Positions 1-58,944 of a stretch of DNA of 58,944 bases are shown in pieces. The position numbers and the translations under genes were made by a program. Below the pieces are notes generated by a model, which worked only from the letters and a program-made list of their open reading frames with translations, did not search any database and was not told the origin of the DNA. Position 1 is the stretch's first letter, and the number at the start of each line of letters is the position of its first letter. This DNA comes from Phormidium sp. OSCR. GTDB lineage: Bacteria > Cyanobacteriota > Cyanobacteriia > Cyanobacteriales > Geitlerinemataceae. Location of the stretch: contig LJZT01000014.1 in assembly GCA_001314905.1 (NCBI GenBank), positions 1-58,944 of the forward strand, in the 5' to 3' direction.

Positions 1-99
1 CTCCTCAAGGTAAGCCGAGTCGTAGAAAGAGGAAACCCCGACAGAGTGATGGTGGGAATCCCACGCTATATTCTTTGAATTAGCGTGGGAGGATGTCAA
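1..99 (+). mobile_element. Right end of an IS200/IS605-type element with omegaRNA 3' stem-loop
   Basis: A 9-bp perfect stem (CCCACGCTA at 60-68, TAGCGTGGG at 81-89) spans the tnpB stop codon and is followed by AGGATGTCAA. The hairpin plus terminal TCAA is the layout of an IS200/IS605 right end, and TCAA is the right-end cleavage motif known for IS608. In this family the same sequence is the 3' scaffold of the omegaRNA, so the host bases starting at 100 would be its guide segment. The exact boundary at 99 is inferred. Confidence 0.62.
3..83 (+). CDS. tnpB: 3' end of an IS200/IS605-family TnpB (cut by window edge)
   Basis: Reading from base 3, the frame gives PQGKPSRRKRKPRQSDGG..., ends in YSLN and stops at TAG (81-83). 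This basic tail after the zinc-ribbon region is what I recognise as the usual C-terminus of cyanobacterial IS200/IS605 TnpB proteins. TnpB is an RNA-guided DNA endonuclease that uses an omegaRNA made from the transposon right end. Only 26 residues are inside the window, so the catalytic RuvC residues, the integrity of the gene and any partner TnpA cannot be judged. Identification rests on the recalled tail motif plus the right-end hairpin that overlaps the stop codon. Confidence 0.7.
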   Translation, partial: PQGKPSRRKRKPRQSDGGNPTLYSLN

Positions 100-173
100 T
101 TCATTGCCAGTTGCGGGGGCGTAACCATTTCGGTTTTGAGGCGATACATCGAACGGCAAGACTCCTCCGATTC

Positions 174-208
174 GGGAAATGGAGGGGCATCGAACCCCTC
201 CATTTCCC
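174..208. repeat. Perfect 14-bp inverted repeat
   Basis: GGGAAATGGAGGGG (174-187) and CCCCTCCATTTCCC (195-208) are exact complements around a 7-base loop. There is no T-tract on either side, so it is not a standard intrinsic terminator, although it lies just past the 3' end of cobN, which is transcribed toward it. It may end or protect the cobN transcript, or be part of transposon debris. Confidence 0.6.
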
Positions 209-224
209 CTGGCTCTCATCCCGA

Positions 225-260
225 CGCTCACCCGACTGGGTAGAGCGCGGGGCTTCCCGC
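225..260. repeat. Two adjoining hairpins between the IS end and cobN
   Basis: Bases 225-247 fold as CGCTC-ACCC / GGGT-A-GAGCG with a 4-base loop and one bulged A. Bases 247-260 fold as GCGGG / CCCGC around GCTT. Hairpins with a single bulged base resemble the subterminal structures that IS200/IS605 TnpA recognises, so this may be the remnant of a second element end. Elsewhere between 84 and 290 I see no gene. Confidence 0.4.
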
Positions 261-290
261 CGAGATGCTAAGACACAGGGCCTCAACCCG

Positions 291-3200
291 TCACCCATTC
301 TGATTTGATAAGGTGGCTTCAATTTTCTCCTCCGCCTCCAGAGAAATCTGTTGCAACTCATCTAACATCGGGCGACTCGCCGAATCCCAACGTCCCCGCT
401 GATGGGCCTCTAGCAATCGTTCCGCCATATCCCGTAACGCCCAAGGATTCTTCTGTTGCACAAACGCCTGAACCGCCTCATCTAACACATACGCTTGGGC
501 CACCCCCTCATACATAAACTCCTCAACGGCCCCCGTCGTCACGTCATAGCCAAAGAGGAAATCCACCGTCGCGGCCATCTCAAACGCCCCTTTATAGCCA
601 TGACGCATCACCCCAGCAATCCATTTGGGGTTCACCACCCGCGAACGATAGACACGGGCAATTTCCTCCCGCAGCGATCGCACTTTGGGATTTTCCACCC
701 GAGAATTATCGCCAAAATAGACTTCCGGCGAGGTTCCCCGAGCCTGACGCACCGCCGCCGTTAATCCCCCCTGAAACTGATAGTAATCATCGGAATCCAA
801 CAAATCATGTTCGCGATTATCCTGGTTCTGCAACACAATTTGCATTTGTTGCAATCGCGCCGCAAAGGCTTCAGGTTCCGAGGTCGCCCCCTGCCCCCCA
901 TAGGCGTAACTACTCCAGTTAATATAGGCTTGGGCTAAATCCGCTTCACTAGACCAATTTTGCGACTCAATTAACCCCTGTAATCCGGCCCCATAGGCCC
1001 CCGGTTTTGACCCAAACACCCGATAGCGCGATCGCCGTTGGGCCTTGTCTTCACTTAATCCCTCACCCTGCCAAAACGCCGACTCCTGCTGCACCTGGGC
1101 CGCCAAGGGATTCTCCTCAGGAGACTCAGGTAACTGAGACACCGCCGCCACCGCCGCATCAAACAAGTCAATTAAATTGGGAAAGGCATCCCGGAAAAAG
1201 CCCGAAATCCGCAGCGTCACATCCACTCTGGGCCGTTGCAAGACCGACAAGGGCAAAATCTCAAAATCCACCACACGCCGCCCTAAACCATCCCAAATTG
1301 GCTGTACCCCCAGTAACGCTAGGGCTTGGGCAATATCATCCCCCCCGGTGCGCATGGTTGAGGTTCCCCAAACGGATAAGCCCAGGGTTTGGGGATATTC
1401 CCCGTTTTCCTGGGTATAGCGGTCAATCAAGACCTCTGCGGCTTTGCGTCCCACATCCCAAGCACTTTCACTGGGAATGGCGCGGATATCCACGGAATAG
1501 AAGTTGCGCCCTGTCGGCAGCACTTCGGGACGGCCGCGAGTGGGTGCGCCCGAGGCCCCAGAGGGGATATACTCGCCCCGTAAGCCCCGAACCAGGTTCG
1601 TCAGTTCGCGATCGCAGCCTCGCAAGGCCGGCAATAAGCTCGTTTCAATCCACTGCAAGCACTCCTGAACTGGGGCAGCCACCGGACTGGGGTTCCCCGC
1701 GATAATCCCCTCCACCAGTCGCGCCGCTTCCGTTTCCAACGCCGCCACGGCATCCCCCACATTGCGGAATCGCCCCTCTAAAGGGTCTGTGGCTGGGGTG
1801 GTGAGGGGGTCAATGTCCAACCCCCAGGACTGGGCCAGGGCTTGGGTTAAGCCCACTCGTCCTCGTCCGGGACAGCGGGCAATGGAGACGATTAAATCCC
1901 GTAATGGGTCTCCTTCAGGACAGACCCCAAAAATATGTAGGCCATCGCGAATTTGGGCTTCTTTGAGTTCGCAAAGATAGCCATCGAGTTGAGTCATGAG
2001 GACTGTTTCTTCTAAGTCCTCACTCAGTCCTAAATCCCGATGGAGGTTTTCTTCTTGAATTAGCCGTTCAATGCGGCCTGAAAGGTCTTTGAGACGAGTG
2101 GGATTTAAGCTTTCGGCTTCGTAGTATTCATCAATTAAGCCTTCTAAACAATCCAATTTGCCATAAAGTTCTGCCCGTGTCATTGGGGGCGTGAGATGGT
2201 CTAAAATCACCGCTTGACTGCGACGTTTGGCTTGGGACCCTTCGCCGGGGTCGTTGACAATAAAGGGGTAGAAATGGGGCAGCGGACCGAAGACCGCTTC
2301 CGGGTAACAGCTATTCGACAGGGCCACACTTTTGCCCGGTAGCCATTCCAGGTTGCCATGTTTGCCCACATGGACGACGGCTTGAACCTGAAACTGGTGT
2401 CGTAGCCAGATGTAGAAGGCGAGATAGTCGTGGGTGGGTTCGAGGTCGGGGGCGTGGTAGTTTAGGCTGGGGTCGCGATCGTAGCCTCGGGCCGGTTGGA
2501 TGCCGATGAAGAGATGGCCCCGTTGGATGCCGGCGATCGCAAAGTCCCCAGAGGGTTTCCCCCAGCGGCGTTCAATTCCCTCACGGACAGCGGCGGGGAG
2601 GTGTTGAAACGCCCGTTGATAGTCTTGTAGAGAGAGGGTTTGATAGACGGGGCGCATTTGCTGACTTTCGGGGTCATTGGTGACGCCGGAGGTGAGAAGC
2701 GTCATTAAGTCCTCGGAGGTTTGGGGCGCGTCTGGGATGCAATAGCCTGCCGCTTTGAGGCGTTTGAGGATTTCTACGGTACTGGCGGGGGTGTCTAAAC
2801 CTACACCATTGGCCAGTCGCGCGTCTTTGTTGGGATAGTTGGGCAAAATCAGGGCAATCCGTTGCTGGTTAACGGGGGTTTTGATGAGGTTGGCCCAATG
2901 TTTTGCCAGTTCAGCGACGAAGTGGATGCGATCGCCGACGGGTTCATAGCGGACGACTTCGGTTTCGAGGCGATCGTCTTTTTCGGACATTTGTTTGAAC
3001 GACACGGCCCGGGTAATAATCCGGCCATCGACTTCGGGTAAGGCCACATTCATGGCCACATCTCGCGGCGACAATCCCCGGACTTCACGGTCCCATTGTT
3101 CCCGGCCACCACCACTGAGGATGACCTGAAACACGGGGCGATTGAGAGTTTGCCAGAGGTCAAGATTGGGCTGTTCGCGATCGAGTTTAGCTAGGGAAAA

Positions 3201-3968
3201 TCCGGTGGTATTAAGGATTAGGTCAACCTGAGAAAATACCTCAATGACTTGGTCTTGAACCTGCATATCTCGCAGAGAGGAAATATAGAGGGGAACGGGT
3301 TGTAAATTTTGTTGACTTAGGGCTTGACAAAGGGCATCAATGGGTTTTGTATTTGAGGAGAGATAATGGGCGCGGTAAAAGATAATCCCCACACGGGCGA
3401 TCGCATCCTTCACCTCAGCCACCGGATAGGGTCCCACCCGAGGCACAGATTGCGGGTCTGGGGGATAATTGTCCCCATCTAAACACTTATCCTGGGCATA
3501 TTTCAGGCCATTACAAAAGTTGCGAACTCCCCCTTCATTAAAATACTGCCAAAGCCGATTCACAATGGTCAGCGGCAGAGTAGAATGACTACATAAATCC
3601 GGGTCAATGCCATCATCACCGGGCATAACAATGAGATGACTCCCGCTCATTTCGACGGTTTCCCGCAACACCTCTAAGCCATAACTCCAATAGGCCCGTC
3701 CCCCCAGCAGCCGCAGGATAATCAGCTTGGCCTGAGACAACACCTCGTCGGCGTAGGTATCCAGGGTGAGTTGCTGTTGCAGTTGCAGCAGGTTCACCAC
3801 CCGCATCTCGGGGAAGTCAGCGGGAAGTTGTTGGCGGGCGACACAGAGGGTTTGAATATCAGTATCAGCGGCGGTGATAAAGACGATGGGGGCGGGGGTT
3901 TGTTGGATGTAAATGACCCCATCACTATCAGGAGTCCAACCGCCAGGAGTTGCAGCAATCCGGTGCAT
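291..3968 (-). CDS. cobN: Cobaltochelatase subunit CobN
   Basis: This 1225-residue protein belongs to the CobN/BchH/ChlH family, the large subunit of ATP-dependent metal chelatases. CobN inserts cobalt into hydrogenobyrinate a,c-diamide in the aerobic corrin pathway; in cyanobacteria the ATPase subunits are often shared with Mg-chelatase (ChlI/ChlD). The N-terminus MHRIAATPGGW and the GGRAYWSYGL segment (about residue 90) favour CobN over ChlH. The family metal-site motif HVGKHGNLEWLPGKS lies near residue 530, and the C-terminal YGGQGATSEPEAF and WIAGVMRHGYKGAFEMA blocks are intact. Length is normal. It starts 35 bp after the DUF4263 gene on the same strand, so it may be co-transcribed with that pair. 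There is no room for a cobalamin riboswitch directly in front of it. Confidence 0.93.
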   Translation of the reverse strand: MHRIAATPGGWTPDSDGVIYIQQTPAPIVFITAADTDIQTLCVARQQLPADFPEMRVVNLLQLQQQLTLDTYADEVLSQAKLIILRLLGGRAYWSYGLEVLRETVEMSGSHLIVMPGDDGIDPDLCSHSTLPLTIVNRLWQYFNEGGVRNFCNGLKYAQDKCLDGDNYPPDPQSVPRVGPYPVAEVKDAIARVGIIFYRAHYLSSNTKPIDALCQALSQQNLQPVPLYISSLRDMQVQDQVIEVFSQVDLILNTTGFSLAKLDREQPNLDLWQTLNRPVFQVILSGGGREQWDREVRGLSPRDVAMNVALPEVDGRIITRAVSFKQMSEKDDRLETEVVRYEPVGDRIHFVAELAKHWANLIKTPVNQQRIALILPNYPNKDARLANGVGLDTPASTVEILKRLKAAGYCIPDAPQTSEDLMTLLTSGVTNDPESQQMRPVYQTLSLQDYQRAFQHLPAAVREGIERRWGKPSGDFAIAGIQRGHLFIGIQPARGYDRDPSLNYHAPDLEPTHDYLAFYIWLRHQFQVQAVVHVGKHGNLEWLPGKSVALSNSCYPEAVFGPLPHFYPFIVNDPGEGSQAKRRSQAVILDHLTPPMTRAELYGKLDCLEGLIDEYYEAESLNPTRLKDLSGRIERLIQEENLHRDLGLSEDLEETVLMTQLDGYLCELKEAQIRDGLHIFGVCPEGDPLRDLIVSIARCPGRGRVGLTQALAQSWGLDIDPLTTPATDPLEGRFRNVGDAVAALETEAARLVEGIIAGNPSPVAAPVQECLQWIETSLLPALRGCDRELTNLVRGLRGEYIPSGASGAPTRGRPEVLPTGRNFYSVDIRAIPSESAWDVGRKAAEVLIDRYTQENGEYPQTLGLSVWGTSTMRTGGDDIAQALALLGVQPIWDGLGRRVVDFEILPLSVLQRPRVDVTLRISGFFRDAFPNLIDLFDAAVAAVSQLPESPEENPLAAQVQQESAFWQGEGLSEDKAQRRSRYRVFGSKPGAYGAGLQGLIESQNWSSEADLAQAYINWSSYAYGGQGATSEPEAFAARLQQMQIVLQNQDNREHDLLDSDDYYQFQGGLTAAVRQARGTSPEVYFGDNSRVENPKVRSLREEIARVYRSRVVNPKWIAGVMRHGYKGAFEMAATVDFLFGYDVTTGAVEEFMYEGVAQAYVLDEAVQAFVQQKNPWALRDMAERLLEAHQRGRWDSASRPMLDELQQISLEAEEKIEATLSNQNG

Positions 3969-4003
3969 AATAAAACTTAGGTTGTTTAGCGAGTGTATGT
4001 TCG

Positions 4004-4654
4004 TTAAAGTGACTCATCTGGATTCACGACATGATAACGCTCGATGAGTGTTAGCCTTGTATTTAATGTAGAATACAGTTCATCAAATGTGACACAGTAG
4101 ATATGTTTCGAGTTCACCATTAATCGATCTCGTCGCCATCGAAGGCGATCCTGTTCTCGTGGTTGAAGGTCTTGAGAGCGGCCAATGATGAGCATTCCTT
4201 CATAACCGGCAAAATCTTTTCCAAAACGATAGGTAAACTCTCGTTCGTATTCTTGGGATGACAACTTCCAAAACCAATCTAACACCTGGCTAAACCCATG
4301 CTCAAAATGTCGAGACCAGTCGGGAGTCGATTTTGAGCCTTTAAATTGAAAAACGCTGTTTTCTGTGGCACCTTCAAATTCCACAAATCCGTACCAGCTA
4401 GAGTTTGAATCACCGACGACTAAATCTGCTTTAAAATCACCGAAAATGTCATATTCATAAGCAATTTTATCAAACTGATCTATGTATGGAAAATACGAGC
4501 CAATAAACGCTGATAGGTGCCTGCGCTCCCGGAAGAACGGCAGTACATCCCGTCTTTCCCTCAGTTCATTCTTATTGTCAAGATGTTGTTTTAGATCATC
4601 AAGTTCTTGCCGACATAGAGCTATATTTAAATCAATATCTTCAAAATATTTCAC
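4004..4654 (-). CDS. DUF4263 / Shedu-like protein
   Basis: A soluble 216-residue protein. The central segment, with FVEFEGA followed by FQFKGSKSTPDW and HFEHGFSQVLDWFWKL (about residues 90-130), matches the DUF4263 pattern as I remember it: a VE(F/I)E strand, a K/S-rich loop and an HA..Q..DW helix. DUF4263 is the PD-(D/E)xK-like nuclease domain of the Shedu anti-phage proteins. Here the second acidic motif is E-F-E rather than E-x-K, so nuclease activity is uncertain. Its start overlaps the upstream RelE-like gene by 4 bp (ATGA), showing translational coupling. The domain name is recognition from memory; the defence role is inference. Confidence 0.62.
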   Translation of the reverse strand: MKYFEDIDLNIALCRQELDDLKQHLDNKNELRERRDVLPFFRERRHLSAFIGSYFPYIDQFDKIAYEYDIFGDFKADLVVGDSNSSWYGFVEFEGATENSVFQFKGSKSTPDWSRHFEHGFSQVLDWFWKLSSQEYEREFTYRFGKDFAGYEGMLIIGRSQDLQPREQDRLRWRRDRLMVNSKHIYCVTFDELYSTLNTRLTLIERYHVVNPDESL

Positions 4655-4941
4655 GATGTCAGCTTATAAGCTTTTTTTAAATTTTCAAAGCGCTCTTGTT
4701 TGAAGATATCTACAATTTCAACTCCCTCACTGATCTGCCGAAAAACAATGCAAAAATTGGGAGACACACGAGCCATGTAAAGGTTTTCTAAACCTTCACT
4801 TTCCAACAGCTTGACGCGATGATTGACCGAATTTCGTTCAGAAAAGCCATCGAGTTGGGGTAAGAAATGGTCAATCCGTTGTCGATCGCTCGGAAGGAGC
4901 GATCGCAGCGCAATCTCAGCCTGGCTACTAAAGATGATCAT
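4651..4941 (-). CDS. RelE/ParE-fold toxin-like protein
   Basis: This 96-residue protein has the small RelE/ParE layout: an N-terminal helical part, then LYMARVSPNFCIVFRQ and VEIVDIFKQERF, the usual R..p.fri.F / i.I..i..h strands near the end. Family members are ribosome-dependent mRNA interferases (RelE) or gyrase poisons (ParE) and normally have a 60-90-residue antitoxin beside them. I find no antitoxin-like ORF upstream in 4942-5129, and the only partner is the overlapping DUF4263 gene downstream. It could be an orphan toxin, a toxin controlled by an unusual partner, or a RelE-fold protein with another role. Confidence 0.6.
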   Translation of the reverse strand: MIIFSSQAEIALRSLLPSDRQRIDHFLPQLDGFSERNSVNHRVKLLESEGLENLYMARVSPNFCIVFRQISEGVEIVDIFKQERFENLKKAYKLTS

Positions 4942-5053
4942 CGTAATGTCTTACCATAAGCCTACATCCTCATGATAGCGTATTTTTTGCGCTCAAAGTC
5001 GCTCGATCGCCCTCTGAATAGATGCCCTGTCACTGTTGAATTCTGAGTCAACT

Positions 5054-5095
5054 CACAAAAAAAGTTACGATCGCCGGTGAAGGCGATCGTAACTT
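5054..5095 (-). terminator. Intrinsic terminator after fmdB
   Basis: On the minus strand a perfect 14-bp stem (AAGTTACGATCGCC with GGCGATCGTAACTT, 5062-5075 and 5082-5095) with a 6-base loop is followed by seven T residues. This is a strong Rho-independent terminator for the fmdA-fmdB transcript. Its arms contain HIP1-like GCGATCG cores. Confidence 0.85.
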
Positions 5096-5129
5096 AACTC
5101 ATGAAACCCTAGATCATTTAATCCAGAGA

Positions 5130-5405
5130 TTAGTATTTAGCGTGACCTAACATCCAGGGGCGATCGCAGCGAGACGGCTGATAACGAGGGGTCTTTGGTT
5201 CCCGTTCCCGCGTCACCAATCGCGGTTCAGAATCCCCCGTCAAGCGACCCAAACTTCCCCTATTCAAATTCACCATTGGCGCCGCAAAAATTCGCTGCGA
5301 CGGACTCTCACAACTCGGACAAGGGGGGGCTTGATCTCGGTTAGCAATCGTCCGCCAAGCGTCAAACTCCCCACATTGAGAACATCGATACTCATACAAA
5401 GGCAT
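5130..5405 (-). CDS. fmdB: FmdB-family zinc-ribbon protein
   Basis: The protein starts at MPLYEYRCSQCG, the canonical FmdB N-terminus, so I use the ATG at 5405 rather than the longer frame to 5513. It has 91 residues. CxxC pairs at about residues 9-12 (CSQC) and 34-37 (CPSC) form a single zinc ribbon; the rest is a basic, Pro-rich tail. FmdB proteins accompany formamidase/acetamidase genes and are proposed regulators, but their biochemical role is not settled. It lies 25 bp downstream of fmdA and before a strong terminator, so the two form one operon. Confidence 0.88.
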   Translation of the reverse strand: MPLYEYRCSQCGEFDAWRTIANRDQAPPCPSCESPSQRIFAAPMVNLNRGSLGRLTGDSEPRLVTREREPKTPRYQPSRCDRPWMLGHAKY

Positions 5406-5430
5406 AGACGTACACCTGTAAACTAGGTTG

Positions 5431-6618
5431 CTAAGTTGGTAAAATGTCTTTATCAAAAATGGCTGTAGGCAAGGCCAACGTACAACACGCATTGGGAATA
5501 TCCACAATGCCACTAATGCGACCTTCCACGGGGGCGCAACTCAACAATAAATAGGCCTGTTCCCCCGTAAAGCCAAATTTCTTCAGGTATTCAATGGCAT
5601 TTAAGCAAGCCCGACGATAGGACACATGGGCATCAAGATAATACTGTTCCCCGGAAAACTCATCGACAGAAATGCCTTCAAAAATCAGATATTCAGAATA
5701 ATGAGGTTCCACTGGACCCGGTTTGAAAATCGGGTTGACCATGCTGTATTTCTCGACTCCCCCTTTGATGATATCCACATGGAGGTCAATATAGCCCGAC
5801 ATTTCGATCGCGCCACAGAAGGAAATCTCACCATCTCCCTGAGAGAAGTGAATATCTCCCATCGAAAGTTTTGCCCCTTCTACATAGACGGGGAAGTAAA
5901 TCCGCGACCCCCGCGATAGATTTTTAATATCACAATTGCCCCCATGTTCCCGAGGAGGAACGGTGCGGGCCGCTTCGGCGGCGACTCGGTCAAACTCTGA
6001 AGCGGGAAGGGTTCCTAAAATGGCTTGATCTGGGTTAGGAAGGGCCGCCAAGGGCGGAATCTCAGGCTTCCAGGTGGGACCTCCTTTATCTACGAGGGCC
6101 TTTTCCCGGCGATTCCATTCGGCGAGGAGTTCGTGGGAGGGGGCGCAACCAATTAACCCAGGGTGGGTAATCCCCGCAAAACGAACCCCTGGAATATGGC
6201 GAGATTGGGTATAAATTCCTTGCAAATCCCAGATGGCTTTAGCGGCTTCGGGGAAATGGTCGGTTAGGAAACCACCGCCATTGTTGCGGGCAAAAATCCC
6301 CGTAAATCCCCATTCATCTCCTTGTAAGGCACCAATATCAAGGATATCGACAACTAGAATATCTCCGGGTTCGGCCCCGTTGACGTGAATGGGTCCACTG
6401 AGGACATGAACCACATCCAAGTTGACATCGCGAATGTCGCTGGGATCATCGTTATTTTTAATTTGGCCGTCGGTCCAGTCTTTACATTCGATGCGAAAGA
6501 CATCACCGGGGTTCACGGAAACAACAGCGGGAATGTCAGGATGCCAGCGGTTATGACCGGGCAGTTCCTGTTCGTTCATCGGCTTGGTTAAATCAACTTT
6601 GAAAAGAGTTTCTGGCAT
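5431..6618 (-). CDS. fmdA: Formamidase/acetamidase (FmdA family)
   Basis: A 395-residue member of the FmdA/AmdA family, cytosolic enzymes that hydrolyse formamide or acetamide to ammonium and the acid. Family blocks seen in order: PGDVFRIECKDWTDGQI (about residue 37), PGDILVVDILDIG (about 82), HPGLIGCAPS (about 150) and SQGDGEISFCGAIEMSG (about 258). Length is normal. The fmdB gene follows closely. The likely role is scavenging nitrogen from short amides, including formamide released by cyanide or histidine breakdown. The substrate cannot be read from sequence. I saw no NtcA-type GTA-N8-TAC site in the first 100 bp upstream. Confidence 0.92.
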   Translation of the reverse strand: MPETLFKVDLTKPMNEQELPGHNRWHPDIPAVVSVNPGDVFRIECKDWTDGQIKNNDDPSDIRDVNLDVVHVLSGPIHVNGAEPGDILVVDILDIGALQGDEWGFTGIFARNNGGGFLTDHFPEAAKAIWDLQGIYTQSRHIPGVRFAGITHPGLIGCAPSHELLAEWNRREKALVDKGGPTWKPEIPPLAALPNPDQAILGTLPASEFDRVAAEAARTVPPREHGGNCDIKNLSRGSRIYFPVYVEGAKLSMGDIHFSQGDGEISFCGAIEMSGYIDLHVDIIKGGVEKYSMVNPIFKPGPVEPHYSEYLIFEGISVDEFSGEQYYLDAHVSYRRACLNAIEYLKKFGFTGEQAYLLLSCAPVEGRISGIVDIPNACCTLALPTAIFDKDILPT

Positions 6619-7149
6619 AAAAATAAAGCCTGATAGCGGTCAATAATGTGAGTTTTGATGGGATTAAACCTTACTCAAGCCATCGGTTAAATTCACTGAG
6701 TACATGACAACATCTTACGATGGGGTTTGAGGTCGGAATGGCTGTGAGTGTGGCATTAACTTAAACGCTTTAGTGAGGGCTTCTTGTTACATTTGATACC
6801 AATTCACCGAAACCCAGCCCCAGATACTCCCTTGATTGAATTTGAGAATGAGAATGAGTTTTATACTTTTCCCTAGATTGACCGGGAAGTGAGGAAATTA
6901 GCTAGGGAATTGAGATGAGAATGAGTCTAAAGCACGAGAGTCAAGTTAAGACTTGATGACCGAAGGAAGGCTTGGTTTTTGGGGGTTGAGGGTGACTCGC
7001 CTCGATGTGGGGGTGATGGGCATCACCCCTGACGCTGTCCCCGGTCACACAAGATCGTCTGTAGAATCACGGAGGCGACCCCGGTTGAGTCACGGTAACG
7101 GCTACCTATCAACGCCATAATAAGAGTATCGAGTTCAGCCAAAGACATC
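6619..7149. other. 531-bp gene-free spacer with a G-rich hairpin
   Basis: This spacer holds the fmdA promoter region and the leader of the small gene at 7150. I see GAGAATGAG repeats around 6843-6858 and 6914-6932, and a 9-bp stem with a very tight loop (GGGGTGATG 7010-7018, CATCACCCC 7021-7029) in a G/C-rich stretch (about 6980-7090). No ORF or tRNA is visible. The structured part could be a 5' leader or a small RNA. Confidence 0.4.
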
Positions 7150-7365
7150 ATGATTCCCCAAGTTCAACTTCTCCCCGGCGCCATCTCTGCCATTCTCGCT
7201 TCCGTCACCGACACTGGAACCCTCACTCTTTCGGATCGCTACGGTCTTCTCGCCGCCACCTTAGATGAAAACCTCGACGATTGCGATCGCCGGTCCGCCA
7301 ACCGCCTCCTCCGTTCCGTGGTTCGCGGACGGGTGCAAATCATCAACGATCTCTGTGCAGCCTAG
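7150..7365 (+). CDS. Small hypothetical protein, 71 residues
   Basis: It starts at an ATG and has hydrophobic N-terminal residues (MIPQVQLLPGAISAIL), then ITLSDRYGL-like text (TLTLSDRYGLLAATLD) and a basic stretch (RRSANRLLRSVVRGRVQ). The reading frame is compact and ends just before an intrinsic terminator, which supports a real transcript. I cannot assign a family with certainty. The motif set looks like a small conserved cyanobacterial protein rather than a random ORF, and I see no membrane segment or metal ligands. Function unknown. Confidence 0.6.
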   Translation: MIPQVQLLPGAISAILASVTDTGTLTLSDRYGLLAATLDENLDDCDRRSANRLLRSVVRGRVQIINDLCAA

Positions 7366-7452
7366 GGATTAGTTTTGTCTCGACGGTTAAACAACCCAGT
7401 AACAATCCATTACAGAGGCTGTAACTCGACATTTCATCGTTCTGTAATTTTA

Positions 7453-7487
7453 AAAAACCCCCCTCCCAGACGCGGAGGGGGGTTTTT
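7453..7487. terminator. Symmetric (bidirectional) intrinsic terminator
   Basis: AAAAACCCCCCTCC (7453-7466) and GGAGGGGGGTTTTT (7474-7487) pair perfectly around a 7-base loop. With A and T runs at the ends it can act in both directions, closing the small gene at 7150-7365 and backing up hemH read-through from the opposite side. Confidence 0.85.
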
Positions 7488-7514
7488 GGGGTTTGGCGAT
7501 GGGTTGCTGTTTAC

Positions 7515-7625
7515 ATAGCAATTGAAGATTGTCTTAGGACACTCTGAATTGCGAGAGAATCCCCGACCTCTTGTCTGTTCCCTGTTCCGGGGTTCCCTGT
7601 TCCCTGTTCCCTTCTTGTCCCTATA
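7515..7625. repeat. Dispersed repeat with heptanucleotide tract, copy A
   Basis: ATAGCAATTGAAGATTG... and ACACTCTGAATTG are followed by a CCTGTTC-type 7-bp tract (about 7576-7611) and then TTCTTGTCCC. The same frame (ATAGCAATCGAAGATTG, ACACTCTGAGTTG, a different 7-bp tract, TTCTTGTCCC) recurs at 40423-40597. The right edge touches the hemH stop codon. Confidence 0.6.
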
Positions 7626-8784
7626 GCAGTCCGACAAAGTGCAGGGGACCATAGCCGGTAATCAACTCCGCCATCAAGGCCAGGAATCCCAACATGGCCA
7701 GACGACCATTCCAGGTTTCGGCGGAGGCGGTTAGACCCCATTCCCAACGTTCTTGAGGATAGAACTTGGTTTTCTTGGGAGGGTGCATGACGCCGTCAAA
7801 GCTGATACTGGGGGCTTGGCTGGCTTCTTCGACTAAGTCGGCTAAGTCCTCGATGAACATGGGATGGGTGTTGAGGGCGGGAACGCGATGGAAATGTTCA
7901 ATTCCGGCTTCTTGGGCCACTTCCCGATATTCCATATCGATTTCTTGCAGGGTTTCGATATGTTCTGAGACAAAGCTAATGGGAACAACCACCAGGGTAT
8001 TGACACCCTCGGCGGCTAGGTTCTCGATCGCATCCTCGGTATAGGGTTGCAGCCATTCTACGGGACCGACGCGACTTTGATAGGCTAGGGTGTACTGATT
8101 GGGGCGATTGAGGGTGGTCATAATCCCCTCAGTGCATTTCTCAATTTCTTCTTGGTAGGGATCGCCGGCTTCCTCGACGTAACTGCGGGGAACCCCATGG
8201 GCGCTGAAGAAAATATGGGCTTGGTCCGGGTTGGGGAGGCGATCAAGTTCTCGGGCGATCAGATCGGCCATGGCGCTGAGATACCCGGGGCGATCGTACC
8301 AGGAGGGAATGACGGTATAATCAAGGTTCTGGAGTTGCTCATCCTCCTTCCATAGTTGTTCCAATAGTCGGAAGCTTGAGCCACTGGTACTGATGGAAAA
8401 TTGCGGATACAGGGGCAAAATCACCAATTTTTCGAGTTGGTCTCGCTTCAACTGGGCGATCGCCTCCTCGGTAAAGGGATTCCAGTAACGCATCCCCACA
8501 TAAACCTGGGTGTCATGTCCCCGCTGTTTTAGCGTCGCTTCCAGGGCGCGGGCCTGTTCTTCTGTAATCCGGCGCAGGGGTGAGCCTCCACCAATTTGTT
8601 GGTAGTTTTCCTGAGATTTTTGGGTTCTCAGGCTTGAAATCATCCACGCCAGCGGTTTCTGCAACCAGGAGAAGGGTAGGCGGATAATCTCGGGATCGGA
8701 GAATAGGTTGTAGAGGAATGGTCGGACATCTTCGAGCTTGTCCGGACCTCCCAAGTTCAGCAGAAGAACGCCAACGCGACCCAT
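7621..8784 (-). CDS. hemH: Ferrochelatase with C-terminal CAB/Hlip segment
   Basis: HemH inserts Fe(II) into protoporphyrin IX, the last step of haem synthesis. I start it at [14 protein letters not shown] (ATG 8784), the family N-terminus; the longer frame is unsupported. Family motifs: [25 protein letters not shown] with the active-site His, and [14 protein letters not shown] with the conserved Glu. After the catalytic domain a short linker leads to [19 protein letters not shown], the ExxNGRxAMxGF chlorophyll-binding helix found in cyanobacterial and plastid type ferrochelatases. That helix should anchor the enzyme in the thylakoid and tie it to chlorophyll metabolism. The length of 387 residues is typical for the fused form. 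Confidence 0.96.
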
Positions 8785-9161
8785 AGCAGCCTGTGTTTCC
8801 CAATTTTTTAGATTCTTTACCAATATTAACAGTCGCGGTGGCGATCGACAACCACTCTGGTCGAAATCCCCTCGAAATCCCCGCAGCCTCTCAGCCGATT
8901 TGTGCCTAAAGTAACAGAGTGTTGCTTTTTTTGACGATTTTTGACGATGCCTAAGAAACCCCTTGTCAAACTTTGACATTTATGAGTCTGGGCGATCGCC
9001 CCTCCCCAGAGGTAAGCCTTGGCTCGTCTTTCTCTCCAAGGAGGTTCAGATTTTCACCGGAATCTGCTATGGTTATCACTCAAGTTCAGGACAGCAAATA
9101 AGCTTAAAATTGCAGCCAAGAATTACTGAATTTTGGTCAGCATCCACGTAAGCAACTACTC
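8785..9161. other. Divergent promoter spacer between hemH and the methylase
   Basis: This gene-free stretch of 377 bp must hold the promoters of hemH (minus) and the methyltransferase (plus). It contains two short perfect tandem duplications, TCGAAATCCCC x2 (8861-8882) and TTGACGAT-x2 x2 (8931-8949). No RNA gene seen. Confidence 0.45.
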
Positions 9162-10064
9162 ATGAAATCTACCACTATGTCTGCCGATTTTAATTTAGTT
9201 AAAGTCTCCCTCACCCCACCCCTCAAATGGGCGGGTGGGAAACGGTGGCTGGTGGATAGCCTGAAACCCTATTGGGCAAAACATTCGACAGGGCGGCTGG
9301 TTGAGCCATTTTGTGGTGGGTTGGCGATCGCCCTCGGACTCGCTCCAAAACAGGCTTTGCTCAATGACATTAACCCCCATTTAATTAACTTTTATTCTTG
9401 GATTCAGCAAGGACTCGACATTATCATTCAAACCAAAAATGACTCAAATACATACTATGAATATCGCAAAAACTTCAATTCTTTAATCACTCAAAAACAG
9501 GACAACACCGCCGAAGCTGCACAACTCTTTTACTACCTAAACCGAACCGGATTTAATGGCCTCTGTCGGTTCAACCGCAAGGGCCTGTTTAATGTGCCAT
9601 TTGGACGATATAAAAAAATAAACTATAAAACAGACTTTCGGGAGTATCAGCCCCTGTTCCGCCATTGGCAGTTTCAAAACTCAGATTTTGAGGACTTAGC
9701 CATCCAAGACGGAGATTTTATCTATGCCGATCCCCCCTATGACGTAGAATTTCGCCAATATTCCAGTGGTGGCTTCGGCTGGGAAGATCAAGAACGCTTA
9801 GCCCGTTGGCTGGCCGAGCAAGCGGTTCCGGTCATTGCCTCAAACCAAGCAACGGAGAGGATTTTAGCCTTGTACCAGCATCATGGCTTCGAGGTGAAAA
9901 CCCGGCCCGCCCCGCGTCGCATCAGTTGCAACGGCGATCGCCGCCCCGCCCAAGAGATGGTCGCGTTTAAAAACATCGACCGAGAATTGCGGCCATCGTC
10001 TGGCCTGCCACCCGCCAATTTAGACGCTGCTCATACTCACGACGGGCTTGATAGGCAAGATTGA
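9162..10064 (+). CDS. DNA adenine N6-methyltransferase, Dam/D12 class
   Basis: The layout is that of D12-class (alpha) adenine methyltransferases: an N-terminal LKWAGGKRWL (AdoMet-binding, about residue 20), the VEPFCGGLAIAL motif I region (about 46) and catalytic DPPY in IYADPPYDVEF (about 190). It is an orphan, with no restriction gene nearby. Close relatives in cyanobacteria methylate GATC, the core of the abundant HIP1 octamer, so GATC is the likely target (inference). The conserved fold should end near EMVAFKNI, but the frame runs about 28 residues further and overlaps the 3' end of the convergent glycosyltransferase by 98 bp. An internal ATG six codons in (MSADF) is an alternative start. 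Confidence 0.92.
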   Translation: MKSTTMSADFNLVKVSLTPPLKWAGGKRWLVDSLKPYWAKHSTGRLVEPFCGGLAIALGLAPKQALLNDINPHLINFYSWIQQGLDIIIQTKNDSNTYYEYRKNFNSLITQKQDNTAEAAQLFYYLNRTGFNGLCRFNRKGLFNVPFGRYKKINYKTDFREYQPLFRHWQFQNSDFEDLAIQDGDFIYADPPYDVEFRQYSSGGFGWEDQERLARWLAEQAVPVIASNQATERILALYQHHGFEVKTRPAPRRISCNGDRRPAQEMVAFKNIDRELRPSSGLPPANLDAAHTHDGLDRQD

Positions 10065-11142
10065 GATAGCGATCGCGCTCCTCAAACAACTCCTGGACAT
10101 ACCTCGACGCTCCCTCAACAAACTCATGGCGAGGAAACGTCCGTCCATTGCGATCGTTCTCTACAATCGTCGGGATGCCATCAACCGCCGTCGCCAAAAC
10201 CGGAACCCCAAAGGCATTGGCTTCACAGAGAACATTGCCATAGGTTTCGGCTTCCGAGGGTAATACTAGCAGGTGCGATCGCTCAAACAATTCCGCCATC
10301 GCCATGGCCCCCGCCTCACTGAACTTGTCAATAAAGCCGACTGAGCTGACATACGACAACGCCTCAACCTCTTGAGGAACCCGCCCCCCCACCAAAGTCA
10401 GTTGAGTGGGAATCCCCTGCTGGTTCAGCCGCCCCGCCATCGCCACCGCCAAATCGCCCCCCTTCCGTTGCCAATCTACCCCCACAAACAGTAAATTTAG
10501 AGTTGCCTCAGAGCGTTGGGCGATCGCCGTCTTCACCCGCTCTAAACTCGGCTCATCCGCTAAATTCGCCCCATAGGGAACCACATCAATACACTCTCTG
10601 GGGACAGCATATTGCTCATGGGCATTATCCGCCGCCCAATGAGAGGGAAAAACAAAACGCTGGCAAGTTTTTACCGATTGGCGATCGAAATCTTTAAATC
10701 CTCGAATCGTCTCCCCACAGAGATTCTGATAATCAGGATAACGATCTAACAACGGCGTAAACAAATTCGTGGCCCAGAGAATCACCGGGACATCTACCCG
10801 TAACTGAGAGACTAACGTCGTATCAGAGCCAATAATTAAATCAACCGGGTCATTCCGTAACCGCTCTTGAATTTGTTTTGCCAACGAAGCGCCCAAATGG
10901 GGCGTTGCCCAATGCACATAGCGTTGCTTGCAGACCGACTCATACCACCAACGTTTGACGTTAACCTGACGGTTACGCCAAGGAGACAGTTGATAATCCA
11001 ATGCACAAATATAGTTAACCTCAGCAAAGGATTCTAAACTTTTTGCCTTATTGTAATTCGTATAAATAAAACCATACTCCGAGCGAGTCCAACTTTGCGG
11101 GTTCAACAAATCAAAATAGTTTAAATAGGCAACTTTCATCAT
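9967..11142 (-). CDS. GT4-type glycosyltransferase
   Basis: A 391-residue GT-B fold protein. The C-terminal half has LLFVGVDWQRKGGDLAV (donor-domain start), LVLPSEAETYGNVLCEANAFGVPVLA with the EX7E-type signature (E-AETYGNV-LCE), and a following DGIPTIVEN loop. These are hallmarks of the GT4 group that uses nucleotide-sugars. The N-terminal acceptor domain (YLNYFDLLNPQSWTRSEYGF) is not diagnostic. It is transcribed away from the sulfotransferase cluster, which begins 157 bp from its start, so both may share a divergent control region. Its last 98 bp overlap the methylase gene tail to tail. Role in polysaccharide assembly is inferred from context. Confidence 0.85.
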   Translation of the reverse strand: MMKVAYLNYFDLLNPQSWTRSEYGFIYTNYNKAKSLESFAEVNYICALDYQLSPWRNRQVNVKRWWYESVCKQRYVHWATPHLGASLAKQIQERLRNDPVDLIIGSDTTLVSQLRVDVPVILWATNLFTPLLDRYPDYQNLCGETIRGFKDFDRQSVKTCQRFVFPSHWAADNAHEQYAVPRECIDVVPYGANLADEPSLERVKTAIAQRSEATLNLLFVGVDWQRKGGDLAVAMAGRLNQQGIPTQLTLVGGRVPQEVEALSYVSSVGFIDKFSEAGAMAMAELFERSHLLVLPSEAETYGNVLCEANAFGVPVLATAVDGIPTIVENDRNGRTFPRHEFVEGASRYVQELFEERDRYLNLAYQARREYEQRLNWRVAGQTMAAILGRCF

Positions 11143-11299
11143 GTCATTCTCCTAACCTAACCGTTCGGGAACTATTGAGTGATATCGAGCTGTTCGACAG
11201 CATGACGCTGACGTTCACGCTGATGATAGGGTATAACCGCTGTATCCTGTCCTCTAAGACCTGCGTGTCTGCCTGTCCCTCTCCCAGCCTTGACGATTC

Positions 11300-14200
11300 A
11301 TGTCCCTCGTTTCTGTAATCTGTACCGCGTTCCCGACGGACTTAGACTCAGCCGAAACCCGAGCGAGTCTGGAGTCGGTTTTGGCGGGAACCTATCAAGA
11401 GTTTGAACTAATTTGTATCGGAGCGAGGGAGACTGAGAGCGTCTCAGAGCCACTCGACGACTCACGATTACGCTGGATTGACCCCTCCCCAAACAGCAAT
11501 TTAACAGTCCTTGAGCAAGCCGTGGCCCAGAGTCGAGGCGAGCTGATTACCTGGATTCAGCCGGGAGATCGTTGGCAGCGAGAGAAACTGAGCCGACAGG
11601 TGGCCGCCTTGGCCGCCGCTGACGACCCTCAGACGGCGATCGCGACCAGCAAAGTCTCTCAGGATGGCAACCCCCTCCCCATCCCCACCATCCCCCCAGA
11701 CGCTCCCTCAGCAACACTCTATGACGCTCTGCGGCTCTACTACCATTGGCAAACCTTATCAAATCCCCTGATTCGCCGGGAAGCCTGGTTGGCCGTAGCT
11801 GGGGAGAGATTAGAACTTGAGGAATCCGACCTCTTCTGCGGCGGCTGGCGGCTGGCTGTGGCCTTGACTGAACAATTCCAGGCCATCACCCTCGACGAGA
11901 CGTTAGTGGAACTGGCCCCCTGGACCAGCCCAACTTTGAGCCAATGGCAACAGTTGCGACAAGCCTTAGAGGAAACCCTCGCCACCCTGGTCACTCCAGA
12001 GGACCCGCCAGACCTTCAGAGCAAGGCTCAACATAACCAATACAAGTATCTCTTGGCCCGTGCCTTGTGCGATTCCCTGACCCCAGACCTGGCCGCTGAA
12101 CTGCCACCTATTCTTAAAACTCTGTATCAAGATGACCCCAGTATCCAACATGAGGGAGCGTTAATTGTCGAGACCTACCGACGATTGGCCACGGGAGACC
12201 GCTTAAACCTCAGCCATCGCTGGTTCGCTACCCTGCAAGTGACCCCCACACCGCTGATTACGGTGGTTGTCCCTGTTTACAACGGCGAAGCGACCATCGC
12301 GGCCACGATCGACTCGGTGTTGGAGCAAACTTTCACTGATATTGAACTACTCATCATCGACGATGGTTGTACCGATAATACGGCGGCGATCGTCGATCGC
12401 ATCAGCGACTATCGACTGCGACGGCTGGCCTACGACAATGCTGGACTGGCGGCGAGTCGTAATCGGGGCTTACAGGAGGCGCGGGGAACTTATATTTCCT
12501 TTATCGATGCTGATGATCTCTGGCATCCCCGGAAGCTAGAGGCTCAATATCAACAGTTGACCTGTCCCCCCGAGACTCACGCCAATCTGCGATCGCTCTA
12601 CGGTGTGGCCTACAGTTGGACCGACTATATTGATGAGTCCGGCAACGTCCTCAAAGCCGGCAGTCATCTGACCCTCGACGGTGATGCGTTGGCTCATTTG
12701 CTACTGGCGGATTTCCTTGAAAGTGGCTCTAATGCCCTAATTCGCACGGAGGCCGCTCGCCAGGTGGGGGGATTTGATGAGTCTCTCCCCGCTGCCGAGG
12801 ATTGGGACTTTTTCCTGAAACTGGCCCGCCGTTATTTCTTTGTCTGTGTCCCCGAAGCTCAGGTTTATTATCGGGTTAGCGCCAGTTCCATGTCCTCGAA
12901 GTTGCAGCAACAGGAAACAGCCTGTCTAACGGTGTTAGAACGGGCGTTTAGGGATGCCCCACAAGCCCTACAGACCCTGCGATCGCAAAGTTTTACCAAT
13001 CTGTACCAATACCTCAGTTATCGCGCCTTACAGCCTCCCCTAACCCCGGAAAACTGCCGCCTGGCGTTGGGGTTTTTGCAAAACATCGAACGTTGGGACC
13101 CTCAAGCTCACCGCTACCAAACCCTACTGACGGACTTACAAACCCTCTGCCGTATTTACCAGGATAATGCTCCCCGCCTGGCGACTCGTCTGTGTGAGGC
13201 GGGTTCACTGGCACCTCAGGTTGAAGATCTCTTCCAACACACGCGATCGCGTCCCTATCCCGCCATCTCCGTCATTATCCCCGCCTACAACGCCCAAGAC
13301 ACCATCGGCGAAACCCTAGAATCAGTTTTAGCTCAAACCTGGACTGACTTTGAAATTATCGTCATCGATGATGGTTCAACGGATAACACCGTCGCCGCCG
13401 TCAAGGCGATCGACGACCCTCGCCTCAAACTCTTCTCTTACCCCAATGCGGGCCAGGGAGAAAGTCGTAATCGCGGCGCGTGTCACGCCATCGGAGAGTT
13501 TTTCGCCTTCCTAGATTCCGATGACCTCTGGACCCGAGATAAACTTGAATCCCAATATCGCGCCATCGTCGATTGGCAGCCTCCGGCCGCTGCTGAATCC
13601 CTTTATCAGACCCGTCAGCCGGCGATCGCCTATAGTTGGGTCGATTGGATTGATATCTCGGGCCGCTTTCTCCAGCGCGGTTGTGAGTACACCAGCAATG
13701 GCTATGTGTATCCTAAACTTTTGCTAAGTGATTTCATTGCTGGCGGTTCCAATGCGATGATGTGGCGGGGTGCGTTTTATCAAGTTCGGGGGTTTAATCC
13801 TGATTTTCCTCCGGCCGAAGATCGAGATATGTGGTTGCGGCTGGCGGAGAAGTTTCATTTCGTGGCTGTGGAGAAGCCTCAGTTGCGCTATCGACAGGTT
13901 CCCACCTCCCAATCGGCGAATGTCGTGCGCATGGAGCGATCGCAATTGCGAGTTTTAGAAGCCGCCTTTGAACGCGCACCTGAGGTTCCACCCTTTGCCA
14001 AAACCCCAGAGTATCTGCCGGCCTATCGCGCCCAAACCTACGCCAACTCCTATAAATATCTCACCTTCAAAGCCCTAGAGGGAGACCCGAAACCGCAACA
14101 AGGCCGGTTAGCCATACGACTGTTTTGGACAGTGCTACAGTATGAACCTCAACTCTGGCAAGAACGCCGTTTTGTGATTAAACTCTGGCTACGGATTCTC

Positions 14201-14323
14201 ATCACCGCTTTTTGTCCCCCAGCTTGGACTCAATCGGTGTTACAACGATTTCCCACCTTTCCCCGATTACATGGGGATTTGTTGGGATACACCAAAATGG
14301 ATGTTCCGATGGATGTGTCGTGA
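11300..14323 (+). CDS. Multi-domain GT2 glycosyltransferase
   Basis: This 1007-residue protein is built from three GT2-like units. Residues 1-120 look like a degraded GT-A fold (MSLVSVICTAFPTD..., WIQPGDRW in place of the metal site). The second unit begins near residue 317 (ITVVVPVYNGEATI, LLIIDDGCTDNT, SFIDADDLWHP) and the third near 652 (ISVIIPAYNAQDTI, IVIDDGSTDNT, AFLDSDDLWTR). Units two and three keep the nucleotide-binding Asp and the DxD-type site. The C-terminal halves share an Ala-Glu-Asp-(W/R)-D acceptor region. No membrane segment is obvious, so it should act at the cytosolic face on a growing chain, possibly adding two alternating sugars. It is probably the first gene of the cluster and has an ATG start. 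Confidence 0.88.
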   Translation: MSLVSVICTAFPTDLDSAETRASLESVLAGTYQEFELICIGARETESVSEPLDDSRLRWIDPSPNSNLTVLEQAVAQSRGELITWIQPGDRWQREKLSRQVAALAAADDPQTAIATSKVSQDGNPLPIPTIPPDAPSATLYDALRLYYHWQTLSNPLIRREAWLAVAGERLELEESDLFCGGWRLAVALTEQFQAITLDETLVELAPWTSPTLSQWQQLRQALEETLATLVTPEDPPDLQSKAQHNQYKYLLARALCDSLTPDLAAELPPILKTLYQDDPSIQHEGALIVETYRRLATGDRLNLSHRWFATLQVTPTPLITVVVPVYNGEATIAATIDSVLEQTFTDIELLIIDDGCTDNTAAIVDRISDYRLRRLAYDNAGLAASRNRGLQEARGTYISFIDADDLWHPRKLEAQYQQLTCPPETHANLRSLYGVAYSWTDYIDESGNVLKAGSHLTLDGDALAHLLLADFLESGSNALIRTEAARQVGGFDESLPAAEDWDFFLKLARRYFFVCVPEAQVYYRVSASSMSSKLQQQETACLTVLERAFRDAPQALQTLRSQSFTNLYQYLSYRALQPPLTPENCRLALGFLQNIERWDPQAHRYQTLLTDLQTLCRIYQDNAPRLATRLCEAGSLAPQVEDLFQHTRSRPYPAISVIIPAYNAQDTIGETLESVLAQTWTDFEIIVIDDGSTDNTVAAVKAIDDPRLKLFSYPNAGQGESRNRGACHAIGEFFAFLDSDDLWTRDKLESQYRAIVDWQPPAAAESLYQTRQPAIAYSWVDWIDISGRFLQRGCEYTSNGYVYPKLLLSDFIAGGSNAMMWRGAFYQVRGFNPDFPPAEDRDMWLRLAEKFHFVAVEKPQLRYRQVPTSQSANVVRMERSQLRVLEAAFERAPEVPPFAKTPEYLPAYRAQTYANSYKYLTFKALEGDPKPQQGRLAIRLFWTVLQYEPQLWQERRFVIKLWLRILITAFCPPAWTQSVLQRFPTFPRLHGDLLGYTKMDVPMDVS

Positions 14324-14380
14324 AAGGCTTGACCTTAACGTCCACTCAACTGCAACTTGCTTAACCTAGACCGTTTAACC

Positions 14381-15997
14381 ATGAAAGCGAAAATTAAATC
14401 ACAATTACGGCGGGGTCGGACTTGGTTAACGACTCGTCCACGGCAATTGAAGTCGGTCTATTGGCGGGTTTTAACTCGCATTCACCCTAACAATCCTTGG
14501 CCCCATTATCATTTGGCTAAACTTCAACTACAGCAGCAACAGTGGTCTGAGGCTGAGGCATCATTTCGTCGTTGTCTTGCGTTGGATAAAACGATCGCCC
14601 TCGCTCACCATGAGTTAGGAGATGTCCTGCAACAACAGGGAAAATTTGAGGCGGCGGCGGCGGCATATCGGCAGGCGATCGCCCTCAATCCAGAGTTTTC
14701 TTGGTCCCATCATAACTTAGGGGATGCTCTCGGACATCAACAAGACTATCAGGGTGCAATTAACGCCTATAAAGAGGCAATAAAACTCGCCCCCAATTGC
14801 TTTGAAAGTCATCATAATTTGGCTAAAACGTATAGTACGTTAAACCAGTGGTCAGCGAGTGCTAAGGCGTATCAAAACGCAATTGAAGTCTCAGCAAAAT
14901 CCCAAAATCCTCCCTTTCAACTGTTGTATGACTACGCCGGGGTATTATTACGTCTCAACGATACCTCAACCTTGAGTCAAGTTTATCTAAAAACTATCGA
15001 AGTTAATCCCGAATTTTCTTGGTTTTATCACTTTATTTTTTGGAGAACTCTCAAAGCTGAACAGCAACTTCCTGAGGCAGAAGCAGCCTATAAACAAGCA
15101 TTAAAAAAACATCCCAACAGCACCGAAGTTTATATTAATTTAGGGGAAGCCTTCAGCCATCAAGACAAAATCAGTGAGGCTCTACCCTACTATAAACAGG
15201 CCTTGCAACGTCAATTAGCAAAGCCTTACCCAGAATTAGCAAAATTGTGTGAGGCTAATCCAGACAGAACCGACCTCAAAACAAAGCCAGATTTTATTAT
15301 TTTAGGGGCGCAAAAAGCGGGAACTAGCTCCCTCTATATGTATTTAACACAACATCCGAATATCATTCCCGCACTTCGCAAAGAAGTTGAATTTTGGTCC
15401 TGGAAATACCGACGAGGTCATGATTGGTACTTTGCTCATTTTCCGCCGCTACCCGAAGCAGGAAAATTTCTAACGGGGGAAGCCTGTCCTGGATATTTGG
15501 ACTTTTACGTGACACCAGAACGAATCCGCGAATTTCTGCCCAATGTCAAATTTATGGTGTTGTTCAGAAATCCCGTAGATCGGGCGATTTCTCACTATTA
15601 TCACTGGGTGCGACGACAACAAGAAACCTTACCCTTGCCCGAGGCGATCGCCGCCGCCAAACAGGAATTAGAAAACCAAGGAAATGCCTGGGATTTACCC
15701 AGTAATTATCTCGCCCGAGGGATATACGTCGAATTTATCCAACATTGGTTTTCATTATTTCCCCGTGAGCAGTTCCTGTTCCTCGAAAGTGAAGCGTTTT
15801 ATCAAAACCCCTCTGCCAGTCTTCAGGAGGTTTATCAATTCCTAAACCTCGACGCTCATCCCCTAACCGACCATCGGAAATACAATGCTGGGTCCTATCG
15901 ACCGGCAGAGGCAGACATTCGTCAAGAACTACAAGCCTTTTATAAGCCCTATAACCAGAAGTTACAAGCCTTACTCGATTGTGAGTTTAGCTGGTAA
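14381..15997 (+). CDS. TPR-sulfotransferase fusion 1
   Basis: Residues 35-300 are tetratricopeptide repeats (NPWPHYHLAKLQLQQQQW, AHHELGDVLQQQGKFEAAAA, SHHNLGDALGHQQDYQGA and others). Residues 305-538 form a PAPS-dependent sulfotransferase: 5'-phosphosulfate loop GAQKAGTSSLY (about 308), the RKEVEFWSWKYRRGHDWY block and the 3'-phosphate motif RNPVDRAISHYYH (about 394). The KE..FW and DWY text resembles the heparan-sulfate sulfotransferase group, so a polysaccharide acceptor is plausible. I take the ATG at 14381; an upstream TTG would add eight residues. It lies 57 bp after the large GT2 gene and is followed 43 bp later by a second sulfotransferase. Confidence 0.9.
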   Translation: MKAKIKSQLRRGRTWLTTRPRQLKSVYWRVLTRIHPNNPWPHYHLAKLQLQQQQWSEAEASFRRCLALDKTIALAHHELGDVLQQQGKFEAAAAAYRQAIALNPEFSWSHHNLGDALGHQQDYQGAINAYKEAIKLAPNCFESHHNLAKTYSTLNQWSASAKAYQNAIEVSAKSQNPPFQLLYDYAGVLLRLNDTSTLSQVYLKTIEVNPEFSWFYHFIFWRTLKAEQQLPEAEAAYKQALKKHPNSTEVYINLGEAFSHQDKISEALPYYKQALQRQLAKPYPELAKLCEANPDRTDLKTKPDFIILGAQKAGTSSLYMYLTQHPNIIPALRKEVEFWSWKYRRGHDWYFAHFPPLPEAGKFLTGEACPGYLDFYVTPERIREFLPNVKFMVLFRNPVDRAISHYYHWVRRQQETLPLPEAIAAAKQELENQGNAWDLPSNYLARGIYVEFIQHWFSLFPREQFLFLESEAFYQNPSASLQEVYQFLNLDAHPLTDHRKYNAGSYRPAEADIRQELQAFYKPYNQKLQALLDCEFSW

Positions 15998-16040
15998 GTT
16001 CAACAGGATCATCCTCAACCATGGCCACCCCAAATTTCCT

Positions 16041-17234
16041 ATGAAACTCTCCCCCTTCCTCCATCGACTCAGGGGAAACCTAAGCCTTCTCTATCATCAA
16101 ATCACCTCCCCCAATACCGCCGAGCAACCCCTCGATGACATTGCCCTACAACTGCTGCAACAGCACAAGCAAGAAGCCGCATTAGCCGCCTTCTCTCGGG
16201 CAATTCAAGCTAAACCTAACCAAGATTGGCTGAGCCGTTTCCAACTCTGGGCTATCCTGGAACAGCCCCATCAACCGGGTATCGCCGCCTGGGGAGAAAG
16301 ACTCGTGGATATCCTCGAAACCCTCGCCCAACAGCATCCCCAGGAGCGAACCTGCGCCTTAAACCTCGCCGAAGCCCTAACCCGCCTCGGACAGTTCCAG
16401 GCCGCCCGTCCCTGGTATCGTCGCGCGGTGGAAAACCGCCTCAAGCGCGATCGCCCCGATTTAGCCCATCTCCAACCCCATCTCCAGCTTGGTTCAGCCC
16501 CATCTAGCCCCCAGTTCACCATCATCGGCGTCATGAAAGGGGGAACCACCTCCCTGTACCATTACCTCAGTCATCATCCCCAGATTGTCCCGAGCGCCCG
16601 CAAAGAAATTGATTTTTGGTCTTGGCGATATCAACGGGGATTAGACTGGTATCTAGCCCATTTTGCCTCACTACCCGATTCCGGCACTTACATCAGCGGC
16701 GATGCCAGTCCCACCTATTTTTCCCATCAAAACGCGCCCCAACGGCTGGCTCAAACCTATCCCAACATGAAAATCGTAGCCGTGTTGCGGAACCCCGTTG
16801 ACCGTACCATTTCTCACTACCACCATGCCTGTCGTGAAGGGGTTGAACAGCGGTCTCTAGGGGACGCCTTGCGATCGCACCGTCAGCAACTCGACAGCAA
16901 CAGCCATGACCCCAACAAACTCAATAACTACCTCGCCAGCAGCCTCTATGTTCCCCCCCTAACCCGCTGGTTTTCCTGTTTCCCGCGCCAGCAAATTCAC
17001 ATTATCTTTAGCGAAACCCTGTTCCAACAGCCTCAAGCGACCCTAGATCGTCTCTGTGAGTTTTTAGACATTCCATCCTACTCCCTCCCCTCAGCCACCA
17101 ACCGCAATCCCGGTCAATACCAACCCAGTGACCCCGATATTCGTCAGGAGCTGCAAGCCTTCTTTGAACCCCATACTCGTCAACTCCAAGAGTTACTTGA
17201 GATATCCCTACCCGAGGAACATATTAACCCCTAA
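16041..17234 (+). CDS. TPR-like/sulfotransferase fusion 2
   Basis: A 397-residue protein. About 150 residues of helical repeat (ALQLLQQHKQEAALAAFSRA, CALNLAEALTRLGQFQAARP) precede the sulfotransferase domain. The PAPS loop is GVMKGGTTSLYHYL (about 162), the second block RKEIDFWSWRYQRGLDWY and the 3'-phosphate site RNPVDRTISHYHH (about 249). The loop retains the lysine that contacts the sulfate donor. The start is the ATG at 16041, in frame with a longer ORF whose 5' part overlaps the preceding gene and looks non-coding. Shared text with the neighbouring sulfotransferases shows that they are paralogues. Confidence 0.9.
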   Translation: MKLSPFLHRLRGNLSLLYHQITSPNTAEQPLDDIALQLLQQHKQEAALAAFSRAIQAKPNQDWLSRFQLWAILEQPHQPGIAAWGERLVDILETLAQQHPQERTCALNLAEALTRLGQFQAARPWYRRAVENRLKRDRPDLAHLQPHLQLGSAPSSPQFTIIGVMKGGTTSLYHYLSHHPQIVPSARKEIDFWSWRYQRGLDWYLAHFASLPDSGTYISGDASPTYFSHQNAPQRLAQTYPNMKIVAVLRNPVDRTISHYHHACREGVEQRSLGDALRSHRQQLDSNSHDPNKLNNYLASSLYVPPLTRWFSCFPRQQIHIIFSETLFQQPQATLDRLCEFLDIPSYSLPSATNRNPGQYQPSDPDIRQELQAFFEPHTRQLQELLEISLPEEHINP

Positions 17235-17274
17235 CCTGGCCCTATAACCTGGCTTACTCCCCCTAATTCTCACT

Positions 17275-19092
17275 ATGCGCACCCGTCACCTCTTAGACTT
17301 TGAATCCGAACGTGTCATTCACCTCGGACGGGCGATCCAAATTGTCTGGAATAGCGGTCCCTGGTGGACTGTCGCCCGCAGCAGTATCACCATCACCAAA
17401 AGCTGCATTCCCATCACGCGGCTTTACATCATGAAGCTGCTCCTCGACAACATCACCACGGGCTTTGATGCCGGCAACCCCGAAGATGCCTTTCGTCGCA
17501 TCGCTCCCCTGGTGATTGCGATGGGTTTGGTGAACCTAGCCGCCGCTTTCCTTACCTCCGTTGGCCGCCTCGTCAATCAATATCAGCAACAAGTCGTCTC
17601 CGATCGCCTCTACGAGATTATCCACGATAAAGCCATCACCGTCGATCTCGAACATTACGAAAATCCCAGCTACTACGACATCCTCGAACGCGCCCGTAAT
17701 GAAGCCAACAACGTCCCCATGCGGCTGCTCAATCGCCTAGAGCAAATTGGTAGTAACCTCGTACAACTGGCCACCATGGGCGGGACTCTCCTCAGCTTCA
17801 ACTGGCTCATTGGTGGCGTTTTGATTATTCCCGTCATTCCTCGAATTCTGGTTCGCTTAGCCTTCGTCCGCGAGATTCACGCCTGGTTGCAACGACGGAC
17901 GGCCACCCAACGGGAAGCCTCCTATTACAACAGCTTAATTGTTAGTGATAATTACGCGAAAGAAATTCGCCTCTTTCAACTCGGTGAACTCTTCTCCCGC
18001 CGCTTTCGGAAATTGCGTTGGCGACTGCGGGAAGAACGGCTGCAAATCGCCCTGCGTCGCGCCTCGGCGGACTTTTTTACGACCCTTATTTCTGTCGTCG
18101 CAACCTGGGGGATTTATGCTTATATTGCCTATCAAACGGTTCAGGGCAATATCACTGTTGGTGACTTGGTCTTGTATAACCAAGCCTTCCGTAAAGCCTA
18201 TGATGCCCTTTGGCAAGTCCTTCAAGGGGTTGCAGGTCTTTACGAAGATAATCGTTATCTGGCTTATTTATTTGAATTTCTCAACATTAAACCGAGAATT
18301 GTCGATCCAGCGTCCCCACAGCCGATTCCGTCTCCTATGAAAGAGGGGATTTCGTTTAACAATGTTGACTTCAATTACCCGAATAGTCAACGGGAAGCCA
18401 TTAAAAATGCGTCATTTCATATCAAACCTGGAGAAGTGATTGCTCTCGTTGGAGAAAATGGCTCGGGCAAAACAACCTTAATTAAACTTCTTTGCCGTCT
18501 GTATGACCCCACAGAAGGTCAAATCCTCATGGATGGTATTGATTTACGAGAGTTGAAAGTTCGGGACCTGCGCCAGCAAATTAGCGTTATCTTCCAAGAC
18601 TATGCTAAATATCACCTAACCGCTCGTGAAAATATCTGGCTGGGAAATCTTGAATGTCCCTCCGACGATGAACGCATTATTAAAGCGGCAAAACGATCGG
18701 GGGCAGATGAAGTTATTGAAACGCTGCCTTTAGGCTATGATAATTTGCTAGGAAAACGCTTTGCAACGGGAGAAGAACTCAGTATTGGTCAATGGCAAAA
18801 GCTATCTATTGCGCGGGCGTTTCTCCGCGACTCTCAGGTGATTGTTCTCGATGAACCCACGTCAGCTCTCGATCCTAAAGCAGAGTATGAGGTGTTTAAA
18901 AAGTTTCGGGAATTGTTGGAAGGACAATCGGCGGTTTTGATTACTCATCGCCTATCGACGGTTAAAATGGCGGACAGGATTTATGTTTTAGATAAGGGGT
19001 GTATTGTTGAATCGGGGTCTCATGATGAGTTGATTGATAAGCAGGGTCTTTATGCGACGTTGTTTGAAACCCAAGCTCGTAACTATCGGTAG
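17275..19092 (+). CDS. ABC exporter half-transporter (MsbA/ABCB type)
   Basis: Residues 1-330 form a six-helix membrane domain (ITRLYIMKLLLDNITTGFD..., FNWLIGGVLIIPVIPRILV, TTLISVVATWGIYAYIAY). Residues 340-605 are the nucleotide-binding domain with Walker A GENGSGKTT (about 392), signature LSIGQWQ (about 501; canonical LSGGQ changed to LSIGQ), Walker B VIVLDEP (about 522) and H-loop THRLST. It should work as a homodimer in the inner membrane. Its place between sulfotransferase genes suggests export of a lipid-linked or oligosaccharide product of this cluster. Peptide or lipid substrates cannot be excluded from sequence. Confidence 0.92.
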   Translation: MRTRHLLDFESERVIHLGRAIQIVWNSGPWWTVARSSITITKSCIPITRLYIMKLLLDNITTGFDAGNPEDAFRRIAPLVIAMGLVNLAAAFLTSVGRLVNQYQQQVVSDRLYEIIHDKAITVDLEHYENPSYYDILERARNEANNVPMRLLNRLEQIGSNLVQLATMGGTLLSFNWLIGGVLIIPVIPRILVRLAFVREIHAWLQRRTATQREASYYNSLIVSDNYAKEIRLFQLGELFSRRFRKLRWRLREERLQIALRRASADFFTTLISVVATWGIYAYIAYQTVQGNITVGDLVLYNQAFRKAYDALWQVLQGVAGLYEDNRYLAYLFEFLNIKPRIVDPASPQPIPSPMKEGISFNNVDFNYPNSQREAIKNASFHIKPGEVIALVGENGSGKTTLIKLLCRLYDPTEGQILMDGIDLRELKVRDLRQQISVIFQDYAKYHLTARENIWLGNLECPSDDERIIKAAKRSGADEVIETLPLGYDNLLGKRFATGEELSIGQWQKLSIARAFLRDSQVIVLDEPTSALDPKAEYEVFKKFRELLEGQSAVLITHRLSTVKMADRIYVLDKGCIVESGSHDELIDKQGLYATLFETQARNYR

Positions 19093-19222
19093 TTCTTTGA
19101 AGGGTTGGATTAGACCCAGATGAAACGTATCGTCGAGATGTGATACCTTCAGAGTTGATTGGATAACATCGTTCGCTAATATTATCTACTAACATCAGCC
19201 ACTAGGATTAGGAGTAAAACTG

Positions 19223-20443
19223 TTGAGAGAACTAATTAAAAAACTAAAAAATTGGCAGTCGTTCAAAACACTGTTTCAGACCCTGCGATCGCCACAATCA
19301 TCATCCTCAAATAGCCCCGCAAGTCCTGGAGACTCCCTAGAAGACTTATTAGAGTCTGCGGCGGCTCATCAGGCGTCCAACCAGCTAGAGGCGGCGGCCG
19401 AGATCTATCTAAACATTCTCAGGGATTATCCCAATAAAAGCTGGTGGTATAACCGACCACTCTGGGAGGTGTTGGAAAAGACAAATCGTTTGCAGACGGC
19501 GATCGCCATCCTAGACCAATCTAACGGACAGTCTGGCTCGGTTCAACCGGCGATCGCCCTCAACCTCGCTGAAGCACTCACCCGCCAGGGAGACAACCAA
19601 GCCGCCATCACTCACTACCAATCCGTGAGTTACGCCAAGTTCTCGAAATCCTATCCAAAACTCGTCGAAACCGCTTGGACAGAGACTCCGTTATCTCCCC
19701 AATTTATCATTATTGGTGCAGCAAAATCGGGAACAAGCGCCCTCTATAGTTATCTCGCCTCCCATCCTAAAGTTTTGCCGGCTGTTGTCAAGGAAATCAA
19801 CTTTTGGTCCCATCGCTTTCAACAGGGTTTGCCTTGGTATCAGTCTCATTTTCCCGCTATCTCCGAAGAGATTGCTAAACAACAAGGATTGATGACAGGA
19901 GAAGCCAGTCCCAGTTACTTCGCTCATCCTGACGCACCCCAACGAATTAAACAGGCCTATCCCAACATTCGCTTAATTGTCAGCCTACGCAACCCAGTGG
20001 ATCGAACCATCTCTCACTATTATGATCGAGTGCGTCGTCGTCAAGAGATGCGACCCTTAGATGTGGCAATTTATGAAAGTTTAGCGGGTAACTCTAGCCC
20101 ATCTACCTCAGTTGATTTTGTCCCTGATTATTTACGAGAAAGTTGCTATAGTGTCAATCTTAAGTCTTGGTATTCCCACTTTGAAGCTGAGCAAATCTAT
20201 GTCATTAAAAGTGAGAATTTACTCAATCAACCTGCCGCCACCAGCCAGTCTGTTTTTGAGTATCTTGGTTTGCCCAATCATCAACTTCGTCACTATCGAA
20301 AATACAATGTCGGCAACTATAAAGCCTCGGAGTCTATGATAGACCATGACTCGGATGTTAAATTGAGAGCTGCTCTAAGAGACTATTTTAAGGAAGATAT
20401 CGAGCAACTTAAAGAGATAATCGGCTCAGAACTTACTTGGTAA
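19223..20443 (+). CDS. TPR-like/sulfotransferase fusion 3
   Basis: The frame opens with TTG at 19223, preceded by TAGGAG at a good distance, which decides this unusual start. It has 406 residues. The N-terminal 150 residues carry repeat-like text (LEAAAEIYLNILRDYPNKSW, ALNLAEALTRQGDNQAAITH). The sulfotransferase domain has PAPS loop GAAKSGTSALYSYL (about 164), VKEINFWSHRFQQGLPWY and RNPVDRTISHYYD (about 255). A stop followed by a second in-frame TAA ends it 30 bp before the next gene. It is a paralogue of genes 14381, 16041 and 20474. The acceptor sugar is not readable. Confidence 0.9.
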   Translation: MRELIKKLKNWQSFKTLFQTLRSPQSSSSNSPASPGDSLEDLLESAAAHQASNQLEAAAEIYLNILRDYPNKSWWYNRPLWEVLEKTNRLQTAIAILDQSNGQSGSVQPAIALNLAEALTRQGDNQAAITHYQSVSYAKFSKSYPKLVETAWTETPLSPQFIIIGAAKSGTSALYSYLASHPKVLPAVVKEINFWSHRFQQGLPWYQSHFPAISEEIAKQQGLMTGEASPSYFAHPDAPQRIKQAYPNIRLIVSLRNPVDRTISHYYDRVRRRQEMRPLDVAIYESLAGNSSPSTSVDFVPDYLRESCYSVNLKSWYSHFEAEQIYVIKSENLLNQPAATSQSVFEYLGLPNHQLRHYRKYNVGNYKASESMIDHDSDVKLRAALRDYFKEDIEQLKEIIGSELTW

Positions 20444-20473
20444 TAAAAACGCAGCAAAAACGTCGCAAAAACT

Positions 20474-22123
20474 ATGTCGTTAGTCACGATATTATCCGAA
20501 GGGTTGATTAAGAAAATGGCAATACAAACCAAAACAAAGCTCACGGTACTCGGCTGTCATCTGAAAATGAAGTTGGGATATCAAGCGAAAGAAGCTGCTC
20601 GCTGGCTGTTACAGTTTTATCAACAGCAGAATGACCTAGAAGCTGTTTTAGACATCTATGAGGAGGCATCCACTCTTAATTCCGACAATGAAACGCTCTT
20701 ACTTGAATGCGCCGATTTTTTGTGCCAGCGACAACAAGATCGCCAAGCAATTTATCTATATCAAAAAATTATCGCCATCAATCCTTCTCTGTTTTTGGCT
20801 TATCGTAACTTAGGAAATCTTTTGGTGAAGCAGCTTCGTTGGCAAGAGGCAGAACAAGCCTATAAAAAAGGAATTAAACTTCTCAATACTCCCTCGGTTT
20901 TTATTTATCGAAAACTCGCAAAAACTTTAGCTCAGCAGCAGCGATGGTTAGACGCTCTATCGGCATATGAAAAAGCTTGGGATTGCCAAGATGAAATTTA
21001 TCAGGTATTACAGGATTGTAAATCTCAGATTGAGCAGGGGTGTGAGACTTGGGAGACTTATTTTCTCTTGTTTCAAACCTTAGCAGAAGCGAATCAATGG
21101 ACGGGTGCGATCGCCGCTTGGTGGCAAGCGATTACACTCGATCCTTATCAACCCTGGTGGTGGCAGGAACGTTGTCTAACACTCTCAAAGACCTACCATA
21201 AATTAAACGAATTAGAAACCCTATTTAAACAAAAATTCAAGAACAATCCGGGTGAATTAGATCTAGGGCTGAATCTAAGTGCTGTTCTTGAACAGCAAGG
21301 TCGTATGGAAGAAGTTTGTACCACCCATCAAGACATTGCAAATTATAAACTAAAACAACGTTACCCTAAGCTATCACCTCAAACCCCTCTAAAATCGCCC
21401 CAAGTCAATTTTACAATTATTGGGGCTCAAAAAAGTGGCACGTCTTCACTTTACTATTACTTAGAAGAACATCCAGATATCTCCGTTTCCATCAAAAAAG
21501 AACTTCATTTTTGGTCTCTCCATTATGAGAAAGGCCAAAACTGGTATCGATCGCACTTCTTACCCATTCCAGAGGGTAAATTTTGGCGAACGGGTGAAGC
21601 GAGTCCCACCTATCTCGACTCTCCCGAAACCCCGGAACGGATGTATCGAGAGTTCCCCGACATGAAACTAATTGTTTTACTGCGTAATCCTGTCTCTCGT
21701 GCCATTTCCCACTATCATCACTGGGTTCGACTCAAAAAAGAGTGTCGTCCTCTTGACATTGCCTTGACTGAACAACTTGCAGAAATTCCCGATTGGGACG
21801 ATGTTATTTCCCTTCGCAATCACTACATCGCTCGGGGCTGCTATGTCAAATTTCTAGAAAAATGGCTCCGCTTTTTTCCTCGTGAACAAATACTGGTTAT
21901 CTCTAGTGAACTCTTCCAAGACCATCCCTCAGACATTGTACAAACAGTCCATTCCTTTCTCGAAATTCCCCGCAAGCCTTTGGAAAACTTGGAGTATTAC
22001 AATGTAGGCGAGTATAACTTTGAAAATCCGAGCTTAAAATCGCAACTGCAAGACTTTTATGCTCCCTACAATCAAGACTTAGAGAAATTATTAGACCAAT
22101 CCTTTCCCTGGACAACACTATGA
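20474..22123 (+). CDS. TPR-sulfotransferase fusion 4
   Basis: A 549-residue protein. Residues 30-300 are TPR-type repeats (LLLECADFLCQRQQDRQAIY, AYRNLGNLLVKQLRWQEAEQ, ALSAYEKAWDCQ). The sulfotransferase domain starts near 310 with PAPS loop GAQKSGTSSLYYYL (about 316), then IKKELHFWSLHYEKGQNWY and RNPVSRAISHYHHW (about 403). A second in-frame ATG (MAIQTKTK, residue 17) is a possible start. The gene follows number 3 by 30 bp and precedes a GT2 gene by 28 bp, so they are in one operon. It is closest in text to fusion 1, suggesting two long and two short paralogues. Confidence 0.9.
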   Translation: MSLVTILSEGLIKKMAIQTKTKLTVLGCHLKMKLGYQAKEAARWLLQFYQQQNDLEAVLDIYEEASTLNSDNETLLLECADFLCQRQQDRQAIYLYQKIIAINPSLFLAYRNLGNLLVKQLRWQEAEQAYKKGIKLLNTPSVFIYRKLAKTLAQQQRWLDALSAYEKAWDCQDEIYQVLQDCKSQIEQGCETWETYFLLFQTLAEANQWTGAIAAWWQAITLDPYQPWWWQERCLTLSKTYHKLNELETLFKQKFKNNPGELDLGLNLSAVLEQQGRMEEVCTTHQDIANYKLKQRYPKLSPQTPLKSPQVNFTIIGAQKSGTSSLYYYLEEHPDISVSIKKELHFWSLHYEKGQNWYRSHFLPIPEGKFWRTGEASPTYLDSPETPERMYREFPDMKLIVLLRNPVSRAISHYHHWVRLKKECRPLDIALTEQLAEIPDWDDVISLRNHYIARGCYVKFLEKWLRFFPREQILVISSELFQDHPSDIVQTVHSFLEIPRKPLENLEYYNVGEYNFENPSLKSQLQDFYAPYNQDLEKLLDQSFPWTTL

Positions 22124-22151
22124 CAACACCATCATCATAATCGAGGACTCC

Positions 22152-23135
22152 ATGGTTCAAATTTCTGTCATTCTTCCCGTCTATAACGGCATGGAGACGA
22201 TCGCCGATACCATTAATTCAGTCTTAGGGCAAACCTTTAGAGACTTTGAACTAATTGTCATCGACGATGGCTCAACCGATGATACCCTATCCGTCGTTAA
22301 GGCGATCGCCGACGAGCGTATCCAAATCCATCAGTTTGCCAACGCTGGCCAGGGAGAAAGTCGCAATCGTGGTGTCGCCCTAGCTCAGGGAGACTATCTC
22401 TCTTTCATTGATGCCGATGACTTGTGGACTGCCGATAAACTCCAACACCAATGGCAGGCCTTACAAACCCATCCTCAAGCCGCCGTTGCCTACAGTTGGA
22501 CCGATCACATTGACGAAAACAACCAGTTTTTCAGAGCCGGCCCCCACCTCACCTTTTCCGGCGATGTCTATAAACTGCTCATCATCAGTGATTTTGTCGG
22601 CAGTGGGTCCAATGTTCTGATTCGCAAATCTGCCTTTGAAGCCGTAGGTGGATTTGCCCCGCGTCTCACCCCAGCCGAAGATTGGGATTTGTGGGTCCGA
22701 TTAGCGGCAAACTATGAGTTTGTGGTGGTTCCCCAAGTGCAAATTCTCTATCGAACCGTGACCTCGTCCTCGTCTTTTAATTTAGCCAAGATGGAAGCGT
22801 CGAGTTTACAGGTGATCGATCGCATTTTCGCCGCCGCTCCCCCCGAGTTACAACACCTATCTCGGATTTGTCGCGGTCATCGCTATAAGTATTTAACCTA
22901 TAAAGCCTTAGACTTAACCCCAGAACGACGGCGAGCTAGGGCAGCCTTTCGCTTTTTAGCCCTGGCCCTCTGGTATGACCCGAGTTTGTGGCGACGACGG
23001 GTGATTTGGAAGGTTCTGCTGCGAGCCACGGCGGGATGGCTACTCCCGCAAGCCTGGGCCAAGTCCCTACTGAGGCAAATCCCCAAACCCTTTGAAATTG
23101 AGGCGTTACTGTTTCATATCCGCTTTGACCCCTAG
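22152..23135 (+). CDS. GT2-family glycosyltransferase
   Basis: A 327-residue single-domain GT2. The N-terminal VQISVILPVYNGMETI, IVIDDGSTDDT and SFIDADDLWTADKL motifs give the nucleotide-sugar and DxD sites. The later PAEDWDLWVRLA block matches the acceptor region of the two intact units in the large GT2 gene at 11300, from which it may derive by duplication. No membrane helix is evident. It is the last gene of the cluster, ahead of a strong terminator. Confidence 0.9.
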   Translation: MVQISVILPVYNGMETIADTINSVLGQTFRDFELIVIDDGSTDDTLSVVKAIADERIQIHQFANAGQGESRNRGVALAQGDYLSFIDADDLWTADKLQHQWQALQTHPQAAVAYSWTDHIDENNQFFRAGPHLTFSGDVYKLLIISDFVGSGSNVLIRKSAFEAVGGFAPRLTPAEDWDLWVRLAANYEFVVVPQVQILYRTVTSSSSFNLAKMEASSLQVIDRIFAAAPPELQHLSRICRGHRYKYLTYKALDLTPERRRARAAFRFLALALWYDPSLWRRRVIWKVLLRATAGWLLPQAWAKSLLRQIPKPFEIEALLFHIRFDP

Positions 23136-23204
23136 GATGACTGGGGGACATGACCCAAAACGTCATAATAGCGTCATTTCTCCGTCACCTGCGATGGTTA
23201 TGCT

Positions 23205-23336
23205 AAGACTCAAGACGACGTGAAACGCTTGGGGAGACGCTTTTAACAGGTTTAGACGTGCTTCCCGGGTGTACTTGCTCGGCTCTATCCTAAAGGTTCC
23301 TACTGCTCCACCCGTCAGCGGGTGGGGCTTTTTTTT
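23205..23336 (+). ncRNA. Candidate small RNA or long 3' leader ending at the cluster terminator
   Basis: Between the last cluster gene and its terminator there is about 170 bp with no ORF. A -10-like TATGCT occurs at about 23199-23204, and the stretch ends in an intrinsic terminator, so an independent small transcript is possible. No -35 box is obvious and no known RNA family was recognised. It may equally be a plain 3' UTR. Confidence 0.25.
23306..23336 (+). terminator. Intrinsic terminator of the polysaccharide cluster
   Basis: CTCCACCCG (23306-23314) pairs with CGGGTGGGG (23319-23327) around TCAG and is followed by C and eight T residues. It stops plus-strand transcripts from the sulfotransferase cluster just before the convergent cytochrome gene. 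Confidence 0.85.
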
Positions 23337-23340
23337 GGCG

Positions 23341-23943
23341 TTATTCCCACTCGGGACTGAGGCGGCGGATGTCAAACTGATCGATTTGGGGATGACAGCT
23401 ACGACAACTATTGAAATCCAGGGAGCGAGGCAAGTCTACATTAGGATGCAGAGCGGCAAAGGGACGGGAGTATTGAAAGCGGAAGGGAACCGACTCGCTG
23501 TTGGCACTGTTGGGACGAGAGAAGGTTTGTAGATAGTCCCAGACGATGTGAATTTGGGGGCTGGGTAGGACCTCAATGCGTTGGCCATAGTGATTCTCGT
23601 CTAGGAGTAGATCCCGCCAGGTTTCCGTGGGGAAGACGGCCGGAGGAACACCAATATGACACGAAGCACAGGCTTCGAGATAGAGGTCTTGCCCGGTTTG
23701 ATACCGCTCAGGAATGGGATCGACGGTACCGATGTGAGGGGCGGAGGCCAGATTTGGGGATTGCGATCGCCCCACCCCGGCTAAACCCCAGCCTAGGCCC
23801 ACAGACCATAACAGCAACAGCAGGCAGTACAGTAGTATCGCGGGACGTCGCCGCCGTGTTGTCTTTGCAGAGGGGGATGTACGTGGCCTAAGCCCGGAGG
23901 GGTGACGAGAATCCGACATCGCAGTTGATACTTTGGGCTTCAA
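23341..23943 (-). CDS. Membrane-anchored dihaem c-type cytochrome
   Basis: A 200-residue protein with a positively charged N-terminus, one hydrophobic segment (about residues 35-57) and two CxxCH haem sites, CASCH (92-96) and CRSCH (180-184). The second lies close to the C-terminus, as in the small cyanobacterial DHC-like cytochromes. The haem region should face the thylakoid lumen or periplasm. Partners are not visible nearby. Start could also be the second Met (MSDSRHPS, residue 9). No specific electron-transfer role can be assigned. Confidence 0.75.
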   Translation of the reverse strand: MKPKVSTAMSDSRHPSGLRPRTSPSAKTTRRRRPAILLYCLLLLLWSVGLGWGLAGVGRSQSPNLASAPHIGTVDPIPERYQTGQDLYLEACASCHIGVPPAVFPTETWRDLLLDENHYGQRIEVLPSPQIHIVWDYLQTFSRPNSANSESVPFRFQYSRPFAALHPNVDLPRSLDFNSCRSCHPQIDQFDIRRLSPEWE

Positions 23944-24127
23944 AATTGACCCACAATTGTTGACAAGTGGTTCTGGTTAAGGGGAAAATAACTAAGGTTT
24001 TAGACCCCGATTGTATAGGAAATACCGTTCAATTGTCAACGCTCCAGATTGACTAAAAAACTGAGGTATGATGCAGTTTGTACCCCGGCGATCGCCTCAA
24101 TCGGGCCGATTTCACGAGCCTATTTGA

Positions 24128-25360
24128 ATGAATATTCTCATCTACGCTTATAACTATCATCCTGAACCCATTGGCATTGCCCCACTGATGACAGAACTGG
24201 CCGAAGGACTGGTGCAACGAGGCCATCACGTCCGCGTCGTCACCGGAATGCCCAATTACCCACAACGGCAAATCTATGAGGGCTATCGAGGCAAACTTTA
24301 TGTCACCGAGGAACGCAACGGCGTCAAAATCCAACGCTGTTTTGTCTGGGTTCGCCCCAAGCCGGGACTGGTCGATCGCATCCTCCTCGAAACCAGTTTT
24401 GTCGGCACCAGTTTTATCCAAGCCCTCAATGGTAAACGCCCTGATGTCATCTTACTGACGGTTCCGCCCTTACCTGCTTCCGTCCCCGCCACAGTGTTTA
24501 AGTGGATGCAACGGGCGCCGGTGGTGTTGAATTTACAAGATGTTCTCCCTGAAGCGGCGGTTGTGGCGGGGTTACTCACCAATAAAGCCCTAATTCGGGT
24601 CTTTGAATCTCTCGAACGATTTTCCTACCGTTACGCTAATCAAATTGCGGCAATTTCTGATGGATTTGTCGAGAATTTAATTAACAAAGGCGTGAATCCC
24701 GATAAAATCACCCTGATTCCTAATTGGGTTGATACCGACTTTATTCGTCCTTTGGATAAAGAGAATAATTCCTTTCGCCGAGAGCAAGGACTCGACGGAA
24801 AGTTTATCATTTTGTACTCCGGAAACATTGCCCTCACCCAAGGACTCGAAACCCTAATTCAAGCCGCCGCACAACTGTTAGATTTGCCCGATGTTGCCAT
24901 TGTTATCGTGGGCGAAGATCAGGCGTTAGGAGCATTGCGCGATCGCCGTGATGAAATTGGCGCGACGAATGTTAAACTCTTACCCTTTCAACCTCGCGAA
25001 CGCTTACCTGAGATGCTATCAGCCGCCAATGTGGGGATGGTGATGCAGAAAAAGACCGTCATTGCCATCAATATGCCCTCAAAAATCCAGGTGTTACTGG
25101 CCAGTGGCTTGCCAATTTTAGCCTCCGTTCCCGATGCTGGAACCGCCGCCAAAGCCGTTCAAACCAGTGGCGGCGGTTGGGTGGTTCCTCCTGAAGATCC
25201 CGAGGCGATCGCCCAAGCGATTCGTCAGCTTAAAGCCGCCCCAGATACCCTCGAACAACTGAGTCAACAGGGACGGCAATACGCCCTCGATAATTATTCG
25301 TTTTCCGAAGCCCTCGATCGCTATGAAACCCTCTTTCAAACCGTCATCCATGAATCTTAA
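24128..25360 (+). CDS. WcaI-like GT4 glycosyltransferase
   Basis: A 410-residue GT-B protein. The N-terminus MNILIYAYNYHPEPIGIAP, GMPNYPQ and LQDVLPEAAV are the text of the WcaI (colanic-acid type) glycosyltransferase family. The donor domain shows IILYSGNIALTQGLETL and a C-terminal MPSKIQVLLASGLPILAS loop in the place of the GT4 E-x7-E region. These enzymes transfer a sugar, often fucose in WcaI itself, to a lipid-linked intermediate at the cytosolic membrane face. It is a separate transcription unit downstream of the cytochrome, but its function fits the neighbouring polysaccharide cluster. The last codons and stop are tandemly repeated just after the gene. Confidence 0.88.
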   Translation: MNILIYAYNYHPEPIGIAPLMTELAEGLVQRGHHVRVVTGMPNYPQRQIYEGYRGKLYVTEERNGVKIQRCFVWVRPKPGLVDRILLETSFVGTSFIQALNGKRPDVILLTVPPLPASVPATVFKWMQRAPVVLNLQDVLPEAAVVAGLLTNKALIRVFESLERFSYRYANQIAAISDGFVENLINKGVNPDKITLIPNWVDTDFIRPLDKENNSFRREQGLDGKFIILYSGNIALTQGLETLIQAAAQLLDLPDVAIVIVGEDQALGALRDRRDEIGATNVKLLPFQPRERLPEMLSAANVGMVMQKKTVIAINMPSKIQVLLASGLPILASVPDAGTAAKAVQTSGGGWVVPPEDPEAIAQAIRQLKAAPDTLEQLSQQGRQYALDNYSFSEALDRYETLFQTVIHES

Positions 25361-25375
25361 AAATGAATCTTAAAA
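25350..25375. repeat. 13-bp tandem duplication including a stop codon
   Basis: ATGAATCTTAAAA occurs twice in a row. The first copy encodes the last residues (Glu-Ser) and the TAA of the glycosyltransferase; the second lies in the spacer. Confidence 0.75.
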
Positions 25376-25462
25376 CTGTGTAGGCGCGATCGCCCTGGCC
25401 CAATTTAATCCCCGTAAAAACACGGAGATTTGGGTCAATCATCAATCAATTAACTCCCGGAA

Positions 25463-26284
25463 CTAACGAATTTCAATTTCCGTCTCATACTCAAACCCTT
25501 GGAAATTGGAATTATACTCAAGAATATACTCACCACTACTCGGGAGTTCCCCCCTCCAAGTGCTACGTCCCTGCATCGAAGCTGCATCAGTAATTTCTCG
25601 ACCATTGGGAGCGCGCACAAACGGTAGAGGACTATCACCCATCGCCGTCAGCGTCATCGTCTGTTGCGCCCTCGCCTCCAGGCGATACTCATGGAACCCC
25701 GCCCCCACAATGCGATCGCTCAGACGAATCGCCGTCGCCCCAGCCGGGAACCCCAGTTGAGCCACCAATTCATTACAACTACTATCCGTCAAGCTTTTGG
25801 CAATCCAACCCTGTTCAGGATCAGAAATCCGCCACCAGCCTGAGTCTTCCCCGGCGATGGTTACCCAAGCCCGATCCTCGACTTGTCCCACCACATTATT
25901 ATCGCTCACTTCCGGCTGCGATCGCACATTCAAAGGCCCATTCGGATCATCCACCCGAGCCATAGTCGTCTCACAGCGTACAACCTCAACCTGAGCCGGT
26001 TGTACCCCAACAGGAGCCGGTGTGGGAGTCGGAGTTGGCGCAGGAGTCGGAGTCGGAGTTGGCGCAGGAGTCGGAGTCGGAGTTGGCGTGGGAGTTGGCG
26101 TGGGAGTTGGCGTCGGCGTCGGAGTTGGCGTCGAAGTAGCCGGAGTTTCCTGTGGTTGAGCCGTTGGCGTATCGGCCTGAGATTGATCCAAGTCCGGAGG
26201 AGTCGGCGACTCGGGCTGACAGCCCGCAAGCAAGCCCAGGAGGACAACCCCGAGCAACGATGGCAATTTAGGGAAAAAGTTCAT
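25463..26284 (-). CDS. Lipoprotein with Pro-Thr linker and SH3-like domain
   Basis: A signal peptide ends in the lipobox LLAGC (residues 18-22), so the mature protein is a lipoprotein. A low-complexity PT/PA linker follows (about residues 48-92; TPTPTP and PAPTPT units, DNA 26000-26140). After it comes an SH3b-like domain (about 105-175; [38 protein letters not shown]) of the kind that binds cell-wall peptides, and a final beta-rich segment. It may anchor to peptidoglycan or sense the envelope. The linker is coded by 6-bp units, so its length should vary between strains. It is a single-gene unit, convergent with the GT4 gene. Confidence 0.8.
26000..26140. repeat. Hexanucleotide coding repeat (Pro-Thr linker)
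   Basis: Imperfect 6-bp units such as GGAGTC, GGAGTT and GGCGTC, with 18-24 bp higher-order blocks, encode the PT/PA linker of the lipoprotein on the minus strand. On the plus strand the same bases read as an Arg-Ser-Trp-rich shadow that is not a gene. Confidence 0.8.
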
Positions 26285-26640
26285 GATCTAGCTAAGCCCG
26301 AATCTGCGAGAACGACTCTGATCGACATCGGTCTCCGTTCATTATAGGCTTCGAGACCACCAGCCAAGACTAAATTGCCGATGGACAGACTGAACACCAA
26401 CCCCTAGCAAAATGATCTCAAATCTGTTAAGGGCGAATCATCCCCCCATCTCAATCTTGTCCAAATAACTTCAGTCCGAATTAAGATTGAAGAACACAGG
26501 GATCAGACCCGACGAGTTTCTTTATAATGGACAATAGTCTTAAAATTCTAACCTCGACAAAACTCCTTGGCCTAGCCCCATCTGTTGCGTCATCTACCGA
26601 GCGTATCAAGTGTAAACGTTAGCATCATTCTTCAGTTGGC
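26285..26640. other. Divergent spacer between the lipoprotein and kinase 1
   Basis: This AT-richer, gene-free stretch must hold both promoters. I see no hairpin, tRNA or clear repeat. Confidence 0.4.
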
Positions 26641-26679
26641 TTGCCAGTGTTGATGAGAGGAACTGCCCCGTTCAATCCT

Positions 26680-29406
26680 ATGAATTCAGAAAAGATAACA
26701 GAAGATCTCAAACAGCGTCTTAATCGTGAAGTCTTGTTGCAGCGGATGACACAGCGAATCCGTCACTCTCTCGACTTGCAAGAGATCCTTGATGCAACAG
26801 CCCTAGAAACCCGACAGTTTCTAGGGGTTGATCGGGTCAAAATCTATCGCTTCAACGCCGATGGTAGCGGAACCGTCATTGCCGAGGCCGTTCAAGAGCA
26901 TCGCCTACCCCGTCTGTTAGGACTGACCTTTCCCGCCGATGACATTCCCCCTGACGCACGTGAGCGCTTCGTGCGGCAACGAGTTCGCAGTATCGTCAAC
27001 GTCAAAGAGCGCTCCATCGGCATGAGTCCCGCTGACGATGCCTTCTTACCTCGGGACTATAAAAAACTCGATCCCTGTCATGTCGAGTATCTCACCGCCA
27101 TGGGCATCGCCTCATCCCTGTGTTTGCCCATCATCCATAATGACCAACTCTGGGGACTGCTCGCCTCCCATCATGCCGATCCACGACAGTACGACCTGCC
27201 CACCTTACAACTGATTCAAGCCGTCGTCGATCAAGTCTCAATTGCTATCTCTCAATCGGCCCTATTGGCTGAAGCTCATCAGCAACACCAACGGGAATCC
27301 GCCGTCAATCAAATTGTCAGTCTCCTGCACGCCCAGCCAACCATTGAGTTTAGCGCCGCGATCGATGCCGCCATTGAGGTCTTGGGCGGCCAAGGCGGTC
27401 AACTCTATATTCAGCGAGACTCACCGCTGCGTTTATGTCGGGGCCGACAGCCGCAGTTTCGCGACTCTGACATAGCCTTAGAACAAGCCGTTGAGTCTTG
27501 GTGGCACGCCAGCTTCCCTCAACGAGATTTTCCCCTCTATCCCATTTTAGAGACCGCCAACCTTGAGGAAGTGCCTCAATTACATCCCCTAGCCGACTCC
27601 TTTAGCGAAGCCAAACTCAAAGGACTCTTGGTGCTACCGCTCCATCATCGGCAACAGTTTTTAGGCTATCTGATGGTGTTTCGCCAAGAAATTGACCTAG
27701 AGATCTGGTGGGCCGGCAAATTTGACACCAATCGGCGGCAAGAACGCCCCCGTCAATCCTTTGAAGCTTGGAAACAACTCAATCGGGGCCAATCACTGCC
27801 CTGGAGTGACAATGAACGACAACTGGCCCGGGAGTTGAGTGAGCGGTTCGCCTCCGCTGTGCAGCAATATCGCCTCTATCGGGAGGTGAACACCCTCAAT
27901 GCTACCCTCGAACGCCAAGTTCAACAGCGAACCCTCCAACTTCAGCAATCCTTGCATCTGAGTCAGGCCATGGCTGACCTGGCCGATCAGATTCGCAGTA
28001 GTTTGGACTTAGATGAGATTTTGCAAACCGTTGTCCAGAACGTGCGCAGTCTCTTGCAGGTCGATCGCGCCGTGGTCTATCAGGTCTTTGACGGGGGAGA
28101 AGGACGCATTACCGTTGAAGATATCCAGGGGAATTGGCGCTCTGCCTGGGGCATTGAGACTCCGCCGGGATGTTTTCCTGAACATCTCGAACAGAAGTAC
28201 CTCAGCAGCGGCCAGGCTCGGGCGATGGAGGACATTAAGACGGCCAACCTAACCCCCTGTCACCGGGAATTCCTAGAGAGTTTGCAAATTCAGGCCAATC
28301 TGATCGTACCGGTTCACTGCGATCGCCAACTCTGGGGCCTGATTATCGCCCACCAATGTAGCCGCCCCCGTCAGTGGAGCGATCGCGAAATTGAACAAGT
28401 CGAACAACTGGCCCGTCACGCCTCCATCGCCATCTCCCAAGGCGAACTCTTTGCCAAAAGCCAACGGGCCACTCGCAGCGCCAACGCCAAAGCCGAACAA
28501 CTCAAACAGGCCCTCGAAGAACTCACCCAAACCCAAACCCAACTGATTCAAAGCGAGAAAATGTCGAGTTTGGGACAATTGGTGGCCGGCGTAGCCCATG
28601 AAATCAACAATCCCGTCAACTTTATCTACGGCAATCTCGTCCATACCAGTGAGTACACCCAGGATCTGCTGGATCTGTTACATCTGTATCAGGACCATTA
28701 TCCCCAACCCATTGATGAGATTTGCGATCGCATCGAAGAGATTGACCTGGAATTTCTCGTCGAGGATTTACCCCGAATGCTAGGGTCGATGAAACTTGGG
28801 GCCGAGCGGATTCGCCAAATCGTCCTTTCCCTGCGCAACTTCTCCCGTTTAGATCAGTCGGAACTCAAACCCGTTAACCTCCACGACGGTATCGAAGGAA
28901 CCCTAACGATCCTGCACCATCGCCTGAAAGCCAAAGCTGATCGCGCCGCCATCAACATCGTCAAAGACTATGGAGATTTGCCTCCTGTCGAATGTTACGC
29001 CGGCCAACTCAATCAAGTCTTCATGAATCTGATTAGTAACGCCATCGATGCCCTACATCCGTTTGACAAGGAGAAAGCCGAACGTACCATTCGTATTCAC
29101 ACCGAACAAGTCTCTGAGAACCGAGTGGCTGTAACCATCGCCGATAATGGCTGTGGCATTCCCGAAACCCTGCGATCGCAGGTGTTTGATCCCTTCTTCA
29201 CCACCAAACCTGTCGGAATCGGTACCGGATTAGGCCTGTCGATCAGTTATCAGATCGTCACCGAAAAACATCATGGCGCCTTTGAGTGCATCTCACAACC
29301 GGGGATGGGTACCGAGTTTCGTCTAGAGATTCCCATCCATCAACCCTCAATGCCTTCTGAACAACCTAACGAAAATTCCACCGCCACAGCTAACATAGAC
29401 AGCTAA
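26680..29406 (+). CDS. Cph2-like phytochrome histidine kinase with extra bilin-type GAF
   Basis: A PAS-less (group II) phytochrome. GAF1 has the phytochrome DIP motif (FPADDIPPDAR) and PCHVEYL with the bilin-binding Cys (about residue 133). The second domain is PHY-like, with tongue text PRQSFEAWK (about 357). A third domain is a cyanobacteriochrome-type GAF with TPCHREFL (Cys about 527) and an upstream Pro-Gly-Cys-Phe (Cys about 498) at the position of the DXCF motif. Then follow HisKA (GVAHEINNP, His about 640) and an ATPase with N-box [23 protein letters not shown] and GTGLGLS. It should autophosphorylate according to light colour. Start is uncertain: TTG 26641 and ATG 26653 lie in the same frame, none with a clear ribosome site. 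Confidence 0.88.
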   Translation: MNSEKITEDLKQRLNREVLLQRMTQRIRHSLDLQEILDATALETRQFLGVDRVKIYRFNADGSGTVIAEAVQEHRLPRLLGLTFPADDIPPDARERFVRQRVRSIVNVKERSIGMSPADDAFLPRDYKKLDPCHVEYLTAMGIASSLCLPIIHNDQLWGLLASHHADPRQYDLPTLQLIQAVVDQVSIAISQSALLAEAHQQHQRESAVNQIVSLLHAQPTIEFSAAIDAAIEVLGGQGGQLYIQRDSPLRLCRGRQPQFRDSDIALEQAVESWWHASFPQRDFPLYPILETANLEEVPQLHPLADSFSEAKLKGLLVLPLHHRQQFLGYLMVFRQEIDLEIWWAGKFDTNRRQERPRQSFEAWKQLNRGQSLPWSDNERQLARELSERFASAVQQYRLYREVNTLNATLERQVQQRTLQLQQSLHLSQAMADLADQIRSSLDLDEILQTVVQNVRSLLQVDRAVVYQVFDGGEGRITVEDIQGNWRSAWGIETPPGCFPEHLEQKYLSSGQARAMEDIKTANLTPCHREFLESLQIQANLIVPVHCDRQLWGLIIAHQCSRPRQWSDREIEQVEQLARHASIAISQGELFAKSQRATRSANAKAEQLKQALEELTQTQTQLIQSEKMSSLGQLVAGVAHEINNPVNFIYGNLVHTSEYTQDLLDLLHLYQDHYPQPIDEICDRIEEIDLEFLVEDLPRMLGSMKLGAERIRQIVLSLRNFSRLDQSELKPVNLHDGIEGTLTILHHRLKAKADRAAINIVKDYGDLPPVECYAGQLNQVFMNLISNAIDALHPFDKEKAERTIRIHTEQVSENRVAVTIADNGCGIPETLRSQVFDPFFTTKPVGIGTGLGLSISYQIVTEKHHGAFECISQPGMGTEFRLEIPIHQPSMPSEQPNENSTATANIDS

Positions 29407-29509
29407 GATGTAAGCGAGTCTATGCGAGTCGAATCGAGTCACCCTCAGGCGATGATGTCCCACACCCGGGTCCGGCTGCGCTTGCCCTGTAAGCGACCCC
29501 AAACGTTCC

Positions 29510-31747
29510 ATGTTGAATCTCGATCAATGGGATGAAGTGCGATCGTGTTGCCAAGATGACGCAGCATTTGAGCGCCTCAAACAACTTTTAGCAAAAGCAT
29601 CTACCAGCCCGCCGTCGGATGACTCCCAGGCCCTGGTGGAAGCTCGTTTGCAAATTGAACGGCAAAACGCCCTCGCCAACGCCATTGCTCGTATTCGAGA
29701 ATCCCTCGAACTGCAAGAAATTTTTGACAGCACCACCCGAGAACTGCGCCAGTTACTCGGCGCTCACCGTATCGCCATTTATCGCTTTTATCCCGACTTT
29801 AGCGGTGAATTTGTCGCCGAATCCGTTGAACCGGGCCACGCCCCGATTATCAAGCCCTCAGCCAACTCCTCCGAGACTCGCTCCCAACAGATTCTGCTCG
29901 ATAATACTCCGAGCCCTCGACGCTCCCAAACCTATACCGTCCAATCGTCGAGCAATGGACATCCATCGACCACCCTGGCCTACCAAGATATTTTAGATAA
30001 TCCCGGAACCATTCCCCTATCCGGGCGCGGCAAGTCTCCGGCTCAGGTGTTAGAGGAGCATGGCTCCCCTGACTCGGCCATCGTACCGATTTTACAGGGA
30101 CAAGTCCTCTGGGGCTTACTCTGCGCTTGTCATAGCCAGGAGCCACCCTCTTGGAAGATTGATGATATTGAACTGCTTGAGCGTGTCAGCGTCAACCTCA
30201 GCGTCGCCTTAAAACAAGCTGAGTTATTTCAGCGCACTCAGCAACAGGCCCGAAAACTGGCTAAAGCCACCCGACGGGAGAAAACTTTGGCCGTCACCGT
30301 CGAAAAAATTCGCCGATCGCTCGATATTGATACCATCTTTAGTACCACCACCCATGAAGTTCGCCAACTCCTCGATGTCGATCGCGTGGCCGTCTATTAC
30401 TTTAACCCGGACTGGACGGGCCAGTTTGTCGCCGAATCCGTCAGCCCCGGCTGGGTGCATTTATTGGAGTTACAAACGACAACCCCTCAACTGCAAACAA
30501 ACCTGTCCCTATGTTCCCATATGCAGCAACTGATTGAGGGGCAAAAACACGGCAAAAATAAAACTCAGTCTGATCAACTTCCCCAGCGGCGAGTCTTTAC
30601 CGTCGAAAACGTCGCTCGCAGCCACTTCGCCCCCGCCTATCAAGAGGTGTTACAGCTCTATCAATGCCAAGCCTACGCTATTGTTCCGATCTATCAAAAT
30701 CATCAACTCTGGGGACTTCTCGCCGCCTATCATAATGCTCACCCTCGGGCTTGGGATGCCTCAGATCTCGATTTGTTAGGCCAAATTAGTGAACATCTCG
30801 GAGTGGCTCTACAACAAGCTGAACTCCTCGAACAAACGCGAATGCAAGCTCGTCGCTTAGCTCAAACGTTACAGGATTTACAGAAAACCCAGACCCAATT
30901 AATTCACAGTGAAAAAATGGCTGGGTTAGGGCAATTGGTGGCGGGTGTCGCTCATGAGATCAACAATCCTGTTAATTTTATTTATGGCAATCTTAGCTAT
31001 GTTCGTGACTATACTCAGGATTTAATTGGTTTAATTAAACTCTATCAGGAAGAAGAGGATCCGAACTCCGATGCGATCGCCGAGTGCATTGAGGAGATTG
31101 ATTTGCCCTTTATTCTCGAAGATCTCCCCAATCTAATTAACTCGATGAAAACGGGAACTGATCGCATTCGCAAAATTGTTCAATCCTTGCGAATTTTTTC
31201 CCGACTCGATGAAGCTCAGCGCAAAACCGTTGATATTCATGAAGGACTCGAAAGTGTTCTCTGGCTTCTAAAGCATCGTTTTAAAACTGGAAATGGCGCT
31301 GAAATCAAGATTATCAAAAAGTTTCAAAAACTCCCGAAGATTACCTGTTATCCCGCAGAACTCAATCAGGTTTTTATGAATCTTATCAACAATTCCTTAG
31401 ATGCTTTGAATGATGAACATCAATCACAGCGATCTTTGGGTAAAAAACATGAAAAAAAACCAGCCATTGCGATTCTAACTCAGCAACGTAATGAAGAGTT
31501 TATTGTTATCAGAATTGCCGATAATGGTGTTGGGATTCCTGAACCCATCCGTCGCCGAATTTTCGACCCCTTCTTCACTACAAAATCTCCCGGAAAAGGG
31601 ACGGGCTTAGGACTATCCGTGAGTTATCAAATCGTGGTTGAAAATCATGGTGGTGACTTAAATGTTAAATCAAAACCCGGTGTCGGGACCGAATTTGTCA
31701 TCGAAATTCCCATTCACGGCGACGATGAAGATCTCCTCAAAGCCTAG
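29510..31747 (+). CDS. Two-GAF sensor histidine kinase
   Basis: A 745-residue soluble kinase. GAF-like domains occupy about residues 60-245 and 260-440, each with RIAIYRF/RVAVYYF and LWGLL strands. Neither has the Cys-His bilin site (the equivalent positions read SPDSAIVPI and [10 protein letters not shown]), so they probably do not bind bilin covalently. The kinase part carries [12 protein letters not shown] (His about 482), [35 protein letters not shown] and GTGLGLSVS. The H-box and ATPase text is nearly the same as in its upstream neighbour, which shows duplication of the module. It starts 103 bp downstream on the same strand. Receiver partner unknown. Confidence 0.88.
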
Positions 31748-32188
31748 TCTCGACTTGAGCATTGTTCTCCCCAAGACCTCAAACACATCGTCCATGACCG
31801 CTTGAGAACCAGTGGCCTGAACCGCCTGCGAGACGACTACACCGACCCCTAACACCGAACCATCACATCAGACTCAATTGTCTTAAACTCACATCTCTGT
31901 TAAAATCAAAACTCAAATCTAAAAACAATCTAAAATTTAAGCAAAAATCAAGCGTGTTCTGCGTAGGTTAACGTAAATTTACTGAATTTTACGTGAGTTT
32001 GCCTAAGTTTGCAGGAGTTGACATCAGGGCGATCGCAAGTCAACTCACGTAGCCCCAAGCCTCAACCTTAACCCCTAAAACAGCATGAGGCGTTCGGAAT
32101 CCGTAGCATCGCCCTTGAGGTTAGCCTAATCGACAAGAGCAACCCTCTCATCGAGACCCATCTCGTTCATTCCCCCGCGCAGAACCTA
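31748..32188. other. 441-bp spacer before the hybrid kinase
   Basis: Gene-free. A CGTAAA...TTTACG inverted pair lies at about 31969-31990, with degenerate 10-bp repeats (GAGTTTGCC-like) just after. No ORF or RNA gene supported. Confidence 0.4.
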
Positions 32189-35100
32189 ATGACCTGGCCA
32201 CTCCCGTCCGATCCCCTCCTTATGGATTATCTACAACCTCAAACACTCTGGCGACGTTGGCGACAACGACACCAATCTGGATGGCGGCCTCGTAACCTAT
32301 TAGTGTATGGATTGTTTGGAACCCTGGCCATCGGCGTGAGCTTAACCGCCTGGGTAAGTTACACACTCGTACGAGAACTCTTACTGCAAAATATCAGCCA
32401 GGGAGCCATTAGCAAAGTCCGCGAAGGGGGAGAAGAACTCCAAGACTGGTTTCAAACCCAGACCGTTTACCTCGAAGGCTTAGCCAATAGCCCCACCCTC
32501 CGTTCGGGAGACTGGGAGCAGATCCAACCCTATCTAGCCCAAGAAGTCGATCGCCTCGATAGTTTCATTAGCTTGGCGATCGCCAACAGCGAAGGAGAAT
32601 TTCGCAACCATCAACAGCAAACCGGAGAAATCGCCGATCGCCAGCACTTCCAGACCGCCATGGAACAGGGACAGATCATCTTTAGCAACCCCATCATTGG
32701 CCGAGCCATTGGTGAACCCCTCATTGGCTTTACCCTTCCCCTAACCCCAAATCCTGAACCCCCTCAAGACGCTCCTCAACAGCCTACCACCCAGGCCCTA
32801 ATCGGTGGAATTAGTATCGAGCAGTTCATCCTCACCCTCAATCAAATCGAATACGGAGACAATAGCTACGCCATCGCCTTCGACTCAGATAACGCCCCCA
32901 TCACCAACGTTGTCTTTCAAACTCAGCTCCCCGAATCCCTCAAACTGAGATCTATCAATATTAGCCAAGACTTCGCCTCCCTCCTCCTCGGGGATCTCAA
33001 CCCGGATATCTTGCAACAGGGAACCCTCAACGGTGAAACGGTCTATTTCGCCCATCACCCGATTGAATCGCCCAACTGGACCGTTGTCCTGGTGATTCCC
33101 CAAGAGAACATCGAAACACAACTCGAATCTCTTAACCTCCTCGCCGGCGTTCTCAGCGTGATCCTCGCCCTAGCCACCATTCTCGCCGGGCGACAAATTA
33201 ACGACGCCGAACAGGCCCGCGCCCGGGCCGAACGAGAAGCCCTCCTCAATGGCCTCACCAGTCGCCTCCATACCTCCCTCGATCTCGACAAAACCTTCCC
33301 GCCGACCCTCGAAGAACTCACCGCTCTTCTCGTCTTCGATGCGATCGCCTTCGCCTGGTACGATCGCCGCCAGCAATCGTTGACCCTCACCTACCACCAT
33401 CCTCAAACCAGCCGACTCTTCGCCGAGACTCACCAGCTCAACGCCGCCGAGACTCAAAAAGACCTCGACAGCCAACTGCGCAACGGCGAAACCGTCAGCC
33501 TCATCCGTCAGCCCCAAGGAGAGTCAATTACCCTACAGCGGGGCCATTACTCGGCCTTTCCTGTCATCAATCGCCTGGGAACCCCCGGTTATCTCCTCTG
33601 TCATCACGGTCTCCCTATCCCCATCAATCGCAATGAAGAAGACCTAATGCAGCGCGTCGTGGCTCAACTGTCCATCGCCCTCACCCAAGCCCATCTTCAT
33701 GCTGAAACCCAACGGGCCGTCATCTCCCTCGAACGAGAACAACAACAATTACGACAAGTGGTCACCAATGCCCCCGTCGCTATGGCCATGTTTGACGACC
33801 AACTGTGCTACCTCGCCTATAGCGAAAAGTGGGTCAGCGATTACCAGCTACAAGACCAAGATCTCTTAGGACAATCCCTCTACAACGTCTTCAGCGATCT
33901 CCCCGAGGATCGCCACCAAGCCTACCAAGAAGCCTTACGAGGACAGGTCATCAGTGAACCCGAACTCATGTGGCAGCGTCAGGACGGAGATCTCCTCTAT
34001 CTACGCTCCGCCATTCACCCTTGGTACAACCCGGAAGGGGAAATTGGCGGCATTATTGCCGTGACCGATCGCATTGATGATCTCGTCAAAGCCCGACTCG
34101 AAGCCGAACGGGCCGCCCAATTCAAAGCCGAATTTCTGGCCAACATGAGTCATGAAATTCGGACTCCTATGAATGGTGTCATGGGAATGACCAGTCTCCT
34201 GAGTCGTACCCAACTCAGCCGACAACAGCGCGATTATGTCACCACCATTTCTCGCAGCGCCCAACATCTGTTGACCCTGATTAACGATATCCTCGACTTC
34301 TCCAAACTCGAGGCCGGGGAAATGGAACTCGATGCCATCGATTTTGACATCGATCGCTGTATCGAGGATATTGTCGATGTCATGGCCACTCAAGTCGAGG
34401 ATAAAGTGGGCCTGGAACTGGCTACCCTCATTGATCCTGATGTTCCTCGCCATCTACGAGGCGATCCCGCTCGCTTACGTCAGGTCCTGCTGAATTTAGT
34501 CAGCAATGCCATTAAGTTCACCGAACGGGGAGAAGTGGTGATTCAAGCGGCCCTACAAGCGGAACGCCACAACTGCGCCACCATTCGTTTTGCGGTACGA
34601 GATACGGGTGTGGGTATCCCGAAAAGCGCCCAGACGAAGCTGTTTCAATCCTTTTCTCAGGTAGATGCTTCCACGACCCGTCAGTATGGCGGAACCGGGT
34701 TGGGACTGGCAATTTCTCAGCAATTGATCCATCTAATGAAGGGCGAAATTGGTGTCGAAAGTGTCGAGGGAATTGGCTCGATCTTTTGGTTTACTGTACC
34801 TCTGGAGTTAGCCGATTCAACCCCCTCCTCAGCCTTGCCGCAAATGCCCCTAAATATCAGCCGGCTACGGTTATTGGTGGCAGCCGAAAATGCCACCACT
34901 CGCCAATCGGTGCGCTATTTGGTGCAGTCTTGGGGGATTAACCACATCACTGAAGTGGGAACCGGTAGCAATGCTTTGGAGACCTTGAAAGAGTCGGCTG
35001 AGCGATCGCAACCTTATAATGTGTTGATTTTAGATCTGCAATTGTCTGACATTGACCGAGACCAGTTTTTGGCAGAAATTCGCGCCTACCCACTGTTGCG

Positions 35101-36274
35101 CACGACTAAAATTGTGGTGATGAGTAACTTTAAAGATCGCCCGACGGCTGAGGCATTTTTAGAAGAAGGCGCCGCCGCCAGCTATTTCCTGAAACCGGTA
35201 CGGGCCTCACGGCTATTTGATGCTCTGATTACGGCCGTGGCTCCACAACTGCACTTAGAGCGAGAACCCGACAGTGATACAGGATTTTTTGACCCAGAAT
35301 TACCTCTGCCCTCGAAACGCTTTTCGAATGTTAAGTTACTGGTCGTCGAAGATCATCCCACCAATCAACAGGTGATCATCTCTCAATTGCAAGAACTTGG
35401 CGCGGTTCAGATTGACTGTGCCAGTAATGGCAAAGAAGCCTTAACGTTGTGTCATCAAAATCACTATGATTTAGTATTCATGGACTGTCAAATGCCAATC
35501 CTCGACGGCTATGAAGCGACCCGAGAATTGCGCCGACTAGAAGCCAATGGCCATCGCCATACCATTGTTATTGCCCTAACCGCTCATGCGATGCCCACAG
35601 ATCGACAACAATGTCTTGAGGCGGGAATGGATGGTTATATCCCAAAACCTGTCGATTGGGATGTATTACTCGATACCCTAGAACGCTGGACAACTCACCC
35701 GGCTACTGAGGGCGATCGCTCGTCAAATTCTACAAAACTTGCTACTATGAGCCACAACGATGCTGCCCTAAACCATCCGCTCCCTCCTGACCCCGCATCC
35801 TCATTCCCAATTGGCGAATCCTCGCCTCGGTCTCAAGCTGATGCTTCGGGGAGTCTTTCTAGCTCAAACCAAGACTCAAACCAGTCTAACTCATGTTTGG
35901 AGACAAACCCGATGAGTCAGGATACGGCTAATCCACAACCTCCTTTAGATTTAGAACGCCTAACACGAGTGTCTCGGGGAAAAACATCCCTACAGAAGCG
36001 ACTTTTGCAAGCCTTTGTAGATGCCACTGAAGATGATTTAAAGACTTTAAAAGCGGCCTTAGAGGAGCAGGAGGGCGATCGCCTCTCCGAAATTGCTCAC
36101 CGCCTGAAAGGAGCTGCGGCTAATGTTGGAGCGACTCTAATTTCCGATCAGTCAGCAGACTTGGAGCAAGCTGCCAAAGATGACAACTTTGACCAAGTAG
36201 AATCTCATCTGAAGGCACTCTTAGAACAATGGAACCATGTTAAACAGTTTATGCAAACCTTGGATTTGTCATAG
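32189..36274 (+). CDS. Membrane hybrid histidine kinase (dCACHE-GAF-PAS-HK-REC-REC-Hpt)
   Basis: A 1361-residue phosphorelay protein. A membrane helix (about 35-58) and a second one (about 315-330) flank an extracytoplasmic CACHE-like sensor domain. Next come a GAF-like domain (about 345-500), a PAS domain (about 515-640; VVTNAPVAMAMFDD), HisKA with FLANMSHEIRTPMN (His about 655), and an ATPase. Receiver 1 reads LRLLVAAENAT, lacking the first acidic pair but keeping LILDLQLSD. Receiver 2 is complete (LLVVEDHPTN, FMDCQMP with Asp about 1099, ALTAHA). A C-terminal Hpt has AHRLKGAAAN (His about 1304). Phosphate should pass His-Asp-His to an unlinked regulator. The ligand is unknown. Confidence 0.9.
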   Translation: MTWPLPSDPLLMDYLQPQTLWRRWRQRHQSGWRPRNLLVYGLFGTLAIGVSLTAWVSYTLVRELLLQNISQGAISKVREGGEELQDWFQTQTVYLEGLANSPTLRSGDWEQIQPYLAQEVDRLDSFISLAIANSEGEFRNHQQQTGEIADRQHFQTAMEQGQIIFSNPIIGRAIGEPLIGFTLPLTPNPEPPQDAPQQPTTQALIGGISIEQFILTLNQIEYGDNSYAIAFDSDNAPITNVVFQTQLPESLKLRSINISQDFASLLLGDLNPDILQQGTLNGETVYFAHHPIESPNWTVVLVIPQENIETQLESLNLLAGVLSVILALATILAGRQINDAEQARARAEREALLNGLTSRLHTSLDLDKTFPPTLEELTALLVFDAIAFAWYDRRQQSLTLTYHHPQTSRLFAETHQLNAAETQKDLDSQLRNGETVSLIRQPQGESITLQRGHYSAFPVINRLGTPGYLLCHHGLPIPINRNEEDLMQRVVAQLSIALTQAHLHAETQRAVISLEREQQQLRQVVTNAPVAMAMFDDQLCYLAYSEKWVSDYQLQDQDLLGQSLYNVFSDLPEDRHQAYQEALRGQVISEPELMWQRQDGDLLYLRSAIHPWYNPEGEIGGIIAVTDRIDDLVKARLEAERAAQFKAEFLANMSHEIRTPMNGVMGMTSLLSRTQLSRQQRDYVTTISRSAQHLLTLINDILDFSKLEAGEMELDAIDFDIDRCIEDIVDVMATQVEDKVGLELATLIDPDVPRHLRGDPARLRQVLLNLVSNAIKFTERGEVVIQAALQAERHNCATIRFAVRDTGVGIPKSAQTKLFQSFSQVDASTTRQYGGTGLGLAISQQLIHLMKGEIGVESVEGIGSIFWFTVPLELADSTPSSALPQMPLNISRLRLLVAAENATTRQSVRYLVQSWGINHITEVGTGSNALETLKESAERSQPYNVLILDLQLSDIDRDQFLAEIRAYPLLRTTKIVVMSNFKDRPTAEAFLEEGAAASYFLKPVRASRLFDALITAVAPQLHLEREPDSDTGFFDPELPLPSKRFSNVKLLVVEDHPTNQQVIISQLQELGAVQIDCASNGKEALTLCHQNHYDLVFMDCQMPILDGYEATRELRRLEANGHRHTIVIALTAHAMPTDRQQCLEAGMDGYIPKPVDWDVLLDTLERWTTHPATEGDRSSNSTKLATMSHNDAALNHPLPPDPASSFPIGESSPRSQADASGSLSSSNQDSNQSNSCLETNPMSQDTANPQPPLDLERLTRVSRGKTSLQKRLLQAFVDATEDDLKTLKAALEEQEGDRLSEIAHRLKGAAANVGATLISDQSADLEQAAKDDNFDQVESHLKALLEQWNHVKQFMQTLDLS

Positions 36275-36321
36275 GATTTGTCATGGAATTTGTCATGGAA
36301 TTTGTCATGGGATTTATCATA
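36262..36321. repeat. Five tandem 12-bp units across a stop codon
   Basis: GGATTTGTCATA / GGATTTGTCATG / GAATTTGTCATG (two copies) / GGATTTATCATA follow one another. The first copy contains the last codons and TAG of the hybrid kinase, and later copies lie in the spacer. Confidence 0.8.
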
Positions 36322-36408
36322 ATCCTAAAGCAAACAGGAGTGATGGTGTTTGACCCCTGTCTTCTCAAGTAAACTCATCTACGTTAACCATGAATATGAC
36401 CTAAAGTT

Positions 36409-36434
36409 GTTGAATACAAAAGTTGAATACAAAA
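36409..36434. repeat. 13-bp tandem duplication upstream of the REC-kinase
   Basis: GTTGAATACAAAA is present twice in direct succession, 35-60 bp before the start codon. Confidence 0.7.
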
Positions 36435-36468
36435 TCTGTTGAACACCCAACTTAAGCTCCCAAGGATT

Positions 36469-37800
36469 ATGGCAACTATCTTAGTCATTGATGACGAAGT
36501 CACCACACAAATGGTTTTACAAGATCTCCTCGAAGGTGAAGGACATCAAGTCATCATTGCCAACAACGGACAACAAGGCTGGGAAAAGGCCCAACAAGAA
36601 CAGCCAAACCTGATTATTTGCGATTGGATGATGCCAGAAATGAATGGCGTCGATCTCTGTCGTACGATTAAAGCCAAACCCGAACTGGCCGCTACCTTTT
36701 TTATGCTTCTGACCGCCCGAGAACAGATCGATGATCGGGTTTGTGGCCTCAATGCAGGGGCTGATGACTTTATTTCTAAACCCATTGAAACCGAAGAACT
36801 TCTAGCGCGAGTTCGCTCAGGCTTACGACTCAATCATCTCAATCAACAGTTAACCCAGTCTTTACAAGAGCTTAAAAACACCCAAGTTCAACTGGTTCAA
36901 AGTGAAAAAATGTCCAGTTTAGGACGCTTGGTGGCTGGTGTTGCCCATGAAATCAATAATCCCATTAGTTTTATCTATGGCAATATCAGCCATGTTAAAG
37001 AATATACTCATGACCTATCCGCCCTCATTCAAACAATTCGAGATGACGACAACTTTTCTCGTCAAAATCTTCTCGATGCCCTCGAAGACATTGACTTTGA
37101 CTTTGTCACCGCTGACCTAGAAAAAATGCTCGGTTCGATGAAAGAAGGCTCCGAGCGCATTCGCGAAATTGTCATTGCCCTACGGGAGTTTTCCAGCCAA
37201 GAGCGCAGTGGCATCCATGAGATTGACCTGCATCATGCCTTAGATTTAGCCTTATCCATGTTGGGACCTCGGGTCCATCAAGCCGCTGGCCGGGCATCAG
37301 GGTTGACCCCCGACAAACAATATGGCCAACTGCCCAAGATTAAAGGGGATATTGGCTTAATTAACCAAGCGATCTTCAACCTTTTGGAAAATGCCCTCGA
37401 TGCGATCATGGCCAAATCTCGAACTAACCCAGACGAGGACTGGACACCGCGAATTTCTATCACCACTCGCACCCTAGACTCCTGCTGGACCGAAATCGAG
37501 ATTACCGATAACGGTGTGGGGATTGACTCAACCTTAGACAACAAAATTTTTGACCCCTTCTTTACCACCAAACCCGTCGGCCAGGGCAAGGGTTTAGGAC
37601 TGGCTGTCGCCTATCAAATTGTGGTGCAACAACATGAGGGACAACTCAGCTATGAGTCTCATATCAATCAGGGAACTCGTTTTTGGGTTCATCTCCCCAT
37701 CAACCAAGAGGCCGTCCGATGCCAAATTTCCCCGACTCCCTACGCTCTGGCCCAATCGCGATCGCCACAGCAGGCTGTCCCAGCACCGATGACTCGCTAA
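36469..37800 (+). CDS. Response regulator-histidine kinase (REC-HK)
   Basis: The start is the ATG at 36469 with AAGGA just upstream; an in-frame TTG 30 bp earlier is less likely. Residues 1-120 are a receiver (TILVIDDEVTT, ICDWMMPEMNG with Asp 52, LLTAREQ, FISKPI). The C-terminal part is a kinase with [12 protein letters not shown] (His about 160), NQAIFNLLENALDA, ITDNGVGID and GKGLGLAVA. This reversed order (REC before HK) suggests a kinase tuned by phosphorylation from another kinase, plausibly one of the three upstream. The kinase module again resembles that of the 26680 and 29510 genes. It has 443 residues. Confidence 0.9.
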   Translation: MATILVIDDEVTTQMVLQDLLEGEGHQVIIANNGQQGWEKAQQEQPNLIICDWMMPEMNGVDLCRTIKAKPELAATFFMLLTAREQIDDRVCGLNAGADDFISKPIETEELLARVRSGLRLNHLNQQLTQSLQELKNTQVQLVQSEKMSSLGRLVAGVAHEINNPISFIYGNISHVKEYTHDLSALIQTIRDDDNFSRQNLLDALEDIDFDFVTADLEKMLGSMKEGSERIREIVIALREFSSQERSGIHEIDLHHALDLALSMLGPRVHQAAGRASGLTPDKQYGQLPKIKGDIGLINQAIFNLLENALDAIMAKSRTNPDEDWTPRISITTRTLDSCWTEIEITDNGVGIDSTLDNKIFDPFFTTKPVGQGKGLGLAVAYQIVVQQHEGQLSYESHINQGTRFWVHLPINQEAVRCQISPTPYALAQSRSPQQAVPAPMTR

Positions 37801-37827
37801 CCCATTCGCAGCCTGTTGGCCAACCCT

Positions 37828-38709
37828 CTAATCCAGCTCAAAATCAGGCATTTCCTGTTGAGGGGCCGGAAGCGGTTCGGCAATAAGTTCTTCGATCGCC
37901 TCGTCTTCGTGTCGTTCGATGGGTTCTTCGATCGGTTCTTCGATCTCGACGGGGACTTTCTCCAAAGCCGGCAAGGCGATCGGTTTAGCCGCTTGGGTTT
38001 CCACTGGAGAGGATACCAGAACCGGTAAAGGTTCAGCCTCATCGAGCCAGTAACTGGCCACCGGTAAGACATTTTCGAGATCTTCGAGTAAGCGAGGAAT
38101 CACCATCACCGCGTGAAGTTCGCCAATGCGTTCAGCTTCGTGCATTCCCGCTTCAATGGCCACAGCCACATTGGCCACAGTTCCCCGGACAATGGCGGTA
38201 CAGAGTCCATCGCCGATGGTTTCATAGGCCGCCAGTTGCACATCGGCCGACTTCAACATAGCATCAGCGCCCCCCACCATCGCCGGAAAGCCTCGGGTTT
38301 CCAGGAGGCCGATGGCTCGGTTACTGAGACGAGAATAGCCCCGTTGTTGGTTGCACAGTTCCACCAAACGGCTACCGAGAGGGAAGATGACCTCTAGGTT
38401 GGGCATAGGGCGGGCAATGGTAGATTTGGAGATCAGTTGTCCGAACTGTTCGGCGGTTTTGGCCCCTTCCTCGACGGCCAGGCGCACATCGGGATAGCGT
38501 CCTCGGACAATGGCGGTACAGTAACCCGCGCCAATTTTTTCGTAGCCCACCAAGATCACATCGGCCGATTTCACCATCATGTCAGCAGTCCCGACGATCG
38601 CCGGAAAGCTACGAGTCGAAACCATGCCGAGGGCAGTATCTTGGTATTTGAGGCGTTGGCGCTGTTTGGGAAGGGACGTGGGAATACGGCTTAGAGGAGT
38701 CTGAGACAT
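37828..38709 (-). CDS. ccmO: Carboxysome shell protein CcmO (tandem BMC)
   Basis: Two bacterial-microcompartment domains in tandem: residues about 26-108 (ALGMVSTRSFPAIVGTADMM, AIVRGRYPDV) and about 132-214 (AIGLLETRGFPAMVGGADAM, AIVRGTVANV). The pair makes a pseudohexamer building block of the beta-carboxysome shell. CcmO is needed for shell closure in the CO2-concentrating mechanism. A further 75-residue acidic tail with EEPIEEPIE-type repeats follows and is longer than in the CcmO proteins I remember. The ccmKLMN genes are not in the window. It is divergent from raf1, with 148 bp between the starts. Confidence 0.93.
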   Translation of the reverse strand: MSQTPLSRIPTSLPKQRQRLKYQDTALGMVSTRSFPAIVGTADMMVKSADVILVGYEKIGAGYCTAIVRGRYPDVRLAVEEGAKTAEQFGQLISKSTIARPMPNLEVIFPLGSRLVELCNQQRGYSRLSNRAIGLLETRGFPAMVGGADAMLKSADVQLAAYETIGDGLCTAIVRGTVANVAVAIEAGMHEAERIGELHAVMVIPRLLEDLENVLPVASYWLDEAEPLPVLVSSPVETQAAKPIALPALEKVPVEIEEPIEEPIERHEDEAIEELIAEPLPAPQQEMPDFELD

Positions 38710-38857
38710 GAAGATTTGAGTCTTGCAGAGGTGCGACGGCGATAGGAGGTCGACAAGGTTGGCTGGAAAATGCGTGAAGCCTAGTGAAAATTACTTAGGG
38801 CTAGTCTTTTGCCTTCAATCGTGCTTAGGATGATTGTATCAAGAATGCTGGTTGACG

Positions 38858-39934
38858 ATGACTGAACACAAGCCTGAGCCACAAAAACTAACCGATGAGG
38901 AGGTTCGCGAAATCTTGCGATCGCTGCGTCATAAGGAGGGAAACTGGATTGACTGGGGCAAACGCTGTAAGCAACTTCAGGATGCTGGCTATGCCGCTGA
39001 GGATATTTTCGAGCAGACGGGAATTGAGGGCCTGGTCCAAAATCAGGTCATTGTCGCCGCCCAAGTCTATGACAGCATTGTTGAGGGTCAACCGCCAGCG
39101 GAGGTGTTGGCCTACTGTGAGGGACCCCGCAGCGATGTCCTTTATGAACTTCGCATTCTCAATCAGCGTCAACGCCTCGAAGCGGCGATGCTGGCTACGG
39201 AGAAACGCCTTGATGTCGATGGCGCTCATCGTCTAAGTCATGATGTCAAAGCCCTCGCCTGTTTAGCTCAGATTCCCGAAGGCTTTAGCCGCCATCCTGG
39301 AGATGCGGTGGCCTATCAATGTTGGCGACAGGCGAAACGCCAGCGGGATCTCTCCCAGCGAGCGCGCTTGATTGCCGAAGGATTGCGTTTTGTCGAAAGT
39401 GATACCGCTCGGCAGCAGTTGGAGGCTCTGTTACAGAATTTAGCGGCTCCTGCCCCCCGCCAAGCACCGCTATTGCCTTTATATCGCCCAGAAACCAGTG
39501 AGGAGTTGCCGCGTCTGTTGCCCCTAGCCGGGGAGCTGCCCCTGACGGCCGCTGAGATTGAAGCCGTCGCGGCGATCGCCCCCGAAGAACCCTTCCAGAT
39601 TACCCGTCTCCCGGCCGGAGCGGCCTGTGTGCCGGTTCCCGGCTGGCAAGTGGTCTTGAAAGCTCAAGACCCCGTGGCGTTGTTAGCCCCCAGTGACAGC
39701 TTGCCTAACTCCCCTGGCGGCGATCGCGAAACCGTCATCGTCGCCATCGATCGCGCCCAACGGGACTGGGACGAGAACAGTTATTTTCTCGTTGAGGAGG
39801 GGCAACAGGTGCGTTTAGCTTGGTTTGCCGAACCCCCCAGTCTGCCCCTTTTGGGGCGCTTGTTACTGGTGTTGCGTCCTAAACGAATTTTGGACGAGGG
39901 CAACATCACCGAGCCTTGGCAGATGGACGATTAG
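38858..39934 (+). CDS. raf1: Rubisco accumulation factor 1
   Basis: Raf1 is a chaperone that binds folded RbcL dimers and helps form the L8S8 Rubisco holoenzyme. The N-terminal all-helical domain is recognisable (LTDEEVREILRSLRHKEGNW, GYAAEDIFEQTGIE, EVLAYCEGPRSDVLYELR), as are the linker and the C-terminal beta domain (FQITRLPAGAACVPVPGWQVVLKAQDPVAL, LRPKRILDE). At 358 residues it is normal in length. The start is ATG 38858; an in-frame TTG 24 bp upstream is ignored. Its neighbour is the shell gene ccmO, so both probably respond to CO2 and growth signals. Confidence 0.93.
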   Translation: MTEHKPEPQKLTDEEVREILRSLRHKEGNWIDWGKRCKQLQDAGYAAEDIFEQTGIEGLVQNQVIVAAQVYDSIVEGQPPAEVLAYCEGPRSDVLYELRILNQRQRLEAAMLATEKRLDVDGAHRLSHDVKALACLAQIPEGFSRHPGDAVAYQCWRQAKRQRDLSQRARLIAEGLRFVESDTARQQLEALLQNLAAPAPRQAPLLPLYRPETSEELPRLLPLAGELPLTAAEIEAVAAIAPEEPFQITRLPAGAACVPVPGWQVVLKAQDPVALLAPSDSLPNSPGGDRETVIVAIDRAQRDWDENSYFLVEEGQQVRLAWFAEPPSLPLLGRLLLVLRPKRILDEGNITEPWQMDD

Positions 39935-39970
39935 CTGGGACGATTAGCTGGGACGATTAACTGGGACAGG
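39925..39970. repeat. 13-bp tandem repeat across the raf1 stop codon
   Basis: GGACGATTAGCTG is repeated three times (third copy with A for G) plus a partial fourth. The first copy carries the final Asp and TAG of raf1. Confidence 0.8.
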
Positions 39971-40074
39971 GGACCAGAGGATCGCCAAATTATGGTAGGA
40001 TGGAAAACTGGGTTTTTTGTAGCTAAACCCCATTAAGATTCAGCATCATTTGTTCGTCAAGGAGATTTTCGGTT

Positions 40075-40311
40075 ATGGCACGTCGATGCCAAGTCAGTGG
40101 AAAAAAAGCCAACAACGCCTATGCGGTGTCTCACTCCCACCGTCGCACCAAACGGCTTCAGGAAGCGAACTTGCAATGGAAACGGTTTTGGTGGCCCCAA
40201 GGCAATCGCTGGGTGCGCCTGCGAGTGTCCACCAAAATGATCAAAACCATCCAACGCAAGGGTTTGGCGACGGTAGCCAAAGAAGCCGGCCTCAATCTGA
40301 ACAAGTTTTAA
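40075..40311 (+). CDS. rpmB: 50S ribosomal protein L28
   Basis: A 78-residue basic protein starting [27 protein letters not shown], the standard bacterial L28 N-terminus, with [14 protein letters not shown] near the end. It binds 23S rRNA in the large subunit near the subunit interface. A clear AAGGAG lies at about 40059, and a terminator follows within 30 bp, so it is a single-gene unit. In this organism the gene lies between carbon-fixation and pseudopilin genes. Confidence 0.97.
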
Positions 40312-40336
40312 GCCCCCAGCCTGGGGAAATTCATCG

Positions 40337-40383
40337 ACCGGGAGTTTGTTGTCACGACATTGTTGTCACGACAGACTCCCGGT
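40337..40383 (+). terminator. rpmB terminator with a duplicated loop
   Basis: ACCGGGAGT (40337-40345) pairs with ACTCCCGGT (40375-40383), followed by TGTTTGTTTG. Inside the loop the 14-mer TTGTTGTCACGACA occurs twice in tandem (40346-40373); removing one copy gives a tighter, more usual hairpin. Confidence 0.7.
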
Positions 40384-40944
40384 TGTTTGTTTGAGCTGGC
40401 TTGGAGCTGATCCAGACAAAATATAGCAATCGAAGATTGCCTGATTGACACTCTGAGTTGGAAGATAATCTCCTACCTCTTTCCCCTCTTGGGAGGGGCA
40501 GGGGTGGGTTCTCCCCTCGGTGGGAGGGGTTAGGGGTGGGTTATGCCTTTTGCCTCTTGCCTTTTGCCTTTTGCCTCTTGCCTTTTGCCTTCTTGTCCCC
40601 TGTTTTTTGTCCTATTCAGACCAACTTTTGCTATATCAGTACAATTACGGATAAGCCTTACGTAGTTCTACGGAATGACCCCAATGAGGGGTTTGACCCC
40701 CGGCTGATCGATTTTGCCCATTGGCTGGGTAAGCTAAGGGTACATCCGTAAATTTTCCCTTGGCGTTCTAGGTCACGATGGGCTAACACTAAGGTAGAGT
40801 CCGAGTCAGTTCCATCATTTCACCGCCAATTCTATTGTTAATTTTCTAAAGTTCCCATCGGTGTGAGATTGTATTTTCTCTTGATTTTCTATTTTTTACG
40901 CTCGTTCTCTCCCTCAATCGCATCTGCCGAGTTGATTTAAAACT
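40384..40944. other. 561-bp repeat-rich leader of hpsA
   Basis: Contents from the left: a MITE-like unit (40421-40636), then TTACGGAT at 40647 and ATCCGTAA at 40744 (inverted, about 105 bp apart), TTACGTAGTTCTACGG at about 40659, and an AT-rich final 130 bp before the hpsA start. Only low-complexity ORFs are present, and I count none as real. Confidence 0.5.
40421..40636. mobile_element. MITE-like element with 9-bp terminal inverted repeats
   Basis: ATATAGCAA (40421-40429) and TTGCTATAT (40628-40636) are exact inverted ends of a 216-bp non-coding unit. Inside are the ATCGAAGATTGCC core shared with 7515-7625, two GGGAGGGG...GGGTGGGTT blocks, and a GCCTTTT/GCCTCTT heptamer tract (40545-40591). 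No transposase is encoded and no target-site duplication was confirmed. Confidence 0.45.
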
Positions 40945-43900
40945 ATGGCTAACCCCCACATCTGGATTCACATAAAACGTTGGTTACGCAACACCAGCAA
41001 GCAAGTTTACAGCCAATTTGCTCGCCTGGTGCGGCGTCTCCTACATCGCCTCGCACCGCCACGCCGTCGCCGCTCCGAGCGCCGCGTGGCGGGGTTTGTG
41101 CTGCCGACAGCGGTGATGCTGCTGCTGGTGCTGTCTCTAGTTGTGGGGGCGATTTTGCTGCGGACCATTAGCCGGACTGAGCAGGCTATGCTCTCTCGGC
41201 GCGATCGCGTCATCTACAACGCCGCCACCCCAGCCATTGACCGAGCTAAAGCCAAGTTAGAAAACCTCTTCGAAATTGACCCACGGCTACCCTCAGGGAT
41301 TCCGGCCCAAGACCTCTTAACCGATTTGATGCGGGATGATGATCCTTATACCCTTCCCGACGAAGAACGGATTGATCTCAATGGTGACGGAACCCTGGAT
41401 AATGCTTGGATTTATCAAGAAGCCAGTGGACTCGGAGATGGGGAAAATAACTTAAGAGTTGCCTACTCGATTATTTGGGATGTTCCTGACAATCAGGAGG
41501 CACTAGCTGACCAAAGAGAGCGAGCCATGCGCGAGCGAGCCGAGGAACTACAAGTGCGTCAAGGTCCGATCGCCAGTGAACCTCGGCCAGGTTGCACCAC
41601 TGGGGGGGGAGGCAGCCTCATTGAAAATGGTTGGTTACGTGATCCCAGTAGTTCCGCCATCTTGCGGAAAAACTTTCAAATTGACGCTTTTGTCATTTCC
41701 GATGGCGAAGACGGCGCGGTCACCACCCTAGAAGTTCAACAGGAACGAGAAGCCAACCGGGGTAACAAGTGGGGGGCTTGGTTCCGCAATGACCTCGAAA
41801 TCTATCCCGGTCCGGAATTTCGTTGGAATGGCGCCATGCACACTGATGGCAGCCTCGTCGTGGGTCACAATCGCCGCACTGACCGCACCCAAGCTTACTT
41901 AGTCAGTAGCCCCGACTCCTGCATTTACCAAGCCAGTCGAACCACCTCAGAAATTACCCTCGGACTTGAGACAGTAACGGTCGATGGCCAAGAACAAGTG
42001 ATTTATCAGGGCGAACTGATGGCCGGGCGGGTTGTCAGCAACGCCAGCCAGGGTGGGGGAATTTTTCACCTCTGGACGCCTCCTGGGGAAACACCGATCC
42101 ATCATGAGAACGACCCTGGCCGGGTTACGTTAGTCCCAGATAATCATTCAGTCGCTGACAACCGTGATCCTGAGGAGATCATCCTCGATCCCATCAAACT
42201 ATTTACAGAAGATGTCTCCAAACATCGTGGTCTAGACCTATTCAATACGGCTCGCGGCGGCGATTGGGAGCAATTCCCACGTTCTGAGAGTGAAGAGGAA
42301 AATGATCGTCGTGTTTTTAACGAAACCTCTGAACGTCCCTTTATTGACGACTTTTACCGAGCCGATGACCGCTTCGGTCCGAAACCCGTCTATGGCGGCG
42401 ATGATGACCTGCAACTGATTCAAGAAGACGACAATGGCGAAACCGTTGGCCTCGGCGTTCGCGTCGGCGAACCCATTGCCAGCGGCGCCAGTGGCGAGGT
42501 GCAGGATAAGTTGCTTCAGTTGAGCGCCCCCGGTTCAGGAGACTCCCGCGAACTGGGACTCGACGGCTATTGGGAACGACGAGCTTGGCGGGAAGGCCTG
42601 CGGGTCATTGTTGGGCAACGCCTAGAACTGGGGAATGATCCCTTTGCGGGGACAACCCAAGTTGACAATGACCCCAACAGCCCACAACAGATTGCCGATG
42701 ACGGTCGGGTCGATCGCGATCGACGCGCCCATGAATATCTGCAACATCGTACCCTACGAGATAATCTAGCCGCCGCTCAAACCACGGCCATCTATCATTA
42801 CAGCCAAGATGAGGGAGATGTCGATCAAGCTCCCGCCGCCGCGATTCTCAGTACGGTTCACCCAGGAACCGCTGAAACCCTAAAACGAGCAGCAATCTTT
42901 GAGCAACCGAAAATTCCCTTTGGCGTTACTGGAGACGCGGCGACCCTATTCAACGGTGCCACCTTCGGTGATGACCCCGATGAGTTACTGGTGGACTTCT
43001 TCACCGGACGGGGAACCAATGGTTGGGAACTCAACTTAGATGACTTGGACATCCTCAATACCGATGTCCAAAACGCGATGGAGAACCTGGCGAACTTAGC
43101 TGGAGACCCCGACGGAGCCTTTCCCGCTCTGCAAGAAGCCAATCAGATCCATCCCAACCCGGCTATTACTGAATGGGGGAACTTTTCCAACCTACGTCGG
43201 ACACTCGATCCCTCGGAAAACTTGGATAGTCTGGCGGACTACTCGAATAAATACAATGCCGCGCTTACCCTGGGTGCCTTGGCCTACAACGTCAGTTATC
43301 TAAGTGCTTTGGACTATAGTACAGTCAGCGATCAGTTAACGGCCTTGGGCGATCGCCTCGATCAACTTCGCGATGGTGATCCTGACAATGGTGAGGTGCT
43401 GTTCTTCCCCAGCGAAGACTTAGACGACATCCCAGACGACTATAACTACTCCGATGAGGATGGAACCGCCATTGATGAAGAACAAGACTTTAACGGTGAT
43501 GGGGACGACAATGACGACGTTGCCAGTCTGATTATCATTGCTGGCGATGGGTGGCCCGATGCTGGCGATGCGGTGGTGCGAATGACCCCGAGTCCTGAGG
43601 CCTATATCGAAGCCTTGAAATACACTGATACCAGTGTTGATTCCTATGACACTGAAGAGTTACAAGAGTTGGCTCGCTTAGTCTATCTCAAAGAACAAGT
43701 CAAGCGCGATCGCGAGTTTGGTTTCCTTCCCTCGCCCACTGGTAAAGATGCCTACCAGTCCGATATATCCTTTAACGTGGCTGGGTTTGGTGACCTTGAC
43801 TTTACCGACGCTGACATTGAGGATGACATTTTGGCGCTGACTGCTGACATCTGTGGAGAAGATGCCCCTCTCGATGACTGTCTAGAAGTGATTGATATTG

Positions 43901-46074
43901 ATGACAGCACTGAAGACCAAGAAACAGTAACGGTGAGTTTCCTGCCGGGACTGGCGATTGGACAAGGCGAGGAATATGAAATTGACTCCACCGGAACCCT
44001 CACCATTCCCCTTAGCTTTGGTTGTGATGTTGACGCCAATAACTTTTTCGGCTTAGGGAACACCCCGGAAGGGATCACCTTGGCCAACACCCTCTGTGGT
44101 GCAACCTCCAAGTTCCCCTCCCTGTACTACCTATTTCCCTTGACCGACCATGGCTATCCCGGAAGCGATGCCGATGGACGGGAACAACCCGAGTCCGAAG
44201 CGGACATCGACGAAGACACCTTAGCCGAGGCCGAGGTCCGAGGAATTATGGATCGAGGGGCCGACCTCAACAATGACGGTGATACCACGAATGACGAGAT
44301 TTGGTACATCAGTGACCCCGATGTCCAAACCATCAACAGCGGCATTACCTACAATGCCATCGATGATGCCGCATTAGCGAATTTGGCCATTCGACCCATT
44401 GGCGAAGCCACTAACTTCACCCTCCCCTACCTAGAGTTAACTGGATTGCCCACAGGAGCTTGTGACAACGACGCCAGTGCAGATGACCCCAACCCCAATT
44501 GTCAGCGCAATAACCTCGTCTATAACGGCGTTGAAGATGCCTATTATCGCGTCGCCTTCAAGGATACCGCCTTCTTTGTTGGTCGGGATATGATGAATGC
44601 CCGCACCCTCAACATGGATATGGCACTTTTGTCAGACAACGTGGATGGGGCGCAAAATACCAGCATCAACAGCGATACCTGGCTCCCTGGCGGTGACGAT
44701 AGTGACGACGTGCAAAAAGATGGCGGCATTGTCTATGCCTTCCGCGATGATGCCATGCGCGAAGACGGCATCGAACGAGCCTCAGGCGGGGGCAGTTGTG
44801 ATGATGCCAGTGACATCGGCAATGGTTGCAACAGCAACGTCCTCGATGGCACTGATCCCCCGGTGAACCCGGAAAATGGGATTAGCCCCAAAGCGGTTAA
44901 CTTTGTTCCCGATCCAGATCGCCGCATTCACGGCTTCCGGGTCATCAATGGTCAAACCGTGGAACGTCCCACCGACGGAACCCTCCCCTTTGGCTTAAGC
45001 TTTGTCTCCGATAACCCGACCTTCATTCAAGGGAACTTCAACTGCCATACTCAGAATGGTGACTGTGACAACCCCATCGAGGAATTCAACACGCTTCTCG
45101 GCACCGATTGGGGACCCAACCAGTTCTATGGACGTCGAGGACGTAATGACAACTTTGCGGACCCCGAGAGTGACAATTGGCGTTACAGTGAATTTCTCGT
45201 CGATGCGATCGGTATCCTCTCCGATAACTTCTGCGATGGCAGTCTCGAAGATCCTTTCATTGTCGTCCACGATTCCGGCGGCAACGAAGGTGACCCGGAC
45301 CTTAGCAGTAACCTACAAGCCTTAGAGCGTGGAGGCGACGGCGACGTTTCGGATGTCTATGGATGCGATCAAGCTGAAAACCAACAGATGACCTCTTATC
45401 TGGGCTTGCCACGACCCGATGAAAACGCCAACTTAAGTGACAATAGCCTCTGGTTACGAGAAAATCCGGCCGACCCAGCCTCCCCCATTCGCATCTCGGC
45501 CAATGGTGACCCGATGCTCTTCCGGACTCCTACCCCAGAGGGAGCCTATGACGGCAGCTACTTCGATCTCGATTCCGATTCCAATCGTCCACTCATCAAC
45601 GCTCGTGAACCCCAGCGGGTGAACTCGGTCATCGTCAGTGGCATTACCCCATCCCGTAATGGCCAATCCTATGGTGGACTGCATAACTACCCACGGCTCA
45701 ACGAAGATTGGAACCCCACCCGTAACTTCCGTGACCCCCGAGATCTGGTCATGTCCGGTTCCTTCTTGCAACTGAGCTTTAGTAACTATGCAACGGGTCC
45801 CTATGACCAAAGCGCTTGGGAACCCGGCGATGACCCAGCAGGAACTGATGAAGTCATTGACTACTACTTCGCACCGGAACGGCTTTGGGGGTATGACGTC
45901 GCCTTGCAGTTGGCCCGCGTTGGTCCCGTGTCCTCCCGTTTGATTACCGTCAACCGCGCTCGGAGTGAGTTCTACCGTGAACCCTCTGCCAATGACCCCT
46001 ATATCAAAAACCTGCGTTGTGCCACGACCCCCGATGGGGAGCAAGTTGACCCCCGTGCCACCGACTGCGACTAG
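40945..46074 (+). CDS. hpsA: Hormogonium polysaccharide protein HpsA
   Basis: A 1709-residue exported protein. A basic N-terminus (RRRSERRVAG) leads into a hydrophobic segment (about residues 50-72, FVLPTAVMLLLVLSL...) that looks like a prepilin helix with cleavage after Gly50, though it lacks the Glu at +5. The remaining 1600 residues are Asp/Asn-rich, with DLNGDGTLDN, DFNGDGDDND and LNNDGDTTND loops that resemble calcium-binding repeats. HpsA is associated with secretion of motility polysaccharide in filamentous cyanobacteria, working with type IV pili. It leads the hpsABCD operon. Function is by family and context. Confidence 0.9.
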   Translation: MANPHIWIHIKRWLRNTSKQVYSQFARLVRRLLHRLAPPRRRRSERRVAGFVLPTAVMLLLVLSLVVGAILLRTISRTEQAMLSRRDRVIYNAATPAIDRAKAKLENLFEIDPRLPSGIPAQDLLTDLMRDDDPYTLPDEERIDLNGDGTLDNAWIYQEASGLGDGENNLRVAYSIIWDVPDNQEALADQRERAMRERAEELQVRQGPIASEPRPGCTTGGGGSLIENGWLRDPSSSAILRKNFQIDAFVISDGEDGAVTTLEVQQEREANRGNKWGAWFRNDLEIYPGPEFRWNGAMHTDGSLVVGHNRRTDRTQAYLVSSPDSCIYQASRTTSEITLGLETVTVDGQEQVIYQGELMAGRVVSNASQGGGIFHLWTPPGETPIHHENDPGRVTLVPDNHSVADNRDPEEIILDPIKLFTEDVSKHRGLDLFNTARGGDWEQFPRSESEEENDRRVFNETSERPFIDDFYRADDRFGPKPVYGGDDDLQLIQEDDNGETVGLGVRVGEPIASGASGEVQDKLLQLSAPGSGDSRELGLDGYWERRAWREGLRVIVGQRLELGNDPFAGTTQVDNDPNSPQQIADDGRVDRDRRAHEYLQHRTLRDNLAAAQTTAIYHYSQDEGDVDQAPAAAILSTVHPGTAETLKRAAIFEQPKIPFGVTGDAATLFNGATFGDDPDELLVDFFTGRGTNGWELNLDDLDILNTDVQNAMENLANLAGDPDGAFPALQEANQIHPNPAITEWGNFSNLRRTLDPSENLDSLADYSNKYNAALTLGALAYNVSYLSALDYSTVSDQLTALGDRLDQLRDGDPDNGEVLFFPSEDLDDIPDDYNYSDEDGTAIDEEQDFNGDGDDNDDVASLIIIAGDGWPDAGDAVVRMTPSPEAYIEALKYTDTSVDSYDTEELQELARLVYLKEQVKRDREFGFLPSPTGKDAYQSDISFNVAGFGDLDFTDADIEDDILALTADICGEDAPLDDCLEVIDIDDSTEDQETVTVSFLPGLAIGQGEEYEIDSTGTLTIPLSFGCDVDANNFFGLGNTPEGITLANTLCGATSKFPSLYYLFPLTDHGYPGSDADGREQPESEADIDEDTLAEAEVRGIMDRGADLNNDGDTTNDEIWYISDPDVQTINSGITYNAIDDAALANLAIRPIGEATNFTLPYLELTGLPTGACDNDASADDPNPNCQRNNLVYNGVEDAYYRVAFKDTAFFVGRDMMNARTLNMDMALLSDNVDGAQNTSINSDTWLPGGDDSDDVQKDGGIVYAFRDDAMREDGIERASGGGSCDDASDIGNGCNSNVLDGTDPPVNPENGISPKAVNFVPDPDRRIHGFRVINGQTVERPTDGTLPFGLSFVSDNPTFIQGNFNCHTQNGDCDNPIEEFNTLLGTDWGPNQFYGRRGRNDNFADPESDNWRYSEFLVDAIGILSDNFCDGSLEDPFIVVHDSGGNEGDPDLSSNLQALERGGDGDVSDVYGCDQAENQQMTSYLGLPRPDENANLSDNSLWLRENPADPASPIRISANGDPMLFRTPTPEGAYDGSYFDLDSDSNRPLINAREPQRVNSVIVSGITPSRNGQSYGGLHNYPRLNEDWNPTRNFRDPRDLVMSGSFLQLSFSNYATGPYDQSAWEPGDDPAGTDEVIDYYFAPERLWGYDVALQLARVGPVSSRLITVNRARSEFYREPSANDPYIKNLRCATTPDGEQVDPRATDCD

Positions 46075-46162
46075 CCTGTAACCCACTCACATTACACCTC
46101 TACCCACTCTGTTGACGCCAGCAACCGGGGGAGTTGACCCTCCCCCTCCAGCCCATACCACC

Positions 46163-46900
46163 ATGTATAAGCCCAATCTGTTTCCACTCCGGCGTTTTCT
46201 CACCGCCTCTAAAGACCCAACCCACCCAGGTCGTCACTCAGACCGAGGACTGACCCTAATTGAAGGGTTAGTGGCAATCCTCGTTGTCTCAGCGGTGACG
46301 ACGGCCATTACCCCCATGATTTTCTTGTCCGTGGCAACTCGGATTCAAAATCGGCGGGCCGAACAGGCGATTCAACTGGCCCACGGACAGATTGATGAGG
46401 TTCGGGTCTTACTTGAGAGAGGCGTCGGGGATGAGGAGGAGATTGCTCAACTTCCCCGGTTAGTGGAAGGAGATATTACCGCTCGCGAGGTGGGGCCACC
46501 GGACAGTGAGTTTAACCGACTGCTATCAACAAACTTTGACTGTTCTCAGCCTTTTGAGCTGGGCAGTGTATCGGAAGACCAAGCGTTCCGGGTCGATGTT
46601 AATGGTGATTGTGAGACGGACTTTTTTGTACAAACCTTTCGCACCCGAGAAATCACCGCTAACCGCAGTGGTGTTGATGTGCCAATTGTCTTTCAAATGG
46701 GTGTGCGAGTGTACTATCGCAATGCTGAGTTCGACAGATTAGAAACGGAAGAGGCATCATTGGTGATGACCAGTGGCGAAGGACAGCAAACAACACGTCC
46801 TCTGGCAACCCTCTATACGGTCATGAGCCAGGGAGATACAGGCATCTCTCTGCAGAGCTATCAATGTTTCGTCGACCCAAGTCAGGAGGGTTGTAATTAG
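46163..46900 (+). CDS. hpsB: Pseudopilin HpsB
   Basis: The start is the ATG at 46163; an in-frame TTG upstream gives a Pro-rich tail that looks non-native. A class III signal is present: RHSDRG / LTLIEGLVAILVVSAV, cleaved after Gly29 with Glu at +5. The mature domain is 215 residues with a Cys-containing end (YQCFVDPSQEGC). This is the GspI/GspJ-like minor pseudopilin of the hormogonium polysaccharide system. It follows hpsA by 88 bp and carries the usual order A-B-C-D. Confidence 0.85.
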   Translation: MYKPNLFPLRRFLTASKDPTHPGRHSDRGLTLIEGLVAILVVSAVTTAITPMIFLSVATRIQNRRAEQAIQLAHGQIDEVRVLLERGVGDEEEIAQLPRLVEGDITAREVGPPDSEFNRLLSTNFDCSQPFELGSVSEDQAFRVDVNGDCETDFFVQTFRTREITANRSGVDVPIVFQMGVRVYYRNAEFDRLETEEASLVMTSGEGQQTTRPLATLYTVMSQGDTGISLQSYQCFVDPSQEGCN

Positions 46901-46908
46901 TGGGGTTA

Positions 46909-46932
46909 AAGGGGAGCTTCAAGGGGAGCTTC
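46909..46932. repeat. 12-bp tandem duplication after hpsB
   Basis: AAGGGGAGCTTC occurs twice in succession, 8 bp after the hpsB stop. Confidence 0.7.
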
Positions 46933-47009
46933 AAAAAGAATTAAAGGGTCTATGAACCCGGTGTTACAAGAGCTTAGAGAGTCGTCAATTTAGCTGGAGA
47001 GACAAAACA

Positions 47010-48065
47010 ATGGGTATCAGTCAAGGAATTTATAGATATGTTAGTCGCCGTGTTAGCCGCCATCGGCCCTCTGGGGGAACGCCGAGGCTAAATCCTGCCA
47101 ACAACTCGGGATTTACGCTCACGGAAATTCTCGTGTCCATGATTATTGCCGGACTGGTGATGTCAGGGTTATTAGGGCTGATGGTGGAACTCTTGACCTC
47201 GGATGCTCGGGAAACAGCACGCACGGAAACTCAGCGTGAGATGCAAATGGCCCTAGATTATATTAGTTCAGATATCCGCGAGTCGGTTTATGTTTATGAT
47301 GGTGATTGTATGGATGGCGAGACGGACTCCTGTGATGGCTTTGTTAATGCAATTAGCCGTGACAATAGTGTTCCCGTATTGGCATTTTGGAAGTTGGAAG
47401 ATCTACCGAAAGCGGTTGTAGACAACCACTGTAGTGGTGGTGGACAAGCACCATTGGATGTCCCCTGTTTGTCGGGACGCAGTTACAGTTTAATCGTGTA
47501 CTACTTGACTCGAAATGAGGAAAATGATGCTACTTGGTCAGGGTTAGGACGTTTGCAACGCGCAAGACTGGCAACCTTTACCAGTCAAGGTGGACCAAAC
47601 TTTACACCTCCGTATGCTCCTGTTGAAGAAGGCTCAGGAGACAAACCCTCGACGTTCCAAAAGTGGCAGCCTGATAATATGAGTGCCTTTCAAGTGACGA
47701 CATTAGTGGATTTTGTAGATAGTCGTCCCTTGGATGAAATTGGTCGGAGTCAGGGTACAGATGAACCCAGTGTTGGATGTCCGGATGGCCATATCATTAC
47801 CCCCAGTGATGACACCTTAAATGCCAATGGTTTTGGTGAAGTGCGCAATTTTTATGCTTGCATTCGCGATGATAGTATTCCTGCCGATGATGATGATGAT
47901 GAAAATGCAACGTCACAAACTTTTAACCAGAAGGTGATTTTGTTTCTGCGGGGCAATGCTGCCGGTAAACCGGGGATTCGTGATGCTAACATCGGCTTTA
48001 TGCCAGCGATTCAAACCCAGGTTCTTAACCGCAGTGTGCGCGAGAAAACGCCACGAAACTTTTAA
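47010..48065 (+). CDS. hpsC: Pseudopilin HpsC
   Basis: A 351-residue protein with a class III prepilin signal, PANNSG / FTLTEILVSMIIAGLVMSG (cleavage after Gly34, Glu at +5). GGAGAG lies shortly before the ATG. The mature domain is larger than usual for a minor pilin and holds several Cys residues (CMDGETDSC, CSGGGQAPLDVPC), which suggests disulfides in the periplasmic part. By order it is the third hps gene, a GspJ-like pseudopilin. Confidence 0.85.
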   Translation: MGISQGIYRYVSRRVSRHRPSGGTPRLNPANNSGFTLTEILVSMIIAGLVMSGLLGLMVELLTSDARETARTETQREMQMALDYISSDIRESVYVYDGDCMDGETDSCDGFVNAISRDNSVPVLAFWKLEDLPKAVVDNHCSGGGQAPLDVPCLSGRSYSLIVYYLTRNEENDATWSGLGRLQRARLATFTSQGGPNFTPPYAPVEEGSGDKPSTFQKWQPDNMSAFQVTTLVDFVDSRPLDEIGRSQGTDEPSVGCPDGHIITPSDDTLNANGFGEVRNFYACIRDDSIPADDDDDENATSQTFNQKVILFLRGNAAGKPGIRDANIGFMPAIQTQVLNRSVREKTPRNF

Positions 48066-48163
48066 GCACGGGTCAGGAAGGAACCATGATATCACTCTCA
48101 AATGGATGGTCTGGTTCCCGGAGTTCTGTTCAATTGTGATGATTCTAGGAGACTCTAAAGTTT

Positions 48164-48763
48164 ATGACGACGTTACGGCTTAAACCACACCATCTACGGG
48201 AGCGTTCTCCGACTGATCGCCCTTTTAATTCCGGTTTCACCACCATTGAGGTGTTAGTGGTGATTGTGATGATTGGCATTTTAGGGGCGATCGCCGCCCC
48301 CAGTTGGCTCTCGTTCGTCAACGGCCAGCGAGTCAAAAACACCGCCGACGCCGCCCTGCAAACCATGCGCCGCGCCCAGTCTCGCGCCAGTACTGAGAAC
48401 CGCGCCTGGGAAGCCAGTTTTCGTATCGATGAAGACCAAGGGGTTCAAGGGTCAGCTCATCCCTATCGTGGTAATCCTTCCTGGACGACCCTTTCCCCAG
48501 AAGCAGGCAACCTCGTAACCTTAGATGAGGGGAGAACCACTCTGCCTCAAGATTGCGATCATGGAGAGTACTGCATTCGCTTTGAAGACCGAGGCATTGT
48601 CTCGGATGATTCTTACGAGCATGCCGACTTTGAGGATGATGATTCGGGGATGATTGGCCGTATTGCCTTTACTGACGTTGAGGGGGGCAATAACCCGAAC
48701 CGACGTTGCGTGATTATCGCCACTATTCTCGGGTCCATTCGCGGCGATCGCTGCGAGGATTAA
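48164..48763 (+). CDS. hpsD: Pseudopilin HpsD (GspH/FimT type)
   Basis: A 199-residue protein with prepilin signal FNSG / FTTIEVLVVIVMIGILGAIAAPSW (cleavage after Gly24, Glu at +5). The segment IGILGAIAAPSWLSFVNGQR is the GspH/FimT pattern. AGGAG precedes the ATG by about 12 bp. It closes the hpsABCD set; the glycosyltransferase genes that often follow (hpsE-G) are not here. A tRNA gene on the opposite strand comes next. Confidence 0.85.
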   Translation: MTTLRLKPHHLRERSPTDRPFNSGFTTIEVLVVIVMIGILGAIAAPSWLSFVNGQRVKNTADAALQTMRRAQSRASTENRAWEASFRIDEDQGVQGSAHPYRGNPSWTTLSPEAGNLVTLDEGRTTLPQDCDHGEYCIRFEDRGIVSDDSYEHADFEDDDSGMIGRIAFTDVEGGNNPNRRCVIIATILGSIRGDRCED

Positions 48764-48804
48764 GCCCCAGTGAGATGATGGATAGTTTGTGAAAAACTCA
48801 GGAA

Positions 48805-48876
48805 AGCGGGCGACCGGACTCGAACCGGCGACGTTCAGCTTGGGAAGCTGACATTCTACCACTGAATTACGCCCGC
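48805..48876 (-). tRNA. trnG-CCC: tRNA-Gly (anticodon CCC)
   Basis: The minus strand reads GCGGGCG...CGCCCGC as acceptor stem, D-arm text ATTCAGTGGTAGAAT, anticodon stem TCAGC/GCTGA with loop TTCCCAA (anticodon CCC), and T-arm GCCGGTTCGAGTCCGGT. The discriminator is T and CCA is not encoded. It reads GGG codons. Confidence 0.96.
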
Positions 48877-49000
48877 GTTAGCTAGTCCAAGACTGCAAAG
48901 GACTGCATTAATTGCTTATCCTAACATATCTGGGACTAGCGACAAGGTTTTTTTGCCTCAACTTCAGCTAACTTGATCGGACTGACTGAAGCAGCCTAAC

Positions 49001-50686
49001 TTAAGCGGACACGGCCTCAGCTTGAGAGCGGCGACTCTGAGGAATGGCATAATCGGGGATACAATTCTCCTCCATATACTGGCGATATTCCCCAGCCTGG
49101 CGATCGCAGTCCTCAGCAGACCAGCCACAATAGCGCTGCAACACCTCCGACAGCACCGCCAAGGTCTGCAAGCCATAACAACTCTGCATGGCGATGGTAG
49201 TGCGTCGCCGTAGAATATCGGCCATGTGATAGGCATATTCCGATCGCACCCCATAGACAATCTGAGCGCGAATATCCGGCAACTCCGGTGTAATGGAAGC
49301 GGCCAGTTCCGGATGCTCATCAATCAGGGCCAACACTCCCGCCGCTAGACGGCCATAGCTGTCGAGCAGATGATAGAGCGTCTCCACCGAGAGGCGATCG
49401 CGATAACGGTCTACCAACTCTCCCACCAAGGGGTCATTGGGCAAAATCGCCCCAGGAAACGGACGATGAATCGTCGGACAAGCCGGCGCCGGTGTCTTCC
49501 ACTTCTTATAGACCAAATCCACAATTTCCTGGCCCACATGGCGGAACGTGGTCAACTTCCCGCCAATTAACGAAATCAGATTACTCACCCCGTCCGAGCG
49601 ATGATCAAAGAGAATATGCTTACGAGTAATACTCCCGGCAGACTTCTTATCCACATAGGGAAGTGGCCGCACCCCAGAATAGGTGAACTTAATACTCTCG
49701 CGGGTTAACTGGCCACTGGGGATGATATTATTCGTTTCCGTCAGCAGATAATCAATCTCCTCATCATCGGCCTTGACGCGATCCAAACTGCCCTCATAAG
49801 GCAAATCCGTCGTCCCAATCAACACCATCCCCAACCAAGGCACAATAAAGAAGGGCCGGCCATCGGTTTTCGCTTCCACATAGAGCGCACTGTCCGGCGC
49901 ACCAGGGAAGCGATCAACAATAATATGAGACCCCTTGGTTCCGCCAATTTTACGGGTTTTGCCAATCGGCTCTGGGGCGCCATCCTTCAACACGCGATCG
50001 ACCCAGGGACCGGAGGTGTTAATCACCATCGCCTTGGCGCTACCCTTGACCTCTAGGGTTTTCCCCGTCAACTGATCCCGACAGGTCAAATGAGTGATGC
50101 GATCGCCCTGACGGTGTAACCCCGTCACCTCCACATAGTTCAAATTCGTCGCTCCCGCCGCTTCCGCATCGAGAATCGTCTCCAAACACATCCGTTCGGC
50201 GCGAGAAGCCTGAGCATCATAATACTGCGCTCCGCCATTCAAATTCTCAGGATCTAAGCCCCGAAAATGCTGCATAAACTTCCGCTTCGGTAGCATCCGA
50301 TGGGGCAACAGCGTCTTATCAAAACTAAAAATATCATAGAGAATCATCCCGGCCCAGATTTTCCAATAGGGGCGCGATCGCTTCCCATAGACCGGAACCG
50401 TTAACATCAATGGATTCACTAAATGGGGAGCATTTCTCAGCAATAACTCTCGTTCGTGGAGCGACTCCCGCACCAGAGGAAACTCAAAATACTCTAAATA
50501 GCGTAAGCCGCCATGAACCAAGCGCGTTGACCAGCTCGATGTTCCACTGGCAAAATCACTTTTCTCCAGAAGAATCGGTTTCAATCCTCGTAACGCCGCA
50601 TCTCGCGCAACCGCAGCGCCATTGACCCCACCGCCAATAATAATAAGGTCGTAGCTTTGAGACTCGACGTGATCCAGATTTCGCAT
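49001..50686 (-). CDS. glpD: FAD-dependent glycerol-3-phosphate dehydrogenase
   Basis: A 561-residue GlpD. The FAD-binding N-terminus is SYDLIIIGGGVNGAAVARDAALRG, followed by SGTSSWSTRLVHGGLRYLE (flavin contact), NTSGPWVD and the GTTDLPYEG segment. The C-terminal GlpA/GlpD domain (EYAYHMADILRRRTTIAM) is intact. It oxidises glycerol-3-phosphate to dihydroxyacetone phosphate at the membrane, passing electrons to quinone. In salt-adapted cyanobacteria it lies with ggpS and handles glycerol-3-phosphate, the acceptor for glucosylglycerol synthesis. It is downstream of ggpS, 116 bp away, on the same strand. Confidence 0.95.
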   Translation of the reverse strand: MRNLDHVESQSYDLIIIGGGVNGAAVARDAALRGLKPILLEKSDFASGTSSWSTRLVHGGLRYLEYFEFPLVRESLHERELLLRNAPHLVNPLMLTVPVYGKRSRPYWKIWAGMILYDIFSFDKTLLPHRMLPKRKFMQHFRGLDPENLNGGAQYYDAQASRAERMCLETILDAEAAGATNLNYVEVTGLHRQGDRITHLTCRDQLTGKTLEVKGSAKAMVINTSGPWVDRVLKDGAPEPIGKTRKIGGTKGSHIIVDRFPGAPDSALYVEAKTDGRPFFIVPWLGMVLIGTTDLPYEGSLDRVKADDEEIDYLLTETNNIIPSGQLTRESIKFTYSGVRPLPYVDKKSAGSITRKHILFDHRSDGVSNLISLIGGKLTTFRHVGQEIVDLVYKKWKTPAPACPTIHRPFPGAILPNDPLVGELVDRYRDRLSVETLYHLLDSYGRLAAGVLALIDEHPELAASITPELPDIRAQIVYGVRSEYAYHMADILRRRTTIAMQSCYGLQTLAVLSEVLQRYCGWSAEDCDRQAGEYRQYMEENCIPDYAIPQSRRSQAEAVSA

Positions 50687-50695
50687 AATCCTTAA

Positions 50696-50764
50696 CAGTT
50701 GACAGTTGACCGTTGAGCGTCAATCGTGAACCCTTAATAATCGGTAGGCGGGCCGAGCCCGCCT
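50696..50764. repeat. Heptamer tract and hairpin between ggpS and glpD
   Basis: CAGTTGA, CAGTTGA, CCGTTGA and a degenerate copy stand at 50696-50723. Further on, AGGCGGGC (50746-50753) and GCCCGCCT (50757-50764) form a perfect 8-bp stem with a 3-base loop. No T-run follows on the minus strand, so it may stabilise or attenuate rather than terminate. Confidence 0.6.
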
Positions 50765-50802
50765 AATCTCTTAACAGTCCACGATCAACACTTCACTCCT
50801 TC

Positions 50803-52332
50803 CTATGCCGTGACCGGTTTCTTATCACCCATAGACTGAGGTTCAATCTTCTCGAAGATATCAAACAAACGATCCGCCCAATATTTCACATCATACTGAG
50901 TGACCGTGTCATACATCTTCGCCATGCGCTGAGCTTTGTCCTCATCTGATAGGCTTAAAGCCCGGTCAATCGCCTCATCCATCCGGTCTATCGAGTAGGG
51001 GTTCGTCTGAATCGCTTCAGGCATTTCCACCGCCGCCCCGACAAACTCAGACAGGATCAACGCCCCGTCCTTGCCCTCATGAGCAACAACATACTCCTTA
51101 GCGACCAAGTTCAACCCATCCCGTAGAGGAGTAGTCCAACAAATATCAGCCGCCTTGTAGTAGGCAATCAGATCCGTAAAGGGAATCGGCTGAGTGAACA
51201 GCAGAATCGGCGTCCACCCTAATCGAGCATAACGTCCATTGATTTTCCCTGCCAGTTGCTCAATCTGCTGCTGTGCCGTGCGATAGACGCGCATCCCGGC
51301 AGCCGCTTGCACACAGGTCATGACCAAATTGATTTTTCCGTGCAAATCGGGCCGGCGTTCGAGTAGGCGGCCATAGCATTCGAGCAATTCCCGGTTCCCT
51401 TTCACATAGTCCACCCGTCCGGCAGCAATAGCGAGAGTGCGGCCCTGCAATTCCTCCTTGATATCGGCAATCCGCTGTTGAGTTTCGGGTTTGCCGAGGG
51501 TATTGAGGATATGTTCAGGGTTAGTTCCCACGGGGAAGGCATCGACGTTCACCAGTTGCCCTTTATAGTTCAACTGAGTCACCATTTCCGGTTCCGCCAG
51601 GGCTGTACCGCAGGGAGTAATATGCTCGGGGATCGCTTCTGTCTTGACGACATCCACCTCAAAGAGGCTACGAGCCACATTGACAAAGTTCTCCGAGTAG
51701 CGAGGGATATGGAAGCCCACCACATCGCAACAGAGGAGACTTTCGATAATCGCCTCACGCCAGGGCAGAATATTGAAGATATCCACCGAGGGGAAGGGGG
51801 TATGGTGGAAGAAGGCGATACGGGCATCGGGTTTGAGTTCCCGAATGTATTTGGGGGCTAACCAGAGGTTATAGTCATGCACCCAAATCAGTGCATCTTC
51901 GGCGGCTTCAGCACAGGCGGCTTCGGCGAATTTCTTGTTGATGGCCTTGAAGTTTTCCCAATCTGAGGACTCGTAGGTGAAGTGATAGGGGAACGAGTGC
52001 AAGATGGGCCAGAAGGCCTCTTTACTGGTGATGTGATAGAAGTGCTTGACTTCATCAGCTGACAGGGGAATCCGGGCCACATCGTAGTTGCTGCCCTCGA
52101 TTTCCACCCGTTCCTGGAATTTGTTGCGTTGTTTGGCGGTAACTTGCTTCCAGGCAATCCAGGTTCCTTTCTCGACGTTATCGAAGAAGCCTTTGAGGGT
52201 TGGCACAATCCCATTGGGACTTTTTTTGTCGAGATAATGGGTTACGCCGTTTTCATCAACCACCTCATCGTAGGGTTCGCGGTGGTAGAGAATGACTAAG
52301 GAAGATTTCATAATGTCTTGACTGTTACTCAT
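50803..52332 (-). CDS. ggpS: Glucosylglycerol-phosphate synthase
   Basis: A 509-residue GT20 (trehalose-6-phosphate synthase family) enzyme. The N-terminal SSLVILYHREPYDEV and SPNGIVPTLKGFFDNV are the text I know for cyanobacterial GgpS rather than OtsA. Other family sites: VHDYNLWLAPKYIRE, FFHHTPFPS, GRVDYVKGNRELL and TPLRDGLNLVAKEYV. It joins ADP-glucose and glycerol-3-phosphate to give glucosylglycerol phosphate, the precursor of the main compatible solute of moderately halotolerant cyanobacteria. The internal ATG at 52311 (MKSSLVIL) is an alternative start. The gene for a HAD phosphatase lies upstream and glpD downstream. Confidence 0.93.
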   Translation of the reverse strand: MSNSQDIMKSSLVILYHREPYDEVVDENGVTHYLDKKSPNGIVPTLKGFFDNVEKGTWIAWKQVTAKQRNKFQERVEIEGSNYDVARIPLSADEVKHFYHITSKEAFWPILHSFPYHFTYESSDWENFKAINKKFAEAACAEAAEDALIWVHDYNLWLAPKYIRELKPDARIAFFHHTPFPSVDIFNILPWREAIIESLLCCDVVGFHIPRYSENFVNVARSLFEVDVVKTEAIPEHITPCGTALAEPEMVTQLNYKGQLVNVDAFPVGTNPEHILNTLGKPETQQRIADIKEELQGRTLAIAAGRVDYVKGNRELLECYGRLLERRPDLHGKINLVMTCVQAAAGMRVYRTAQQQIEQLAGKINGRYARLGWTPILLFTQPIPFTDLIAYYKAADICWTTPLRDGLNLVAKEYVVAHEGKDGALILSEFVGAAVEMPEAIQTNPYSIDRMDEAIDRALSLSDEDKAQRMAKMYDTVTQYDVKYWADRLFDIFEKIEPQSMGDKKPVTA

Positions 52333-52366
52333 GGTTGTTGTCTAGTTAGCGCTCGACAGAGACCTT

Positions 52367-52414
52367 GGCTTAGAAGGCGGCTTAGAAGGCGGCTTAGAAG
52401 GCGGCTTAGAAGGC
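52367..52414. repeat. Four tandem 12-bp units across a stop codon
   Basis: GGCTTAGAAGGC is repeated four times. On the minus strand each copy reads GCC TTC TAA GCC, so the last residues and stop of the HAD gene are duplicated into the spacer before ggpS. Confidence 0.8.
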
Positions 52415-53137
52415 TCTGCCATGATGCTTCAATCCGTCCCAAATCCCCCAGGCTCCGGGTTCGGGGCTAATGTAGGCATTGGGAAGCGATCGCGCAATCT
52501 CTTTGAGTTTGGGTTCAGCATTGCCCACAACAATCCCGTTTAGCCCGGTTTCGAGCAAGGAGCGATCGTTGAGGGTATCTCCGGCGACCACGGTTTGCTC
52601 AGGCGCTAGGTGAAGGCTCTCTAGGGTTTTTAGCAGAGTGGCTCCCTTGGCGATTCCTTTGGGCATTACATCTAAGAAGCGATCGGCGGAGAGGATATAG
52701 TCAAACCCAGCCTGGGTAATTCGAGTCAGGGTTTGTGACTGAAGTTCGTCAGGGTTGTAGTAGTAGGATACGCGATATTGCGGGGTGATGGGTTGTAACT
52801 CCAGACCCGGTTCGTTGTTTAGGAGCGATCGCACCCTCTCGGCGCTATCATTCCAAGTCTGAGCAATCCAAGTCTGAACCGACTCTAGGGGCTTGAATGT
52901 CTGGCCATGGGTAACGGTTGTACCCACATCGCCGATGATATAGTCGGCTTGAGGAAAGTCCGGCTCACGGTAGAGTTGGCGCACCAAATCCAGATTACGC
53001 CCGGTGACAAACATCAGAACCAAACGTTGGCGATGTTGCTGTAGGTAGGCGTAGAACTGCGATCGCTGCTCGTTTGTGCCTCCTAAAAATGTTCCATCGA
53101 GATCGCTCGCTAGCACTAACGGCTCATCAACATCCAT
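52406..53137 (-). CDS. HAD-IIB phosphatase, probable glucosylglycerol-phosphate phosphatase
   Basis: A 243-residue HAD-superfamily protein with motif I LASDLDGTFLGG, motif II FVTGRN, motif III Lys in PKGIAKGATL and motif IV GDTLND. The cap layout fits the sucrose-phosphatase-like (IIB) group. AGAGGA stands before the ATG. It precedes ggpS by 73 bp on the same strand, so it probably removes phosphate from glucosylglycerol phosphate. In Synechocystis that step is done by StpA, which is longer; in some heterotrophs a HAD domain is fused to the synthase. Substrate is inferred from context; a sucrose or mannosylglycerate role is possible. Confidence 0.8.
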   Translation of the reverse strand: MDVDEPLVLASDLDGTFLGGTNEQRSQFYAYLQQHRQRLVLMFVTGRNLDLVRQLYREPDFPQADYIIGDVGTTVTHGQTFKPLESVQTWIAQTWNDSAERVRSLLNNEPGLELQPITPQYRVSYYYNPDELQSQTLTRITQAGFDYILSADRFLDVMPKGIAKGATLLKTLESLHLAPEQTVVAGDTLNDRSLLETGLNGIVVGNAEPKLKEIARSLPNAYISPEPGAWGIWDGLKHHGRAF

Positions 53138-53580
53138 TGCAGATTATCCTCTATCAAACGCCATCTAGCAGAAGCGAACCACTCCCGAACTGACTCCGAG
53201 CTATTCTCAGCCTAGGGTTCATTCGAGGGGGGTATCCTGTCCTATCAGATGTCCTATCAGATGTCCTATCAGATATTTATTTAACGGACTTTTAACGGAC
53301 TTTTAACGGATTATTGAGCACCGTTAAACCGGTCTTAACCCAGTCCCAGTCAACCATTGCTGAGTTGATTGAGCAGTATTTGTTTAGTACATCATACACA
53401 CAAGCTCCCCAAATCTCAAACTCTCATCGCTGCGGCCGTCAAGGCCAAGGGTTTGTCTGCGCGGTCAACTCTCGGTTAAGCTCCTGGTTAAACTCCCATT
53501 AACCGGAAACCGGCACACCTTTGCTGTAAAAGCCATGTAGCTTCATGTAGCTTCCGTAACCTCTGATCTCGACGACCCCC
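53138..53580. other. 443-bp spacer with two tandem-repeat blocks
   Basis: GTCCTATCAGAT occurs three times (53239-53274), followed by TTAACGGACTT-type 11-bp units three times (53281-53313) and CATGTAGCTT twice (53533-53552). It should hold the promoters of the HAD-ggpS-glpD operon (minus) and of the 53581 gene (plus). A TTG-initiated ORF at 53314-53502 is not supported. Confidence 0.5.
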
Positions 53581-54579
53581 ATGCTCTATTTCCAACACAA
53601 CCGACCCCCTGAAGCGGACTCAAAGGCGATCGCCCCCTCCCTACAAGGGCTGATCACAGAAGATGAGGAGGGGACCTTAGTCTTACTCGATTGGGTGTAT
53701 GAGCAGACTGACGCTCAGACCACACCTCGTCGCCATGAGTCGGTCTTGTTCCGACTTCCCCCCACCTCAGCCGCTCGTCCTCCCGTCTCAGACCCCCCCA
53801 GTCCCCCCCCAGCCGGCGATGAGTCGATCATCGAGGCTTGCGTATCGCCTTGCAGTCCCCCAACCCGTCGGAATCACGAGAGGGAAGGCGGCGAGGCCCC
53901 CTCGCTCTCTCTCGGCTTAGCCGTTGGCTTGGGGGTTAATCTTCTGGCCTTAGTCGGGGGCGCTTATTTATGGCACGCAGCGGTTTCCCCGTCTGCGATC
54001 GCCCAATGGGACTCCACTCAACCGGCTCAAGAGGCCGCTTCGACCCCCGAACAGCAACAACTCGATCGTCAGGCCCGCTCTTGGCTAGAGTTGGCCCAAC
54101 GTCGCGCCCAACACCAGGACTTTCAGGGGGCGATCATCGCTCTTGAGCAGATTCCGCCGGGTAGCCGCCATGATCAATGGCTACAACCGAAGTTACAGGA
54201 GTATCAGCAAAAACGGGAGATTCGCGCTAACTGGCTGTTGCAACAGGCCTACGACGCCGCCGCCCAGGGGGACTTTACTCAGGCTGTGGGGTATTTACGC
54301 ATGATACCTCCCGCAACCGAGGCCGGCGATCGCGCTCAGGAAAAACTGGCCCAATATCAAGACCAGCAAATCATCCGCGCCACCTGGCTGTTGCAACAAG
54401 CCTATAATCAAGCAGCGGCGGGCCAATTTCCTGAAGCGATCGCCTATTTACAGGACATCCCCAAAGGAACCCCCGCCTATCAGACGGCTCGGCTAAAATT
54501 AGCTGAATATACCTTCAAAGCTCACAGCCAAGGAAATTTAGGGGAGATTTCGGCCATAGCCCCCCCAGAATCGATCTGA
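53581..54579 (+). CDS. Single-pass membrane protein with three helical repeats
   Basis: A 332-residue protein I do not recognise by name. Residues 1-107 are soluble and Pro/Ser-rich. A membrane helix is at about 108-132 (LSLGLAVGLGVNLLALVGG). From about 164 come three repeats of near 48 residues (SWLELAQRRAQHQDFQGAI, NWLLQQAYDAAAQGDFTQAV, TWLLQQAYNQAAAGQFPEAI), each ending in KL.EY, TPR-like. By topology the repeats probably lie on the outer side. It may act as a scaffold for envelope proteins. The next gene, a polysaccharide deacetylase, follows by 73 bp. Confidence 0.7.
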   Translation: MLYFQHNRPPEADSKAIAPSLQGLITEDEEGTLVLLDWVYEQTDAQTTPRRHESVLFRLPPTSAARPPVSDPPSPPPAGDESIIEACVSPCSPPTRRNHEREGGEAPSLSLGLAVGLGVNLLALVGGAYLWHAAVSPSAIAQWDSTQPAQEAASTPEQQQLDRQARSWLELAQRRAQHQDFQGAIIALEQIPPGSRHDQWLQPKLQEYQQKREIRANWLLQQAYDAAAQGDFTQAVGYLRMIPPATEAGDRAQEKLAQYQDQQIIRATWLLQQAYNQAAAGQFPEAIAYLQDIPKGTPAYQTARLKLAEYTFKAHSQGNLGEISAIAPPESI

Positions 54580-54652
54580 TGGGAAAGGCGATCGCGTTGT
54601 CTGGGATCATTCCCTTAACCATTTTGCAACAAATCATTAAAAATCATTGCTG

Positions 54653-55348
54653 ATGTTTGCGCCGATCTACCCTTATCTTTACCGAGTCTTAGCCCCCATC
54701 TTTCCCGATTGTCTTTGGTCCGCCCAACCCAAACAGCCTCAGATCGCCCTGACCTTCGATGACGGTCCTCATCCCCAGTACACCCCGCCCTTACTAGATG
54801 TTTTAGAGGAGTTGGGGGTCACAGCCAGTTTCTTCTGGCTGGGGGCTTCCGTGCGTCGCTATGGAGAGATCGCGCGAGCGGTGTTTGAACGGGGTCATTG
54901 GTTGGGATTACATGGGGACACGCACCGGGCCTTTCCTCGCCTGAGTTCTCAGGAGTTGCAGCGGAGTTTAGAGGCGACTCAGGAGGCGATCGCCACCGCC
55001 TGCGATCGCCCCTTAGACTGGGTACAAACCCACGTGCGAGATGTACGACCTCCCAATGGCCTATTTACCCCCAAAACCCTGCATTTACTGCAATCTTGGC
55101 ACTATCGTCCAGTGATGTGGAGTGTTGTCGCCGAAGATTGGCGGCGTCCGGGAGTGCAACGGGTTTGCGATCGCATCGCCCATCAAGTCGAACCCGGTTC
55201 GCTGATTGTCCTTCACGATGGCTGCTATGGCGGCCAGGAGGTGGCGCAAATAACCTTAACGATTGTTGAGCAGCTACAGTCAAAAAAGTATCAATTTGTT
55301 AACATTCAACAATTATGGCATCTTAAGTCAGGAGTTCAGAGTGGCTAG
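54653..55348 (+). CDS. Polysaccharide deacetylase (NodB domain, CE4)
   Basis: A 231-residue protein with NodB motifs: TFDDGPHPQY (catalytic Asp-Asp), HGDTHRAF (metal His pair, H-x3-H), RPPNG (motif 3) and a final LHDG (motif 5). CE4 enzymes remove N-acetyl groups from chitin-like, peptidoglycan or exopolysaccharide chains using a divalent metal. There is no signal peptide, though the N-terminus is hydrophobic (MFAPIYPYLYRVLAP), so its location is unclear. The ATG at 54653 is preferred over the TTG six bases upstream. It may modify polysaccharides made by the earlier clusters. Confidence 0.85.
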   Translation: MFAPIYPYLYRVLAPIFPDCLWSAQPKQPQIALTFDDGPHPQYTPPLLDVLEELGVTASFFWLGASVRRYGEIARAVFERGHWLGLHGDTHRAFPRLSSQELQRSLEATQEAIATACDRPLDWVQTHVRDVRPPNGLFTPKTLHLLQSWHYRPVMWSVVAEDWRRPGVQRVCDRIAHQVEPGSLIVLHDGCYGGQEVAQITLTIVEQLQSKKYQFVNIQQLWHLKSGVQSG

Positions 55349-55889
55349 ATGCAAAGAGTTGCGTTAAATTACACCTGAACACCTTTAAACTGAACACCGT
55401 TGCCAGCAACTGTGATGCGGGATCAGCACACTCGATAGTATGACGCCGTACACTTTTCAAACAGAAATACCCTTAAAACAACCGGCCAACCTTGACCAAG
55501 TTTTAAGGAATCTGACGGCGATCATCAGCGAGGCGACCATGACCCCACAGAGGGCATTTTGAAGAAAAACAGCTAAAATCAGGGAGGTATTTCCTAATCT
55601 TTGTCTCATGGGAGCTGCGGCGACGATGAGGCGACGGTGGGGCGTGCCTCAGACATCAATGAAATGGGGTCTAGCTTATCAGCAAGCTCAACCATCCCAA
55701 GGATTTTTCCGACAAATCCTGCCCCTACACGATCTCAGAGAATTTGAGTTAAGCTAAGAAAGCTTTTCACAACCTATCGAAGATCTAACTGCGAACTGTC
55801 TAGCCGAAACTGCGTTAGATCGTTTAAGATTACGCAGGAAATTCCACATCATCATCAATCGAATCACACCGAGTCAAGAGGAACGCGAC
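55349..55889. other. 541-bp leader of sigA
   Basis: This spacer holds the sigA promoter region and a short ORF (55440-55562). I see no tRNA, strong hairpin or repeat. Confidence 0.4.
55440..55562 (+). CDS. Possible 40-residue small protein
   Basis: An ATG-initiated frame reads MTPYTFQTEIPLKQPANLDQ... and ends at TGA after MTPQRAF. The composition (LRNLTAIISEATM) looks protein-like rather than random, but no ribosome site or family was recognised. It could be a true small protein or a fragment of a longer lost gene. Confidence 0.3.
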   Translation: MTPYTFQTEIPLKQPANLDQVLRNLTAIISEATMTPQRAF

Positions 55890-57191
55890 ATGACCCAGGC
55901 GAATAACGTACTTACCATTCAATCCAGCACCCTACCGGGGGTCGGTCGATCTGGCAATGAAATCGATCTACTCATGCAAGATGACGCTCGACCCGACGAA
56001 GCTGTCGTCGAGAATGAGTCTGAAGGCAACTATATCCCCAGTTCCGGTGAAGCGGCCGCCAAACCCGGAAAATCTCGTTCAAAACGCAAAGCTGCCCCCA
56101 AGAAAAAACATTATACCGAAGACTCGATTCGCTTGTACCTGCAAGAAATCGGACGTATCCGCCTGTTGCGTGCCGACGAAGAGATTGAACTCGCTCGTTT
56201 GATTGAGGATTTACTCTATATCGAGTCTCTGCAAGAAGAGTTCGAAGAAGAGTTCGATCGCCTCCCCAACGCAGAAGAATGGGCAAAACTGGTCTGGATT
56301 GCTGACCCCATTCGGGAACGTCTAACGAAAGACAAGGGCGAAAAACCCGACACCATCGAAGAGGTTTGGCCCCTCGTCCAAGAGGCCTTGAACGATCCTG
56401 AAACCAGTAAATCTTGGTCCAAACAGAGTCGTAAATTTAGCAACAGCTTCCGGAGTCGCCTTTACCGCGATCGCCGCGCTAAAGACAAAATGGTGCAGTC
56501 CAACCTGCGTCTGGTGGTGTCCATCGCCAAAAAATACATGAATCGGGGACTCTCGTTCCAAGATTTGATTCAAGAGGGTAGTTTGGGTCTGATTCGCGCT
56601 GCTGAGAAGTTTGATCACGAGAAAGGCTACAAGTTCTCAACCTACGCCACCTGGTGGATTCGTCAGGCCATCACCCGGGCCATTGCTGACCAATCCCGGA
56701 CGATTCGGCTTCCGGTTCACCTCTACGAAACCATCTCTCGCATCAAGAAAACCACCAAACTCCTCTCCCAAGAAATGGGCCGCAAACCCACAGAGGAAGA
56801 AATCGCCACTCGCATGGAAATGACCATCGAGAAACTGCGGTTCATCGCCAAATCGGCCCAACTGCCGATTTCCCTCGAAACTCCCATCGGCAAAGAAGAA
56901 GATTCTCGCCTGGGAGACTTCATCGAGTCCGATGGCGAAACTCCCGAGGATCAGGTCTCCAAAAGCCTGCTGCGCGAAGATCTCGAAAGTGTCCTCGATA
57001 CCCTCAGCCCCCGCGAACGGGATGTGTTGCGCCTACGCTATGGCTTAGATGACGGACGCATGAAGACCCTTGAAGAAATTGGGCAAATCTTCAACGTCAC
57101 CCGTGAGCGCATTCGCCAGATTGAAGCCAAGGCCCTGCGGAAATTGCGTCATCCGAATCGCAACAGTATTCTCAAAGAATACATCCGCTAA
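55890..57191 (+). CDS. sigA: Primary sigma factor SigA (RpoD)
   Basis: A 433-residue group 1 sigma factor of cyanobacterial length (no long 1.1 region). Region 1.2 is [16 protein letters not shown]; regions 2.1-2.4 include [36 protein letters not shown] and [15 protein letters not shown]; region 3 has [10 protein letters not shown]; region 4.2 includes [20 protein letters not shown]. It directs RNA polymerase to housekeeping promoters. GAGGAACG lies before the ATG at 55890. A clear terminator follows. It is a single-gene unit, with malic enzyme convergent. Confidence 0.97.
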
Positions 57192-57228
57192 CTCCCCCAA
57201 TGATCTGACATTCTGACATCAACAGTAA

Positions 57229-57262
57229 CCCCGCATTCGAGATGCTGATGCGGGGCTTTGTT
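57229..57262 (+). terminator. Terminator between sigA and malic enzyme
   Basis: CCCCGCAT (57229-57236) pairs with ATGCGGGG (57248-57255), followed by CTTTGTTTG. It ends sigA transcription; the stem can also slow transcripts arriving from the malic enzyme side. Confidence 0.75.
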
Positions 57263-57275
57263 TGTCATCTATTCA

Positions 57276-58664
57276 TTAATTGCGCGCCACTCCTTCTTCC
57301 CGTGCGGCCCGCTGTACCGCCGCTGAGACCGCTATGGCTACCCGTTCATCAAACACCGAGGGTACAATATACTCCCGATTTAACTGAGTTGGAGAGACCA
57401 GCGAGGCGATCGCACTAGCAGCCTCAATGTACATATTGACCGTTAAATCCGAGGCCCGACAATCGAGAGCGCCTCGGAAAATGCCGGGAAACGCCAAGAC
57501 ATTATTAATCTGATTGGCATAGTCACTGCGGCCCGTAGCAATCACCGCCACCTTCGATTCAATCAACTCCGGTTGAATTTCTGGGATCGGGTTAGCCATG
57601 GCCATGACAATGGCATCCTTGGCCATCGTATCCACCATTTCCACCGTCAAGACCCCTGGCACACTCACCCCAACAAAGACGTCGGCCCCTTTCATGGCAT
57701 CGGCGAGGGTTCCACCTTGCTCAACAGCAAAGGCTTGTTTATCCGCTTGTAGGTCGCGATCGCGGGAAATAATACCCTTAGAATCACAGATAATAATCTC
57801 TCGCGCCCCCGACTTTTGTAACAAACGGGCAATGGCCAAACCCGCAGCCCCTGCCCCATTCATGACAATACGAATCTCCTCTAGGGACTTATTCACCAAG
57901 CGTAGGGCGTTGATGAGGGCAGCTAGGGTGACAATGGCCGTTCCATGTTGATCATCATGGAAAATGGGAATATCCGTTTCGGCCCGCAACCGTCGTTCAA
58001 TCTCAAAACAGCGCGGTGCAGCAATATCTTCTAAGTTTACCCCCCCAAAGACTGGCGCAATTCGTTTGACTGTATCGACAATCTCATCGACATCCTGGGT
58101 GTTGAGGCAGATGGGGAAGGCATCAATGCCGGCGAACTCCTTAAATAACATGGCCTTGCCTTCCATTACCGGTAAGGCGGCTTCTGGCCCGAGATTGCCC
58201 AGCCCTAACACCGCACTGCCGTCAGTGACAATGGCCACCATATTGCCCTTCACCGTCAAGTTATAGACCTGAGTGGGGTCTTCGGCAATGGCATTACAAA
58301 TTCGTCCCACGCCAGGGGTGTAGGCCATGGCCAAATCCGACTGGTGTTTGAGGGGGAGACGGCTTTCGATACGGATTTTGCCGCCGCGATGTAAGTTGAA
58401 GGTGCGATCGTACACCTCCAGTAACTCAATCTCCGCTAAGGCCTTCACTGATTGCACAATGCGTTCGGCGTGTTCCGTACTCGACGCATCCACCGTCACA
58501 TCGCGAATGGAGGTGTAACGACTCTGTTCAACTAAATCAATTTGTCCTAGATTCCCACCCACTGAGGCGATGGAACCCACCACACCCGCTAACATTCCGG
58601 CGCGATTGGGCAGTCGGAAGCGCAGGGTAAGACTGTAACTGGGATTGGGGGTCAACTCTACCAT
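57276..58664 (-). CDS. Malic enzyme with N-terminal ACT domain
   Basis: A 462-residue NAD(P)-dependent malic enzyme that decarboxylates malate to pyruvate and CO2. I start it at MVELTPNPSYS (ATG 58664). Residues 1-85 form an ACT-like domain (RFRLPNRAGMLAGVVGSIASVGGNLGQI), a small-molecule sensor. The catalytic domain has AYTPGVGRIC, KGNMVAIVTDGSAVLGLGNLG, FHDDQHGTA (metal site) and the dinucleotide fold VMNGAGAAGLAIA. It is of the short bacterial type without a phosphotransacetylase domain. ACT regulation by an amino acid is likely but the ligand is unknown. The cofactor is not readable. Confidence 0.94.
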   Translation of the reverse strand: MVELTPNPSYSLTLRFRLPNRAGMLAGVVGSIASVGGNLGQIDLVEQSRYTSIRDVTVDASSTEHAERIVQSVKALAEIELLEVYDRTFNLHRGGKIRIESRLPLKHQSDLAMAYTPGVGRICNAIAEDPTQVYNLTVKGNMVAIVTDGSAVLGLGNLGPEAALPVMEGKAMLFKEFAGIDAFPICLNTQDVDEIVDTVKRIAPVFGGVNLEDIAAPRCFEIERRLRAETDIPIFHDDQHGTAIVTLAALINALRLVNKSLEEIRIVMNGAGAAGLAIARLLQKSGAREIIICDSKGIISRDRDLQADKQAFAVEQGGTLADAMKGADVFVGVSVPGVLTVEMVDTMAKDAIVMAMANPIPEIQPELIESKVAVIATGRSDYANQINNVLAFPGIFRGALDCRASDLTVNMYIEAASAIASLVSPTQLNREYIVPSVFDERVAIAVSAAVQRAAREEGVARN

Positions 58665-58755
58665 GATTGTGTTTTGCCGCTGATTTGCAATCTCTCTGTA
58701 ATAACGCAAAAGCTGCTCGTTGCGAAATGTTTTGTCAAGTCCTCACAACTTTGGG

Positions 58756-58944
58756 GGAGATAGGGAACACCGGAACAGGGAATAGGGAATGGGGAATAGG
58801 GAACACCGGAACAGGGAACAGGGAACAGGGAACAGGGAACAGGGAATGGGGAATGGGGAATGGGGAATAGGGAACACCGGAACAGGGAACAGGGAACAGG
58901 GAACAGGGAACAGGGAATGGGGAATGGGGAATGGGGAATGGGGA
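58756..58944. repeat. Heptanucleotide GGGAACA/GGGAATG tract
   Basis: Almost 190 bp of 7-bp units (GGGAACA, GGGAATG, GGGAATA), interrupted by ACCGGAAC at intervals, runs to the window end. The same heptamer is seen in reverse orientation at 7576-7611. This is the short tandemly repeated repetitive (STRR) class known from filamentous cyanobacteria. It lies in the upstream region of the malic enzyme gene. Confidence 0.85.

Follow-up and report, generated by a model that had tools for sequence, protein, structure and literature searches.

A seven-gene cluster in the cyanobacterium Phormidium sp. OSCR joins glycosyltransferases and four sulfotransferases to an ABC exporter that, judged from its sequence, descends from a lineage of lasso-peptide exporters. 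The cluster lies in what we call the window, the whole 58,944-nt stretch of DNA analysed (assembly GCA_001314905.1, contig LJZT01000014.1, positions 1-58,944, forward strand; GTDB lineage Bacteria; Cyanobacteriota; Cyanobacteriia; Cyanobacteriales; Geitlerinemataceae). Starting from what is directly observed, namely which genes are present and to which families they belong, the conserved residues of the catalytic loops, co-inheritance and the ancestry of the exporter, we propose, with somewhat less than even confidence, that the cluster directs synthesis in the cytosol of a short sulfated glycan, probably lipid-linked, which a repurposed peptide-type exporter moves across the inner membrane.

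Positions 11300-23135 hold seven open reading frames, all found in place and on the plus strand as a preliminary description had it: a protein of three GT2 units (GT2x3), four sulfotransferases fused to TPR repeats (ST1-ST4), the exporter and a single GT2 protein (Table 1). That description's count of four sulfotransferases is borne out by Pfam (PF00685 above cut-off in 4/4); nine PF00685 matches occur in the 4.69-Mb genome, four of them inside 6.7 kb. As listed, ST2 overlaps ST1; with the revised start there is no overlap and the protein has 397 aa, near its 396-aa ortholog. GT2 domains (PF10111/PF00535) were detected in the 1007-aa and 327-aa proteins, and the larger does contain the three units ascribed to it, with the refinement that unit 1 matches no Pfam model. 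This unit aligns to the single GT2 (E 4e-14) and carries IQPGDRW in place of the FIDADDLW or FLDSDDLW of the other units; the cluster thus comprises two glycosyltransferase genes and only three GT2 units with an intact DxD. The minus-strand GT4 gene beside it was not found at the corresponding place in two related genomes, G299 and G002. Four histidine kinases come after the cluster.

Table 1. Features of the cluster and its immediate surroundings (window positions).
Feature	Position	Strand	Remarks
GT4 glycosyltransferase	9967..11142	-	divergent; common to G298; possible accessory
GT2x3, 1007 aa	11300..14323	+	three GT2 units; DxD kept in units 2 and 3, not unit 1
ST1	14357..15997	+	TPR superhelix and PF00685 sulfotransferase domain
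ST2, sulfotransferase	16041..17234	+	start shifted from listed 15885
ABC exporter, 605 aa	17275..19092	+	membrane and ATPase parts in single chain; nested among lasso-peptide exporters
ST3, sulfotransferase	19223..20443	+	orthologs only within genus
ST4	20474..22123	+	TPR and sulfotransferase
Single GT2, 327 aa	22152..23135	+	has FIDADDLW
18-aa frame	23150-23206		common to six genomes of genus
Candidate small RNA, ~130 nt	23204-23336	+	conserved non-coding; ends in the hairpin; kept in 6 genomes of genus
Terminator hairpin	23305-23328		10 pairs, 8 G-C, then eight T
GT4 glycosyltransferase	24128..25360	+	stays beside cluster across genus; possible accessory

The cluster is a trait of the family. 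The exporter occurs in 12 of 14 family genomes, and a sulfotransferase lies close to it in 10 of those 12, the exceptions being G297, whose contig starts at the exporter, and G118, which has GT2 genes and the exporter with no sulfotransferase. Because the arrangement recurs in related genomes, it is not a product of chance. Two further genomes, G295 and G293, have a sulfotransferase and the exporter with no adjacent GT2 genes (the G293 contig ends at the exporter), which, taken with G118, indicates that neither partner is obligatory; natural variants of the cluster carry zero to four sulfotransferases, ST1 representing the lineage most widespread in the family. Identity to G299 and G002 ranges from 90% for the exporter and 84-85% for the single GT2 to 69% for ST3, 57% for GT2x3 and 50% for ST1, an uneven divergence as expected if one exporter served a varying sugar structure.

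What the sulfotransferases act on is suggested by their relatives. When the ST2 domain was compared with solved sequences (E <= 0.1), 13 of 14 matches were heparan-sulfate sulfotransferases, the remaining one being 3rnl, an uncharacterised bacterial sulfotransferase; an AlphaFold model of ST1 (pLDDT 91.8) gave target TM-scores of 0.70-0.78 with 3rnl, 3-O-sulfotransferases and NDST. Carbohydrate sulfotransferases are thus the closest solved structures of known activity. The PAPS loop, the conserved Lys-Glu and the 3'-phosphate motif RNPxxRxxSHY, whose residues we take to have the roles usually assigned to them, are present in ST1-ST4, and K320, G322, T323, K342, E343, R404, P406, R409 and S412 of ST1 are invariant in all 21 aligned family sulfotransferases. 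Because these enzymes resemble heparan-sulfate sulfotransferases both in sequence and in the fold predicted for them, we strongly infer that the acceptor of ST1-ST4 is a sugar. TPR matches, O-GlcNAc transferase among them, rank first in the ST1 structure search, and as that enzyme modifies proteins the predicted acceptor might also be a protein.

The exporter had been described as MsbA-type, a label that is true of the broad ABC class only, since the exporter's score with the MsbA model is 297.7 (cut-off 602) and its nearest relatives outside the family lie in lasso clusters. It is nested among exporters of lasso-peptide clusters in two trees, and among 35 named relatives sharing 49-55% identity with it, 28 are encoded near lasso genes and none near sulfotransferases of this kind. 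Such ancestry points to peptides and counts against the reading we propose. Pfam detects PF00005 above cut-off and PF00664 below it (23.5 versus 28 bits). There are 339 distinct solved sequences that match the whole protein at E <= 1e-20, the best being ABCB1/ABCB4; the membrane part alone matches no solved structure at E <= 0.001, so these matches are driven by the ATPase part, and MsbA was rejected as nearest relative on this result together with the sub-threshold score. We considered a model of the exporter (pLDDT 75.0, pTM 0.59) not reliable enough to look for related folds with it.

We also asked whether positive charge in the exporter cavity might point to a sulfated substrate, and set this argument aside as weak. 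Net membrane-domain charge does not differ between family exporters (mean 7.4) and lasso exporters (6.5). Among the changes fixed in the membrane part of family exporters, which introduce no acidic residue, are R49, R190, R306 and K307, but R190 is common to the sister exporter L037, R49 is missing in L093 and K307 in L094, leaving Arg306 as the one clean charge change; Lys/Arg at 313, the column of MsbA Lys299, has been lost to Trp, and other exporter clades have also acquired basic residues (2-6) as well as acidic ones (2-5).

The cluster had been said to be closed by one strong terminator. The hairpin exists and tops a list of 14 terminator-like sites, a count not above that in shuffled sequence (mean 17.0), and the folding energy of the segment 23290-23340 is -20.4 kcal/mol (z -2.98). 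The hairpin sits at the 3' end of a non-coding element that is conserved and resembles the gene of a small RNA, so the terminator may belong to this candidate RNA and not to the operon. Rfam returned no family for it at gathering score, the best sub-threshold scores being suhB (24.1 versus 41) and NsiR1 (20 versus 39). We read the intergenic gaps of the window and of loci L089 and L055 for a precursor peptide, and followed the 18-aa frame after the GT2 gene across the genus. This frame, the only conserved small one seen, overlaps the conserved non-coding DNA, is missing downstream of the GT2 gene in G291 and G292, and is presumably shorter than a known leader plus core would need.

In the mechanism we propose, the GT2 units, perhaps with the flanking GT4 enzymes, would assemble a short glycan in the cytosol. 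The growing chain would probably be attached to a lipid carrier whose priming is encoded at another place in the genome. As many as four PAPS-dependent enzymes of the heparan-sulfate-sulfotransferase type would sulfate different positions of this glycan, and the exporter, acting as a homodimer, would take the finished unit over the inner membrane, filling the job that Wzx or Wzm/Wzt has in other sulfated-glycan systems. What suggests that the exporter moves the sulfated glycan is its linkage to the other genes, and we would put it no more strongly than that the product might be short and lipid-linked. As is general for such clusters, the product would end in the slime or on the outer surface. 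Besides the ancestry of the exporter, two observations count against this mechanism: the cluster itself has no gene for priming, polymerisation or outer-membrane export, and G118, G295 and G293 have the exporter with only one of its two kinds of partner.

The ancestry of the exporter raises the question of whether it still carries a peptide, perhaps a sulfated and glycosylated RiPP with its precursor encoded elsewhere. In keeping with this, L037 (in genome G127) sits in a cluster with PqqD, Transglut_core3 and HprK-like genes, along with an epimerase, a GT2 and a GT4, and the portion of one report available to us describes some Firmicutes lasso clusters with putative sulfotransferase genes (PMC8498205). 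We nevertheless hold a RiPP very improbable, for none of PqqD (B1), PF13471 (B2 leader peptidase) and Asn_synthase (C) was found among the scanned cluster proteins, nor B1 or C in their close neighbours; PF13471 has no match in this genome, and the sole conserved small frame is the 18-aa one described above. For this genome we reject a lasso peptide proper, since PF13471 is lacking and the cluster holds no lasso genes. Across the family PF13471 occurs in two of 14 genomes (G118 and G300, at loci that include some adjoining separate lasso-type exporters) and in none of the 10 remaining exporter-holding genomes.

The preliminary description spoke of a sulfated exopolysaccharide. Its sulfated-glycan cluster with an exporter stands, given conserved glycosyltransferases, a single exporter and sulfotransferases closest, among solved structures of known activity, to carbohydrate sulfotransferases; this support does not extend to its secreted polymer, the seven genes including, by Pfam, none for a Wzy polymerase or a co-polymerase, for priming or for outer-membrane export, and only three GT2 units keeping DxD. 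Wzx and Wzy are missing from the window as it had noted (no match on the contig to PF13440, PF04932, PF01943 or PF14667), and the search it suggested elsewhere in the genome gave two Wzy_C (O-antigen ligase/polymerase) proteins and no Wzx above the cut-offs of PF13440, PF01943 and PF14667, the single MATE-like near match to PF13440 being MurJ. Among the 14 family genomes PF01943 occurs in two and PF13440 in eight, six of which match only profile positions ~135-284 in frames of 547-741 aa, like the MurJ of the window genome; on this partial pattern, rather than on individual scans, we take these six as MurJ and not Wzx. A long polymer of the spirulan or synechan kind, with the exporter as a Wzx substitute or ABC-pathway exporter, could still draw on other contigs, which encode two PF02397 priming transferases and the Wzy_C proteins, and on an OPX protein elsewhere that is followed by a 743-aa CbiA-domain protein taken to be a co-polymerase; cyanobacteria often disperse such genes, according to an excerpt of a study of synechan (Sci Rep 2026, PMC13125312), and Nostoc sp. 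C052 has the same sulfotransferase type beside an ABC permease and ATPase pair and large glycosyltransferases. Yet all these parts are unlinked to the cluster, Wzy_C is a ligase family too, and known polymer exporters are of the Wzm/Wzt type, whose separate ABC-2 permease and ATPase the cluster lacks, although NdvA, which exports cyclic beta-1,2-glucan, has a single-chain layout; we regard this polymer as unlikely. A small sulfated glycolipid or lipo-oligosaccharide, akin to Nod factors in needing few glycosyltransferases, a sulfotransferase and an ABC exporter, would suit the few active units and the up to four sulfotransferases, and the exporter class takes in MsbA lipid flippases and PglK, a flippase of lipid-linked oligosaccharide (PMC5395944, in the part consulted), but the seven genes include no acyltransferase or lipid-modifying gene and we consider it improbable.

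In the open PubMed Central literature we found no paper on such a cluster, nor one that connects an exporter of the lasso type to a sulfated glycan; what appears new is an exporter of that predicted lineage in a putative sulfated-glycan cluster. To our knowledge, the export route of sulfated glycans has been worked out for one cyanobacterial system. If the exporter carries glycan, a peptide exporter has switched to a sugar substrate, with G118, G295 and L037 as living intermediates for comparison. It is possible, if doubtful, that a lasso exporter was converted once, in the family ancestor, into a sulfated-oligosaccharide flippase replacing Wzx where that is absent, while the sulfotransferases, gained and lost as separable units, would write onto a surface glycan a sulfation code that can change.

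Outside cyanobacteria, few bacteria have sulfated glycans, as stated in an excerpt of the synechan report (PMC8205485), and the synechan (xss) cluster of Synechocystis 6803 described there likewise unites sulfotransferases with several glycosyltransferases. By contrast, xss has Wzx, Wzy, PCP, a priming transferase, eight glycosyltransferase genes and two sulfotransferases, whereas the Phormidium cluster lacks the first four and has two glycosyltransferase genes with three DxD units, along with four sulfotransferases and an ABC exporter of lasso type; transferring it to a laboratory strain would be much easier. Wzm/Wzt clusters such as that on plasmid pC052_D of Nostoc sp. C052 similarly place a TPR-sulfotransferase by ABC transporter genes and large glycosyltransferases, but with separate permease and ATPase genes where Phormidium has one chain of peptide-exporter descent. 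Heparan-sulfate 3-O-sulfotransferases and NDST have a sulfotransferase domain like that of ST1-ST4, both in sequence and in the fold predicted; the cluster enzymes, unlike them, are bacterial and TPR-fused. PglK and MsbA have the same broad layout as the exporter, and the proposed flipping of a lipid-linked sugar resembles the job of PglK, yet the exporter scores far under the equivalog cut-offs of both (134.7 against 1000 bits for PglK; for MsbA, as above). Lasso-peptide clusters, with their McjD/LasD exporters, share the exporter lineage; where they have B1, B2, C and a precursor, none of which was found here, the Phormidium cluster has sulfotransferases and GT2 units in their place.

Sequence inspection confirmed the seven open reading frames at the positions and on the single strand claimed in the preliminary description, a Pfam scan bore out their families, and the strong terminator claimed at the cluster's end was found as a strong hairpin 3' of it. 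The label 'triple-GT2' holds for the three GT2 units of the 1,007-aa protein (GT2x3) but needs qualifying for unit 1: units 2 and 3 carry DADD and DSDD, while unit 1, a recognisable GT2 relative (E 4e-14 against the single GT2), has QPGD in place of DxD. That site reads QPGD in genome G298, EPGD in G299 and G002, GGER in G292 and an intact DADD in G118. The true start of ST2, the second of the four sulfotransferases (ST1–ST4), is probably 16041.

The arrangement, unfamiliar to the preliminary description, recurs across the family. The genome holding the window contig (C26) spans 4.69 Mb in 187 contigs and is rated 100% complete; the exporter (ABC) is found at E <= 1e-150 in 12 of the 14 family genomes, the two without it being assemblies of 540 and 350 contigs. 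A sulfotransferase lies near the exporter in 10 of these 12, is missing from one (G118, with ABC and GT2 genes and no sulfotransferase within the ~48 kb of contig examined) and cannot be judged in another (G297, whose contig starts at the exporter). The window and G298 share the order GT2x3-ST1-ST2-ABC-ST3-ST4-GT2; G299 has GT2x3-ST3-ST1-ST2-ABC-GT2, G002 GT2x3-ST3-ST1-ST4-ABC-GT2 (as does G066, with ST1 and GT2x3 fragmented), G291 GT2x3-three sulfotransferases-ABC-GT2, and G292 GT2x3-ST1-ST2-ABC-GT2. G295 and G293 keep ABC with one sulfotransferase, and in G300 ABC adjoins a GT4 and a divergent sulfotransferase of different type. The named genomes Phormidium willei BDU 130791, Geitlerinema sp. 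P-1104, Baaleninema simplex PCC 7105, Geitlerinema sp. BBD 1991-9, Zarconia navalis and Oscillatoriales M59_W2019_021 are not independent of this set.

A tree of 27 sulfotransferase domains resolves four separate lineages, ST1 (9 rows, support 96/96), ST2 (4 rows, 99/96), ST3 (5 rows, 100/100) and ST4 (5 rows, 98/98), leaving one G291 sequence unplaced. ST1 occurs across the whole family and includes a paralog on a different contig of the window genome; ST2, ST3 and ST4 come and go between genomes. The PAPS loop, Lys-Glu pair and RNPxxRxxSHY motif are kept in all four window proteins and are invariant in 21 aligned sulfotransferases. Among solved-structure relatives of the domain, 13 of 14 are heparan-sulfate sulfotransferases, the remaining one being 3rnl, and in the predicted ST1 structure an OGT-like TPR superhelix leads into a domain of 3-OST/NDST type. 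Among the best 50 of 547 structural matches to the ST1 model (E <= 0.001), TPR matches rank on top and sulfotransferase-domain matches reach target TM-scores of 0.70-0.78.

Between the window and G299/G002, the builders and sulfotransferases evolve faster than the exporter and flanks: identities are 57/57% for GT2x3 (87% between G299 and G002), 50/50% for ST1, 69/69% for ST3 and 70% for ST4 (G002), against 90/90% for the exporter, 84/85% for the single GT2, 88/90% for the flanking GT4 (24128), 78/76% for Dam and 78/77% for DHC. This faster change would fit a surface glycan undergoing diversification.

The interval separating GT2 from the convergently oriented DHC gene holds a candidate small RNA, kept in six genomes of the genus (mean column identity 84%), which folds into a long 5' stem-loop plus the terminator. 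In its alignment, pairing holds in 97.2% of cells and both-sided changes occur at 4 of the 36 pairs, a count reached by 17 of 500 shuffles; slid controls gave 0-1. An RNA model search of 29 sources matched only these six genomes, once each (8 rows including two duplicates, 126-157 bits; next full-length match 17.9 bits), recovering the sequences used to build the model, and no Rfam family reached its gathering score. Upstream stand a conserved TGACA...TGTCA repeat and TGGTTATGCT (missing or altered in some rows). The RNA may act as a regulator, either of the cluster or of DHC. Because the 18-codon frame preceding it overlaps a conserved inverted repeat, that frame is perhaps regulatory DNA and not a gene.

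Features in and around the cluster, in window coordinates unless a locus is named
Feature	Position	Strand	Remark
Shedu-related protein	4004-4654	-	C-terminal domain of defence protein SduA
18-codon frame MTxNVI...	23150-23206	+	directly 3' of GT2; similar in six genomes
Candidate small RNA	23204-23336	+	conserved non-coding element ending in the terminator of the preliminary description
Four consecutive histidine kinases	26641-37800	+	directly downstream of cluster; first has GAF + PHY (phytochrome) domains and stays beside cluster across genus
1709-aa protein	40945-46074	+	no Pfam match at E <= 0.001
Adjoining proteins	46112-48763		pilin-like N-termini (judged by eye)
Fragmented ST1 and GT2x3, G066	L034 12443-17497		ST1 with repeated segment; decay or assembly errors

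The preliminary description had seen neither wzx nor wzy in the window. Elsewhere in the genome there is likewise no Wzx at Pfam level, though a divergent flippase beyond these models may exist; wzy is represented by two Wzy_C proteins, which lie outside the cluster, as do two priming transferases and one OPX protein. PF01943 has no match in this genome and exceeds its cut-off only in G118 and G300 among the 14; PF14667 matches once, below its cut-off, within a frame of 157 aa. The sole PF13440 match, also sub-cut-off, is MurJ and was rejected as Wzx.

Among 291 sampled cyanobacterial genomes, the exporter's closest relatives outside the family (45-56% identity) sit mostly in clusters that also encode PqqD, Transglut_core3, Asn_synthase and an HPr-kinase-like protein, a composition that corresponds to the lasso set of B1, B2, C and kinase as described in PMC5067487 and PMC7533575. 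The lasso protease family PF13471 has no match in the window genome or in 11 others of the 14. In a 53-row exporter tree (weak root, 75/67) the 12 family rows group together (100/100), join locus L037 (100/99) and nest with it in a clade of 34 rows (98/99) to which all 18 RiPP-labelled rows belong. An 89-row tree that includes an outgroup, for which the tool warned that long outgroup branches meet, agrees: SH-aLRT is 100 for the family and 99 with L037, within a 53-row clade (96) containing 37 RiPP rows.

Of 69 named exporter loci found, 61 were examined and 58 counted, 3 having no full exporter frame; contigs are sometimes short, so lasso-marker counts are minima. At >=850 bits (n=6), four have a sulfotransferase, one GT2 only and one a cut contig, with lasso markers in none. 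At 640-850 bits (n=35, 49-55% identity), 28 have one or more lasso markers no further than 11 kb away, six have none and one has a kinase/nucleotidyltransferase only, with a sulfotransferase near the exporter in none. At 540-640 bits (n=16) two have a lasso marker and none a sulfotransferase, and the single locus below 540 bits has none of the counted neighbours. A second exporter group (L053 (G000:C54), L088, L085 and L071; ~38-41% identity to the window exporter) includes a paralog in the window genome and has no lasso or sulfotransferase genes alongside within the stretches examined.

The exporter's sister, L037, and loci L044, L047 and L048 combine PqqD, Transglut_core3, HprK-like, GT2, GT4 and NTP_transf_5 genes, with an epimerase gene in L037 and L048 and no Asn_synthase labelled in the stretches examined; the four are perhaps a glycosylated RiPP class lacking the lasso cyclase. 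L037 might represent an intermediate between clusters for peptides and those for glycans. The ancestry of the window exporter and the missing Wzx at Pfam level are results, whereas we infer the substrate. Overall, this is a family-level sulfated-glycan cluster with an exporter of lasso-peptide lineage.
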